DNA from: Branchiostoma floridae
Lineage: Eukaryota; Chordata; Leptocardii; Amphioxiformes; Branchiostomatidae
Assembly: GCF_000003815.2 (NCBI RefSeq)
Contig: NC_049982.1
Span: 15,356,769 to 15,420,768 of the forward strand
Direction of reading: 5' to 3'
Length of the DNA: 64,000 nt
Below, one piece after another: positions 1 through 64,000 of this stretch (the stretch's first letter is position 1; the number at the start of each line of letters is the position of its first letter). A program made the translations under genes and the position numbers. The notes under the pieces are model-generated. The model was given only the letters and a program-made list of their open reading frames with translations. It was not told where the DNA came from and ran no database searches.

Positions 1-151
1 CTGTTTATCCAAGTACACCAGCAGGTGGAATTCAAAATGTGAAGGATGTGGTGACTAGAACAGACATGTACCTGATGTCACGTTCAGTCATCGTTAGAAG
101 CTCAGACATCCAGTAAAGCAGCAGGGTTTGATAACCATACTTGTGTTGCAG
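1..151 (+). other. intron of the RasGEF gene (window edge)
   Basis: No open frame joins the first exon. The stretch ends in a T-rich tract with the acceptor AG at 150-151, so it is intronic sequence of the KNDC1-like gene. Confidence 0.6.
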
Positions 152-3100
152 GAGAGAACAAGGCCATGGCCTCCAAGCTGAACAAACAGATCATGGAGAT
201 GTCGGAGAGGCTGGAGTTCCTGGAGTCTGCCAAGAAACATTTGGAGGTGAGATGTCTGTCGATGTACTTACCTGTGACAAAACAGCTTACTTCTTTAAGA
301 ATGATGCTTTATTGAACTGTATAAAAATTCATGCACTAATATATATTCTATGTAATTATGTATGTTTCTGCAATGATTAGTTTCATACTGGATACCCCTA
401 ATGTGTAAGTATTTTACTCCACAGATGCTGTATGCAGAGCAGTGGGGATTGGATCATTCCCTCCTCTACTCCTTTGCCACAAGGTAAGGAATCATTAACA
501 AGTAGAGACAAATGTGCAATAATCATGTATCTGTGTACAATCAGTGTGTATTTATGTGCATATGTACACTTACAGTAGCCCCAACAATTCATTCTTGCAA
601 TGAAGAAAGAAGAAATGTTGTTCAATTCAAAGATATAGATTGGTGCTATATGTGTACTTCCTGATGTCTACTTTGGAGTTTTCTATTCATAATTTATCTT
701 TAGATTTGTCTTCATATTTTGCCATTATCAGTTTTTCTTTCTCTTTCTTCAACAATTTTTCCTAAGTTTTCTTCCTTTATGTTTCCCTGATCTTTTTATG
801 AGTTCCAGACTCCATCTCCACTTGGTATGTTCTACTCCTATTCCTACCTTAATGTTGATTTCTTTCTACTTCAACAACTGTGTGATTTCTGTTAAAATTT
901 AGGAAGGGGATGTCTGGGGGAAATTAAAATGGCTAAAAAAAGTTTTTTTGATGTTTGATTGTGGATGCCCAAAGATGTCTGATCACTTATGTATCTGTGC
1001 TTTGCCCTCAGCACCTCCGCAGAGCCGATGCAGCTCGAGCCTGCTGATGTCAACCCCCTGCTGATGTTCCAGTGGTGTAAGGAGGGGGACGGTGCAGGGG
1101 GGTACGCCCGGGGGACAACGCTGCAGGCTGGCACTCCAGTCGGACTCTTCTCCTACCTGTTTGCTAGGTCAGGCACTTTGTCATTCTTTGTACTTTTACC
1201 TTGTTTCTGCTGTAATCAGTAGAAGTTGAAGCATGTATCAGGGAACAGGATGGAAAGGGCTGAAACATGGTGCTAGACACGACTGTCATGCATTCAGGGT
1301 GCAGAAGCTATGTGCAATTTTAGCTTTTATCTTAAAATGAGAAGTTTAAAGGAAGGAAATCTGTTTTTATGGAGTAGATACATTGTACTGGTTAACTATT
1401 TGTGTAAAAGTCAGAAGCACTAAAAAGAAGGAATTGGTAGCATCTGAGAAAAAAAACCTTAAACATTTTTCAAGAGATTTGAACGGCAAATTTTTCTCCA
1501 GGGATTCCTTGATGGAAGGTTTCATCCACCATTTCTTCTACACCTACCGCTACTTCGCCTGCCCCTCCGAGCTCCTGTCCTTCATCACGGAGAAGTTTCA
1601 CAGCGCCATCAGCGTGTCCGTGGACCAGCTGGACAACAAGGTCCGCGTACACTGTCGCACCATCGACCTGATGCAGGTCTGGGTCGAGGGCTTCTTTGAG
1701 CTGGACTTCAAGCACGATGCAGAGCTGACTGATCGCCTCATGGCCTTTATCAGGAATAAGGTAAAAACCCTCCATCAGAGAGAAGCTTTATTGTTTGTCC
1801 TCTTGATGGTTTGTGAATATAATAACTTGGCATATATGATAAGTTATATATGCCAAGCTGGCCATGTCATTAGAATTAGGAGTTAGACTATTTGATAGAT
1901 CTCTCATTCTATGACTTTCCTATGAAATCATACTGAAGCTTGCTTCTAAACTTTTAAACAAATGGCAATCAGGTACTTGTACATGTAAGTTGTATGCCAG
2001 AGTTTAATTTTGCAGAAGCAGGCTACTTCTGTATTTGAGGTGCTGTGCTGTTGTCATTGCTGACCAAGTTCATATAAGGTGAACATTTGTGTCTGTCCCA
2101 GATCATCCCACTGGACACGCAGGGGGAGAGCCTGCTGCGTCTGACGCAGGCGTGTCAGCAGGGCCGGTACATGGCGCTGAGCGGGACCATGAAGGAGGCG
2201 CCGGAGGAGAACGAGGGAGAACTCTTCCAGATGGTGAACGATCGCATCATCATGGAGCAGCACCAGGCTCTCAAGAAGGTAGGAGGGTTAGACATGCAGC
2301 ACTCTGGTGTAGGTGCAAGATCAATAATCTCCAAGTAGATCTTGTAGCTTAACTCCTTCCCAAGCTTATGATGATATCTTATGCCACCACAAGATCTGCT
2401 TGGAGATTACAAGATCAGGGCTGTCCTCAGTACCTGTCCTTCAGTTCTGGGACAGAAACTTCCTTGATAGGACAGAAATGATATAACCCCATACATTTTT
2501 ATGTCCCAAAAGTGACATGAAACTGTTAAACATGTACTTTAATAAGCTTATAATGACAGATTTAATCAGGAAAATCAACAACGTGGGCCCCCAAACATAT
2601 TGGAGACAGATTAACATATTTTATTTAACATATTGTCTTCTAAGAGTACTTGTATAGGTACATCCCAGTATGTGATGATTCGAACCCATCACTTCTGCAT
2701 GCAGCCAGATCAAAACAAGCTAGTCTCAGTACAGAATTGGTGTGTCACACCAAAGGCCAGTTACATGATGCAGGCACTAACACAGATGTTTCATTTTCAG
2801 ACCAACTCCTTCCGCATCTCCCTGTCGCTGCCCAAGAAGATGCAGGGTCGGCAGGCCAAGCTGGCACGGGCCAACGTCATCTCCTGTCTGAACAACCGGC
2901 GCGACCTGGGGGACGACCAGAGCGTGTACCAGCTGGCCCTGGCGCGGGAGAAGGACGGGTTCACGCTGAGCGAGTACACGTCCCGCACGCTGGCCGAACA
3001 GCTCACGCTGATGGAGCAGGTTGGAAACACTTTTTCCATCCCCATTGTTTAATAAATTGTTTACTGTTGTTCCAGGGAACACAAATTAAGGGGCAAGTGA

Positions 3101-5383
3101 GCAATCTGGAAACATCTCCCAAACTGTGTCATTTGATATACATGTACATGGTGCCTCTGTTGCTTGAAACAGGGACCATGTACATATAGATTGTACACGT
3201 AAATCATTCATACCCTTGTAATTGCAGGGATATGAATAAGTTTGTTGCTAGTTGTATGCAGGAATCTCACATGTAAATGTTGTGTGCTTACAGGAACTTT
3301 TCTCCAAAGCCCACCCCATCCACTACCTGAACTCTCGTGCCCACGGCGTGGGGGTCAGCGGCAACCTGACCAGTCCCAACACGCCACGCACCCAGCGCCT
3401 CGCGGCGGGCTCCCAGGAGCCGGACAGCCCCAGTCTGTTCCACCCGGACAACGTGCAGGACAACTACGTGCTGACGCTGCTGGAGCATGCCCAGAACCTG
3501 AGTCACTGGGTGGGGGCGGAGATCGTCTGCTGTAACAGTGCCAAGTCTCAGCTGGCCGTGCTGACCAAGTTCATCCACGTGGCTAAGGTGGGGACTTACT
3601 GTTCTGTTACTAAGTTACATGTAGGTAGCAGTGGTTTAACAAAGCAGAGTGGTATCCAAACATCTGCATTCCTAGACCACAACTACAAATGCAGTGCTAA
3701 TTAATAACTTTTGGGCATGAAGAAAAAACAGAGATGATAGAATTTAAGATGTAGGAGTTTTAAACGTTTATGATATACTATACATGTTGGTAGCTGATGA
3801 ATCTAGATATCTAATTTTGTATATCAGTAGTTGTCAAGTTGTTGTTCATCTTTACATGTAGATAATTTCATTCTGTAAGGTTGGAGACACAATAGGCTTT
3901 GTTGGTGAGTCCCAGGAAGACATTTTCTGACTGCCATTCCCTTGTGCAGGCTTGTTATGACATGCGGAACTTTGCCACAAGCATCGCAATTCTGGACGCT
4001 CTGGACAACCTGATAGTGCGGCAGCTGCCGGCCTGGCGGAGCCTGCCGTCCAAAGTACTGCAGATCATGGAGGACCTGAATGCTGTGAAGGTGAGAGGGT
4101 GGTTTGTCAAGGTTTTCATGATGTGCTTTACAGACTTCCACCTACCTGTGTCTATGGAGGAAATCCTGCACCTTAGACCTTTGGCCATATGACAAAGCTT
4201 GTATGAAAGCTCCTTGCAAATACATGTAGATGCAAGTCAAAAAGTCGCTATAGCCTGATGTAACTCTCACTGCAAAGTAAAGGAATAGGCATCTTTAAGT
4301 TGCTTAAATGTTGTAAGGGTCGCAACTGGGTCTTGAGGAATCCAAAGTTTCATGTTAAAGATGATTGAATGTGTTGTAGTTGTCCATGACACTGTTAGAG
4401 GATGAGAAAGTATATCTTATTGAGAAAGTATATCTTACTACATGTAGATCTGTGGGAGTGTAGAGCAGGAGTGTAACCTCACCAGACCTAAACATTGTGA
4501 CTTTGTTTCAGGTGATCCTGAAGAGTGACAGTGGCTGCCTGGTGGACGGTGAGAACCACCGCGGACGTGCCACCATCCCCCCCACCCTCCTGTTCCTCAT
4601 GCACGTGCAGCAGCAGGAGATCGGAGCCTTCACCATGGCTAACGGCATGTACAAGTGGGCCAAGCTCAGGTGGGTGGCTCCTCCTTCAGGAGTACAGTAG
4701 GGGTCCTTCCAGTTGTGAGTGGTTCAAAACCTACAGTCCCATGGCCGCACCTGGGGCAATTACTGTCGTATTGAGGTCACCTGAGTGGCACCAAATGGCA
4801 GCTGGCTCCAGACCCTTGCGATTTAGCCCTGCTGATTGTAAGCTCCTCGCAATTCAGCCCCTGGCTGCAAAGAAAGAGTAGTCTGCCCACCTAATAACAA
4901 TAATGATAACAATAACAAGTTTGCTGATTCTGGCATAGCCAACAGACTACTGTTGGGGGAATCAAAGCTGGCAGGAAGATGAAGAAAAGAGCAAGGAAGG
5001 AGTGTTAAGATCATGTGTGATAGTCATCCATTGCAATCACATACTGAATAGTGTCATCTTTCCTTCACATTTTTGATTTTCCAAACAAAGTTTTACACCA
5101 GGCATACCAATGCTGTAAAACACTAACAAATTGAAAATTGCACCTTTCTAGATCAATCGCTCGTCTGATTGACCAGATCCGGCTCTTCAAGGAACACCGC
5201 TTCCAGTTCGAGGCAGACAATGAGCTGCAGCAGTTGCTATGGCAACGCATCCAGGAGTTCCGGGGTCACGACCTCCAGATGCTGGCATCTGAACATGTGA
5301 CCAACTACCACCAGCTGTCGGGCGAGAAGAACTCGCGCAAGTTCCACGACGCACTGAGGAGAGTTAAAGCAACATTCCAGTGA
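152..5383 (+). CDS. KNDC1: RasGEF protein, KNDC1 (very-KIND)-like, 3' part, 10 exons
   Basis: Exons read from the sequence: 152-246, 425-483, 1012-1167, 1502-1760, 2102-2278, 2801-3019, 3294-3587, 3950-4090, 4512-4669, 5152-5383. All have AG/GT borders and matching phases, giving 595 residues and a TGA at 5381-5383. The first exon starts mid-codon, so the gene continues leftward. The product begins with a short coiled-coil-like helix (152-246). A RasGEF-N (REM) segment follows (about 1012-2278, with FIHHFFYTYRYF). A CDC25-type RasGEF catalytic domain (about 2801-5383) follows, with HPIHYLNSR, an NLSHWVGAEIV segment and ACYDMRNFATSIAILDAL. The family swaps GDP for GTP on Ras-type GTPases. KNDC1 is preferred because the catalytic domain ends at the C-terminus and is preceded by REM and a coiled coil. 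KIND domains, which would prove it, are outside the window. A Ser/Pro-rich linker sits inside the exon at 3294-3587. Another RasGEF paralogue remains possible. Confidence 0.72.
4690..4925 (+). repeat. possible retroelement fragment with AAT/AAC-rich tail, in last intron
   Basis: The last intron of the RasGEF gene holds a compact GC-balanced block ending at about 4890-4920 in a simple tail of ATAACA-type units, as seen at the 3' end of short retroelements. No target duplication could be defined by eye, so the call rests on the tail alone. Confidence 0.3.
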
Positions 5384-5576
5384 AGTGGCTTTGAGCAGAC
5401 AAAAATGTCAAATCTTTTACAGACCTTTGAAGTCTTGAGTCGTTGCTGAGAGTTGTGAGTTGCCTTGATAGTAAAATGTGTGGCTTATATTTTGGTGGTG
5501 GATTGAAGAAAATGTATTCTTCACTGTACAAAATGCATTTCTGAAGACTATCGTTCCCTGAACCATTACTGTTCTC

Positions 5577-5735
5577 AGATGTTACTATAGCAACAGCTGG
5601 CATCCTTGATGTGTTACTATGGCAACTGATGACATCCTTAAGGTGTTATTATGACAACACCTGATGTACTGGATGTGTTACTATGGCAACAGCTGGTGTA
5701 CTGGATGTGTCATTATAGCAACTCTTATAGCTACA
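5577..5735 (+). repeat. minisatellite, about 5 units of 30-37 bp, in the 3' UTR
   Basis: Units share the core GTGTTACTATGGCAAC followed by (A)GCTGG and ATCCTT or ACTGGAT. Copies start near 5579, 5611, 5644, 5675 and 5706. The later units are diverged by substitutions rather than phase slips. Confidence 0.6.
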
Positions 5736-6242
5736 TTTTGTATATTTCAGTATTTCCTAGAAGGAGGGCCTAGTACTTACATGTTCTGCTGTACATGTAG
5801 TTCTTGAACCTTTTACAAGTGTATTTTGATCAGGCTCCATAAGACAAGAATGGAAGACTTGTTGACAAAAGCATAGACATTTGTAACATGAAAGAAGGTA
5901 CACCAGATTTGAACCTACACCCCTGGATGTCCTGGTACACTAACAGTGTGTACAGCTCTAGTGTTGCAGTTAAGATGGCTGGTATGATGTATATGTATAG
6001 TGCTGCCACCATGGCCTTCTTGTGAGAACACTAATAGCATACGCATTGACTTCTAAGAGCTATGTACAACAGAACAGCAGATAGAGTAAAGAGTAAGGGT
6101 ACACCTGAACTGCACCAATGAAAAGTGCTGTGCTAGAAATGCTAGGTTGTGGCTACGTATACGATACTAGAGCTGGTCTCCACAATACGTCATGAGGATT
6201 TTAGGAGGTATTTAGGCCACATGGTTGAGCTGGGAGATCAAC

Positions 6243-6480
6243 TGACATGTCACAGTAAGGTAGCACAAACATGATCATGAAAGTATCTCAATAATGGCTG
6301 GTAAGCCCTGCAAGCTGCTGGTATTACAGCCTACAGGTACTGACAAGTCACAGTAAGGTACATGTAGCACAGTGATCATGAAAGTAATGGTAATGGTTTA
6401 TGGAATCGAAACTCATAGCAGCCAAAAAGGCTAATAATGGATGGTAAGCCCTTCAAGCTGCAGGTGTTATAGGTACTGTG
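6243..6480 (+). repeat. tandem duplication of about 100 bp, second copy interrupted
   Basis: Both copies start with GTCACAGTAAGGTA, contain TGATCATGAAAGTA, then TGGTAAGCCCT, CAAGCTGC and TAGGTACTG or CAGGTACTG. The second copy carries about 45 extra bases (about 6392-6437), ending in a motif like the GGCTAA ends at 8440-8475 and 22440-22473. Confidence 0.55.
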
Positions 6481-8037
6481 TTATAACTGCTGCAGTTTGG
6501 ACAGTTCCCTTAGACCTTCTCTTCTTAATGAAATTTTGTGTCATCAGCTTAAGAAGTATTTTATTAACTGTCTGATCTCTCAAAAGAACAGAAAAATTCT
6601 GTTTGTCCAGGGGAAGTCTTTTTCAAGACAGGTTCTGTACATTTTTTTTTCTGAACACCAATTTTATGTTGCCATGGAAACCTAAAAGTAACCTTGACCT
6701 TACATGACCTATGGTGTAATGGTACAGAGATGCCATGGGCCTGATAACTGATTGTTTGTTAGTTTAATTTTTGACTAGATCAGCATCTAAAACATACAGC
6801 TCAGAAGACATAATTACCACTGCAATTGTTACAGGACATTAACTACATTGTGTAGAAGTCAGTCATTGCACTGTCCCATTTTTCAAAAGTACTACGACGT
6901 CACAAGCCATGATAACAGTGCTATGTACAGTCTTGTGAAATATTTGTATATTCTAGAGTAATGTTATATGGTAGAGGACTTCTCTACATTTGTGAGGATT
7001 GAGAAGTTTGTTGTGTATGCAACCTTTGTATATTGTAAATGTAGCCAAGGGTGCCAAAACTTGAGAGAGCTATCCTCAGTATGTAAAATGTGTTGTACCA
7101 TAGCATAGCCAAGAGTAACTGTACTATATTATTGATTTGATATGTACATGTATACTGTCACATCAGTCAGAGAATCTTTATACTTATCTCATGTAAAGTG
7201 GTGTAGATATAGTTTTTTTGTTTGTTTTAAAATGTCTTTTGCTCTATTTTTGGTACTATTTAACTTTTTTATGTTGCATGAGTGTGGTGTTTTTGTAAGG
7301 CTTAGCTTTAAGGCAAAGGTAATGTTTGAGCTAGGGTATTGTTTTGTAATTCTTAAATCAGGGCATTGTTATTGACTCTTGCCAGATACTAATGTTAACT
7401 GTTTATTTATTCCAATAGATTGAAGAAATGGTGTTTTCTTGTGTTTTATTTTCTTAGTTGTAAAATTCCCTTCAGTTAGAAACTGAACATTACTGGGAGA
7501 CTTCAAACCTCTACAAAAACAGTTTACTTTCCTCATGGGATTCACATGCTTTCAACTGCCAATATGCAATTTAAAAGAAAGCTGCCATTCTTATCAAACA
7601 TATATCAGAACCTTGCTGGACACCCTGGCCATATCCTCTATTTGTAGCCATCCCAATGGCCGCAGTGTGCAATGTGTTCGGCACAGTATGTGCTGAAATA
7701 TTTTCAGTCGTCAGAGGACGCTTTTGGTCGTAGGGAGGAGCATGAGCACCCTTGCCACGATATACAAATGTACGTATATAGCACCAATCGTACAAAAACG
7801 TCGTGTGTATATGTACATTTTAATAGCATTGTATGTTTTACATATCCATGCAGAGCTTTCCAATCAAGTTCGCTTTTGCCAGTTTATCGTCACGCTATTT
7901 CTATTTTTGACACGTCTGATTCAGATCAACCCCCGCTGCTAAATCACAGGAAAGCACTTTGAACGTGTGTTGCCAGATATGTTACATCTACAGAGAATAA
8001 ACGTTCCGCCATGTCACAGTCGCCCCCGCAAAGGCGG

Positions 8038-8190
8038 TGGAAGGGACACTGCTGTAGAAGCTGTGGTGTACTGATTATGATATCAAGTTCACCAAACCCA
8101 CGGAGGTCCACATAGCACCGGGTTAGGGTTGTGTTGAACTTGATAATATAATCAGTACAGCGCATCTTCTACTGCAATGTCCCTTCCAGC
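8038..8190. mobile_element. foldback (MITE-like) element, about 150 bp
   Basis: The left arm (about 8038-8089) and right arm (about 8138-8190) are near-perfect inverted repeats. They share GGAAGGGACA, TGTAGAAG or AGTAGAAG, TGTACTGATTAT and ATCAAGTTCA. The loop is only about 45 bp. There is no coding capacity, and no target duplication is clear. Confidence 0.7.
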
Positions 8191-9082
8191 GTGGACCTTA
8201 CTCAAGGTTTCGGCATTAGTAAACACCCTCCATTAAATCTAAAAGCCTGACAGGTAAACATTGCATATTTAGGTCCCTCAACCTGCTAGATACTAGTAGA
8301 ATACTCATAGCGAGGGAAAGACGAGCCTGGAAACTGACAGCTCTCGATCTTCACTAGGTGAGGTGGCATTCTCACTGCACTTGGGGTACCGGTGCGGCAC
8401 TGCGGGGTTCGAAGCTCCACGAATTTCAGAGATAAATAAGTTTTATTGAAAATTCTTGCCCGAGGGCTAAATGGTTATATACAAATACAAATAACACTAT
8501 AGTAAGCGACTACTCTAGTCTAACTTAAACTAGTTAAAGATGTAACTTATTGGGTTTGACTTCTTTTTCTGAGACAGTGGAAGACGAAAGATCCCACTTT
8601 TTCTGTAATGTGTGGTTTTTGCGACGTTAAAAGGAGAGTAGACTAGTTTTCTTTTTGTCTGTAAACGTGGAGATATTAGGATAAAGAACGAATTTTCTTA
8701 CGTTTTGTATATTTTGTTATCTTCCAAGTCACACTTTTACGTATTACGCAATATCTGAATTATGAAAAATCACACAACAGTGCCCCAAGTGCAGTGCCAT
8801 AACACATGTAGGTATTACATCCCCGGCAAGGAAAGTGCGTTTGCTTGAAAGCGTTCTTTCAACTTGGAGGTAATCATACTCTTCAGAGTTCGCAGTCTAC
8901 TGACCCCACTGCTCACGTTTTCATGCCATTTCAACCAAGAGAATACAATTAACCACAAGTAGATGACGATCGTTTTGCTCAATTATGAATGTTAGGACTT
9001 ATTTTTCATATGACCAGCGTCCTTGATATGACAACATGGACAGGGTGCGTAAACTAACCAGGTTGTATAATCTCTCCCCTGG
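8191..9082. other. non-coding stretch with a shared repeat end
   Basis: No gene seen. At about 8438-8475 it has TTTTATTGAAAATTCTTGCC followed by CGAGGGCTAA. The same motif recurs at 22432-22473 and, more diverged, at 6398-6437. This suggests the end of a dispersed retroelement family read in antisense. Confidence 0.4.
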
Positions 9083-9298
9083 AGAATAAGCTAGCCTCCT
9101 TCACCGGCGTCTCTAGGGCCTTGGCGAAAGTTGTTTTAGGGGGGAGTGGACATCGATTCGCGATTTTTATCCGGGAATACGACGGGAAAGGAAAATATGC
9201 CGGGAAAGGATAAATGCCAGGAGAGGAATATATACCAGGGGGCCGGTACAAGCCAAGGCCCTAGAGACGCGGGTGAAGGAGCCGAGGCTAAGAATAAG
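9083..9298. mobile_element. 200-bp foldback element with 8-bp target duplication
   Basis: Terminal inverted repeats of about 40 bp (9091-9125 and 9252-9290) share CTTCACC(G/C)GCGTCTC and TAGGGCCTTGGC. The element starts CTAGCCTC and ends GAGGCTA. It is flanked by the direct repeat AGAATAAG at 9083-9090 and 9291-9298. The 8-bp duplication fits the hAT superfamily. It has no open frame, so it would be non-autonomous. Confidence 0.75.
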
Positions 9299-12120
9299 CA
9301 CCGGTATCGATCCTAAACTGGGGACTGTCCGATCAAAAGTTAAGGTTCTGCTTCTTCTAGACGTTTTTCGACGTTTTCGTATTTTTTTTCCATTGTCAGT
9401 TGTTTCTTGTTGTCCACCGCCAATTTCGCCTAACCTCTGCTTGGAGAGTAGAATTGGGAACTCCTCCGTGACGGGCTCCCACATATGGGTCTAGTTAACC
9501 CCGGACAATGTGGGGGTCACTCGTCAGATGGTCTCGTCCATTATTGCCAAGACCGGACTAGAAGTGTATTTAATACTTTTAACGATCGATTGGAAAGAAA
9601 TACTGGCAAAGTAAAGATAAAGAACGATCAGAAATTTATCTTGAGAGACCTATTGTTACATAATCAAGCATGCTGTCAACTCTGCAATTTCAGAGAATAT
9701 CACTTTCTCCCCCCTCTGTTATAATCGTCATTTCTTACAACAAACCAGCTGACAAACTGATGACAGTTCATGCCCTACTCATCGGTACTTGTCCCCCGTA
9801 TTGTATATTGTCTTTTACTCTGCACGTTTCGCTCTGATGTCTCACATGTAACGTCGCTAAGGGTTACATGGGGTTTGGTCAACACTAGCCGACCGTGGAG
9901 TAGTGAAGCCGTGGGCGCGGTTGTCGTCACAGCTGCTGAAAGAGAATCAGGTCAGCCAAGGGACGGGTGGACCTCTGGGAGGGTTAGCCGGGATATTTTC
10001 TGTATCCTACGGCCCTTTGTTTGTGGTATGTGTCCCGTTAGTCGTTGGATTGTCTCCAAATAACTCACATGATCGAAGGAAATCGAGTTAGTGAACGAGA
10101 AAAGCCTAATTTAGACACAAAGTAGAGAAGGGGCGAGACGTGGGTACTGGTCACGGGGACGTTGTGGGCAGATGGTGAGCAGTTCTCCTTGGCTACAGGG
10201 CACCACCACACCGCTGGTCTGAACGGTAAGGCGAGCGCTTCATCCCAACTGGCATAGATTTATCATATGTGGTTTGCGAATGAAGTATTGTTAGGAGAAG
10301 AATTTCCCAACGTTTGCAGACAAATGTTCTCATGCACATGTCTGAGGACTGGACTGCTAGGCTACCGATACTTTTTTGTCAAGGTGTGCATGGACAGTGT
10401 CAACCAGGCAAATCTCTGGACAATATTATTTGTCATATTAATTCGTGGTAATTGGTATTACACCGACCACAAGAAAGTGTGACGCATCACTTTTCTTTGT
10501 TTTAGACCGCTCTCAAATGAATGGCTGGTTTGATTTCAATTCAAGTTCACTGGATATTGTTGCCTGTAAAACAAGTTTAACTGTGTCGGGTTACTTGGAG
10601 AACCTACCCGATCTTTACCGCGTACGTCTGTGCAGTAACTGCACATATTTATGCAATTACAGTTCCATGAAATATAAGTTGTAAAACTGTAGGACTCTTA
10701 TTGCGACCTTTACGATATCATGGTTGCGAGTTTTACGAACGATGTCTGCATGTTTATATAGTTTTGTGACTACGACGGCAAACATGTCCCTCTCTCTCTA
10801 TTTTCCTCTCCCTCTACGGAATGTTCCGTTCAGTCAGTATGTAGCGAGATCGTCAACCTGTTCGCACATGTATGCCAACTCGCCTCGCCTTGATAGAAGT
10901 ATCGTATGTCAAACTTTGGCATATTTCAAACAGTACTGTACAGATCTGTACATAGTGAATGGGCTGCTAGGGGCGCAACACTGGCTTGGTTGAACAGATG
11001 AGTGAACGGGGCAAATGTTTCACAGTTGAGCACACGTTAGCTGCTGTGTGTTTTCCGTGACGACATTGTTTGCTTTACGCAATCCTTGTTTACCTCCGAT
11101 ATGGTTTCTCCCGGTTCATCGGAATCTTTTGATCTGTGTGTCGACAGTCACCTGGTAACTGCTATTTATGTCCATCAATGTGACCAGTTTCTGTCCACCA
11201 AGCAGTGTGACGAAAAAGGAGGTGGATCGAAGGGAGTCAATCAGCTGCGGCAATACTAGTATTTCCTCCAAACCGAGACAGATCTACCACTGGGACGCCT
11301 TAATATTACATTATTGCCTGCAAAATATCGTTAGGCTTGTGTTCATTGATAGAATCATCCGCAATTATGCTGTTTAAATCTAATTGCACGTATCATAGAT
11401 TTTATGGCCTCTTCTTGTTTTGCATACAGGTAGTGCACTTTGGTCGAAGCAGTAGTAAACCCTCTTACTGCATATATTTTTCTTCACCTGTTTAAGGTTT
11501 ACAAATAGATTTACACGTTCTGAAATTAGATGTTACCTGCATTGTATTAGTAGCTAGTTTTCTATTGGATGTCAATAACAAGATGATGCAGGACCATCTG
11601 CCGCGCAGATCTATTACAAATTTACGTTGCCTTTGCTTCTCACACAGGTTTGTTTGATGGACACTCCAGCAGACGACATAGTCCCTGGTTGTTTGGTTAG
11701 GTCTTCGAAATGACAGGGAAAATGTATGAATGATCGCATTAGTAGCCGAAGAGGTCGATGTGAAATTCTTCTGGTCGTTACTATTGGTATCAGGTTTAAC
11801 ACAGACCACCGGCTCCGTCTCTGAACTAAATTACTCCTCCGAGATTATACAGTCGACAGTTTTGAACCCGCTATAAGTCTGCCTTGATTTGTTTGTTGTT
11901 TTTTGCCTTGATCTCGGATACGACGTGCTAGTTTTGTATATTTGCGTACGACGTTCTCACACGATAACTTGAACATACATACAGTAACGTTACACCAAGA
12001 ATTCAGGATTTCGGAGGTTAAGTGTTGTTGTACAGGACCCATGTGTCAACCTTTTGAAAGTACACCAGCTGTACGATCCACGCATGCACAGACACCACCT
12101 ATGTGTCTGTCTATAATCCC
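9299..12120. other. intergenic sequence, nothing recognised
   Basis: About 2.8 kb with only short open frames (under 110 codons) that have no recognisable domains or consistent splice borders. A single copy of the CCTCTGCTTGGAGAG motif lies near 9435-9452, related to the inverted repeats at 15411 and 20291. Confidence 0.5.
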
Positions 12121-12124
12121 TTCT

Positions 12125-12275
12125 ACACTAGGGGGGGACACTATTTTGCAAAAATGCAGTTTTTGATGAAATACGCCCCTAGAAATATGGAGACGGTCCA
12201 TCTGAATATGAAAATGCAAAAATTTTGTAAATCTTTGATTGCTAACCCCCCTGTACATGCCCCCTGAAGTTTTTA
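12125..12275. repeat. dispersed repeat, copy 1 of 2 (inverted relative to 14628)
   Basis: It contains ACACTAGGGGGGGACA, then an A-rich middle, then CTAACCCCCCTGTACATG and CCCCCTGAAG. The reverse complement of 14628-14775 shows the same blocks in the same order, at about 80 percent identity by eye. Confidence 0.6.
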
Positions 12276-13740
12276 AGTTGACAATGTACTAAACTAGTAT
12301 AACGCTATACTACCAAACACGCTTAATGCCTTAGAAATTGTACTTTGGCATCCTTGGCAGAATATTTGACTTCAGGAGAGATCATTGTGGATATCTGAAC
12401 CTCCAAATGTATTTCCCATGCAAATATGGACTATTCCAAATCACCCCCATGGCAAAAATGGACTGATCCAAACTCAAAATTGGACGAAACGGGCTACAGG
12501 TATATTATAGTATAGTCTGTAGTCATTTCTACCAATTTTTACACTCAATCTTACAGAGGCAGTTAGCTTTGTAGGATTTTGAAACGCCAGTGGTACTCAA
12601 ATACTCTGCAAAGCAGATTTCTTTGTATCAAAACGGACCATTGTTTTGAGTATCACAAGTTTTCACATACTGAATCAGGTCCAGGTTCAGGTCCGGACCT
12701 CTGGATCTGAACCAGACCTGCATGAACCTGAATTTCCTGTACCGTTTACCCACCCCTATTTTAGGCACCCCTGTAGTTACATGTAACTTATGTTTTATCC
12801 TAACAAGAAATAAATAATTATGCATGTAGGTGGGGGAAAGTTGTGTTCCAACTGAAAAATTTCAGGTTGTGCACTACCTGGATTTAAAATTACGACTTAC
12901 GTTGCGCCAACCAAAATGCATTTTCAAGTATGCAAGTCGTATTTCGAGCACTGTTGCTGCAGGTAAAGGATGCAGCATTCGGGTTTATCTCTAAGGAGAT
13001 TTTCCAACAGACAAAGAAAGAAGAAGTCTGCAGTGCCATTGTACAAGTGGTAACCACAATTACCAATCTGAAGTTACATGGTCATTATTATTAAAATGAC
13101 AAAATCGGCATGGGTACACGCTTTACGAAAACCCTGCAAGCTAACTACTAGTAAAGCAGCCAAAGGCGAACATTGAGCCAATGTGGTACAGTTCAGAGAT
13201 GTTGAAAGAGACAGAAGGAAGTATGGACGTGCCAGTCCATAACAATCCATGACATAAGGGTACTGAAAAAGAGAAGAGAACCTGGATCGGTTTGACAGTA
13301 CAGTAGAGAAGTCAGGACAGGAGGCAGGATACCAGAGATTCTGATAGCTTGGAAGAGAAATGAAGAGGAGCTTAAGTAGCAAGGACTCAATGAGAGAGAG
13401 ATTGCAAACATTGCTGTTGATTGGAAGAGAGACAAATACAAACCCTGAGAGACAAGTACAAACCCTGAAAACCCAAGATGGATCTTTCACATCAGCAGCA
13501 GAAGTTGATATGTAAGTTTAAAGCTGGCCCAACTCAAGAACACAGCCCTGTCACTACCCATAACCACAAAAACTCCATCTGCGGTCAACCTAAAATTGTA
13601 CTTGAACAATGTTACACGCCAATGACACCATCAATGAGTGTAAATTTGACTATGGTTCTTTTGATTCTGTTGTAAATAGATGTACCAATAAAACATTGTT
13701 GAAATTCAGTATCGCAAGCATCTTGATTACAATGAGAGAT
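12276..13740. other. non-coding stretch with a candidate poly(A) signal
   Basis: No gene is supported. The long minus-strand frame at 13074-13490 has no family likeness and is rejected. An AATAAA at 13687-13692, followed by a T-rich stretch, could close an unannotated + strand transcript, but no upstream exon was found. Confidence 0.35.
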
Positions 13741-13753
13741 ACATTTGTATCAG

Positions 13754-14112
13754 GGCTCGAAATACTACCTGCTTAATATGCAGGTTAGTGCAGGTAAAAT
13801 TGGAGCTGTGCAGGTATTTTCGATGTCTACCTGCACCTAACCTGCACTGGTCCCAAATACTAGGTTTTATACATAAACGTCATTATGATGTAGGTGTACT
13901 GGGATTGTTATTAGCTGCATTGAATGTTACCACTACCACCTATATTAAGTAATATTCTGTAGAAAAGAAAAAATAGCAATGGTTCCTGAACAATTTTAGT
14001 ATGAACTATAATTCCAAAATTCAGAGTGGTACAGGTAAAATTTGTCTGGTGCAGGCTATTTTCAATGTTACCTGCACCAGTGTAGGTATGCAGAAAAAGT
14101 ATTTCGAGCCTT
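13754..14112. mobile_element. foldback element with CTCGAAATAC ends
   Basis: It starts GGGCTCGAAATAC and ends with the complement GTATTTCGAGCC (about 14100-14112). Inside both ends are inverted, repeated ACCTGCAC and GTGCAGGT blocks (13766-13852 and 14030-14090). No open frame and no clear target duplication. A related CGTATTTCGAGC lies at about 12947. Confidence 0.55.
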
Positions 14113-14627
14113 GCAATGGATATAGTATGTACATGTACAAGAGGGCCTAGTAGTAGAGAGAACAGTCAACTGTTGCTTTTCTGTCCATACTTGACGACAC
14201 ATATACAAAAACACTGGTTTTAAGCTTGGTAAAAAAACTGTGTTTTTGTAACCTTGAAACAATGTTTCTTTTTGAAGTTGCCCAATTCCTTGGCATCGAG
14301 TTTCTTAAAATTTTACCACTATTCTTGTGAAGCTAAAGACACTCTAGATCTGTAGTTGATTTGGGTACTCTTTATTATTCTGAGCACTTGTCGAATTACT
14401 GCCCTACCGTGACTTCCCTGTTTTTGGCCAAATAATGGAAATTCGCCCCGATACTTGCTGCCCTGTTGCCATGGCAACCAAGAATATTAAGCCAAAAGCT
14501 GATAGAAAGGTATCATGGAGTGTAATGTATCATTTGATGACACAAAATGTGCAAAAAGAACTGAAGTAATGCAGTCAGTGCTTGCAGACCTTAGCAACGT
14601 CACACAAGTACATGGCGAGGGGGGTAT

Positions 14628-14775
14628 CCAAACTTCAGGGGGTATGTACAGGGGGGTTAGAGTTTTACAATTGCCTAATTTTTGTGCTTTCTGTGTTTAG
14701 ATAGATCATCTCCATATTTTAGGATGCGTATTTCAAAAAGTTTGTACTAATGTCCCCCCCTATCTACACATATCT
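14628..14775. repeat. dispersed repeat, copy 2 of 2 (inverted relative to 12125)
   Basis: It begins with CTTCAGGGGGTATGTACAGG and GGGGTTAG, and ends with AATGTCCCCCCCTATC and TACACA. The order and content match the reverse complement of 12125-12275. Confidence 0.6.
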
Positions 14776-15410
14776 TACGTAGAGCAGTTGAACAGCACCA
14801 AGTCGCTACAGTTACCGTCCATGTTTGTTAGACTAATACCTGTACTCATAGTCATAGTAAGAGCTGATCCATGCAAGACAACACAAAACACGCAGAAGAC
14901 AAACAACATAGGAGAAAGGATACACACATCTGTCAGTTTAACCCTGCTAAGTAAACAAGACTGGTGTCTGTTATCTGAACGACAGGCCATCAGGTCAACA
15001 ACGGGGACAAGCAGCTTGGCAATATTTGAACGGGAACACCGTCAGATCACAAGAGGTCCTTTATGCTGTAACGCTATATGCCACTAGGCTGCTAACGCCA
15101 TATGCCACTAGGCTGCTATTAAACCGAGTAAAATTGACTGAAGTGGAGAAAGTTGTTGCGCTGTTTGGACATTCCCCTCTAGCTGGCTGCCAAACCAATT
15201 CGCCATCAACACTTTCCAGTCTCCCATCTACACCGGAGGCACATTCCTTCCTAATTTCCCCCGCCTTGTGCTAAGGTTATATTGCAGCATTATCTCACAG
15301 CCTTGGTTACCTAACCCCGTGTGACATGCCCGGCTACAGGCCGCCTGTTGACGGAAAACTTGGCGCCTTCGCTCTGACTAGAAACAGGTGCAAGTTCAGC
15401 ATCGGGCCAG
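14776..15410. other. non-coding stretch
   Basis: Only short unrelated frames are open. A small direct duplication of the block GCCACTAGGCTGCTA occurs at about 15080-15118. Nothing else is recognised. Confidence 0.4.
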
Positions 15411-15541
15411 GCCTATTCTCCAAGCAGAGGTTGGGTTGAGGTTAGCAATGGCCGGGATTTTTTTTTACCGCTCCCTCGGTAAAAAAAAGATACCGGCCAT
15501 TACTATTCCACGACCCAACCTCTGCTTGGAGAATAGTCTAG
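15411..15541. mobile_element. foldback element with CTATTCTCCAAGCAGAGG ends
   Basis: Arms at about 15411-15436 and 15509-15536 are inverted repeats of CTATTCTCCAAGCAGAGG plus TTGGGT. A second nested palindrome surrounds the centre: GGCCGG, an 8-T run, and later an 8-A run with CCGGCC. No target duplication was found. Confidence 0.65.
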
Positions 15542-15544
15542 ACT

Positions 15545-16581
15545 AGTCCTTGCAAAATTATCAAAAGCGCCTTCTGGCGATGTACACGTATTCTACAACC
15601 AAAGTGTGTGCTGACAATCGTTGAAATGCATACCTGGTAATACACGTAACAAGAGTGCTGATGACTATCATTAGGAACTGTGCTTGAATTGTGTATAAGA
15701 ATTGTGTATAACGTCACTTACCTATATTTTACTCACATCTTCACGGAGACATGAGATCGATGGGGTTGTAAACCTCAAAGGTTAGCGAATGCGTCCTTTG
15801 ACCGTTCTGGTGGGAAAGTGATTGACAGCACTGACACAGTGACAGCCGACACAAGGATGACGAGTACCACTCCTCTCTAGAAAAGAACTTTGTGAAACCG
15901 ACCTTTTTATCGCAAATTTCACCTTGCCCTACATTGCAAGATCAGGTTCTGTACAACCTTGGCCTAGAACAGAATTTAGGTTAGATCTTATCGGCCCATG
16001 GCCTGCAGTTATTCTGTCCGCACTGTTGAACGTGACAGCCAAGTCCTGCCGAGGAAAGCGAATGGATTAGACAGGGTAAACTTTCATTTACTCTCCAAGC
16101 AAAGAGAGAGGCACTAGTAGTTACTGTGAATGCAGCAAAGTTGGTGGTTCACGGTTTTCGCTCCACTGCGAACTGCAAAAAGAGACTGTTTAGCCCTGGT
16201 TTAGTCCAGGCCTGGTTTTGTCGCTTGTTGGTGGTTCACTACCGATTGTCCGCAAAGGCGTTTTTTTTATTACTGTTGCGTATTTGATGTGGCTATTCCT
16301 CTTAATGTCATCTATATATATAATACATGTAATGGTAATCAGACTAAAGGCCAATAAACATACTGGTTTAAGAAGGAGAACTCTTATTCAAATTTCGGCA
16401 TTGAATTTGAAATTGAATTGAGGTGTTTTTGCTTTCTATGTGTTTTTGTTTTTTGTTATTTGTTATTTGTTTTTTTGTTGTTTTTTTTAGTTCCTTTGTC
16501 TGTTAGTCTTCAATGAATAAGACAATGTACTGTAACAGTAATGATTACTTCTTGTACTATTTTTCTAATGTTTTTACGCAG
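15545..16581. other. non-coding stretch
   Basis: No coding exon recognised. The stretch ends in T-rich sequence (about 16440-16500) upstream of a possible acceptor AG at 16580-16581. Confidence 0.35.
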
Positions 16582-17194
16582 TGAGACGACAAGAACGGCC
16601 ACACAGCAGACGCACGCACAGGGGACAGTCGTCGGCGGATCGGACATCTGCCCATACAGGCACCCACTCGTGTGGAAGTAGTATTTATGTCAGCGGCTGA
16701 AGATATCAGGACCGTCCGCACGAACATCCTTCAAACCGCAGGCTGAAGTCATTCCCCTGACATGGAGCATCCCTCATGACGGTGCGTGAACTGGTTGATG
16801 GACGGGAATCTGACATGGCTGGTTCCCGCATATTTGGCAGTAAGAAGTAATGGTCTTGCCCGACGTGACCCACCTCCTACATCAGCGCTGAAGGAATAGG
16901 GTCTCTGCTGCACGTCTTATCATGAGCTGAACGTCGGAGAAACAAACACATCAAGTTCTCATGTCGTGTGATGGTAGTCCTTCTTGGACGTAAAGGAAGT
17001 AGGAGGAATTTTTCTCAGAAGCGATGAGATTCAGCCAGCCAATCTGAAGACTGAAGACGGAGTACGTCAGGGTCAGTAGCGGTGCGGATCAGTTCGTGAT
17101 CAGCAGTGAGGATTCGGCTGGGCACGGGCTTCACCCAATGCCGCACAACAACCGGTCCAGGGTACCCTCTACCAGCGGCGCCGAGCAACTGCAG
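16582..17194 (+). other. possible non-coding or 5' UTR exon
   Basis: A roughly 610-bp block is richer in G+C than its surroundings. It starts after a pyrimidine-rich tract ending TTTTTACGCAG and ends CTGCAG before GTACAG. Many stops occur in all frames until an ATG at 17106 opens about 30 codons to the donor. It could be a first exon of the sulfotransferase gene, but nothing in the sequence proves that. Confidence 0.2.
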
Positions 17195-18465
17195 GTACAG
17201 TAGCCTGGTTTACATTGTTTGTTGTTCACAAGTCAGTCTATTTTGTTGTTGTTACGACGGTATAAACGTCATTCTGTATGGAAACAACACTTTGATAGTG
17301 GTTTGAAAGTGCTGTTGTCGTCCTGGTGAGTGGCCTTTTCGAAGTGGCTGAGAAATTAAGGATGGACGCTCACCTGGCCTATAGAAAGATAAGATGCCAA
17401 TTTGCTACTTTTTCAGTGATGTTATTATAGACGATAGAGTAGAAGAAGTTCAGCTGTGCCCCATGCCCAGTCCTTGCCCCAGTTTTGCGGGGTCTGTGCC
17501 ATCCGTGCCAAATTGACCAGAACGCCCGTACCGCAGGTTCCTGCGTGTGTCCACGGGAGACAGAATTTGAGAAACGTTTTGTCAGCGGAGCATGAGCAAA
17601 GAAATATGTGGTTGATTATGCCTCCTGACCCCTGGCTAGAGAGCCGCTGGCTGCCAGCCCACCTACTGTACTTCCCCTACCGCTATATCATGTGGTAAGA
17701 ACTGTTGGCGTGCCCAACAATAACAACCTGGGCACTGTAGATACGCGATACATTCAGTTCAGTTCAGTTCATTCTATAAAATTTGTAAAGGTGACACCAG
17801 GTTCTCTTCGTCGTAGTCGAGTTAGCCTATGTAACGTTGGTACCGGCATAAATTCTGCCTTTTCTGTTTTCTGTTAGAGCAATCATCAATCTATAGGTTA
17901 TTGATTTGATTGATTGACTGCTAGTGGCAAAATTGGATGCAATAGGCGTTGCGCCGCGGCCATACATTTTCATACATGATCATACATACACATGACCTGG
18001 CTACAAACCTTGTTCAACAATGGTTGACTATCAGAACCTACAGTATCATTGTATGTCCATTATATCAACTAGAAGAAGTATTGCAATACGTAGCTACTTT
18101 TTTGGTGGCAGATAGCTTGTGGTGTAAGGAAGAAGTGGTGTATGTTTGGAGCCCCGTGCAGCTTGCTCTGGAACTGCAGGGGCATTTCGTCAAAATCTTT
18201 AGTAAACAGGCAGCGTAACAGAGATGTACACAATGAATTACAAATCATGCAAATTTGGCATTTAATGTGGAAAAGCTATATTTGCTGTGTTTTCTGTTAT
18301 TATAATAATCATGTGGTGTATTTTGCCAACCAGTAGGTACCTAATAAGTAATGAGTTAACGTGGTCGGGGCACCTCCTCGAGCCCAGGACCCCTATATTC
18401 GACATCAATTCGTCAAATGGTCCATTGTCAGGAATGAAAAGGTTAATGTTTCTAATAGCAGACTC
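17195..18465. other. non-coding stretch with one unassigned open frame
   Basis: A + frame (17456-17696, ending before a GTAAGA donor-like site) encodes an aromatic/Pro-rich segment (PDPWLESRW, LLYFPYRY). No family was recognised. It might be an orphan exon of the downstream gene or chance. A short AGTTC tandem run lies at about 17755-17770. Confidence 0.2.
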
Positions 18466-18586
18466 CACATTCCCTAGCCTGTGTTTACACAAGCTCTCGC
18501 CGGCTGGGCTTAATGACCCCCTACGGGTGGCGGCAATTGTAGGGCCGGCCGCTAGGGGCTTGATTTTAGTCAGGCTACACATTCCC
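18466..18586. mobile_element. short foldback element, 8-9-bp target duplication
   Basis: The element at about 18474-18577 starts CTAGCCTG and ends CAGGCTA. It is flanked by the direct repeat CACATTCC(C). Internal GC-rich blocks such as GGGCCGGCCG are partly palindromic. End sequence and duplication size match the elements at 9083-9298 and 39817-39920. Confidence 0.65.
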
Positions 18587-18589
18587 CAA

Positions 18590-20280
18590 CAGGAGTCGGA
18601 TTAGTCGTTCCGTCACCTCCGCCTACGTCATAAAGCTCCCGGATGTCAGTGGTCCATTGACGCTAGATCCAGGGAAGGCAAAGCATATTTCTAAGAAATC
18701 AGAGGGAGACGAATAGACTGACTCGGTTGATTTTAATCAGTGCTACAATTTGCATCCAAGTGAAATAGTCTTTTTAGCATCTAGAAAGGAGATCTAGAAC
18801 GCTCACATTATTCATAAGGGAACAGGTGGGCGCATAGAGGCCAGAAGCAAAAAGAAGTCCATTCTAGACAGTAGACACACATTGGTTGATTTTTTTTATA
18901 AGTTATCGTATAATAGCAACATGTCATACACATTTTAGTTTAAGAAAATGTCTGTTTGACATATAGCCTGATTAAATCTCGCTTATAGCGTCTCGCCCAA
19001 CATCAGGCCTGGAGGAAGGGGCCAGTCACAGACACAGACAGTAGAGTTTGTGTTACACAGACAGTTGACATTCGTCTTAATATTCAAGTTAACTCATCTT
19101 AATATCATGCACATGTACAGTGTACAGTATTAGTAATTCAAATAAATAAGGTATCTAAACGTTTGGATAGTTGCTGCCTTCATACAGCTGGAAACAATTT
19201 GCTTCGTTCCTGAAAATCATCGCTGTAATGTACATGTTTCCGGCCTTGTCGCCCTACACTGCACCCTCGAGAAGAACTGTGTCTCCTGTGGTCTCGGCAA
19301 GGCTCCATAGGTCGCTGGAAAATAGAAGGAATTGGCCAAGCAGGCAGATAACAAGCCAGAGAGGAGCACACATATGGAGAGACTACTAGTAGGTTTCCTG
19401 CGATGCCGACGCGAAATTTGACATTGATTAATTTTTTAATGAAGATAAAGGATGCGTCAACGTCACGTCCATGATGTCCTGTGAGCGGCTGGGCAATGCG
19501 GGAAAACTGTTCTGCTATTAACTTCTAGTCCATTCTAACGTTATCTGCCCCATGTGTAGAGTAATGCCAGACCGTTCGAGCTGACATGTGTAACTCTAGC
19601 CCCAGATCTGCTGATTTTGTCGCATCAAGAGGTTTTAACCTCACTCAGGGGTCAACTTGATAAGAGCCATGCATCATTGCGATGTTTTTTTGGCACCGGC
19701 TGTGAGTTTCCAGAACAAAGGATTTCGGCAACAGTATTCTCACGCGAATTCATTTAAGAAGGCTATAGATCTAACCTCAAGTACAAATTCAGGAAACGCA
19801 TTTCCGTCTCTTCCACGAATCGAGTCTTGCAACCTCCTGTATCTAATCAAGGAGGTTGATATACGTGGACCTAACTTTGGCAAGTAAGGAGTGGGCATGT
19901 ACTAGATGTACGATCTTGTTCTGAACAAGGACTTGTTCTGAACAACTTCAACGAGGAGCTTTCATCGGGTGATGAAAAAAACTTGTTCTTAACTAACCAT
20001 ACGCAGTTGTCTCTGCCCCTTCACTCCTTTTGCGTCTCACACAGGCTGCGCTTGTTTCTATTTTTAGAAAGCTTCTTGACATTGTTTGATGTAATCCTCA
20101 ATCCAGTTATGAAATTAGATGTCCATCACTGTGTTATAAAGTGTAAGTTAAATCAGTTGATTGTAACAGTAATATGCTAAGAATTACCAAGGTGATATCA
20201 ATTATCAATTACATGAAAGTCTCCTTGAAATTTCTCATTTGACGAAAAAATAACTTGCCGCTCAAACAGTCTACCGACAG
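18590..20280. other. non-coding stretch
   Basis: No gene recognised. At about 19302-19327 lies AGGTCGCTGGAAAATAG, matching the inside of the element at 20291-20449, so a diverged or partial copy of that element is present. Confidence 0.4.
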
Positions 20281-20459
20281 AAGAATAGTACTCTCTAAGC
20301 AGGGGTTGATTTGGAAAATCGTTACTATACATATGTACATGCCATCTAGGAAAGGGTCACAGTATTCTATTTCTAGCCTCTACCAGGCTCTACAGGTCGC
20401 TGGAAAAATAGCTAACGATAGTCCACATCAACCTCTGCTTAGAGACAACAGAATAGTAC
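20281..20459. mobile_element. foldback element flanked by a 10-bp direct repeat
   Basis: Arms are TCTCTAAGCAGGGGTTGA (from 20291) and TCAACCTCTGCTTAGAGA (ending at about 20445). AGAATAGTAC stands directly before (20281-20290) and after (20450-20459). The arms are a variant of the CTCCAAGCAGAGGTTG ends at 15411-15541. There is no open frame. Confidence 0.6.
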
Positions 20460-22430
20460 ACAATCACCCCCTCTCCTCTCCCTTCCCCCACTACCTCCCC
20501 CACCCACAGAGCAAATATCACTGACCTAGGCCTGACCTTTGTCAGACATTCCCGTTTAGGCCAATTAGTGGCTTGTCCAGAGTAATTTCTGTTCGGACGT
20601 CCCGCGGCGTTCTTGGAAGACACCATTGAAAAATACGGGGGCGTTAATTGCATCAGGCTACAGAAGATGCGGGGCATTTGATCCCAGAGTTCACGTTTCT
20701 TTCCTGTTTGCGTTGTGTCGGTTCTGAGTACCATTTCAGCGGTAGGTAGGTGTTGCTAAAGCACTAGTTCTAAGGACATTGAATGTTTATCGGTGTCGAA
20801 GCAGTCCAGACGTCATCAAGCCTCCCTCGTGTGACTATGCAAGTGGTATAACCCCATATGACGTGCAATTAACAAGAACAACATTGGCCGTCGGGAATGC
20901 AACAAAAACAAACAAACTCTAACCAGTCAGCGTTTGTCAGACGGCCGCGGCGTCGCCCCTGTCGTCTGCAGACTTGTCCGTTCAACTGGTGGAGTTACAG
21001 CATGGTCACTTTCGTCTCTGAAAGGAGCATAGTTTTCCTCGATCGATCCGCCTGTTCAGGTAAAAAGGGTAAGCCTGGGCAAAGTTTGTTTTGGGTGGTT
21101 TGCACGACCCATAAATAGACAGGGTTGATTAGATTGTCAGGGATCCGTTTGATTGGATGGATTGGCTATTCTTCGTTTTATATACAAAGCCAAATATCTA
21201 AAGACTATCCTCATGCTTTCATGGAGTCCGTGACGCTGTATTCAGTGTGAGAACTCTGTGTTTTCAGCGGGTGTACCAGCAAGTATTCTACCCAGTAAAT
21301 ATTATTCTACTACTACCTGTATTTCTTCCAGAAACCTATGGACTAGACTTCCAGTGTCCTTGGTGCCAGTTGGTGTTGCGTTTACTCAAGGGGTTTATAC
21401 ATGTATCCCCATATAACGTTCACTTTCTACATCCTCGTGACAAATGTTGTGTTCGCGTATGAAGCTAATTTTGTGTTCTTCAGCTAAGAGGCCGCATGTA
21501 CAGTATGTTGTTCTCGGGTGTTAACGCTTTACATGGTGATGCAGAGAGTCAGAGCAAAAATTTCTTTTGTACCTTTTCTTTCATGAGATGAATTATTAAT
21601 GGTTTGATTATCGTCCACTTGACCGGTAAGCCGTGAAAATACAAAAGGTTGATTCAGCCTGACAGAATATGGTATATATCAGTCCCAGGAGACCAAGACA
21701 TGTATAAACGTAGCGCCTATCAAAAGTGATTGAAAGGCCTGAGTAGCTTTTGTTGTGTTGAAACTAGCGTCATGCTTTTACGCGTATTCAAGCAGGCAGT
21801 CAACAGCGCGCTTTCAAGAATGAGTAAATGCATGTTTGCCAACCTACAAGTAGATGTTGGAAAGGAAAACATCACCTGCTCACACTCCATAGTTGTACTA
21901 AATAGTTGGAAGTGCGTGGTTTTCTGTCCGGGACTCCCGTCTTGAGGGTCCTTGTCGCCGCTTGGCTCTACCTGATAGCTTCCTTACTAAATCACGCGCA
22001 TGGAAAACTGCAATTTCACGGCCTGTCCATTCTGCATCCACCGGAAAAGTTCGCAGCAAGCAGAAGTCGATCAGTGATACACATGTCTGAACCTGACGTA
22101 GTCTAGTTCATGATCAGAAAGGGATACTTCCTGCACCCCTGGAGCAGGTAATGTTGTACACGCCATGCAGCATGCTTCCGTTCCAGTGGGAGGTCAAAGG
22201 CTCTTGTAAGAGGAATCACGAATATTGGAGGACGTTGTTTGAAACCTGGCCAGCAAACACGCCTTGCCCCAGATTCAGACGTAATGTAGTTTACATGGTT
22301 ACCCTCCCCGCCTGTTGTTGAGTAAAGTCTTCATTAGCAATTGGGCTTTTTGTTGATTAGGGAATACAAATTCTTTAAGTTATTCCTACAATACGAAAGA
22401 AAATTGAATATAAGTTATAACATTAGTAGT
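20460..22430. other. non-coding stretch
   Basis: A C/T-rich run lies at 20465-20515. Otherwise there are only short, unrelated open frames and no support for a gene. Confidence 0.4.
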
Positions 22431-22500
22431 AACTTTATTGCAAACTCATGCCCGAAGGCTAATTGCAAAAATACATGTATGAAAGTACGATGATAATGAT
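22431..22500. repeat. end of a dispersed repeat (CTTTATTGCAAACTCATGCC)
   Basis: The motif CTTTATTGCAAACTCATGCC plus CGAAGGCTAATTGC matches the block at 8438-8475. It probably marks the 3' end, on the opposite strand, of an amphioxus-type retroelement. Confidence 0.4.
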
Positions 22501-24300
22501 ACAATAACAAAGTGGACATTAAGTAAAATAGGAGTCATCATAAGTTATAACAGTCGTAATGCAATCTCCCAACTTGTAAAGCTTTGTGTGTCCGGTAGCG
22601 GGGGAATACTGGCGACAAGTCATATACTAGTACTATAGGATCCTATAGCATGACCGATTTTTATCTCCATAGTCTTTTTTTCCGCCATACCTTGTAGCGG
22701 AAGGTAACCTGGCAGGAGCACGAGTTTTTAAAAGTTTAAAGAGCCTGTATTTTACATTAATCACCCAGGTTGGTTGCGGTCGTCAGCGACAAAAAGTGGT
22801 ACCATGGCCTTACAGGTTTCTTCAGCGACCGGAAACACTCTGATTCACGCAGTCTGCCTTCTCACTCCGTGCTCCAGCATTTTCCAGCTGTACCAACTTC
22901 ATCTCTGGTCCCCTAAAATTGAGAACATACCTATGACAGTTGGCGGAGTGTTTGTAAAAAGGCGACCAGGATTACCATCAACTTTACGGCCGTTCAGGCC
23001 CCGCTCCGACCGGCCCAACAGACGGAAAATACATTGTAAAATCTTAACGATCGGCGCAAGTCTTTGAAGATCGTTCGCCAAAGAAACATTAAGTCACGAT
23101 GTTGGCAAAGGTCATACTGTTCTGTATGAAAGGATACAGACTCTCACAAATTCCGTACAAAGGCTAGAGCCATGTCGTCTACAGTTTACAAAAGAGTAAT
23201 CCAGTGATTTGAACGTAAATTAAGTTTAAAAGTTTCTTGTTTCAATAGTCGTTGTCGCCCACTCTCCCTCTATTTCTTTCTTTCTCTTTTTAGATTTCGT
23301 TTTGTTATTGATTCCCACGCTTCTTGCGTACTAGGGCCATGCGTGGATTCGTTCCTAAGATGTTTGTCCTCTGTTGTATTTTGAAGCCCCTTTCTCATGG
23401 CCTCTTACTGTGTGTACTTACTGTGACCACTTTTTTAACCTCCTTGCTGTGACTTACCTTAAACGGAGCCGACAGGTTGGCTACTGGACAAGTACGTGCC
23501 TGGCACCAAACCAAGGAGCTTTCAAAAACACACGCATTGCCCTACTGGTCACTGTTTCCGTGTGAGGTTGGTCTTGTAGTGTAATTTCTTTTTCAATGAC
23601 AGATGTATTAAACATGGTGTGTACCAGAGACTGAAAGCACTGAGATACAGTCTTGTTAGACATAAGTTCGCTCCCCAGGTAGCGCCCAATGAAGACAATC
23701 AGTAGCCTGGCTACTAGGCTCCGCGAGAAAATGCGACGCGACGGCCTCTCTTCCTTCCCTTGCCGATTGCGCGACGTCTCCTCCCTGCACTTGATGTCTG
23801 TAGGTAGTCTTGTCGTAAACTGAAAATTCACCACACTACATTTTTGTGGGGGGTCGGGTCCCCACAGAATATACAGCATTGTGCATTTTTAAGAAACTAT
23901 TGGCGGAAACGAGTAACCAGACTTGTTATCTACTTGAAAATACAGCCAGTTGAAATATTAAGTATTGAATAACTCATTATCAAAAGAGTCTTAGAAGAGT
24001 CTGAAAGAGGCTGATTTTTTTCACGGTAACTGTTCTGTGATCAACATCAATAATTAACAACTTTGTTGTAATCTTATGATCTTTTACGACGGATTAACGT
24101 GGTTGTTTCCTTGTAATTCTATAGTATTTCTATAATACTACTTCGCATAAAATCCCCTGACGAATCAGCTATGCAGATAAGCGGACCCTACTCCTGTACA
24201 TCTCTAATGCTGGGGCTGGTTCGTTACTGTTCATTGGGCGGATATGAGAACGCGCCTGTGAATCAACCACATTATCTCCAAGAGGTTGATGTGGTTGATC
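22501..24300. other. non-coding stretch
   Basis: No coding exon recognised. A short perfect inverted repeat (ATCAACCACAT and ATGTGGTTGAT) lies at about 24255-24300, just before the repeat at 24305. Confidence 0.4.
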
Positions 24301-24304
24301 CGTG

Positions 24305-24504
24305 AAAATGACACTCTAATCGCCAAATCAAATTAAAGAAAGAAGAAGGTCTTAGGGGTAATTACAACGTTGAGACTTACATTGTAATTACCCATTTGTC
24401 CACGTGGAAATTTAAGGAAAATACTGGTTCGTATTCACTAAATAAATTGATCAGTGGCACGAAACTCCTTCAACGTTGACCACACCCATTTCTGTTGCTT
24501 TGTT
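24305..24504 (+). repeat. dispersed repeat, copy 1 of 2 (second at 45708)
   Basis: Shared ordered blocks are CACTCTAATCGCCA, GGTAATTAC, AAGTTTAAGGAAA or AAATTTAAGGAAA, AGTGGCACGAA and GACCACACCCATTTCTGTTG. The copies are in the same orientation. This copy is about 30 bp longer because of a GTAATTAC-bounded internal segment. Confidence 0.7.
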
Positions 24505-26437
24505 GAACACAAAGCAGCAGAAATGGCTCTCAGATCTTCATCCGACTCTAACCTCCTCGATTATCTCGATTATCTATTCTCTTTAGGCTTTACTTTTTCC
24601 ATAAGATCATCACTCACTGCAGACCCTGTCATGGTACGTTTCAACACTTCTATCTCTAACAGTTGTAGTTACCCCACATCTATCCACAGAGTCGTGCGTG
24701 TCTGTGCTGTATACAATCGTGCAGGCGGTGCATATGGGCCGATGACAGCAAGAAAGTGGGCCCACTCACAGATTCGTACCGGTGCTGAATATTTTTAGAG
24801 GGATCATTTTGTTCAACCAGTCACACGTCTGCACCGAGGCAGCAGGCTGGCGTGCCAAGTGCGACACGCCAGAGGCCAGATAGAGTTTCAGTATCGCACC
24901 GGTCGGTCGGAGCTCGTGTCGTCTGGTGGTGCCGCGGCAACCGCGCACTCGTGCCTCCATGTGGTAAACTTTCGTCGCCGTAGTTTCGGGTGCTGCCGTT
25001 GTGTCGTGAGAAATCACTGGCAGGTAGGTGTAGGGTCTTGGTGGGAGACGTCACAGACTAGGGTACGCTTTCTTGGAATACAGAATAGCAGCACTGCTCT
25101 GTCTCTGTGCATATGTGCGTCTGCTGCATGTACCGCTTAGTTTGGGTGAAGCTGACGTTCACTTTTCCCCACCCAAAACTACTACTAGTCTGCAGTGACT
25201 GACGCTAAATTCTAATTTGCAGTTTACCACCGATACTGTCTTAACCATTGAAGGAACCCATCGTTGTTTATACGCGATTTGCGTACACAGGGGTATTGTG
25301 GAAACGATGCCATAAATTTGACATTTGGGCCGCCGCGACCTGACATAACGCCTGTACAGGTCCTGACCTCGACAGTTATAGACTTCGCCGCGCCGCGTAT
25401 GAATGTCGCGCCGAAATTGGTATGTTGTGTGTGACTAGTAGTAGGGAGGGAAGCACGGCTGGACTCGAAAAGGTAATATTGATTCTTCCTGGGAAAACTG
25501 GGTCAAGTGAGGGCAAGTTTGTCGTGGGGCAGTCACTGTGCACAACATGTATCCCAGACTGAAGCACATTCTGTCTATGATGGAATAGAGGTGAAGAATG
25601 GTCAGGTGGTTAAGTATAACTAATGTTTAGATGTATTTTTATAGTCTCCAGATGATGACTAAACGTGTACGAATCGGGCCCATCCTCAAGCTACCGACAT
25701 TTTTCGCATTACGCCCCCCCCCCCCCCCTTCAGTACCACAGCGGGCGCCGCGTAGTTCCAGTTTAGAATTATACTACTAGTAGTATTCAACCTGTCACCT
25801 TCAGATGGTCACTAGGTTTGTACGACCAATACTTAACCCGTTGGGGTACAATAAAGGTCCACGTTCTTCATAAGAGGTAAATAGTGCAGACCATCATTTC
25901 ACGCCTATGTAGGTGTCATCCTGTGAGACTGGTAGGTCTAGGAATAGTTCTGTGACAGACGGATTTCTTCCTTTTCTTCTCAGTGCTGAGGTTTACATCC
26001 TGCAATAGTAGGAGTTATTGTCCAGCAGAGAGGTTTATTTTCTATTCAGCAATCCGCTATTGGGATCTCACGTGCGCCACGGGTTGTTGCCACATGGTGG
26101 CGGTGGCATGCAGTCTATTGGTAAAGATTAACTTGTAAGGGTTACAGAACTTCCGAGGGCATCAAACTAGTAGACTTGTCATACTCCTGGAGTGGAGTGG
26201 CTGTCCAACACTTCCAATGGCCAACAAACAATGCGAGTATACCCGGTATGCGTTAACAGCTGTATAGTTTGTAACTGCAGAACCGATGTCGTGTCGTGTT
26301 CTAACTTCTATCGGCTTTGTGACTCGGAGACACGGTTTGACCACAGAGACCTGTTTCTGGAGTGGGGATACAAGTGTACCTCTGTCCTTTCTGTATGTCT
26401 GTCTGCTTTCACGAGGGTGTCGAGTCTATCGACACTC
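24505..26437. other. non-coding stretch with a 15-C run
   Basis: Short frames only. A C homopolymer lies at 25714-25728. Nothing else recognised. Confidence 0.4.
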
Positions 26438-26441
26438 GAGA

Positions 26442-26490
<49 letters not shown>

Positions 26491-26515
26491 AAAGAGAGAG
26501 AGAGAGTGAGAGAGT
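26438..26515. repeat. (GA)n microsatellite
   Basis: About 75 bp of AG dinucleotides with a few GGG interruptions. It creates artificial Arg-Glu repeat frames on the + strand. Confidence 0.9.
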
Positions 26516-27292
26516 TCATCATCCTATCGTTAACAGCATCAACATGCGCCTATCAGGTAAAAGCTATCTCCCCGGAGCTTCCTGTTGAAACTGCTTTGTT
26601 GTTGTACGTAGATGTCTGCGGACGGTTTATCTCATCACCCTGTTTGGGGGATGTCTGGCGAGTGATAGTCCCCAGTCCTTCGTCCACCGCCTCGTGTTTT
26701 CATTGGCACGAGGAGTTCTTTAATTGGGCTCCAGCTCCAGGAGAATGTTTGGATGTCTCGAGACTTGAGTGTTCCATCGCGACGACTGGCCGGACGTGCA
26801 TCGCACAGAACCGCGGCATTTCCCGGCAACCTGTAGCTTACCAAGCCCTCACTCCTTCAACATACGTAAGTCTTCAGTTAACGATGTATATACAGAACGG
26901 AGCAGTCCGAATACTTTGATACAATGTTCTATCAACCCCTAAAGTTGCGTGTACATGCGAGTTGCCCCGCTTCCTCCCGAGACCGCTGTTGTTTGTGCGG
27001 GGAAGACCCGCCGCTGGTCCTGCGTCTCCCCGGGACAAACTTTCAATTAAGCCGTGTGTTCTGTATGTAAACGTAGACTTGTTACAGGGTCAGGGAGCAG
27101 AGAAGGTCTGGTCTTTGGTTGTGTCGTTGCCAGTACAGCCTTGTACGTTTGTTTGTCGTGATGTGCAGTACGTGCGGTATGACCGACGACAGCGTCACAT
27201 CATCAAACCGGCAACATGGGTAGACATGCAAAGCCGAGTTTGTAACGTTGCTTTTGATGGAATTACTTGCAAAACTATTCTGACAATGGAAG
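26516..27292 (+). other. non-coding stretch with one unassigned open frame
   Basis: A + frame across about 26592-26865, ending before a GTAAGT donor-like site, encodes a Cys/Trp-containing segment (CFHWHEEFFNWAPAPGEC). No family was recognised. It could be an orphan exon, but no acceptor or partner exon is secure. Confidence 0.2.
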
Positions 27293-28147
27293 TACAGTCA
27301 AACCTGCCCGAGCGACCACCTCTTCTCAGCGACCACCTGGCCATTTCGACCGCTTTTTCTCGGTCCCGATTTTTTTTCCCATTGACTTAAGCATTAAGCG
27401 ACCTTTTCTCAACGACCACCTGGCCAACGCGACCGCGACCGGCCCAAATTGGGACCCATAACGACCGCATCATTTTCAAAATTGAGGTTTTTATCGATTT
27501 TTGATGATAACTAACGCGAATTTTTGCCGAAATCGTGGTACCAAAAACGAATTTAGTTGTTACAGAAGTTTTTTTTTAAAATCTATATCATTATAAAGTG
27601 AACGGTTGCTGAAGCATATAAGCCTCATACTTTTTTAAGAAAGACCTGTGTAGCTCATACCTTTTTAAGAAAGATCTGTGTGAGTGCTTTTGTCCAACTA
27701 TACTGTACTGCACATACAGCCGTGGGTAAATACGCTATCGGGACGTATTCGAAATCGGCATCGAATTCGAAAGGTGCACCGTAGTTATTTCAGATCAAGA
27801 ACATAGCGACGCATAAAGGCTTGTATGGTAACTGACAGCATCAAAGTTCCCTTACTGTCTAAAACATTAGTGTACAAATGCTTGAGCTTTAAAACACTGT
27901 ATCGTATAAAAGCTCGATAAAGGGGTTAAATCTACAATTTACAGTGTGCGTGTTGTATTTGGCATTAAAAACCTCGCTTCTTTGCGTACGTGCAGTGTGC
28001 TTGCTATTTGCCACTAAACACAACGGAAACCATTTATATTTTGCATCGGGCATGTTTTGAGTCGATACTCTTCTCAGCGACCACCTGTCCAAATCGACCG
28101 TTTTTTCCCGGTCCCCCGGGTGGTCGTCTTGGGCAGGTTTGACTGTA
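27293..28147. mobile_element. 851-bp non-autonomous DNA transposon, pogo/Tc1-like, TA target duplication
   Basis: The element (27295-28145) starts CAGTCAAACCTGCCCGAG and ends with GGGCAGGTTTGACTG. It is flanked on both sides by TA. Subterminal copies of GCGACCACCT occur near both ends (27319, 27338, 27411 and about 28077), and the right end has the inverted GGTGGTCGTC. TA duplications and CAG-starting ends fit Tc1/mariner/pogo elements. No transposase frame is present. Confidence 0.8.
27626..27684 (+). repeat. two-unit tandem repeat inside the 851-bp element
   Basis: GCTCATACCTTTTTAAGAAA plus GATCTGTGT follows a near-identical unit about 32 bp upstream (CTCATACTTTTTTAAGAAA plus GACCTGTGT). 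Confidence 0.6.
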
Positions 28148-28374
28148 TTTCATACGATTTTTTTTACGTTTGTTTGATGGGGTTATTCTTAGAGAATCAA
28201 TACCACAAATATCGACATCGCCACTTCAACACGAGTATTGAGCAGATGAAGCATGAACAAGACATGCAAGGCGAAAGATGAACTGCATTTTGCTGTTTTT
28301 ATATTTCAGCCATACCATAGGTATGGTGAAATATATTGTATTCGTAATGTTTCTTCTTTCTTTCTCCTGTCAAA

Positions 28375-29000
28375 TCTTCGGAACACGGTATCTCCGTTGT
28401 TCCTATACCGAATGACTTGAAATTTGGCACAAGGGTAGAGTGGGCCAGTACCCCCAGACGTTTTTTTTTTTTTTTTCATTTTTTTCATATCTGCCTTTAA
28501 AATGATTTTATTAAGGTTTTTTGGTCATCTTAAGACCAAAACGGTATATTTGGGCCCCCTGTACCCTGGTATTATAACCGAATGAGCTGACATTTGGCAC
28601 AGATAATTCCCCCATATAAATTCAATACCACTTTTGGTGTACAGTATAACGAAATGCTAATTTTTGCGATTTTTTGGTCATTTTTTGACCAAAAAAGACA
28701 CTTTTGGCTCCTGTACCTTGGTTTTAGAACCGGATGACCTGAAATTTAGTATAGGAGTGCCCTAGACATATGCGCACATGGATTCATTAACAGTTGAGGC
28801 ATACAGTACAACAAAATGCTTAATTTTGCGATTATTTGGCCATTTTATGACCAAAAAGTACACTTTTGGCTCTTGTGCTCTGGTTTTAAAACCAAATGAC
28901 CTAAATTTTGGTAAAATGGTGCACTAGATATTTATTCAAATGACACATGTATAATTTTTGTCATAGACTACGTCAAAATGATATATATTTGGGGATTTTT
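28375..29000. repeat. degenerate tandem array, period about 155 bp, each unit with a hairpin
   Basis: Four or more units share ACCGAATGACTTGAAATTTG-like cores at about 28407, 28577, 28731 and 28890. Each core is preceded by CTTTTGGC, CTGTACC(C/T)TGG and a hairpin of the form TTTTGGTCA...TGACCAAAA. The array starts near a small palindrome, ATACCATAGGTATGGT. Confidence 0.7.
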
Positions 29001-29022
29001 TTTGTCATTTTCCACTAGCCAG

Positions 29023-29053
29023 AGGGGTCAATGACCTGAAGGTCGTTGACCCC
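29023..29053. repeat. hairpin GGGGTCAATGACC / GGTCGTTGACCCC
   Basis: Two 13-base arms, one mismatch, 4-base loop. The left arm contains GGGTCAATGACCT, which is the IR-1 layout of a nuclear-receptor site. Function is not shown by the sequence. Confidence 0.5.
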
Positions 29054-29179
29054 AGCTGCAGATTGCACCTACTGGCATATATGTCTATTTAATCTAATTA
29101 GATAGGTAACCAATCACTTAGCCTGAATCTATATCCTAAAGAGGGGGGGGGGGTAGCAGCCAATCAGCGAGCCCGGTGT

Positions 29180-29940
29180 TATCTGGAAGAGTCCATTCTT
29201 ACACGGAGGGGTTCATTTTTTTTAAAAATTCATCCTCGGACTGGTGAAGTCTTTCAGTGGGTGTATTTTTGGACAGGTCTATTTTGCAGTTTTACAGAAG
29301 GTGTGCTGGAAGAGTCTATTCTCGCACGGAGGGGGGATTTTTTTTAATTCATATTTTGGACTTTGGTGACTTCTAGTTTGTCAAAGTCTTTCAGTAGGGT
29401 TATTTTTGGACTGGTCTAATTTGCAATTTTAAATGGGTGTGCTGGAAGAGTCCATTCTTGCATGGAGGGGGGCTTTTTTAAAAATCCATGGGCTTTTTTT
29501 AAAATCCATTTTTGGGACTTCAGTGAGTATGTCAAAGTCCTATTTTAGCGGATGTATTTTTGGACTGCTCTACTTTACATGGAAGAGTCCAATTTTTGCA
29601 CACGGAAGGGGGATTTTTTCAAATTCAGTTTGGACGGGTGATGATTCAAAATTCAATTTTTAGTGGAAGTGTTTTTAGACTGGTCTATTATACCTTTTCA
29701 TGCACTGGGACCTTTTTTGCTAAATTCAATTTTGGATTTGGTTTCTTATTCAAAAGGCCAAGGTTTCAGTGGGAGTATTTCTGGACTGGTCTATTGTGCA
29801 AATTCACATAGGGTGCACTGGAGTCCATTCTTGAACGGGGGAATTTTGTAAGATTCATTTTTGGGTTAAACCGTCATTAGTAAAAGTGATTTTTCAAATG
29901 GGTAATTTTGAAATAGTCTATTGTTGCATGGGGAGGGAGA
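29180..29940. repeat. degenerate tandem array, period about 115-140 bp
   Basis: Repeated CTGGAAGAGTCCATTCTTGC plus ACGGAGGGGG starts at about 29182, 29305, 29441, 29581, 29703, 29815 and 29912. Between these are TTTTTAAAATCCATTTTTGG, TCAAAGTCTTTCAGT and TATTTTTGGACTGGTCTATT. Units decay toward the right. The array ends about 230 bp before the assembly gap. Confidence 0.75.
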
Positions 29941-30170
29941 TGGCTGAAATATGCTGTATTTGCTCTCAAGCAAATGTCGGCCTTTCTAGTTGTCAACTAC
30001 CATCATAGCATGGGAAATGTTTCTTTCGGCTATACTGTTTGCTTCTCCACTTTCAGTATATAGACAGCTCAGAAGAAAATGTTTTGGTACATACATGTGT
30101 AGTATTTCAAAGTATATTATTAGCATGAGGTATTGTTTGTAAATACAACAGCCCTGTAGGGCAAATTTCA

Positions 30171-31029
30171 NNNNNNNNNNNNNNNNNNNNNNNNNNNNNN
30201 NNNNNNNNNNNNNNNNNNNNNNNNNNNNNNNNNNNNNNNNNNNNNNNNNNNNNNNNNNNNNNNNNNNNNNNNNNNNNNNNNNNNNNNNNNNNNNNNNNNN
30301 NNNNNNNNNNNNNNNNNNNNNNNNNNNNNNNNNNNNNNNNNNNNNNNNNNNNNNNNNNNNNNNNNNNNNNNNNNNNNNNNNNNNNNNNNNNNNNNNNNNN
30401 NNNNNNNNNNNNNNNNNNNNNNNNNNNNNNNNNNNNNNNNNNNNNNNNNNNNNNNNNNNNNNNNNNNNNNNNNNNNNNNNNNNNNNNNNNNNNNNNNNNN
30501 NNNNNNNNNNNNNNNNNNNNNNNNNNNNNNNNNNNNNNNNNNNNNNNNNNNNNNNNNNNNNNNNNNNNNNNNNNNNNNNNNNNNNNNNNNNNNNNNNNNN
30601 NNNNNNNNNNNNNNNNNNNNNNNNNNNNNNNNNNNNNNNNNNNNNNNNNNNNNNNNNNNNNNNNNNNNNNNNNNNNNNNNNNNNNNNNNNNNNNNNNNNN
30701 NNNNNNNNNNNNNNNNNNNNNNNNNNNNNNNNNNNNNNNNNNNNNNNNNNNNNNNNNNNNNNNNNNNNNNNNNNNNNNNNNNNNNNNNNNNNNNNNNNNN
30801 NNNNNNNNNNNNNNNNNNNNNNNNNNNNNNNNNNNNNNNNNNNNNNNNNNNNNNNNNNNNNNNNNNNNNNNNNNNNNNNNNNNNNNNNNNNNNNNNNNNN
30901 NNNNNNNNNNNNNNNNNNNNNNNNNNNNNNNNNNNNNNNNNNNNNNNNNNNNNNNNNNNNNNNNNNNNNNNNNNNNNNNNNNNNNNNNNNNNNNNNNNNN
31001 NNNNNNNNNNNNNNNNNNNNNNNNNNNNN
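30171..31029. other. assembly gap (859 N)
   Basis: Run of unknown bases. Any open frame crossing it is an artefact. Confidence 1.
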
Positions 31030-33218
31030 CTCATGCAGCAGTGTGATCAGACGGGATGGAAAAGCCATTATTAGAAGGTCAAACTAACGTGGGAATTAAC
31101 AGAAAATCCGGATATCCTGTAAATAGAACGGTTCGGTCTTTTGGCAGACCAAGAAAAAAGGGAAATATCACGTCTAGTGTGTCTGGCTTCAGATGCCGTG
31201 GCAGTCAGGTACATGACACGGGTACGTGCACCCACCCGACATGACCACGGGGTCAATGTCAAGTCAATGACGAGTTTAATTGATATTTGCCAGCCCAGTG
31301 CAAATTATGTGCCGACTGGAATGTGGCGGTACCAGCTGCAGGTTGTACCGACCCTGAGCAAACCCTACTCCCCCGGTACCGTCAGCCGTAATTATGGGGT
31401 GACTGTGGGCCACATTCCTCCTGTACCAGCCTGTCCCAAAATGTATCATGTGCCGCGCTGGTTCGGCATCTGACCTCTACTGTTATGATATATTACAGCA
31501 GATTAACCGCAAGTAAAACGCTTTGTTAGTTAGGGGAGTCTGGGATGAACCTGGATCATCAGATATCCATATCTGCAGAAGTAACGACGGCGGAAAATGG
31601 TCTGCCGATAACCCTTATGCCATACGATTTCTGTGTCATAAATAACGGGTAAAGGTGTCGAAGGTTGCGATAATAGTGTGCCGACATAACGCAGCTGTTG
31701 ACTGAAAAGTTAGGGGAAACGATAGAGGACTCAGTGATGTAGTTAGGGAGGGAGGAGGAGCAAGAGAAAGAGATGAGGAGGGGGCTACGGCAATCTGATG
31801 AAGTGAGTGATCTGCTGTTTTGTGTGGCGATCGGAGAGCTGCACAGGAAGCAAGCAATAATCTGAAGATAGATTATCAGTTTAGATATCACAATGTAGTA
31901 CTAGTATCTGGCCACAGACTCCAGAGTACATGGCCTGCTTGGATTGGTTGACATTTGCCATTTGAATGCGGCAATCCAGATGCTTGTCTTGAGTTTGAGA
32001 CTAGGTGGCGAGTTCTGGCAAAACCTCTCCAAGAACGCCCCATGTGAAATTGAAGACATTTGACTCCCGGTGATAGGAACTAAATACCAGGCATATATCC
32101 AACATGTAGGTCCTGTTAACCTCGCATGTGATTAATGACCTTAGCAGAGTCAAGTGCATGTGCAGGCTTAGCCTTGAGGACTTTCATCCATGTGCTTTCA
32201 TTTTGTGCACCGTATGTCCTCTGAAGCTTGATACAGCCACATTAGGGTGTATAATGACAAACGGAGACGACCTTGGTCGTCAAGAAAGATTAGTAAACAG
32301 CTTCAGGCTTTCCTGGGATAAATTTCGGTATGTTTGCCGACATACTTGTCAAATCTCGTTGTCACCCCGGCCTAACGTGGATCCTACAGGTCACATTTAA
32401 GTGCAGGAAGTCCGACCCAGGCCACGAAAATGCCTAGGAATGTTGGTGAAGAGCTGGGTTTGGTGTTACTCTTTGTCTTTATAGCCTTGGGAAGTTGGGG
32501 TTACTTTCCTTCATTCTCCAAGCACAGATTAGAGGGGACCGTTCCATTCTTTTGATTAGTATCCGTCTCTCCTTTGATACACAGAAACCCTTCTTGAATA
32601 GAGCTTGATTAGCACAGAACTGTGCCTACCTTGTAACGATGTTACCATCTACAGACAAATTTTGATTTGCTTTTTTTACCAAAGGATCCCTAACTAAGGG
32701 CAAAAGTAATCAAGGCATTTTCACTTAATTACAGACCAGCAGTCAGTGAGAACAAGTTCCTTTTTTCAACCTCCTTGGTGAGAAGTACCGAAAATTCGAT
32801 TATCTTTTATGAAGTACTGTAATTTGCGCAACCGGGACAACTAATTGGGTGATAATATGTTTGCGATTACTTGCCTAAAGGTTCAAAGCTGGGAAAATGT
32901 GAGGTCAAAAAAGGTTTACAGTTCAAAGTAACGTAATTTCACTCGTCTCACTGGCTTGGGTTATTTTATTAACATCACGAAAAGGCCGCAGTTGTTCTCC
33001 GGTATTTAAAAGAGGTACATAGCGGTTTTAAAAAGACCGCTGTGCATAAAATGAACATCTTTTCTAACATGTTGAAAGCACACAAGGTACCCTACGCTAA
33101 AACCTGAAAGGCAACGTAATGTAACGACCAATTGACTTCTCATAACTTGTGGTTATAACCAATTTATATCAATCGAGATGGATCGTGAACTGTATTTTCC
33201 GACTTCTTTTCTCTGTAG
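31030..33218. other. non-coding stretch upstream of the sulfotransferase exons
   Basis: No coding exon recognised. A lone CATTCTCCAAGCACAGATTAG block (about 32513-32533) recalls the ends of the elements at 15411 and 20291. The missing 5' exons of the sulfotransferase should lie here, in the gap, or further left. Confidence 0.35.
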
Positions 33219-36200
33219 ATCTTTGCATCCATCCCCAGACAGACTCTCCCTAACTACAAGAACCCGTGTTGGTTTGAGGAGGTCCCGGAAACAGAGCTGG
33301 ACTCCAATCCGTACAGAAACACGCACTACTACTCCAGCATCAGGACCAGGCTCAACCTGCTGGCCAGGCAGTTCCGGGACAGGCTCACCGACAACGGAAA
33401 GGCTCATCTCCGCTTCAGGTGAGACGGGGGACAAGGGAAGAATGGGTTTACTCTGTTCCTGATTGTTACAAAGGAGATTCTTTGGAAAGGATTGTTCAAA
33501 ACGTTATATCAAATTGGATATTATTTTCTGTTTCATGACACTTAGGGGAAGAAAGTAGTGCCTATATTTTTGGGACATTCTCTTGTTTCTATCTGCATAT
33601 TACTAGAGTTGAAGAATATCGATCCTTGCTTGTTTCAGCTGAAATTTCTATTGCTGCGTATTACAGCGTACATGTGTATTTGCATTTTTTTGTATGCTGT
33701 GACGGATAACCGTGGTCCCCCGTCCGTACAGGTGTGTGCCGTACTTCTATATCATCGGCATGCCCAAGTGTGGAACCACCGATCTGTACTACCGCCTCAC
33801 CAAGCACCCGGATGTTATCGGTGGTCTGGTGAAAGAACCCCATTGGTGGACCAGGAGGCGCTTCGGCGGACGGATAGGTATGATATCACTTAGGTTGTTG
33901 TATGAAAGTTTGCAGCCACGATAGATATAGAAGTCAGGAATTATTTTTTATGCTTATCGTGTCCTGGAATATATTAGAAGACTTCTCGAATCCTTCCCTG
34001 TCAGGCAGGTACCTCGTGATATGATTTAACTACAATCAAAGCAGCTTGTCAAGCAATTTTCTTGTACATTTTGACCTTTTTGTTTTTTTCTGATTTGAAA
34101 GTATCTGCCAGCTTCTTTGTTCTTTCAACTTTGAGTGTAGTTCTGGGAGTAACGCTTTAACCCACACGTGTACCTTTCCCAGGTAACATTAAGTATGAAG
34201 ACCAGAATTTCTGCAATGCTATTAATAGTTCATTTCAGTGACACTGTAAACTTAAATGCGTAGACAACGATTTTTTCAGCAATGTAACCATTAACATACA
34301 TGTAAAGGTTGTAATAGGACCCGTAGGGCAGTGTTTCAGTAACATATGTATGTTTGTGTTCTATCTCAGGGTTCCACAGTAACCTGTCATCCCCTATCAG
34401 AGACTACCTGGATCTGTTCGACGAAGCTGCGTGGACTATCAGGACCAGGATCAGGAACCGCTTGTTTTTGGCAAGACAAGAGGTTGTCCAACATAACGTC
34501 ATCACAGGTAATTTCAATGGGCACGTCAAAACAGAGGGTCGAATTCTGAACAATGAATACCTAAACTTGGTACTAGATGTAGCATGACATTTTACGGGTC
34601 ATTTGAGTACTATTTTGATATTTGTTCCTAATAGAGTTTGCAATTTCCTGGTTTTTGCCCTAACTCAGAATAACTAATGTTCTGCTGACTGTCCGTGCCG
34701 TACAAGGGAGGGGAGTGCCTCTAGAATAACCACTGTTCTGTTGATTGTCGGACCGTACAGGGGAGGACAGTGCCTCCAGAATAACCACTGTTCTGTTGAT
34801 TGCCATGCCGTACAGAGGAGGACAGTGCCTCCAGAATAACCACTGTTCTGTTGATTGTCGTGCCGTACAGGGGAGGGCAGTGCCTCCACCATGTGGGACA
34901 ACAGACGGTGGAGACGGGAGCTGTGGAACACCTCCAACAACGAGCCGCCCATCCTGGTGGCCAACCTGCTGCGGGCCGTGCAGCCTCACGCCAGGTTCAT
35001 CCTCACACTCAGGAACCCCACAGAAAGGTCAGCGGAGAGACTCCCTGCTCAGGCCTACGTCACATTTCCTACCAGGGCCCGGCCGGGCTGTCCAAGTTGC
35101 GGAAACGGAAAATTAAAGTTTGTGCCAGTAAATATGCACAAGGCACGCTGTTGAATGATTTTTGGTCCGTTTTGTATTTTTGTTGCGTTTTATATCGTAC
35201 TTCTTCCCTTCCCAAAACTGCCTGACCGGGCCCCTTTGTGGAGATGTGACTTCAGCCTTGAGTAGCTCTTTGTCAGTCACCAATTTTGTAGTGGTTACAG
35301 GGTTAGGAATCAGGCAGAAGATTAGGATTAGGACAGTGACCATGGCCACTTTCAATTTATAAAGTCAAATCTCCCAAGTTCTAGACCAACCATGTTTGTC
35401 AGACGCCCAAACATTTTGCGTTCAATAAGTGCCCAACGGTGGGTGCAAAATACATGAACTGAGTATTTTCTGTTTCTGTATAAATCTGTACCTTTGTCGA
35501 TCAGTGATAGTGGTAACGTTACATGTGTGTTGGGCTGTGGATAATGAAGAGTGTTGTTTCCACTCTACAGACTATACTCGGAGTATCTCTACTTCACATC
35601 TGGGAACAAGTCCGTGGAGGATTTCCACAGGAGGGTCAGCCTGGCCATCGATATCTTCAACAGCTGCCTCAAGAACTCTTCTGTCCGGGCCTGCACTTAC
35701 GAGCCCACTCTTCCTGTCATACCAAACGTAAGCACTGAAGTCTGTGAAACATCCTGTTATGAGTTTTGTCATTCCCTTTATGCTCATCATCCTTTACATG
35801 TACATGGTTGTGTAAGTCAATCTAAGTCAAGAACGACACCATGCGGTTTTAGTTAGAGATGTCTTCACCGAAAGACCTAAAACGCGCGTATGTTTTCTCC
35901 ACTCATCTCTTCAGAACTGTACACACCATACGCACTGTTGCACCGTTGTGTTTTTTCTTCCTTTCTTCACCCCCCTTTTCTTCCTTCCTTTTGGTCTTTT
36001 ATGCTTGTGTCTTCCTATATTCCTTTCGAGCATATATGTACAAAATGTACAGTTCTCTACTCATATTGTAACACATTGTTATGATAGGTTTATTTTTTGC
36101 ACTCCCAGTTTCCCTTTTCCCCAATCTCACAATGTCGCATTAACCAACACAAACCAATGTCTCTCTCTCGTGCAAGTTAATGACGTGTACTGATCTCGTT

Positions 36201-37061
36201 CCCAGGTCAGACTGCAGCTGGGACTGTACGAAGTCTACCTACGCGACTGGTTCTCCATTTTCCCCCTGGACCAGATCCTGGTACTGCGTCTGGAGGATCA
36301 CTCCAAGGATCCGCAAACTACAATGATAAAAATATTCAGGTTTCTACAGCTTGGTTAGTAGCAGTCTTTTGTCTGTATCGATCTCCTGACATACTCTGAG
36401 AGAGAAAGTAAAATGAGGACTTGATCAGGCGTCTGTACCGTACATGTACTTAACTACTTCCTACCTAGCACCTAGATCTCTTGGTCCTTGGGGGAGATAA
36501 ACCCTGTGCCCTACTCTGTCGAAAATGTAATGTTAGCCCAATTGGGAAATATTTTTGACGGCATAGCCGCGAAACTGGGCAAATACGTATGAAACAAGAT
36601 CACAACTAGCATTACTGAAGTAACGTTTTTTAAAGAAATTTGAGGGTGTTGTTACCACATTTAAAAGTTAGCTCACTGCATCATAGTTATCCCGTGTTGA
36701 TCCAGCAGTAACAGGATGACCATAGGACTACTGCGTGTTTCACCTGTTCAATATTGATGTCGTCGTACAGTCTTTTTAGAACGTGAATCGATTCATACAT
36801 ACCCTTCTTGTCATACCGTGTTCGTTTTGTACCAATATTTTGTTCCATTATCTTGCAGAAACTGTCAAGGAAGGCGGTGATACAGAAGCCATCTTCGGTT
36901 TCAACAAAAGAAATTCTCGAAAAAAGAACGACCTCCGCTTGGGCCCGATGCTGCCGAAGACGCGGCGAATTCTGGACGACTTTTATGGACCACACAATCA
37001 TCGACTTGCGTCGTTGTTAGACGATGAGAGATTCCTCTGGCTAAAGGATAGATCTGTCTGA
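33219..37061 (+). CDS. CHST15: CHST15 (GalNAc4S-6ST)-like sulfotransferase, 7 exons, N-terminus missing
   Basis: Exons: 33219-33418, 33732-33877, 34370-34507, 34871-35027, 35571-35727, 36206-36353, 36859-37061. Phases agree; they give 382 residues and a TGA at 37059-37061. The family moves sulfate from PAPS to carbon 6 of GalNAc-4-sulfate in chondroitin sulfate, inside the Golgi. Visible marks are LPNYKNPCWFEE, the 5'-PSB motif PKCGTTDLYYRL after FYIIG, KEPHWWTRRRFG, an ASTMWDN motif and the 3'-PSB region LRNPTERLYSEYLYF. A LRLEDH motif and a basic C-terminal segment ending in DDERFLWLKD follow. All of these positions are typical of CHST15. Human CHST15 is 561 residues, so about 180 N-terminal residues with the membrane anchor are missing; exon 1 starts in phase 0 after an acceptor. 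Extra tandem acceptors precede exon 4. Confidence 0.85.
34698..34885 (+). repeat. four tandem 55-bp units, each containing a splice-acceptor-like site
   Basis: CCGTACAG or its variant starts at 34698, 34753, 34808 and 34863, exactly 55 bp apart. Each is followed by GGGAGG or close variants, CAGTGCCTC and, in the first three, AATAACCACTGTTCTG. The fourth copy is the true acceptor and first bases of sulfotransferase exon 34871-35027. Confidence 0.85.
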
Positions 37062-37580
37062 GATTTCCTTTGTAACCAATCCGTGCATATGAACTTTTTT
37101 TTAAGTACCCCCTTCCCATTTGATTATTGACAATCAATACAGAAAGATGAACGGACGCCACTGTTTACACGTCTTCCAAAACGTGCCTTCAGAAAGTTTC
37201 CATATGGAGCATTTTCCCTACTGTCTGTGTCACTTACAAGTTCCGCATGTGCCTGACACTGCACTGTAGGATATCATCATATTGGTGGATTTCATCCGTA
37301 CTGTGTACGACTCACATGTGCATATATTTTCATCACACTTCGTAATTCACGTTTGATTGTTTATTTGCACCGTGCAGAGAGCTTGTAATACTCATGACGG
37401 TTGTCTACGATTTAATTCAAATGTGTATGAATATTGGCGCCTCCATTGATTCCTAATATTTAGAGCATCATACCGGGAACAGCAATAATCACACGGTTCT
37501 CGACATTTGCTATTTGAACTTTTTTCGTATGGCTGACAATGTGCAAATAAATCATTACTAGACTTTTTTTGTGTCCTCAC
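37062..37580 (+). other. sulfotransferase 3' UTR
   Basis: AT-rich sequence after the stop, ending near the AATAAA at 37546-37551 and a T/GT-rich follow-up at 37563-37575. Confidence 0.5.
37546..37575 (+). terminator. poly(A) signal and downstream GU-rich tract
   Basis: AATAAA at 37546-37551, followed 12 bases later by TTTTTTTGTGTCC. This is a standard cleavage/polyadenylation arrangement about 485 bp past the stop codon. Confidence 0.55.
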
Positions 37581-37762
37581 TCACTTATAGTTGTCACATT
37601 GTAAGGTGATGTTTATGACATGATATATGACTTAATGCAGGGATGCTTGTGACATGAAGTGTTGGTTGTCAATGATAAATGTGACATGATATATAGAGGC
37701 GTTTATTCAAAATTGACACCAAGGATTACGTAGTTCCTTTGACGTAAGGTCTCAATTTAAGA

Positions 37763-38215
37763 TTAAACTGTAATAAGAGCAGATGAAATGTGCTTGATGT
37801 GCCATGGTAACACAACAGTCTTTGGTATCTTGACAACAAAAAACAATGGCCATCTACAGACCAACACGTCTCTTCCTAAGTCGTAAAGCTTGCCAAGGAC
37901 AGCAGATAGTAGCCTTGTGGCGCTTCCAAATCCCATTTGAAGGTCTATGTGGCTGCAGTTGCCTGTAGACAGGTACTGTATGTCCACCCAGTATGTTGTT
38001 ATCTGAGAATAGCAAGCTGCTGTCTCGCTGTGTACGATGGAGAAAATCGCTGTCCGTTTCGTTGAACACAGTGTACACTGAACGAACCTGAGCTCTACAG
38101 ACATTTCCAGTAGTACTGACATACGAGCTGAAAGGCAAATATTCGCACTATTAATATATTGACATGTTGATAAAAAAAGAACAGGGCAGTACTCTGTCAC
38201 ATGTGCACGCCACAA
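37763..38215 (-). other. unassigned 150-codon open frame, minus strand
   Basis: Longest uninterrupted frame outside the known genes. Its C-terminal half (with YWVDIQYLSTGNCSHIDLQ and LLSAVLGKLYDLGRDVLV) has a plausible amino-acid mix, and an acceptor-like TATTCTCAG precedes it on the minus strand. No family recognised. It may be an exon of an unseen minus-strand gene, a transposon remnant, or chance. Confidence 0.2.
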
Positions 38216-39038
38216 ACACCAGTAGTCTTGTTCTGAGTTTTTACTTTGTATGCTTCTTATCGTTCAACGTATCAATGTATGAAAGGCTGCGTCGCGGAAA
38301 CGAAAATAAGTGAACTTAAATTACTTTAAAATGCATAATCAAGATGATCCATGGGCACTCAGAAACTTGACGAGGAGAAAATCTCTCTTGAGATACTCTA
38401 AGATTGGTCTTTTATCAATACGTAATGACGCCGAGTCACGACTGAACACTCATACTGCAATTATGTCAGGTAATGGCACATCTCACGTCGCCCCGTTAGT
38501 AGGACGGGTGTGGGCATTCTTAATGTTACATGGGACTGAACAGGCAGGGCTGCAATGAGGAGTGCTGACTTGTGATGGCGATACTTTTAAAGAAGGTGAG
38601 GATGAAGTACTAGTACCTAACATTGTAACTGCATTCTCATTTAAGCTGCTAGCCTCTGATTCCTTCATATTTCTAATTTGGATATTCTATATATGCCCTA
38701 TGAGAAGCCCCCGTGCAAATACATGTGTCGTGGAAATAGATTCAATATCAAGTTGGATGTATGTTTTGGAGCATGTCAAATGATCCGAGTTACGTATCCA
38801 ATGAAGGTGACAAGATCGTATCTTTGTCGTCCAACAAGACAACATTTGTATACTTTTGACGGCAGACATCGTACCAGTACTTCTTAGACGCCAGGCTCTA
38901 TAGCTAGATGTTGGTAATGAGTGACTACTTGAAATTTCATAAGAATTCTTAAACACTTGAATTGGGCAGTTTCTCATTTTTTGTCCGAACCATGGCGGCG
39001 GTTTGAGTACTTACCTGATTTCTTGCAAACTCACCCAG
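38216..39038. other. intergenic or first-intron sequence
   Basis: No supported exon. If the short signal-peptide-like exon at 39039 is real, its start codon should be in an exon to the left, but no clear candidate was found here. Confidence 0.35.
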
Positions 39039-39087
39039 CTCACCATAGTCACCCTCATCATCAGTGGCTTCGGCACTGATACTGAAG
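39039..39087 (+). CDS. probable signal-peptide exon of the polycystin-1-like gene
   Basis: 49 bp between TCACCCAG and GTAAGG encode [16 protein letters not shown], a hydrophobic run with small residues near its end, typical of the second half of a signal peptide. Its 1-base overhang fits the next exon exactly. There is no methionine in frame, so an upstream exon is needed. Confidence 0.4.
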
Positions 39088-42000
39088 GTAAGGAACACAC
39101 GCTGTCAACTGTACATTTGGGTTTTAATGGAGAGATAGAAGATCATACAGATACTTGTACCAACAAGACAGAGTCATAGCTTGTAGAAATTGTCAACGAG
39201 TGATGTACATTACATTAAGTATGCAAATTAGATCGTGATTTGCATAATTAGCATATGATTAAACTACACAATTTATTCACCACCCGAAGAGCTATCTACC
39301 ACTCAAAAACCATGACCATGGTATGTCTAGAACATAAAATCGAAACCGTAGGTTTCACTGCAATGCCGTAACAAGCCACTGGGGATCGAATCACTTTCAT
39401 GTCTCATCATTACCTACCCACATACCTGGCAATGCGTTTGACGGCAATTGATCCACCCAAAACATAACTTTCTTGGTGAAATTGACTATTGAACAAGAAG
39501 TCAAACAATGTCCAACAAATACTAACGAAAACAATTTCTATTCAACTTCTGCAGCTTATTTCATGGGTTTGAAAATACTGTGTGAATGCTGTTCCCTGTC
39601 TGTCCAGCCTCCCTATGTTACGCGCCACTGGGAATGGCGGAGGGCCATATCTCTGACTGTGAGATCACAGCGTCCAGTCGGTTCGACTATTTCCGAGCTC
39701 CGAACCGAGCTCGGCTGAACGGAGCATGGGGGACTGGCGGTTACGCGGGGGCCTGGTGTGCCGCAACAGGGGACAGCAACCCCTGGATACAGGTAGAACA
39801 TTTCCCCCTTCATGTGGAAACATGTAGCCTGGGTACGATCCTATTTCTACCGGGGTTCCCTACACTCACTCACGTAAGGAGCCCCGGTAGAATACGGATG
39901 ATACTCAGGCTAGAAACATGTATTTTAGAAGTGACATTTGGGGCCCCTTGTATTGCAATGGCACGTCTGTAGTGAAGTATGTATATATGATTAGTTTATC
40001 ATGCCAAGATTCCCCGCTGCACGTGTCTAGCATGCTAGCAAAGATGTTTACGGTAAATAACAATTATATAAAGCCCACCACCCTCCCAGTTTTCCTACAG
40101 TAAAAGTGTACCGTCTTTGTAGGTGACGTTCTCCGGGAGAGAGGTGAACGTGAGCGCGGTGGTCCTCCAGGGACGGCAGGACCAGGACCAGTGGGTGACG
40201 TCATACAGGCTCATGTACAGCGCTGATTGCCAGACGTGGGACACGTACACTGACGCGGGAAACAATGACGTACGGGTAACATAGATAGCTTAAATTCAGA
40301 TTCTGAATAGTTAACCTCAGGTGAAGTATTTCTTCCTATGGAGGCATATGACCAATGCTATGATTCCTTGTCAGAGACTTACCTTCAGCTCCATTGCCTG
40401 TCTCCGTGCAGGTGCAGTCCGGCGTGTCCGACAGGAACACTGCGGGCGTCATGGCGCTGTCCTCCGCCGTGACAGCCAGGTGTGTCCGCATCAACCCCGT
40501 CACCTGGGAGGGAGGTGTCGAGTCGTGCGCTTGCATACGCTTCGAACTGCTCGGGTGTACTGTCAGAGGTGAGGCAATATAAGGACCGACAAGCGGCGTG
40601 GGTTGTCAAACTTGCACAGCAAACCAGCAAAAGTATCTTCAGTATCTAAGCTTGGTTTTATTTCTTCATATAATATAGATGGGAATGTATCATTCTACAT
40701 CTTTCCTTTTTTCTGTTTCTTCTTTACGAACTTTTTCGTTAGCTAGTAGTGCTTTGCTACAACAGCATCTCCGGATTAAGAGAACAGCCGAGCTAGAAGA
40801 TAACGTTATAGTTCTTTTTATGGTCTGGCATGGGCGCATTGTTTGGAGCACCTACTGTTTAGGGGATATCTAATAACTGCGGATGAGTAAAATGGAGAAT
40901 CTGGCTTTTTCTTCAATGCATCCCTGCTGTTGACAATCTATATACCTCTAACATAACATAACATGTCAACATTTGTTTCACAGTGTTGCCCTGAAGAAAA
41001 CAGTGGATACCTACAGAAGAGTGTTTCACTGTTTGCAATTAGACCTCATCCATTAGCAACACGTTCTCTGTCTCTTTACAGAGTTTGCTGAGGACGACTG
41101 CCCCCCAGGGTACACGGGACATGGCCCGTACTGTTACAAGGCCTTCACTACCGCAAAGACCTTCGCCGACGCCCAGGCGACCTGCGCCACGGACTCCAAG
41201 GGCGGCAAACTCGTCATCATCCGCGACCCGGCAACCCAGCAGGTACTGCAGGCTCCAAGCTTAGCACACCTCGGGCTCGGTAAAATAGTTTGCAGGTGGC
41301 AGTTTGCGCGTAAATTACAGTGTGCCAATTCATGTGTAATACTGGTGTGTCGCGTCTTACGGTTAGGCAACAGCACGGCAACCAACTGCTGGTACAGACG
41401 TAGCCGGGTATCAGCTGGACTGAGCCAGGCGCCGGCCGGTCGCAAACCGGTTCACAGTACAGTGACATACCCACTTTATTTTTCTCAACGAAGTCTTCTC
41501 AATGACATGGACATGTTTATATGTATTTCTATGCGTCTTTTTTTAGTTTGTGGAAAGCCTCCGGCCTGACCCCGCCCAGCCCTACTGGATCGGACTGGAC
41601 GACATGACAACGGAGGGACGCTGGGTGTACTCAGACGGGAAGCCTATTGGGTCCATGAACAGGTACCTTGTCCCTGATCTTACTAACATATGAGTACACA
41701 GCTACCTTTATATATCTCCAATGCTTGTGATGACCTGTTTATCTGTATTACAACAAGCTCACCCAAAACAGAACCTTGCTGCCAAAAAAAGGGACTGGAA
41801 GAAACTTATACAGCAGCAGCCGACCGATGATGATTTTTTTTTTTTTCAACCTTTATTTAACCTTGATACATCATTCGGCCTGAGCCGTTTTTCAAGATTT
41901 CATGATGAGTACTTATAAGTGATTGCGTCTCCGTGTCAACCATAAAATGTGACACTATCAGACAGTTTGTGCTACTCCACTACATGTGCTTTAAGACTGT

Positions 42001-45000
42001 CTTCCCTGACTACTTAGCAGGCTGATCTTAGCAGTTCAAAATGTTTAACACACCCGTCTGTTATTCAATTTGTGTTGATATCATCTGATCTAGATGGGGT
42101 TCAGGGGAGCCGACTAGTGCGGACTGTGGGTACATGTCGCCTGATGGGGCTTGGGGTGCGACCTCTTGTGGACAAACTAAGCATTACATCTGCCAGGCAG
42201 ATCCCCGCACGTGCGGAAGTGAGTCGCCAAGGAGTGGCCAAGACTACTCAAAATACAAGCTTTGGCTACATAAGGCTGTGCCGCCATAAAGCCTATCTAA
42301 GCGCCACAAATCAAAGTAGCACTGCTTCTTTGTCCTTGTTTGCTTCTTTTCCTTCTTTGCTTTGCCGTAATGTAGCTGGCTTGCTGGGCAGCCTAATGAC
42401 TATCCAGGAGATGGTGACTGTGCGCGGCTAGAGGGATCCCAGTGGAATGACTACGATTGCTCTGCTCTCAATCTCTTTATCTGTGAGGTGGACCCTTTTG
42501 CGGACACACGTAAGGCTACGCTAGCGCTTACGCTCATGCTAGCACTCATGCTTGCACAGGCACCTTAGGATCTCATGTGTTGTAGACGCTATATTTCCAA
42601 AGTTGCTTCACAATTGCCTCTTTTCATTTATTGCAAATCGACGCTTTGACGTAATCGCGCACGGGAGACTCCAATAATGCACACAGATACATATTTTGTT
42701 TTGTTTTGGATCAGTTACAATATGTAATATTAATATAATGTCTATTTCACACGGCGTGTTTTTGTTGTAGATACGTACCTACAACATTTCCTGCCGATCC
42801 CTGGGTACAAGAACACCGCTACTGTCCAAACCCTGGTCCACACGCCCGGAGCCCCTCCCGAGGTCTGCGCCCAGGCGTGCGTCTCATCCGGCTCCTGCAG
42901 GTACGTCAAATCGTTCGATAAATCAACAAGGAAACCATCACTCAGCACCTTTTCCCAAAAACGTAACAAAAGGTAATGGTCTCCCATAGCCTTTTGTGGC
43001 CGTGGGGACTGTGGGATGTTATCCACTGTGTCTAGGGTATACCGTATTGGAAGGCAGAGCCCGTCCCTCTTCTTTCACCGCCATTTACCTCCCCAACCGA
43101 ATTCCAGTACCCATTTACACCTGTGTGAAGTGAGGAAAGTCATAAACCAGGAATCGAAGCCGTGACATTTGTGTCCGTTAGCCTAGCAGTTCGGTCACTC
43201 GACGCCAAGGATCATCAAATAATGTTAAATCTTGCCCACCGCTAGGTCATTTTACGACGACGCGTCCGCGGGCCAGTGTCAGATATCTTCGGAAAACCGC
43301 ATCTCAAGCCCATCCTCCATCGTTCCTGACGCTGGGAGTACACTGTACGAGCTGCGCTACAACAATGGTGCGTCTTGTCTTGGAGAAGACAAACTGGTAT
43401 ATCCACTGATACAAACCGCTCGGATCGCCAAACCTACACCACCTCTTACTTAAATCAAAAGCTATCTGTCATAAAAAATAATCAAGAACGTAGCATGTCT
43501 AGGACAAAATATCCAAAAAACGGAATGTCTGCTTGCCTATCCCTATCTACATACTAAATAGCATTGCAGCCGGATTAGATGGGTAGCCCATCCAGAAGTT
43601 CCAATTTAAAGTTATGCTGGCTACAGCTATCTGAAACACAAACACACAGACAAACAGACACACACACACACACACACACGTACACACACACACAAATACA
43701 CATACACATACATAGACACAGGCACATCTAAAAACAATACGTATCCGCGAGGAAAATGTAGAGCGATTACCAGAACTTGAAGGTTTTCAAAACAGACAAT
43801 TGAAATGACATGATCTGGGTAACAGCAGTGCAGATCTACCACTCATCATCTGAAAGTGTTTCTTTTTCTGTCATGCCTGTTTCAGCCGGCTATCAGGGTT
43901 GTTACAAGGACCAAGAGTGGCCGGATAGAGACATTGAATACAACACGACAGTCTCCACATTGAACGAATGCATCAACCATTGCCGAGGGAAGTGTAGAGA
44001 CTTTGCTGCGATGCAGGTTGGTATCGTAATCGGTGGAAACTGAATTTACTTTGCCTGGATTTTTCTTTCTCCGCACCACTTGTCTGTAGTGTACATAATC
44101 ATAAACCATTGATAATGGTGCCACGACTATGATCCTATACATATTGCAGTTAATTGTGTGCTACATGTATCTTTGAGTAGACATGAAATGGAGTCCCCGG
44201 ACCTCATAGAGAAGAGCACGTTTCAGCCCATACTGCATTATAGGACTGCTTTGCATGCGTGTATCACTGTTGGCACATTGGGAAGCAAGCTTCCTTACTG
44301 TTATAGTAGCCGGGTATGTTTTTACAGATAGGGGTTGCTAGCCATTTCCCTTCAACGTGCTCGAGGCGCTCCCTCGAACACTGGTCAGTGGACCAACACT
44401 TTACGTTCCCTAGTTCCGAAAGACAGGTGTAGCCCCAACCGAGAAGCCTTACACAGCCTCGCAGGATTGAACCAGAGTCTCTCAGAAACCAGGAAGGACC
44501 ATGAAACCATGAAGATCCCTAGAACCAGGAGCTCAACTGTGAGGCTGTTACCAGTTGAGCTAGAGGGATATCCCCGATGTTGTGTATACTGTACTTGAAG
44601 ACCTCAGGATCCTCCCGATGGCAATTAAGGGAAGTCGACATGTTTTCTCCCTTGTCCACAGGGTCGGGATCTGTGTTTCTGTTCCAACTTCTACGGTCGT
44701 CATGGAGAGGCCGCTGCATCGGACTGTAACATCGACTGTAGAAACACCACTCTGAAAAAATGTGGCGGGAACCTGAGGAGTTCTATCTACTCGGCAGGTA
44801 GGATGTGATTAATCGTTTCAGGAGGAAGTGCTAAGATGAACTGCAGTCTTTAAGGTAGGTACTGTACCAAGGGGGAAATGTTTAGAACAAAACAGAATGT
44901 CGCATAACAATGAGATAATGTCCTCGAAGACATAAAATAATTATTACGTGGTAAACCCCAAACAACCTCTACAACAACACACACTCCCCATGGCTTAGGC

Positions 45001-48000
45001 TGTACTGAACCATACAAAATCACATTGGATTCGTTAGGGGCCTTCGAATGGATTCAACTTTATTGAGGAAAATACTTTTTTTCAGTTTGAAGTCCGGTAA
45101 GCATTGTGCGCATGTTTACTTCCGTCTGGGAATGACCATGTGATAAATATTTTCATTTCGTGCAGAAAACGTTTATTTTATGTTGAAGAATGATACGTCA
45201 GGCATACATCACCTTTAAAGGGCATATTTATGACCAGATGTCGATACATTGTCTTGAAATAACCTCTTGTCACGATCACAAAGCAATAAACCACAAAAAC
45301 AGCCATCTCCGTCGTTAATTGTTGTTTTGTGAGGGGAAATATTCAAAACGAAAAGGCGGAAAGGAGTACTCAAAGACGGACATTGTATGATAGTTTGAAC
45401 TTTGTTCCAACATAAAAGAAGAATCTCTTCTAATATCCGAATGAAAGCCTATCATGTAAAGTTTAAACTTCACAACTATGAATTCTACCAACACAGATGA
45501 GCTTCAATTAAAAACTCGTTTTGTAAAACACATTTCGACTTTTCTCCCTTACATTTGACCATGAAAAATAGATAGATAGATGCTTGATAAAAGATCATAT
45601 CATGGATGTACTGACATGTCGACAGTGATGGATAACAAAGATTTTAGGCAATTTCCATCCCGAAATTGTTGTTATTCTGCATCATAAATCTGCCAGATAT
45701 ACAGTACAAAATGTCACTCTAATCGCCATATCGCATGGAAGAAGAGAGGTAATTACGAGGTACGTTTCAGCACGGAAGTTTAAGGAAAGTGCTGGTTGTT
45801 ATTCATGTTGACACTAAATTGTGCAGTGGCACGAACGTCTTTCAACATTTGACCACACCCATTTCTGTTGCTTTGAGTTTAGCATATGGTACCCAGATTA
45901 CTACCCTACTCTACCTTAACTCCGAAAACAGGCTGAAAATTCTGGTTCACTAGTTAACTCAAGCAAGGAACAAACATTACATGAAATGTACGGAACGGTC
46001 AAGTGTTCTTGCCCAAATAGAAATGCAAAGAGAGAAGAACACGAAAGGCCAGTTTTACAATTGAAGTAGCTACTCTCAATGCAATAATTTCTTACCTCGT
46101 AATAAATATGAAAATATTGTCCCCTCCCATACAGACCGCTGGACCCCTGCTATGTTACTGGAAAGCCTGGTTGGTTTTCAATGTTTGGCTGTGAACGCCA
46201 GCGGCTCTACTTTCACCCCTGGGTACCGGTCCTGTGTAAGGGACGACATCAGGGTGAGTATGTGTCAGGAGAACACCAAGTCATCGACACAACCTTGGGT
46301 GGTTTCTTCACTCGAACACGGGTTCGTTGGACATTGGTCAATCATAGTGTGGACCTACAAGCTTTACCGGAATCTCTTTTCCTGTTTTTGTAGGTTCATT
46401 GGGACTGGAAGGGAGGTGTAAGTCAGTTACAAAACCGCTACACTGGAAGGTGTCTCGCGAATTGTGGTAATGGGCAAGTGTGCATGAAGACCTGCACATC
46501 CTCCTACGCTGCAGCTCAAGCATGGTGGGTAGCGTTGTTTCACTACGTAGATATATTAGCATCGTATTCATAATTCTTAAAACGAATCTTTCTTTAAGAA
46601 ATGGAGTTTAGGTTTGCCGTTAACGCATGAAATAGGCGATACAGTTATCAGAAACCGGGACAGCAATTGTGTTGTTTTAATCTCCAGGGTTTGTAGCGGT
46701 ATGTGTATCGTCAGTAAGTATGCCGCTAACGCAGGACTGGCGGACCGGTACCTGACGCTCAAGGGGGACGGCACTCTCATGCTGTCAGCCATGTGCTCCA
46801 ACCCCGGGGATATACAGGCTCACTGGCGGGTCTTCGGCTCCCCGAACAGGCGAGCCTGCCAAGCCGACAAGTCCTCCCCAAGTAAGGAAGTTTGTACTTC
46901 ATCAGCACGATAGTTCACTTGAACGTATACTTGCACAGATTCTGACCAAATTACGATGGATCTCAAAATAAACACTGGTTTGAAAACTTAATCGTCTTAA
47001 ATGCTCAGTATCAGCCTCATGCTTTGGTCGAAAGCAGCGATTGACCCCATCGCTATTTTGAACTCTAGATTGCTGGTAGGCTGTAAATAGTCATGAGCAC
47101 AAAGGTTAAATGCTAATTGTTTTCAAGGTGACGCTGAGTCCAAATGCGGAAAGGTGGAGTGCGGTGTAGACTGGTACGAAGTGAGCTGGCCGATGTACAC
47201 GCCTGGCGTTGGAGACGATCCCCCCACCAGCTTTACACTGGTGCTCTTTCCAGCTAGCTCAGACCTCAATCATTGGAGAGTCGCCGAAGTCCCGTCAACA
47301 AACAAGTAAGGCAATTGAGGTAGTTCGATGGCTGCCTCCCGATGAAATATGTCAGGTTGTTGGGTAAAAAGATGATCAGTTCGGGTGTATACTACCCAAG
47401 ATATTTCATGATCTAATTAATGTGTGCAATAATAGAAGGCGAGATAAAATGATGTGCCATTTAATTGGCCTAATATATGATATTCAATGTCCCAACTTTT
47501 GCTGGAAAAATCATTAACCTTTACCTCCAACTCTCGCTAAGTTCTTACTTCATGGACCGGCTCAGTCTGGGAGAGAAGTATTACGTCATCATCACTGCCA
47601 ACCGACCCGGAAAAGTGGGAGCGGCCATCTTGAAAGACATCGAGCTCAGTAAGAGAGCAAATACTTTTATCTTCACTTCGTCTCTGTGAATGTCCTGCAA
47701 AAAGGAATTAGAGTTTGTACACATGTAACAGATTTGAGTATTGTTTAGCAATTTTACAAGCAGGCTGAAATTCCTGCCCTGGTAGAGAATAAACACATGA
47801 TGAACACTAATAAACACAAGTCTGCTTTTTTGGTAGCTGAATTTGATATTGTTTTCCTCATTTCTGTAGAACCAGATCCGCCGGGAGACCCTCACGTCAT
47901 CAAGACCACATCCTCAAGCATCTATATCTTATGGAACGACTCAACCGCAATCTCGGAAGGTTACAGGTAGGGCAGTCACAACCCTGAAAGCTATTTTTAC

Positions 48001-51000
48001 AACTTGATATTCAATCTTTAAACATTCAACATATGTCAACGTTTTCTTGACTTTTGCCAGAGTCGATTACTTCCCAGAGGGCGGAAGTGCAGACACCATA
48101 CGGACGGTGGACGTGCAGCCCACAACAACAGTGGTGGAGCTGACAGATCTGCTGCCGGGCCACAAGTACAACGCCACGCTCGTCACCACAGGGCTCTACT
48201 CAGTCAACAGTGTTCCTGAAAATGTGTCTGGAGGTAACTATCTTTCCCCTTCGATCGTATCTTTCCCTGATCTTATCATCATCATCACCATCTCTCTCTC
48301 TCTCACTCACTCTCTCTCTCTCTCTCCCTCATCTATCACGTCATCTATCACGTTTGTTGTGTATTGTCGCCGTTTGTTAATATTTTTGATTCCCTACCCA
48401 TCCACAATACACGCCACACTATCTAACTTTCTTTACTACTTACACATTACAGGTATTTGTGGTAGAGATGTTGGTAACGAATTTTTGAATCCAAATTTAC
48501 CCTTTAGTCTTTCCTGTTCCACTTTTTTCAACTTTAAAGACGAGTCTATTGTTCTCTACCGAGCACCAGGGCAGCACCACATATTGGTCATTACTTCATG
48601 TAACGTGCTACGTCAATCATCTTGCAGAAACGAATGCGTTAAAAGTGAAGATCTCCGGAGGAGACGGGAGAGCGTTAGGGAACAGGCGGCCCTACCTGAT
48701 GGATGCCGAGTCGGAGACGTATGACGCCAATGATCCTAACGTTACCAGCAATTACGTCTTCAAGTGGTACTGCAAAAAGGTACGTACAGAATAATGGATA
48801 GTGAGAAGTGTACTAGTAATTGTTTTTCTGCATGCAGACATGTGGATACTTTATATAGCAGTTAAGTAAGCGGCATCCAATCACAAGAGTTCCAACTTCC
48901 AAAAAGATCAAATACCTTCGACTTTACCCTGAACGCTATAAGTACCGTTTAGGCGAATGTTTTCACGTACTATTGAATTTCCACCTACATGTATCTTACA
49001 TGTACAGTGGATTCCAACAACAACAACCGCACCCCCGACGACTACGATAACGGTGACGCCTGCCCCAACAAATACCACCACACACTTCACATCATCAGCG
49101 GCTAATGCTACTACGTTGTATTTCAATACAACAAGTACGTCGTACTTCAATACAACAGCTATGGCTAATAGCAGCATGCACAATAACGCCAATGCCACCA
49201 CGCCTACGATGTCTACGTCCATCCCAAAGACGTCTAGGCAACCGCAGCATGCTGAAAGCGCCATGCCAGTTAGTTACCAGGACGGCCTCGCTGTGGTCCA
49301 CAGCCACTGTGAAACAGGTAACTACGAACTCCTCTGGGAAGGAGATGCTAAGATCTTCTTGGACACTTCTGATCTGGAACCGAACACCACGTACGTCATC
49401 AAGGTGACGGCCTCTAAGGAGATGCTCCATCCTCTCGGGTACACCTACATCGGAGAGGAGTCCTTTGAGCAGAACGTTTTCATCGTTGAAGGAGATCCTC
49501 CCATGATGTCAATCAAGTAAGACCCACCTATATATTTATCTCAATTATCTCAAGAAAACAAGGTACCACCCCCTATGGCACTACTTTTGTTTATTAATAG
49601 GTACAGTGTGCTCTTTCTTAGTATTTTAATATTTTGGATGGCGTCATTTTACACCATTTTTGAATGCCGCTCAATCATGAAGTACAAATTTCTAATTACA
49701 GATTGTGACAAGCATACATTACAAGTACTTTCTCAGTTTCTGTCAATCATAGTCGGCTTAAAGATTTGGCGTGTCAAATGAATCTACTCAATCTCATCGC
49801 AGCCCCTTTGTGGATTGTAGAGCATTTTGGAAAGTTATTACGTCCTTTCTTCACAGCTGCATTCGGAACTGCCTGTGGGCTGTTGACGTGACGGAGTCTC
49901 TGGCTCTCCGAGGAAACTGTGACTCCTGCCAGAAGAACTCCGAACTGACGTACAAATGGGAACTGTTCAGGGAGGTCAACGACACCATCGTGGAGATACA
50001 TGACTGGCATTCTCTCACTAGCACAGGTACGGCGGGCCTGGTTTGGGCGGGGGTAAAGAGTCGTTGGATGTGAAATAAACATGTTTCTATCTAATCGAGT
50101 TCAAGAAACATGGAAAGGAAAACAATAGATATTGTTTGAAAAGTAATAAACCTTTTTTTCTATGATTCTGTAAATAATGACATGTAGCTGCATTGACTAA
50201 CATTTTGCACTTGTACCCACAGGACGAAAAACAGCCAGTCTAGCAATCAAGGCCAACGAATGGGACGTCAGAGAAGTCTACCGCTTGCGTCTGAATGGCT
50301 TTCCTCCGAATGGTCTTCCTCCCGGCTTCATCGAAATCAGATACCCCACCTCCCCACCCCTCTACACACTGGACTGCGTCATGAACCCAGATAAAGGTAA
50401 CGGCATATTGAATGTCTTTACGAAATGTAGTTTTATTTGTGCATTTATGGTTCTCAGCATACAAATTTCCTTACGGCATCTCACCCAGGGGACACAGGAA
50501 GTCGTTCTATTGTGAATGTTTCTTTCTGTTACGAAAAATGATTTTTGATATGCAATAACATAAAAAATCAACCGCGTCTTAAGTATACCTTTGACGTTAT
50601 TGGTCTGCTCACGGGAACTGTCTGAATCTATATGGAACTGTAAACTTGTTACGCTGACGTAAATGATAAACATTAAACTTGAAGATGTAGGACTATCATT
50701 GGTGGCCTATGCTCTGAATGGGGCAAAGGACCCAAGCAAGCAAGCAAACTTGAAGATGTACATTCTGTCCCCCAAATACAGGAATGCTGTACGAAACCAA
50801 CTTCTCGGCTAGCTGTGAGCTGACCGGATGGACTGGCGAGCTGGAGCCACGTCTGACGTATGAGTTCACGTCACAAGTCAACGCTCAGGTGACGCAGCTC
50901 GCTAGCGTGACCCGGATGTCCATTTTCACCGTGCCGCTGGACCTCGTGGCTGGGGACCCTGCCAGCGCATGCGCTGTGCTCGTCAATGTGCAGGGGCTTC

Positions 51001-54000
51001 TTGGAGGCGTCCTTAGGGCAAACACTACCGTCCGTCCTCAAGTAAGTGTTGATGAGCAATATTACCCGAACATGAATGCCCTAATAGTGAACAGGACCGC
51101 CGTTTCAGTGCCGTTGACAGAGACAATTCAGCTAGATGTAATGAAGCGCCACAATTCGGTTTGAACGTTTGTTGATTTTTTCAGGTTATTCCGCCTGTGC
51201 AGACCCATGCTGAGAATTGCAGACACGTGTTTGAGCGCATGTGTGAGATCCAGGAACTGCTGCTCGCGGAAGAGTACAAGGCCGCCCTCTTGGCTGTGGA
51301 GCGGCTCGTCACTTACTTCAACTTTCTTCAGAACCATGTAAGGGCAACATTATTTTGAAATATTTTTGAACGGCAAAAGTGTATATCTTAATGTAGCCGT
51401 AAAAATGTAGCTGATCATTATTATCATTATTATTTGACAATGAAATTACAAACATTACAAACGTAACGTTATATCTACTTTTTTTCACATTTCAGAAATA
51501 CGTCATTACAGGATATCATCCTATCGCTGTTGTGAAGTCAATTTTTTAGTTATGTCTTGTGTTATATTTTGCAATGAGCTTTACTCGTTCGTCAGATAAT
51601 GGCAACCCACGATAATGAAAACAACAACAACAACAAAATAACAGAGACTCAGCCTGGGAGGTCACTCCATTCCAGTATCAATAGAGTCAACTCTAGCAGG
51701 TGTATCTAATACTATTCGAAATAATCCTGTTGTTTATAGATCGGGACCGACTCCCGTACTGCTTTGAACAGCTATGGCCTGACATCAGTCGTCAACCAGG
51801 TTCTTTCATCCACTGACATCACTGGTATAAACAGCACCTGTATAGGTACATGTCCATGTTTTCTATCCCTGTGCATCCCTCACTCACACTTGCTTTGCAC
51901 CTGCAATGTCCTTTACAACCCGACGTCAACTCTGTATGCTACGTCTGAAACTTGCACTACAACAATATTGTACTACCTTTCGCAGGGCATGACAGTACAG
52001 ATACGCCTTGGGGAGCAGCAATCACCTTTCCCGACAGCTGGCTGAACATCACAACAGTTGACGGCATTATAGCCGCCCTGTCTGTGCCCGTCACTGCCAC
52101 AGGAAGTAATGGAAAAATGGAAGAGGTACCTGTTCTGTTACCTTTCTTCGACGGTGTTGGTACTGTCTGTGAACATGTGCTTTATCCCTCCGCTCAATTA
52201 CATGAAACGAACATGATCCAAGGCGAATTCTAATAGCCACCACTAGATACATAGACGTAACTAAGGTTCATGTGCCAAATACTCATTTCCGCCTGATGAC
52301 GAAGAAAATAGAAACTTTCATTTTCCCTGCAGTTTTACGAGTATGCGAGATCCGCCACCGCTAAGATGGTGATGGTGTCCCAGAACAGCATGGCGGGACC
52401 TGCACTGTTGGAGAGGGCTGCAGATTCTATTAAGGCCCTCATTGATGGCAAAGTGTCACTGGATGCACAGGTGTGCCAATCAACGTTACAATAATAGTTG
52501 CGGTGTAGAATAACTAGAACTCACTGATGAGTTTTCTAATCGAGAACCATTAGAACCATCTTTTGAAATGTTGCATGTCCTACAGTATACTCCCATATTG
52601 GAAACTCGCTTGGGACTTCATATGCAATAAATCCTTGTTAAGTTGCTGTATTGGTGTTCAGGCATAATGATTCTTTTATTTCGTGTGTTACTTCATACAA
52701 CCTTATGAGGGCTGTCTAATCGCTGAGCAAAGCTGGGGAATAAAAATATTTACAAATTCAACTTAGTTGACATGTTTTGAATCTAGTGATTTATGTTTCA
52801 AGAAAATTGAAGTATTAGCAATGTGAATAGCTTACAATGTTCTTACAATCATCTTGAATTCATTATTTGCGAATAAAAATGTGGGGTAAAATAACGAGGG
52901 AACGGCCATTTGCTGAAAGTTGGCCTGTTGTTAGGTTTCGGAGTGCAGTACCCGTCTTCTTACTCATTGCAGAAGCAAGCAGTATCCTCGGCAGAAGCCA
53001 TGGCGGGCGAACTCTTGAGCCTTGGCAGTAATGATTATAAGCAGAACATGGTAGCTGTTGGAGGTATGTATCTCACTTCACGACAGCAGGTGCATGGTTA
53101 AAATGTGGTCATTTTGTGGGGGGATCCTCTCAATGACGATAAGTTTTAAGCACACTTTGTTGCCATTACGTCATCGTCATTAATTGTACATCTTCTGAGA
53201 TATGTTCGCAAATACACAATAAAAAATGCAAATTGTTAAATAGTACTTGCTGTGATTAACAAGCCGTGATGACGTTTTATCTTTCAGGTCTTCAGCAAGG
53301 TTTAAACTCTCTGATGGGGTCAGCTCGGTCCACCCCAAGCGAGGATCAGACGGAAGAGCAGGCGGAGCATGTGAGTAAATGTTGTATATTGATCCAAGGT
53401 CAATGTGTTTCAAAATTGTAATGTTTTCAAGAACAGAACTGTAGGGTGCCGGTGAGAACCAATGCGCCTCTTGAGGTATGAAGGAACGTTACATAGCCTT
53501 TCAATTATCGGATGTACTGCAATTGTTTTCTGAATTCATTTGAGTCCATGAATAATGTGATAGGCAGGCTGAGAAGCCGATGTATCGATGATGATATGCT
53601 TTCCAATTTGTCCTCCAGGCTAAGAAGGCAACAAATGCCGTAACCTCAGCAACCACAACCTTGGGGACAGTGGTCCTGAATCACCGTCTGCCCGGAGAGC
53701 CGTCGGTTGGATTCCAGTACGACAACTTCGGCGTGGCCTTCCAGAAACGGTACTCAGAAAGTGTGGGCTCAGAAGGCTTCACGGCTTCGGAAGGCTCTGT
53801 CTCTCTTCCGAGCAGCGACGCTACCATGAAGTCTTCAGATGAAGCGCTTAATACAAAGGTCAGCTGATTGTTGCCTTTGTTGTATCTTGAAAGCGTTTTG
53901 TCTGTCGGTTCATGGTTCTATGTGCTTTGATGATTGCTCTTTAACCTTTAATCACGTTCAATTTCCGAAGCTGCAAAGAGCATTTTCCTTGCAAGACTTT

Positions 54001-57000
54001 GATTTTTTGCCGTGCTAACGGAAAATATATTGACTTGAACAAATGTATTACTAGTATTCAGCATGCTAGCAAAGTCCAAACTAGGGTTTGGAGAGATACT
54101 TATTCTATACTCTTTTTTTAATATTCTAGTTCATGAATTTCAACGAAAATCCATTCGACTGGGACAACACATCCAAGATTGTGACGAAGGTGGTTTCCTT
54201 GGACCTTACCTCAGAAACAGGAGGAGCATTTCCGGTGAAGGACACGGCGAACGACATCTCCATTTTTGTCGGGAACGACGCAGACCCTCCCGAGCCGCGC
54301 CTCGTCAGCAGGAACATCTCGGAGCCGGGGAAGTCTGAGATGCTCTACCACGAGATCACTGTTCCGTACAATTCATGCGCCATATTTACGGCGTTTGTTC
54401 CTTACAACAGGACAGTGCCTTTCCAGGCGTACGTCAAGTACGGACAAGTACCCACGGAGGACGACTACAACTTCACGGCTACGATTCCTCCGGGTTTAAA
54501 CTTGTCGCAATGCCACATGGGCCTTGAGTACACACGAAGTGACTGGAAAAATTATGTCGTTTCCTTCCAAGACATTGCCAAGAATGGCACTTACTACTTG
54601 GGCCTTAAAGAAATAAGTGAGTATGCAACGTCCTACCCCCAAACTCTTTTAAGAGCCATCTTAAAAGATGTCTGTCATACGTATAGCAGCGTTTGTCATT
54701 GTCAGACGTTAGCTACCTGAAAAGGTACTTAAGACCGGATGGATATCTATTTGCTGTCTGCAGAGGTCTTTATGAGTTACCAGGCTTCAAGGTCACAGAG
54801 TAGTATTTTATAAAAGGCACAGTACTTAAGAGAACTTTTGATGCTTTCATTTACTTTCCGCTTTTTCTCTTTATCATTCCTAGAAAACAAATTGCCTTCC
54901 GAGTAAGTCCAAACATACGATCATCACAGGACCGTTCATTTTAATATTATTGTCCCCTCACAGACCAGACCGATGTTTGTGGTGCTGGTTATGTGTATGG
55001 AGCAGATTTGAAGGAGAACACCACCGTCATCAGCTACGACTTCCTCACCATCACACCCACCTGTCGGTACTGGGACGCGCAGGAGGACAAGTGGGATTCT
55101 CATGGCTGTAGGGTAAGAAACAGCAGATTTTTCGAGAACAGATCCTCAATATTTCTGACGTGTTTTCCTCCGTACTTAGGAACTGAAAACCTCATACTTT
55201 AAACATATTCTACCCAGCCTGTCATAATGATAATACCAGAATCATCTGTGATTACGGTAGGTCTTCCCTTGTAGACATACCTGAGGCAAACTTTTTATTG
55301 TAGGCGAAGCATCATTTGAGAAGAATGTCCATCTAAACCCAAATGATCATGTTTCCTAGGTGGGTCCGTTGACCACGATGACTCAAACGCAGTGCCTGTG
55401 TAACCACCTGACGGCGTTTGCCGGGGAGATCCTGGTGGCGCCAAACACCATCGACTTCTCCACGGTGTTCTCCAAGTTCGCTAACCTGGGAGACAACGCC
55501 GCAGTCTTCGCCACCGTTCTCACCATGTACGTCATCTACTTCATCGTGGTGTTTTGGGCAAGACGAGCGGACAAGAAAGATGTCGTTAAGGTAGATGAGT
55601 AGAAGAATGGTATTCAGTTAAAACATTATTAACGTCTTGTGCATGAGTATATAACGGAGACGGGTTGGATTTTCTTCATATTGCACAGTTTCGCCTCGGG
55701 TCTCTTTGTCCCTGTTTAGAATGCCAGCATATTTTCTACATTTTGACCTCCTGTTCACGAAGGTTTGTGACGTTTATGTCCTAGTGGAGCTGTGCCCCTC
55801 TGCTTGACAACAGGCCCGGGCACAGCTATTGGTACAAGATCACAGTGTACACAGGAGTGTGGAACGGCGCTGGAACTATGTCACGTGTCGGCATTAACGT
55901 TGTTGGAGAGACGGGGAAGACTGGACCAAGGGTTCTGGAAGATGGAAAGCGCCAGGTACGTTCTTTTAGGTCAACAAAACTACATTGAATGATAGAAAAA
56001 AGCGTCTTTGATTGATATTATCAAAGTTATTCTTAGTTGTGTCTTGAGCGTGTGAAGAGTGTAGCCTAAGTATCCCAGAGATTTAATGTCTTTCACACTT
56101 TGCGTTTTGTTGCCAGGGATTTACGCGTGGAAGCATCTGCCATATGGCCATGGCAACAGACGAGAGTCTGGGCCCACTGGTCAACATCCGTCTGTGGCAC
56201 GACAACTCCGGGAAGGGTGAGCATGGCAGCTGGTTCTGTGACAGGATCGTTATCCAGGACCTGGAGACGAACGAACGGTCAGGGCAACATAGAGTCAGCT
56301 AATTCTGAACTAAGTATCTAAAAATCTAAATGAAGAAAATGTTCTCATGCGCGCCCCTTGTTGATTCGGCCTCATTGTCTATCATTTTCCAGCAACAAGG
56401 ACTTTGTTGGTGATAACAAATAAAGCCGATGTTGTATATTTTAGCTCACAATCTTAGCTAACTGCACTAACTCTGCTTATTGTTTAGCGTTACAAATATA
56501 TGATGATATGTTTCCTCCGCAATCGTTTTGAAATTCTATATTACCATAAACGTTTTTTCCGTCTATCTGAAACTGTATATCGCTATAAACGGAGTCGTTT
56601 TATCCGTCTATCTAAAATTTCATATTGCTACAAACAGGTGGTTTTTCATCTGCCAGCGCTGGTTGGGAGTGGAGCACGAAGACGGCCGTGTGGACCGCAT
56701 CCTGCCGGTGGCCAGTAAGGACGAAGTGGTCAGCTTCTCCAACCTGTTCCAGGACAAGACTCGGCAGGACATCACGGACGGACACATCTGGTTCTCGGTG
56801 GTGTCACGGCCCACGCGGAGTCACTTCACTCGTGTACAGGTGAGACATGCATGTTACACCGTGACAACTCGTCAAATGTCATAGTTCAAACAGAACTACT
56901 CTGACAGAATCCAGACGGTCCCGTCTTAAGTCGAAAGAGCTAAATTGTTATTAGAAATGCAGCGTGCTAAGTGAAATATCAGTGTTACAATCGTTCCATG

Positions 57001-60000
57001 ACAAATAAAGAAGTTGTTTCTATCCTTTCCCCATGTCTGTATGACAGCGGGCGTCTTGCTGCCTGTCCCTGATCTTCTGCACCATGATCGCTTCTGCCAT
57101 GTTTTACCAGAAGTCTGAAGGAGGTATACTTTCTACTTACAAACTACGAAGAGTTTGTGACATCAATTCACGCCTTAGAATTCGTTGATTGATAGCCGAT
57201 CGCCTTTCGCTGCTATGCATTCCTAAAATGCTTCTTGGATATGAATATTTGACGTCATTTCTTTTCTCAACAGGTAATACAATAAAGTTAGGACCGTTTG
57301 TGTTTTCCGTGACATCATTTATGGTCAGGTGAGTTCTAGATCAATAGAATGTCTTCTGCGTTTTCTGTAGACTTTCTTTGTTTACTACTATAAATATTAA
57401 TAATCAATGTCAAAGCAGTCAAAGCAATTTTTCGATATTTTTACCTTTTGTTCTGTTTTCAGCATTCAGAGCACATTTATTGTGTTTCCCGTGAACCTGG
57501 CTGTTGTACTGTTCTTCAAGAAGAGTCGACCCCTGCCGGAGGGGGAGAAGGAGTGTGCCTGCTGCATGAAGTGCTGCTGTTGCAAGAAGGAGAATAAGGT
57601 GGAGGAAAAATACACCGCAGAGGTGTGTAGGGAAATAGATACTGTTAAAACATTGAGGCATGACTGCTCAGGCAAATGAGAACAAACTCTAGATATGTTC
57701 ACTGTGTCCACAGTGTAAATGAACGAGGTGTTCTGTTACAAGAGATTCTAAGCATATACGCTCTGCATTCTTCGTTGACAAAATATTTTAATTCCTACTT
57801 AATTGATATTTTGATTTTTGTATGTTGCGTAAAATGAGTTTGTATTCGATAATGGTGGAAACAAATATTGGATGATCTTTTTGACCTGTTCAAAGGAAGA
57901 AGAGGTAGGCCTGGAGACGGTGTCTTCTAACGTTCCTAAAGACGATGATGAATCGAGAGTTGAGGAAAGTGAGCTGAAAGCTCCTACAGCACACATAGAG
58001 GAACTTGACTCAGAGAATGGCAATGAGCCGAATGAAATGGACAACAGCAAGGAAGAAGAAGACGAAGAAGAGAAGAAGGAGGAGAAGAAAGAAGAGAAGA
58101 TGAAAGAGAAGAAAGAGAAAAAGGACGAGTTCATTTTTCCACACTGGTGTAAATAAAAGTTTACTTTGTTTGTATCATTTTTAACAAGAAAACTAACAAA
58201 CAAATTAAATATGACTGTAGAACTTCCCGAATCAGGATTACTATTAAAGTGTGTCATTTTACATATCAGAGATACAGCCATCGCCATTGAGGTGACTTTG
58301 AGGGCTAAATAAAAAAGGACTTCATATTAAACGTCAGCAGCAAGCGCACCTTCGCTCTGTTAAAGACTTGTGCCTGTGGTCTTGAAGTAAAAGTGAAAGA
58401 TTTTCTCTTTTCCTACCACGGATAGAAGTCCCATCTGATGGTCCCGTCTATAGCATAAACTGCACAGGAAATAAGCATGGGTTTAAGGAAGATCGAAGAT
58501 CGTACAGGATCTTATAGTATTACCTATGATCTTCTTAGGCGTGTATTTCGGCTGGATGCTGACGGTGGGGTCTGCCCTGGGCTGCGGGTTCTTCATCATC
58601 CTGTACTCCATGGAGTGGGGTCCGGAGAAGTCTAACGAGTGGCTGGGCACCATCCTCATGTCCATGTTCCAGTCCATCCTTGTTGTGCAGCCTATTAAGG
58701 TAAGCACACGGAAACATTTTATATCTATTGCGATTATAATGATACGCAGTTCAGGATGAATCATCAAGAAATATGTTAAACATTATCTATCACAGGGGAG
58801 AAATTAAACCAGCCGTATATGTTTTTCAAAACACAGTCCGTGTGTTTGCTTTCACCTTTGTTTCCTGGACGTTGTGTCATTTGATTGGAGGTAAGCCACG
58901 GATTCCCTAAAATAATAACGCCAGCGCTACATGTATGTACATCGCTCTCTATTCCTATTTTCTGGACAGGCATGTGAATGATGGTTCCCATACTTCTCAT
59001 CCATTGCCCAGGTAATCCTCTTAGCTGCCCTCATCTCCTACATCTTCCGTAACAAGGCTGATGTTGATCAGGTAGGAGACACGGACACTAAAGTGAAGCC
59101 TGATGAGGAACTGCTCTGCACCCCACCTGGATTGGGTAAAGACGTCTATTTCAACTTCTAGTAGTCAGCATATGTAGAGTACGAAACGATTATCCATTAG
59201 GATATTTTCAAAGCCTTTAGAAAATATTTTCGATTCACACCCATATCCTCTTCAAATTTGATCACTTTATTTTAAGACAAAGATTTGGCATCACAGACTT
59301 GACAAATTAGTCTGTAAAACACTGTATCATGGTAAACTGTTTGTAATGTACTATGTCATGTCCAAAAGACTCTCTTGAACTCTTGAAAAACGGCCAAGGC
59401 CGCAAAAAAACTTTGAAGGCATAAAGCATCCTCATCGGTGACGGTTGCGAAATAAGACTTTCCAAGATCGAGTGTTGCCATATTATCCACCATATATGTC
59501 TGTAACACCGACGTAAACCTCTATCCACCAGTTGAACCGCCCACCATCCAGGAGCCGACTAACGACTCCAGCAATGAGAAGTTCCTGGAGGAGGCACGAG
59601 AACTCCGGAGGAAGGAGATCAAGGCAAAGGAGGTGAGTCATGAAGAGACTAGACCTTAGGGATTGTAACATTTCCAACAACAACTGACAAGAATGTACCG
59701 TACTGATTCTCCAGATACAAGCAGCATCATAGACAATGCGAAATCCCCTGCATAGTAAAGCGAGAGCTGTTTTTTTCCAAGTGACTGCAGTTATTACCTT
59801 ATCATGTATCTTATTCATGTGTTGATCTCCAGGTGATGAAGGAAGTGTTCATACACTACCTATTTGTCTCCAGTGTGTTCTTCCTGAGCTATGGTGACAG
59901 GGATCCAACCGGCTTTTACGTGCAGGATAACCTGCATGGCATGTTTAGCGGATTTGAGAAGGTACGTGACAAAAAAACATGCATGTTTCCCGATGCGCAT

Positions 60001-63000
60001 GATGGTGACAGTTTTGTGCAAGACAAGAAACAAATATCTGACCGTTTCCAAAACTATGTACAGTTGCTTGCGTGACTATTATTTGTCGTATCTTATCACC
60101 TGGATGTATAGCCTTCCTTGACGTGCTAGTTAGGGATGATTTCATTCACAATCCGTAAGCCTTTGTCGGACAACAGGGAAATTAATCGACGAGTCTGGGA
60201 CCTCTAAATTACATTTTCAGCAATGACACATACAGCATTTTTTAGATATTCCCGCTTTTTGTAGGTATCAGATACTAAGCCGTATATATTACTACTAACA
60301 AGGTCCTTTGCTAATCCCTCCATACAAAATTACATCAATATCATGCCATAGATCAAAAACCACAAAGCATTGTTCAAGTGGCTGGAAGGAGACTTTGTTA
60401 ACCACGTTGTTGGCGGGAAGCTTGGCAACAGAGGTTACCTGTCTGACAACTACAGCTTCCGCCTTGGGTCTGCTCGTCTGCACCAAGTCAGAAACGAGCC
60501 AGGTATGAGTTTCTGCATTTAGTAATGATGAAGTTCGAAGAATACTGTGACGTTTCTGTTTCTGTGTTTACAAATAGGTAGGATAAATAGATTTAAAGTG
60601 AGATAACTATCAGGGCTATGCTGATGAAGAGTGTACTAGAAGGGCTATGAGAAAAGGAATCTCCTTACACTCTTCATCACCTCTCAGTGTACTTGATTGC
60701 TCCCCCCCCCCCATACTTTCAATTTTAAACACCTGGCTGACCACCTAAATAGAATAGCCCTCACACATTAACGATACTCTTCCCCAGCCACCTGTATGAC
60801 CACCCGGATTCCGTACTTCCCCTGTAAGATGGAGTACTCCGTCTTGGACCAGCAGGAGACATCTTACGAGCCCGGCTGGGAGCGGATGAACGCAACCAAG
60901 GCACAGACTCTCATTGAGGCTGAACAGTACACCCCGTGGATGTTTCAGGTACGGTCCATAGATCAGCGTGCTCAATCAACCTTGAACTGTGCATGAAGTG
61001 AGCGCACGATAATTCTGAAAGCCTAGTAGCTGAATACCATGCACCTTACTGTATCCACAGCTTTGTATTGGTTGTAGGTCATTTCAGGGTAACTGTTTAT
61101 CAATTTGTTACGATAAAGCAACTCTGAAAACTCGAGTACAATAATAGTACAATGCTGTTTCTCATCTTGCTTATTTTCAAATCATTTATGTGAGTATCGT
61201 ATAGTTTCCACTTGACAAAATATGCAAAAACTATGCTGCTACTTTATATCATTCCTTCCTCTCAGGAAACTAGTGACCTATTCCCCTACTCTGGGGAAAC
61301 AACAACCTACAGCAGCGATGGGTACTTTCTGGAGATTGGCACCAGCAAGAATGAGACCGTAGCTTCGGTAAATACACCAGACTTACACAACATATCTGCC
61401 TTTACAATAACTTCTCCATCCTTACTTTAGAACGCTGAAGAGATTCTGCTTTTTGCACTTTATTTGAGAATGTGAATATTACAATGGCACCAGCAACAAA
61501 TAACGTACACCAGCCACCATTACGTGTAAAAAGTGAATTTCTTTACCAGTTAAAGGATCTAAAGAAGCACCTCTGGTTGGACAACTTCACCAAGGCCGTG
61601 ATTATTGACATCGCCGTGTACAATGTCAATGTCAACCTGTTCTCTGTCATCACCTTTCTGGCTGAGTACCTTGTAGGCGGGGTCATCTCAGCCAAGGTCA
61701 CCATCAAGGTAAATGATAATCAGGTTACTTTTGACTTGGACAATAGGACTATGTAACTTGGAATTGATTGCATAAGCAAAGAAATTGTTCCTGGCCTTTT
61801 TTTTTCTGAAAAGACACAGGCTGTTCAAAGCTGTCTTTTTGATAACATGAAACTATCTTTAACGTATTTTTAGTTTCAGGAATGTTTGAGATATTGACAA
61901 AGCAGAAGAGAATCTAGAATCGTATAAAATAGATTCCATATTTCCATTTAACCTCTTACAATATAAGCAGGGTATTTTTGCAGAATGTGACTAGATTCGG
62001 GCTTTTTTTCAGGTTATCCGACTGTACTCGTTTGTTGGTGATTTCGGCAACACCCAGATCGCGATGCAAGTGATATTCGTGGTTCTCTTCATTTACTACT
62101 TTCAAAGAGAGGTCAAGCTGATCATCAAGGTAAAACCGCCCATTCTCCACGAATTTGCTCTTCTTAGTTTTAATTTCACTGAGATATTACAAGTATCGCA
62201 CGACTAATGAGTAGAAAGGAAAGGACATACGTTACATAGTACCACAAGTTAAGAATAATATAATACACAAACGTTGTTGTAGAAGTAAGTCAAAAGAAAT
62301 CTAAAGGATACAATAACTACCTTTCTGTCCCGCACTACCCACCCTATGAAATATAATGTCTAAAACAGCATCACACACCCCTTGGTTTCACACTCTCAAT
62401 GACAAATCTGTTGTTGATCAGGAGAAGAAGGCTCACTTCCGGTCCATGTGGAACTGGGTGGAGTTCCTGCAGTCCTTGCTGTGCGTCAGCGTCATTGCCA
62501 TGTTCGCCATGCGCGAGGTGCTGCGGATGACGACCATGAGCAAATTCCAGAAAAACCCAGGTACCTAGCAATATTTTCGTTACCTATTCCCGGAATGTCT
62601 GAAATGTAATTTTGGGTAAGGTATGCTTTCAAGCACCTAGGTATTTTACATTATTGCAAAGAAAAAGTGTACAAGGGTATATAAAGTATATACTTTCGTG
62701 CTTAGTGCAGTTATCAGTGCGTAAGATTGAAAAGAAAAATGATATCTTATCTCTTCTAGGCCGGTACATCAGCTTCCGGGGCATGGCGTTGTATAGCGAT
62801 GTGTTCATCGGTCTGATCGGTGCCCTTGTGTTCGTGGCAACACTGAAGCTGCTGCACCTCCTGCGCTTCAACAAGCGGGTGGCCATGTTGTCTGCTGTTA
62901 TCAATTATGCCGCAAAGTAAGGGTATATTCATGATACACATGTACACGTGTGACGGTATAGTTTAGTTTCCATGTCAGTGTTATCATGTAGCATCACATG

Positions 63001-63698
63001 ATTAACATTTAATGCTGCCCTGGTAATAGAAGAGTTTTTTTAACCCACCTGCACGTGAATTTTCATGGCGTTAATTTTGTACACTTTCACACCTGCGCTT
63101 TCATAAGAATCTAGAAAAAATCGCTGCTCTTGCTGTAGGGACCTGGGGCTCTTCTCTATCATCCTGATGACAGTCTTGAGTAACTTCACCTTAGTGGGGA
63201 TGATACTGTTCGGCACCCACATCAAGGAGTTCTCCGGCTTCATCGCTAGTCTGGAGCGGCTCATTGCCATGTTGCTGGGGGATCTGGACTTTGACTCCAT
63301 GTCGGTGAGTTAACATTGTGATATATGATTATAGATCAGCATCATTCACAGAGAAGCATCATTCACAGAGAAGCTTTCCACAACATATCTTTTAAAATAA
63401 AAAAAAACAACGAAAAATAATGAAATTTCCTTTTAGCATGTATCATATATCTTATAGCATATATTTCAGCTAAGTAAATCAGGAATGTTAGAAACCTTAC
63501 ACAGCGCCCATCTTTTTTTTCCGTGCAGACAGCCAGTCGAATCCTCGGACCCTTGTTCTTCTTCGGCTTTATCCTCCTGCTGGTGTTCCTGTTGCTGAAC
63601 ATGTTCGTGTCCATCATCGACTCCGGCTTCGGCGAAGTGAACGGTGACGAAAGCAAGATGGACACTGATCATGAGATAGTGGACTTTATGTGGTTCAA
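39039..63698 (+). CDS. polycystin-1-like receptor/channel with discoidin, C-type lectin, PAN, WSC, FN3, REJ, GPS and PLAT domains; 3' end outside the window
   Basis: Exons: 39039-39087, 39608-39792, 40123-40269, 40412-40568, 41082-41242, 41547-41662, 42094-42218 or 42376-42509, 42771-42900, 43246-43367, 43886-44016, 44662-44797, 46135-46253, 46394-46524, 46688-46881, 47128-47305, 47542-47648, 47870-47966, 48061-48233, 48628-48779, 49008-49516, 49857-50026, 50223-50396, 50782-51041, 51185-51337, 51740-51845, 51986-52125, 52333-52470, 52973-53063, 53288-53370, 53619-53858, 54130-54616, 54964-55112, 55360-55590, 55785-55955, 56117-56277, 56638-56839, 57048-57123, 57274-57328, 57463-57622, 57896-58148, 58539-58699, 59012-59135, 59532-59632, 59833-59961, 60352-60502, 60788-60948, 61266-61367, 61550-61708, 62013-62129, 62422-62560, 62760-62916, 63139-63304, 63529-63698. 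Phases agree throughout, giving about 2,820 residues. REJ, GPS, PLAT and an 11-TM channel define the PKD1 family. Human PKD1L2 and PKD1L3 carry C-type lectin domains too, so a PKD1L2/L3-type paralogue is likely, but orthology is not settled. The start methionine was not found. Confidence 0.88.
39608..40568 (+). other. F5/8 type C (discoidin) domain, exons 2-4
   Basis: The domain shows [17 protein letters not shown], an AWCA...DSNPWIQ segment, [24 protein letters not shown] and, at the end, [10 protein letters not shown]...RFELLGC. These are the standard landmarks of the family, which binds glycans or phospholipids outside the cell. The two terminal Cys are present. The exon-3 donor could lie at 40270 or 40276; both keep the frame. 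Confidence 0.85.
39817..39920. mobile_element. 88-bp foldback element with 8-bp target duplication in an intron
   Basis: GAAACATG at 39817-39824 and 39913-39920 flanks an 88-bp element. It starts TAGCCTG and ends CAGGCTA, and its arms share TCCTATTTCTACCGGGG-type sequence (right arm inverted). It begins 32 bp after the donor of exon 2. Confidence 0.8.
42094..42218 (+). CDS. alternative C-type lectin exon A (WND lost)
   Basis: Starts after TGATCTAG, completes AG|A as Arg, and ends TGCGGA|A before GTGAGT. It uses the same acceptor phase and leaves the same 1-base overhang as exon B. The loop EPTS followed by [14 protein letters not shown] suggests a non-sugar or altered ligand. Confidence 0.75.
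42376..42509 (+). CDS. alternative C-type lectin exon B (QPND/WND kept)
   Basis: Starts after CCGTAATGTAG, completes AG|C as Ser, and ends before GTAAGG. If read after exon A its frame shifts and meets TAG at 42414-42416. It works only as a replacement for exon A. The acceptor tract is modest (CTTTGCTTTGCCGTAATGTAG). Confidence 0.75.
42771..43367 (+). other. PAN/apple domain, exons 8-9
   Basis: A start of the [16 protein letters not shown] type is followed by [19 protein letters not shown]-type residues (here [17 protein letters not shown]) and a closing LYELRY. The Cys spacing matches PAN domains, which bind proteins or carbohydrates. Confidence 0.65.
43634..43722. repeat. (CA)n microsatellite in an intron
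   Basis: About 90 bp of imperfect CA repeats between exons 9 and 10. Confidence 0.9.
43886..44797 (+). other. WSC domain, exons 10-11
   Basis: [16 protein letters not shown], then [19 protein letters not shown], then [12 protein letters not shown] and [11 protein letters not shown] give the eight-Cys WSC layout. Polycystin-1 also has a WSC domain. Confidence 0.85.
44335..44600. other. low-copy-looking intron block resembling a decayed SINE
   Basis: The block has short tRNA-like pieces (a GATTGAACC B-box-like string and AGTTGAGCTAGAGGG) but no foldable tRNA. This is a weak call based on motif likeness only. Confidence 0.2.
45708..45876 (+). repeat. dispersed repeat, copy 2 of 2 (first at 24305), in intron 11
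   Basis: Same ordered blocks as 24305-24504: CACTCTAATCGCCA, GGTAATTAC, AAGTTTAAGGAAA, AGTGGCACGAA and GACCACACCCATTTCTGTTG. Confidence 0.7.
46135..46881 (+). other. possible beta-trefoil (ricin-B-like) domain, exons 12-14
   Basis: Three similar strands of sequence show [11 protein letters not shown]...[24 protein letters not shown] and [18 protein letters not shown]...AHWRVFG. Repeated C-L and W positions recall ricin-type lectin repeats. The family match is by pattern only. Confidence 0.4.
47128..48233 (+). other. two fibronectin type III domains, exons 15-18
   Basis: The first (47128-47648) has a YEVSWP start and [11 protein letters not shown]. The second (47870-48233) has [31 protein letters not shown] and [13 protein letters not shown]. 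These are the classic FN3 strand B, C, E and F landmarks. Confidence 0.7.
48290..48330. repeat. (TC)n microsatellite in an intron
   Basis: Imperfect TC run between exons 18 and 19. Confidence 0.85.
50675..50760 (+). mobile_element. 56-bp retroinsertion tail with 15-bp target duplication
   Basis: AAACTTGAAGATGTA occurs at 50675-50689 and 50746-50760. Between them 56 bp end in a (AAGC)n run. This is the form of a severely 5'-truncated non-LTR insertion with a simple-repeat tail. It lies 21 bp before the acceptor of exon 50782-51041. Confidence 0.7.
51618..51640. repeat. (CAA)n microsatellite in an intron
   Basis: Short AAC trinucleotide run between exons 24 and 25. Confidence 0.7.
54964..55590 (+). 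other. GAIN/GPS autoproteolysis site and first membrane helix, exons 32-33
   Basis: TCRYWD...DSHGCR, then [15 protein letters not shown], gives the four-Cys GPS motif with an intact HL|T cleavage triad. In this family the receptor is cut here and the halves stay bound. [20 protein letters not shown] is the first helix, followed by a basic ARRADKK segment. Confidence 0.88.
55785..56839 (+). other. PLAT (LH2) domain, exons 34-36
   Basis: [53 protein letters not shown] and [16 protein letters not shown] are the standard PLAT strands. It is cytoplasmic between TM1 and TM2 in polycystins and binds lipids or proteins. Confidence 0.9.
57048..59632 (+). other. transmembrane helices 2-5 and charged intracellular loop, exons 37-43
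   Basis: Hydrophobic helices are near [26 protein letters not shown] joined to [34 protein letters not shown] and [12 protein letters not shown]. Between them lies a cysteine cluster ([12 protein letters not shown]) and a long Glu/Lys-rich loop (57896-58130). The exon ending at 58148 joins 58539 to make FPHWCVYFGW, the expected family motif. A second basic loop follows ([11 protein letters not shown]). Confidence 0.8.
58149..58157 (+). promoter_or_regulatory. donor site overlapping an in-frame stop and AATAAA
   Basis: The donor GTAAAT at 58149-58154 is overlapped by an in-frame TAA (58154-58156) and an AATAAA hexamer (58152-58157). Retention of this intron would end the protein after HWCK, inside the channel part. 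Confidence 0.4.
59833..63698 (+). other. polycystin-domain cation channel, exons 44-53 (C-terminus cut by window)
   Basis: The S1-like helix [20 protein letters not shown] leads into the extracellular polycystin domain (60352-61708; [21 protein letters not shown]). Helices S2-S5 follow ([90 protein letters not shown]). The pore segment is [11 protein letters not shown] and the last helix [18 protein letters not shown]. The cytoplasmic tail continues past 63698. Confidence 0.88.
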
Positions 63699-63924
63699 GT
63701 CAGTATAGTACATTTCTGATGTTTGAACGAAACTATAGCTATAAAGCAGCGTAGAGCGGTCGACCTAAATGAAGGTTTAACACGGAAAACGTAAAATGTA
63801 CTCAATCCCACTACATAAGAAGCAAAAACAGAATCACACAGGCATGTCGTGTCTTTGTTTGTTTCTATCACAAAATCATGAGCTTCAAAGAAAGGTTCGT
63901 TTGGTTTAAATATCAAGTAAATGC

Positions 63925-63960
63925 AATTAGATATATAGATAGATATATATAGATAGATAC
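63925..63960. repeat. (GATA)n-like microsatellite near the window end
   Basis: Short ATAGATAGATAT repeats in the last, incomplete intron. Confidence 0.7.
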
Positions 63961-64000
63961 TTAAGCTGTTACTGGTTCAGTTTTTCACATCACAACCATT

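Follow-up and report, generated by a model that had tools for sequence, protein, structure and literature searches.

Candidate mutually exclusive exons for two alternative halves of a C-type lectin domain in a polycystin-1-like gene of Branchiostoma floridae

In the variable exon clusters of insect Dscam1, every mutually exclusive exon codes for one half of a domain, and the choice among the exons involves docking-selector pairing. For the prediction of mutually exclusive exons, similar length, the same reading phase and splice type, and homology have been used as criteria, with a default length tolerance of 20 aa and a minimum homology of 15% of the self-score (PMC3228551). The word "lectin" does not occur in the main text of that paper or of a human catalogue of such exons (PMC5740500). 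Among the best matches listed in the open-licence literature, as judged from titles and the openings of abstracts, no exclusive exon pair within a C-type lectin domain has been found.

In the polycystin-1 family, the lectin domain of human polycystin-1 has been described as required for channel activation; when it was exchanged for that of PC-1L3, the chimera produced no more than minimal currents, measured with a gain-of-function PC-2 (PMC7728438). Positive selection is reported for the lectin domains of sea urchin REJ proteins in a paper whose main text contains neither "splice" nor "alternative"; human PKD1L2 is mentioned there with long and short forms (PMC1934368).

In this work we have analyzed a window of 64 kb (C4:15356769-15420768) of the 513,431,437-base lancelet genome, in which two adjacent exons, A and B, would each complete the same C-type lectin domain. 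The two are probably mutually exclusive exons of a PKD1-like gene, both used as alternatives. The shared exons would build the scaffold half of one domain, and either A or B would then supply the ligand-contacting half including the long loop.

Gene layout and reading frame of the exon pair

From about 39.6 kb, the candidate gene extends on the forward strand toward the end of the window and looks like one polycystin-1 (PKD1-like) gene (Table 1). REJ, GPS, PLAT, Polycystin_dom and PKD_channel pieces are all five present, in order and on a single strand, with continuity of the frame verified for 41082-46881. Their order, strand and family suggest that the far pieces, from REJ to the channel, belong to the same transcript as the lectin exons, in agreement with the term "receptor-channel" used in an earlier reading of the letters and open frames (the sequence-only reading). 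Elsewhere in the window, RasGEF gene pieces (RasGEF_N, RasGEF) lie at 1350-4189 on the forward strand, exons resembling a carbohydrate sulfotransferase by eye lie at about 33136-37060 on the same strand (Pfam recognized no family in the four ORFs tried there, at E up to 0.01), and a run of N at about 30160-31030 may be an assembly gap.

Table 1 Features of the candidate gene (window coordinates)
Feature	Position	Strand	Remarks
F5/8 type C (discoidin) domain exons	39607..40568	+	Directly upstream of lectin exons; Pfam F5_F8_type_C 88.6 bits, three exons joined
Shared exon, N-terminal part of C-type lectin domain	41082..41242	+	Phase compatible with next exon
Shared exon, mid lectin domain	41547..41662	+	116 bases; terminates AG/GTACCT, 2 codon bases left over
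Exon A, second half of lectin domain	42094..42218	+	125 bases; short loop, EPTS, without WND
Intron between A and B	42219..42375	+	157 bases
Exon B, second half of lectin domain	42376..42509	+	134 bases; QPND and WND, Gly two before Cys
TAG in frame if A and B are both included	42429..42431	+	
PAN domain exons	42771..43367 (42771-42900, 43246-43367)	+	Pfam PAN_1 34.5 bits; downstream of lectin exons
TGA reached if A and B are both skipped	43327..43329	+	
WSC domain exons	43886..44797 (43886-44016, 44662-44797)	+	Pfam WSC 43.6 bits; query included two residues beyond the second donor, outside the matched part
REJ domain piece	49008..49514	+	Pfam REJ 31.8 bits
GPS motif piece	55360..55599	+	Pfam GPS 22.3 bits, slightly below cut-off 22.5
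PLAT domain piece	56087..56299	+	Pfam PLAT 32.2 bits
Polycystin domain and PKD channel pieces	61439..63705	+	Polycystin_dom 55.6 bits; PKD_channel 19.6 (below cut-off 22.4) and 37.7 bits

The second shared exon, A and B each leave a remainder of 2 when their length is divided by 3. Both A and B accept two bases from 41547-41662, continue with 41 and 44 full codons, respectively, and leave one base for 42771-42900. Coordinates, AG/GT borders, lengths and phases are as the sequence-only reading had given them. When ten exons with hand-picked borders were joined from 41082-41242 to 46688-46881, the product with A only and the product with B only were both open. The product with both exons stops at the TAG within exon B; the stop predicted earlier for this form does exist, its proposed position 42414-42416 reading GTG. 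Skipping of both exons, given earlier as breaking the frame, leads to a stop only at the TGA that is met one exon after 42771-42900. As the other combinations meet a stop, a productive transcript would contain exactly one of A and B, and transcripts with both or neither would presumably be removed by nonsense-mediated decay.

The same stops could serve a different purpose if A and B were ordinary cassette exons whose frame-shifting forms feed decay and lower expression. This alternative is highly improbable: each single-inclusion form keeps the same frame and completes the same domain, and a matching half-domain would be needless in an exon of purely regulatory function.

Homology of the two halves and constraint on exon A

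The joined shared exons (41082-41242 and 41547-41660) match positions 2-62 of the 107 of Pfam Lectin_C with 46.6 bits. Exon B alone matches positions 72-106 of 107 (27.0 bits, E 8.1e-6) and exon A alone positions 75-106 of 107 (21.8 bits, E 0.00034, just below the curated cut-off of 22.6); for either exon Lectin_C is the sole Pfam family at E up to 10. The second half is the part which we take to hold the last three core cysteines of the lectin fold. The complete domain scores 73.7 bits with A and 79.8 bits with B.

In a tblastn search of the 64 kb, A found B as its only other match with E below 1 (E 0.005), and the reverse search gave E 0.006, with an identity of 28% (12/43) over the alignment. 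The A-B alignment scores 53 locally and 45 globally; compared with this 45, the best unrelated segment scored 15 against B and 16 against A among 3,400 open, phase-matched AG...GT segments from both strands, a set in which overlapping segments and pieces of A and B are included. A profile of 23 lancelet half-domains, built without A and B, gave 53.3 bits for B, 37.5 for A and 5.4 for the best unrelated segment; the queries that had supplied its seeds were A, B and the shared exon, and the Pfam match is therefore the independent test.

With respect to the published criteria, the lengths are 125 and 134 bases, the borders are AG/GT with equal phase and both products are open, and the global score amounts to 17-18% of the self-score against the minimum of 15%, although the scoring differs from that of the program used there (PMC3228551). 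The two halves match the same end of Lectin_C, though their identity is low and they are not sisters in trees. On these criteria, which are independent of RNA, the proposal that mutually exclusive exons complete one C-type lectin domain is supported.

At the DNA level the A-B similarity is weak (score 20, equalled by 10 of 300 shuffles) and the flanking introns are dissimilar, which argues against a recent duplication. A genome-wide DNA search with A at E up to 0.001 returned A itself only. Among 353 candidates for further exclusive pairs, tested against the 27 modelled exons of the gene (A and B included, their own pair not counted), the best score was 30, at 53.7-53.9 kb, a stretch not covered by the modelled coding exons.

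Exon A might also be a decaying relic, an old half-domain that is skipped while B alone is spliced. Its acceptor is weak (rank 23/27), its stand-alone Lectin_C score is just under the cut-off and the sugar residues are absent, all of which would be expected of such a relic. Over 40 aligned codons, however, A and B have diverged to saturation (dS 1.8, dN 0.83; 11/40 residues identical), and A has nevertheless kept an open frame, the core Cys and Trp and phase-matched splice sites. Neutral evolution was simulated from A under a JC model without indels, with 3,000 runs per distance. The frame stayed open in 37% of runs at 0.2 changes per site, in 22% at 0.4 and in 14-17% from 0.6 on. An open frame together with all six Cys/Trp, one of which is the extra, non-core Cys of A, survived in 1.8% of runs at 0.2, in 0/3,000 at 0.4, in about 1/3,000 (0.03%) at 0.6 and in none at 0.9-1.8. 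The short-loop form of A is, moreover, common to other open lancelet domains. Decay of A is accordingly an unlikely explanation, and exclusive use of both exons remains the preferred reading.

Third-position GC counts against that reading, as it reaches 0.56 in A and 0.50 in B compared with 0.73 in seven neighbouring exons pooled. The strength of splice sites, ranked with leave-one-out matrices from hand-picked sites of the same gene, says little: the acceptors of A and B (23/27 and 22/27) are weak, as would suit regulated exons, yet the acceptor at 42770, common to both forms, is the lowest of all (27/27), and the donors rank 18/29 for A and 19/29 for B. The last 60 bases ahead of B are richer in pyrimidines (0.73) than those ahead of A (0.58), for which reason the default form may be B and the regulated one A.

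Ligand site, relatives and origin of the two halves

As noted in the sequence-only reading, B contains QPND and WND, and A contains EPTS and lacks WND. At the place where WND would be, A has WGA. The position two residues before Cys is Ala in A and Gly in B, compared with Glu in 17/19 and Gln in 2/19 of the related loci L003-L021. In mannose-binding protein and DC-SIGN this Glu coordinates calcium and sugar. Sugar-binding C-type lectins are recognized by an EPN/QPD-type motif, Glu two before Cys and WND, and the full set is present neither in the A form nor in the B form. The A head, judged from these residues, could not use the canonical calcium/sugar site, while the B head might. In B, Gln-Pro-Asn is accompanied by Trp-Asn-Asp and Glu is replaced by Gly, and this head may therefore bind sugar or may not. 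Of the earlier proposal that splicing switches between a sugar-binding and a non-sugar-binding head, the part concerning A thus holds as far as the canonical residues go, and the part concerning B is a hypothesis only. At 42205-42218, beyond its last core cysteine, A also has an extra one (PRTCG), absent from B, which may be unpaired or form an additional bond.

It is also conceivable that neither head binds sugar and that the two loops bind different proteins, as many C-type lectin-like domains do. The Gly of B at a position so commonly occupied by Glu in the related loci fits this, and against it stand the retention of QPN and WND in B and a neighbouring Asp that might serve in the loop. We would give this alternative, which is compatible with exclusive use of A and B, a little less than an even chance.

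The nearest relatives of B in the genome (at least 150 scored matches) belong for the most part to the EPN or QPD type and carry WND. Those of A (60 scored matches) are headed by L023, with L025 and L027 close, three loci that have a short loop, EPS and no WND. In three trees with about 40 residues per sequence A and B were never sisters. A grouped with L023, L025, L027 and L040 with a support of 0.962 (partly typed seeds), 0.793 (exact seeds) and 0.908 (32 ungapped columns). B fell among EPN/QPD-type WND domains with 0.774 in the tree with partly typed seeds, and the support for its nearest neighbour was only 0.483 and 0.286 in the others. There is thus modest support for placing A with the short-loop, WND-less lancelet domains instead of regarding it as no more than a broken B. 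A lancelet short-loop lectin subclass with EPSG and without WND was seen in L023, L025, L027 and L042-L044, and in L042 and L043 it adjoins another lectin domain.

A phase-2 intron just before Trp was read by eye in four other lancelet domains (two in L045, one each in L046 and L068), so the position of the splice choice appears to be old. In L045 and L046 (C5:8815000-8834999), three lectin domains split by this intron occur within some 15 kb. Nine fetched loci (L003, L015, L018, L020, L030, L031, L060, L061 and L068) have first-half and second-half matches in separate open frames, and in 0/9 of these intron-split domains do two second halves follow one first half; the further second half of L068 has its own first half. 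This count covers neither loci with second-half matches and no first-half match (L023, L025, L027, L028, L036, L044) nor the converse (L050, L052, L063), nor the mixed loci L029/L047, L039, L040, L042 and L043, nor domains in one open frame. For L003-L041 and L049-L059 the survey included flanks of 1.5 kb, and half-domain copies farther away would therefore escape.

The two halves could have originated by collapse of two adjacent lectin domains, the second of which lost its first-half exons, so that a single first half came to precede two second halves of different subclasses. Such an origin, which is compatible with exclusive use, is suggested by the separate placement of A and B in all three trees and by the tandem lectin domains of L024, L026, L034, L037, L042 and L047. 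With so short an alignment and poor support at many nodes, however, an old exon duplication followed by divergence could look alike; furthermore, tblastn detected nothing left of another first half across the 64-kb window, and the intron before Trp is absent from the short-loop relatives in L042-L044. We consider the collapse possible, with a probability clearly below one half.

Exclusion and comparison with known systems

The enforcement that can be seen in the sequence consists of the frame-shift stops of the forms with both exons and with neither. In the human catalogue 60% of exclusive-exon clusters include exons whose length is not a multiple of three, and steric exclusion is possible for 9% (PMC5740500); protection by the frame alone would thus be ordinary. 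Steric exclusion applies to donor-to-branch-point distances below 50 (PMC5740500), and the length of the whole A-B intron, 157 bases, argues against it. Incompatibility through U12 sites was set aside as the sites look like ordinary GT-AG by eye. Local complementarity among the three introns was equalled or bettered by 117, 222 and 190 of 300 mononucleotide shuffles, and with intron pairing at this chance level a mechanism of the docking type is not visible. No known RNA families were found at 41001-43500. YGCY (MBNL type) occurs 8 times in the A-B intron against 2.5 expected from shuffles (p 0.00 of 500) and 9 times in the downstream intron against 3.2 (p 0.01), within 56 motif-by-region tests (8 motifs in 7 overlapping regions, mononucleotide shuffles), and this excess is a weak lead to a splicing factor.

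Since the lectin domain activates the channel in human polycystin-1 (PMC7728438), exchange of half of this domain would, by analogy, plausibly change what opens the lancelet channel, and a switch between A and B would matter; the splice choice may set which ligand or partner glycan gates the channel. The most far-reaching version, that a polycystin-type channel swaps half of its activating lectin domain by splicing, that the halves come from different subclasses through collapse of two domains, and that the choice between a glycan and another ligand is thereby set, is as a whole unlikely. If both exons are used, the locus offers a natural two-isoform experiment with one difference in one channel, as well as a case of exclusive splicing within a C-type lectin domain.

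In comparison with described systems, A and B resemble mutually exclusive tandem exons (PMC3228551, PMC5740500) in being adjacent and homologous, of similar length and the same phases, with a frame-shift on joint inclusion; they differ in being only 28% identical, in grouping with different subclasses and in being known here from sequence. With the variable clusters of insect Dscam1 they share the principle that one half of an extracellular binding domain is supplied by exclusive exons and the scaffold is common to all forms, whereas Dscam1 has dozens of such exons instead of two, an immunoglobulin instead of a lectin fold, and docking-selector pairing, which was not found for A and B. Like the polycystin-1/PKD1 family, sea urchin REJ proteins included, as described in PMC1934368 and PMC7728438, the candidate lancelet gene would combine C-type lectin, WSC, REJ, GPS, PLAT and channel parts, and it adds F5/8C and PAN domains and, for the second half of the lectin domain, two alternative versions.
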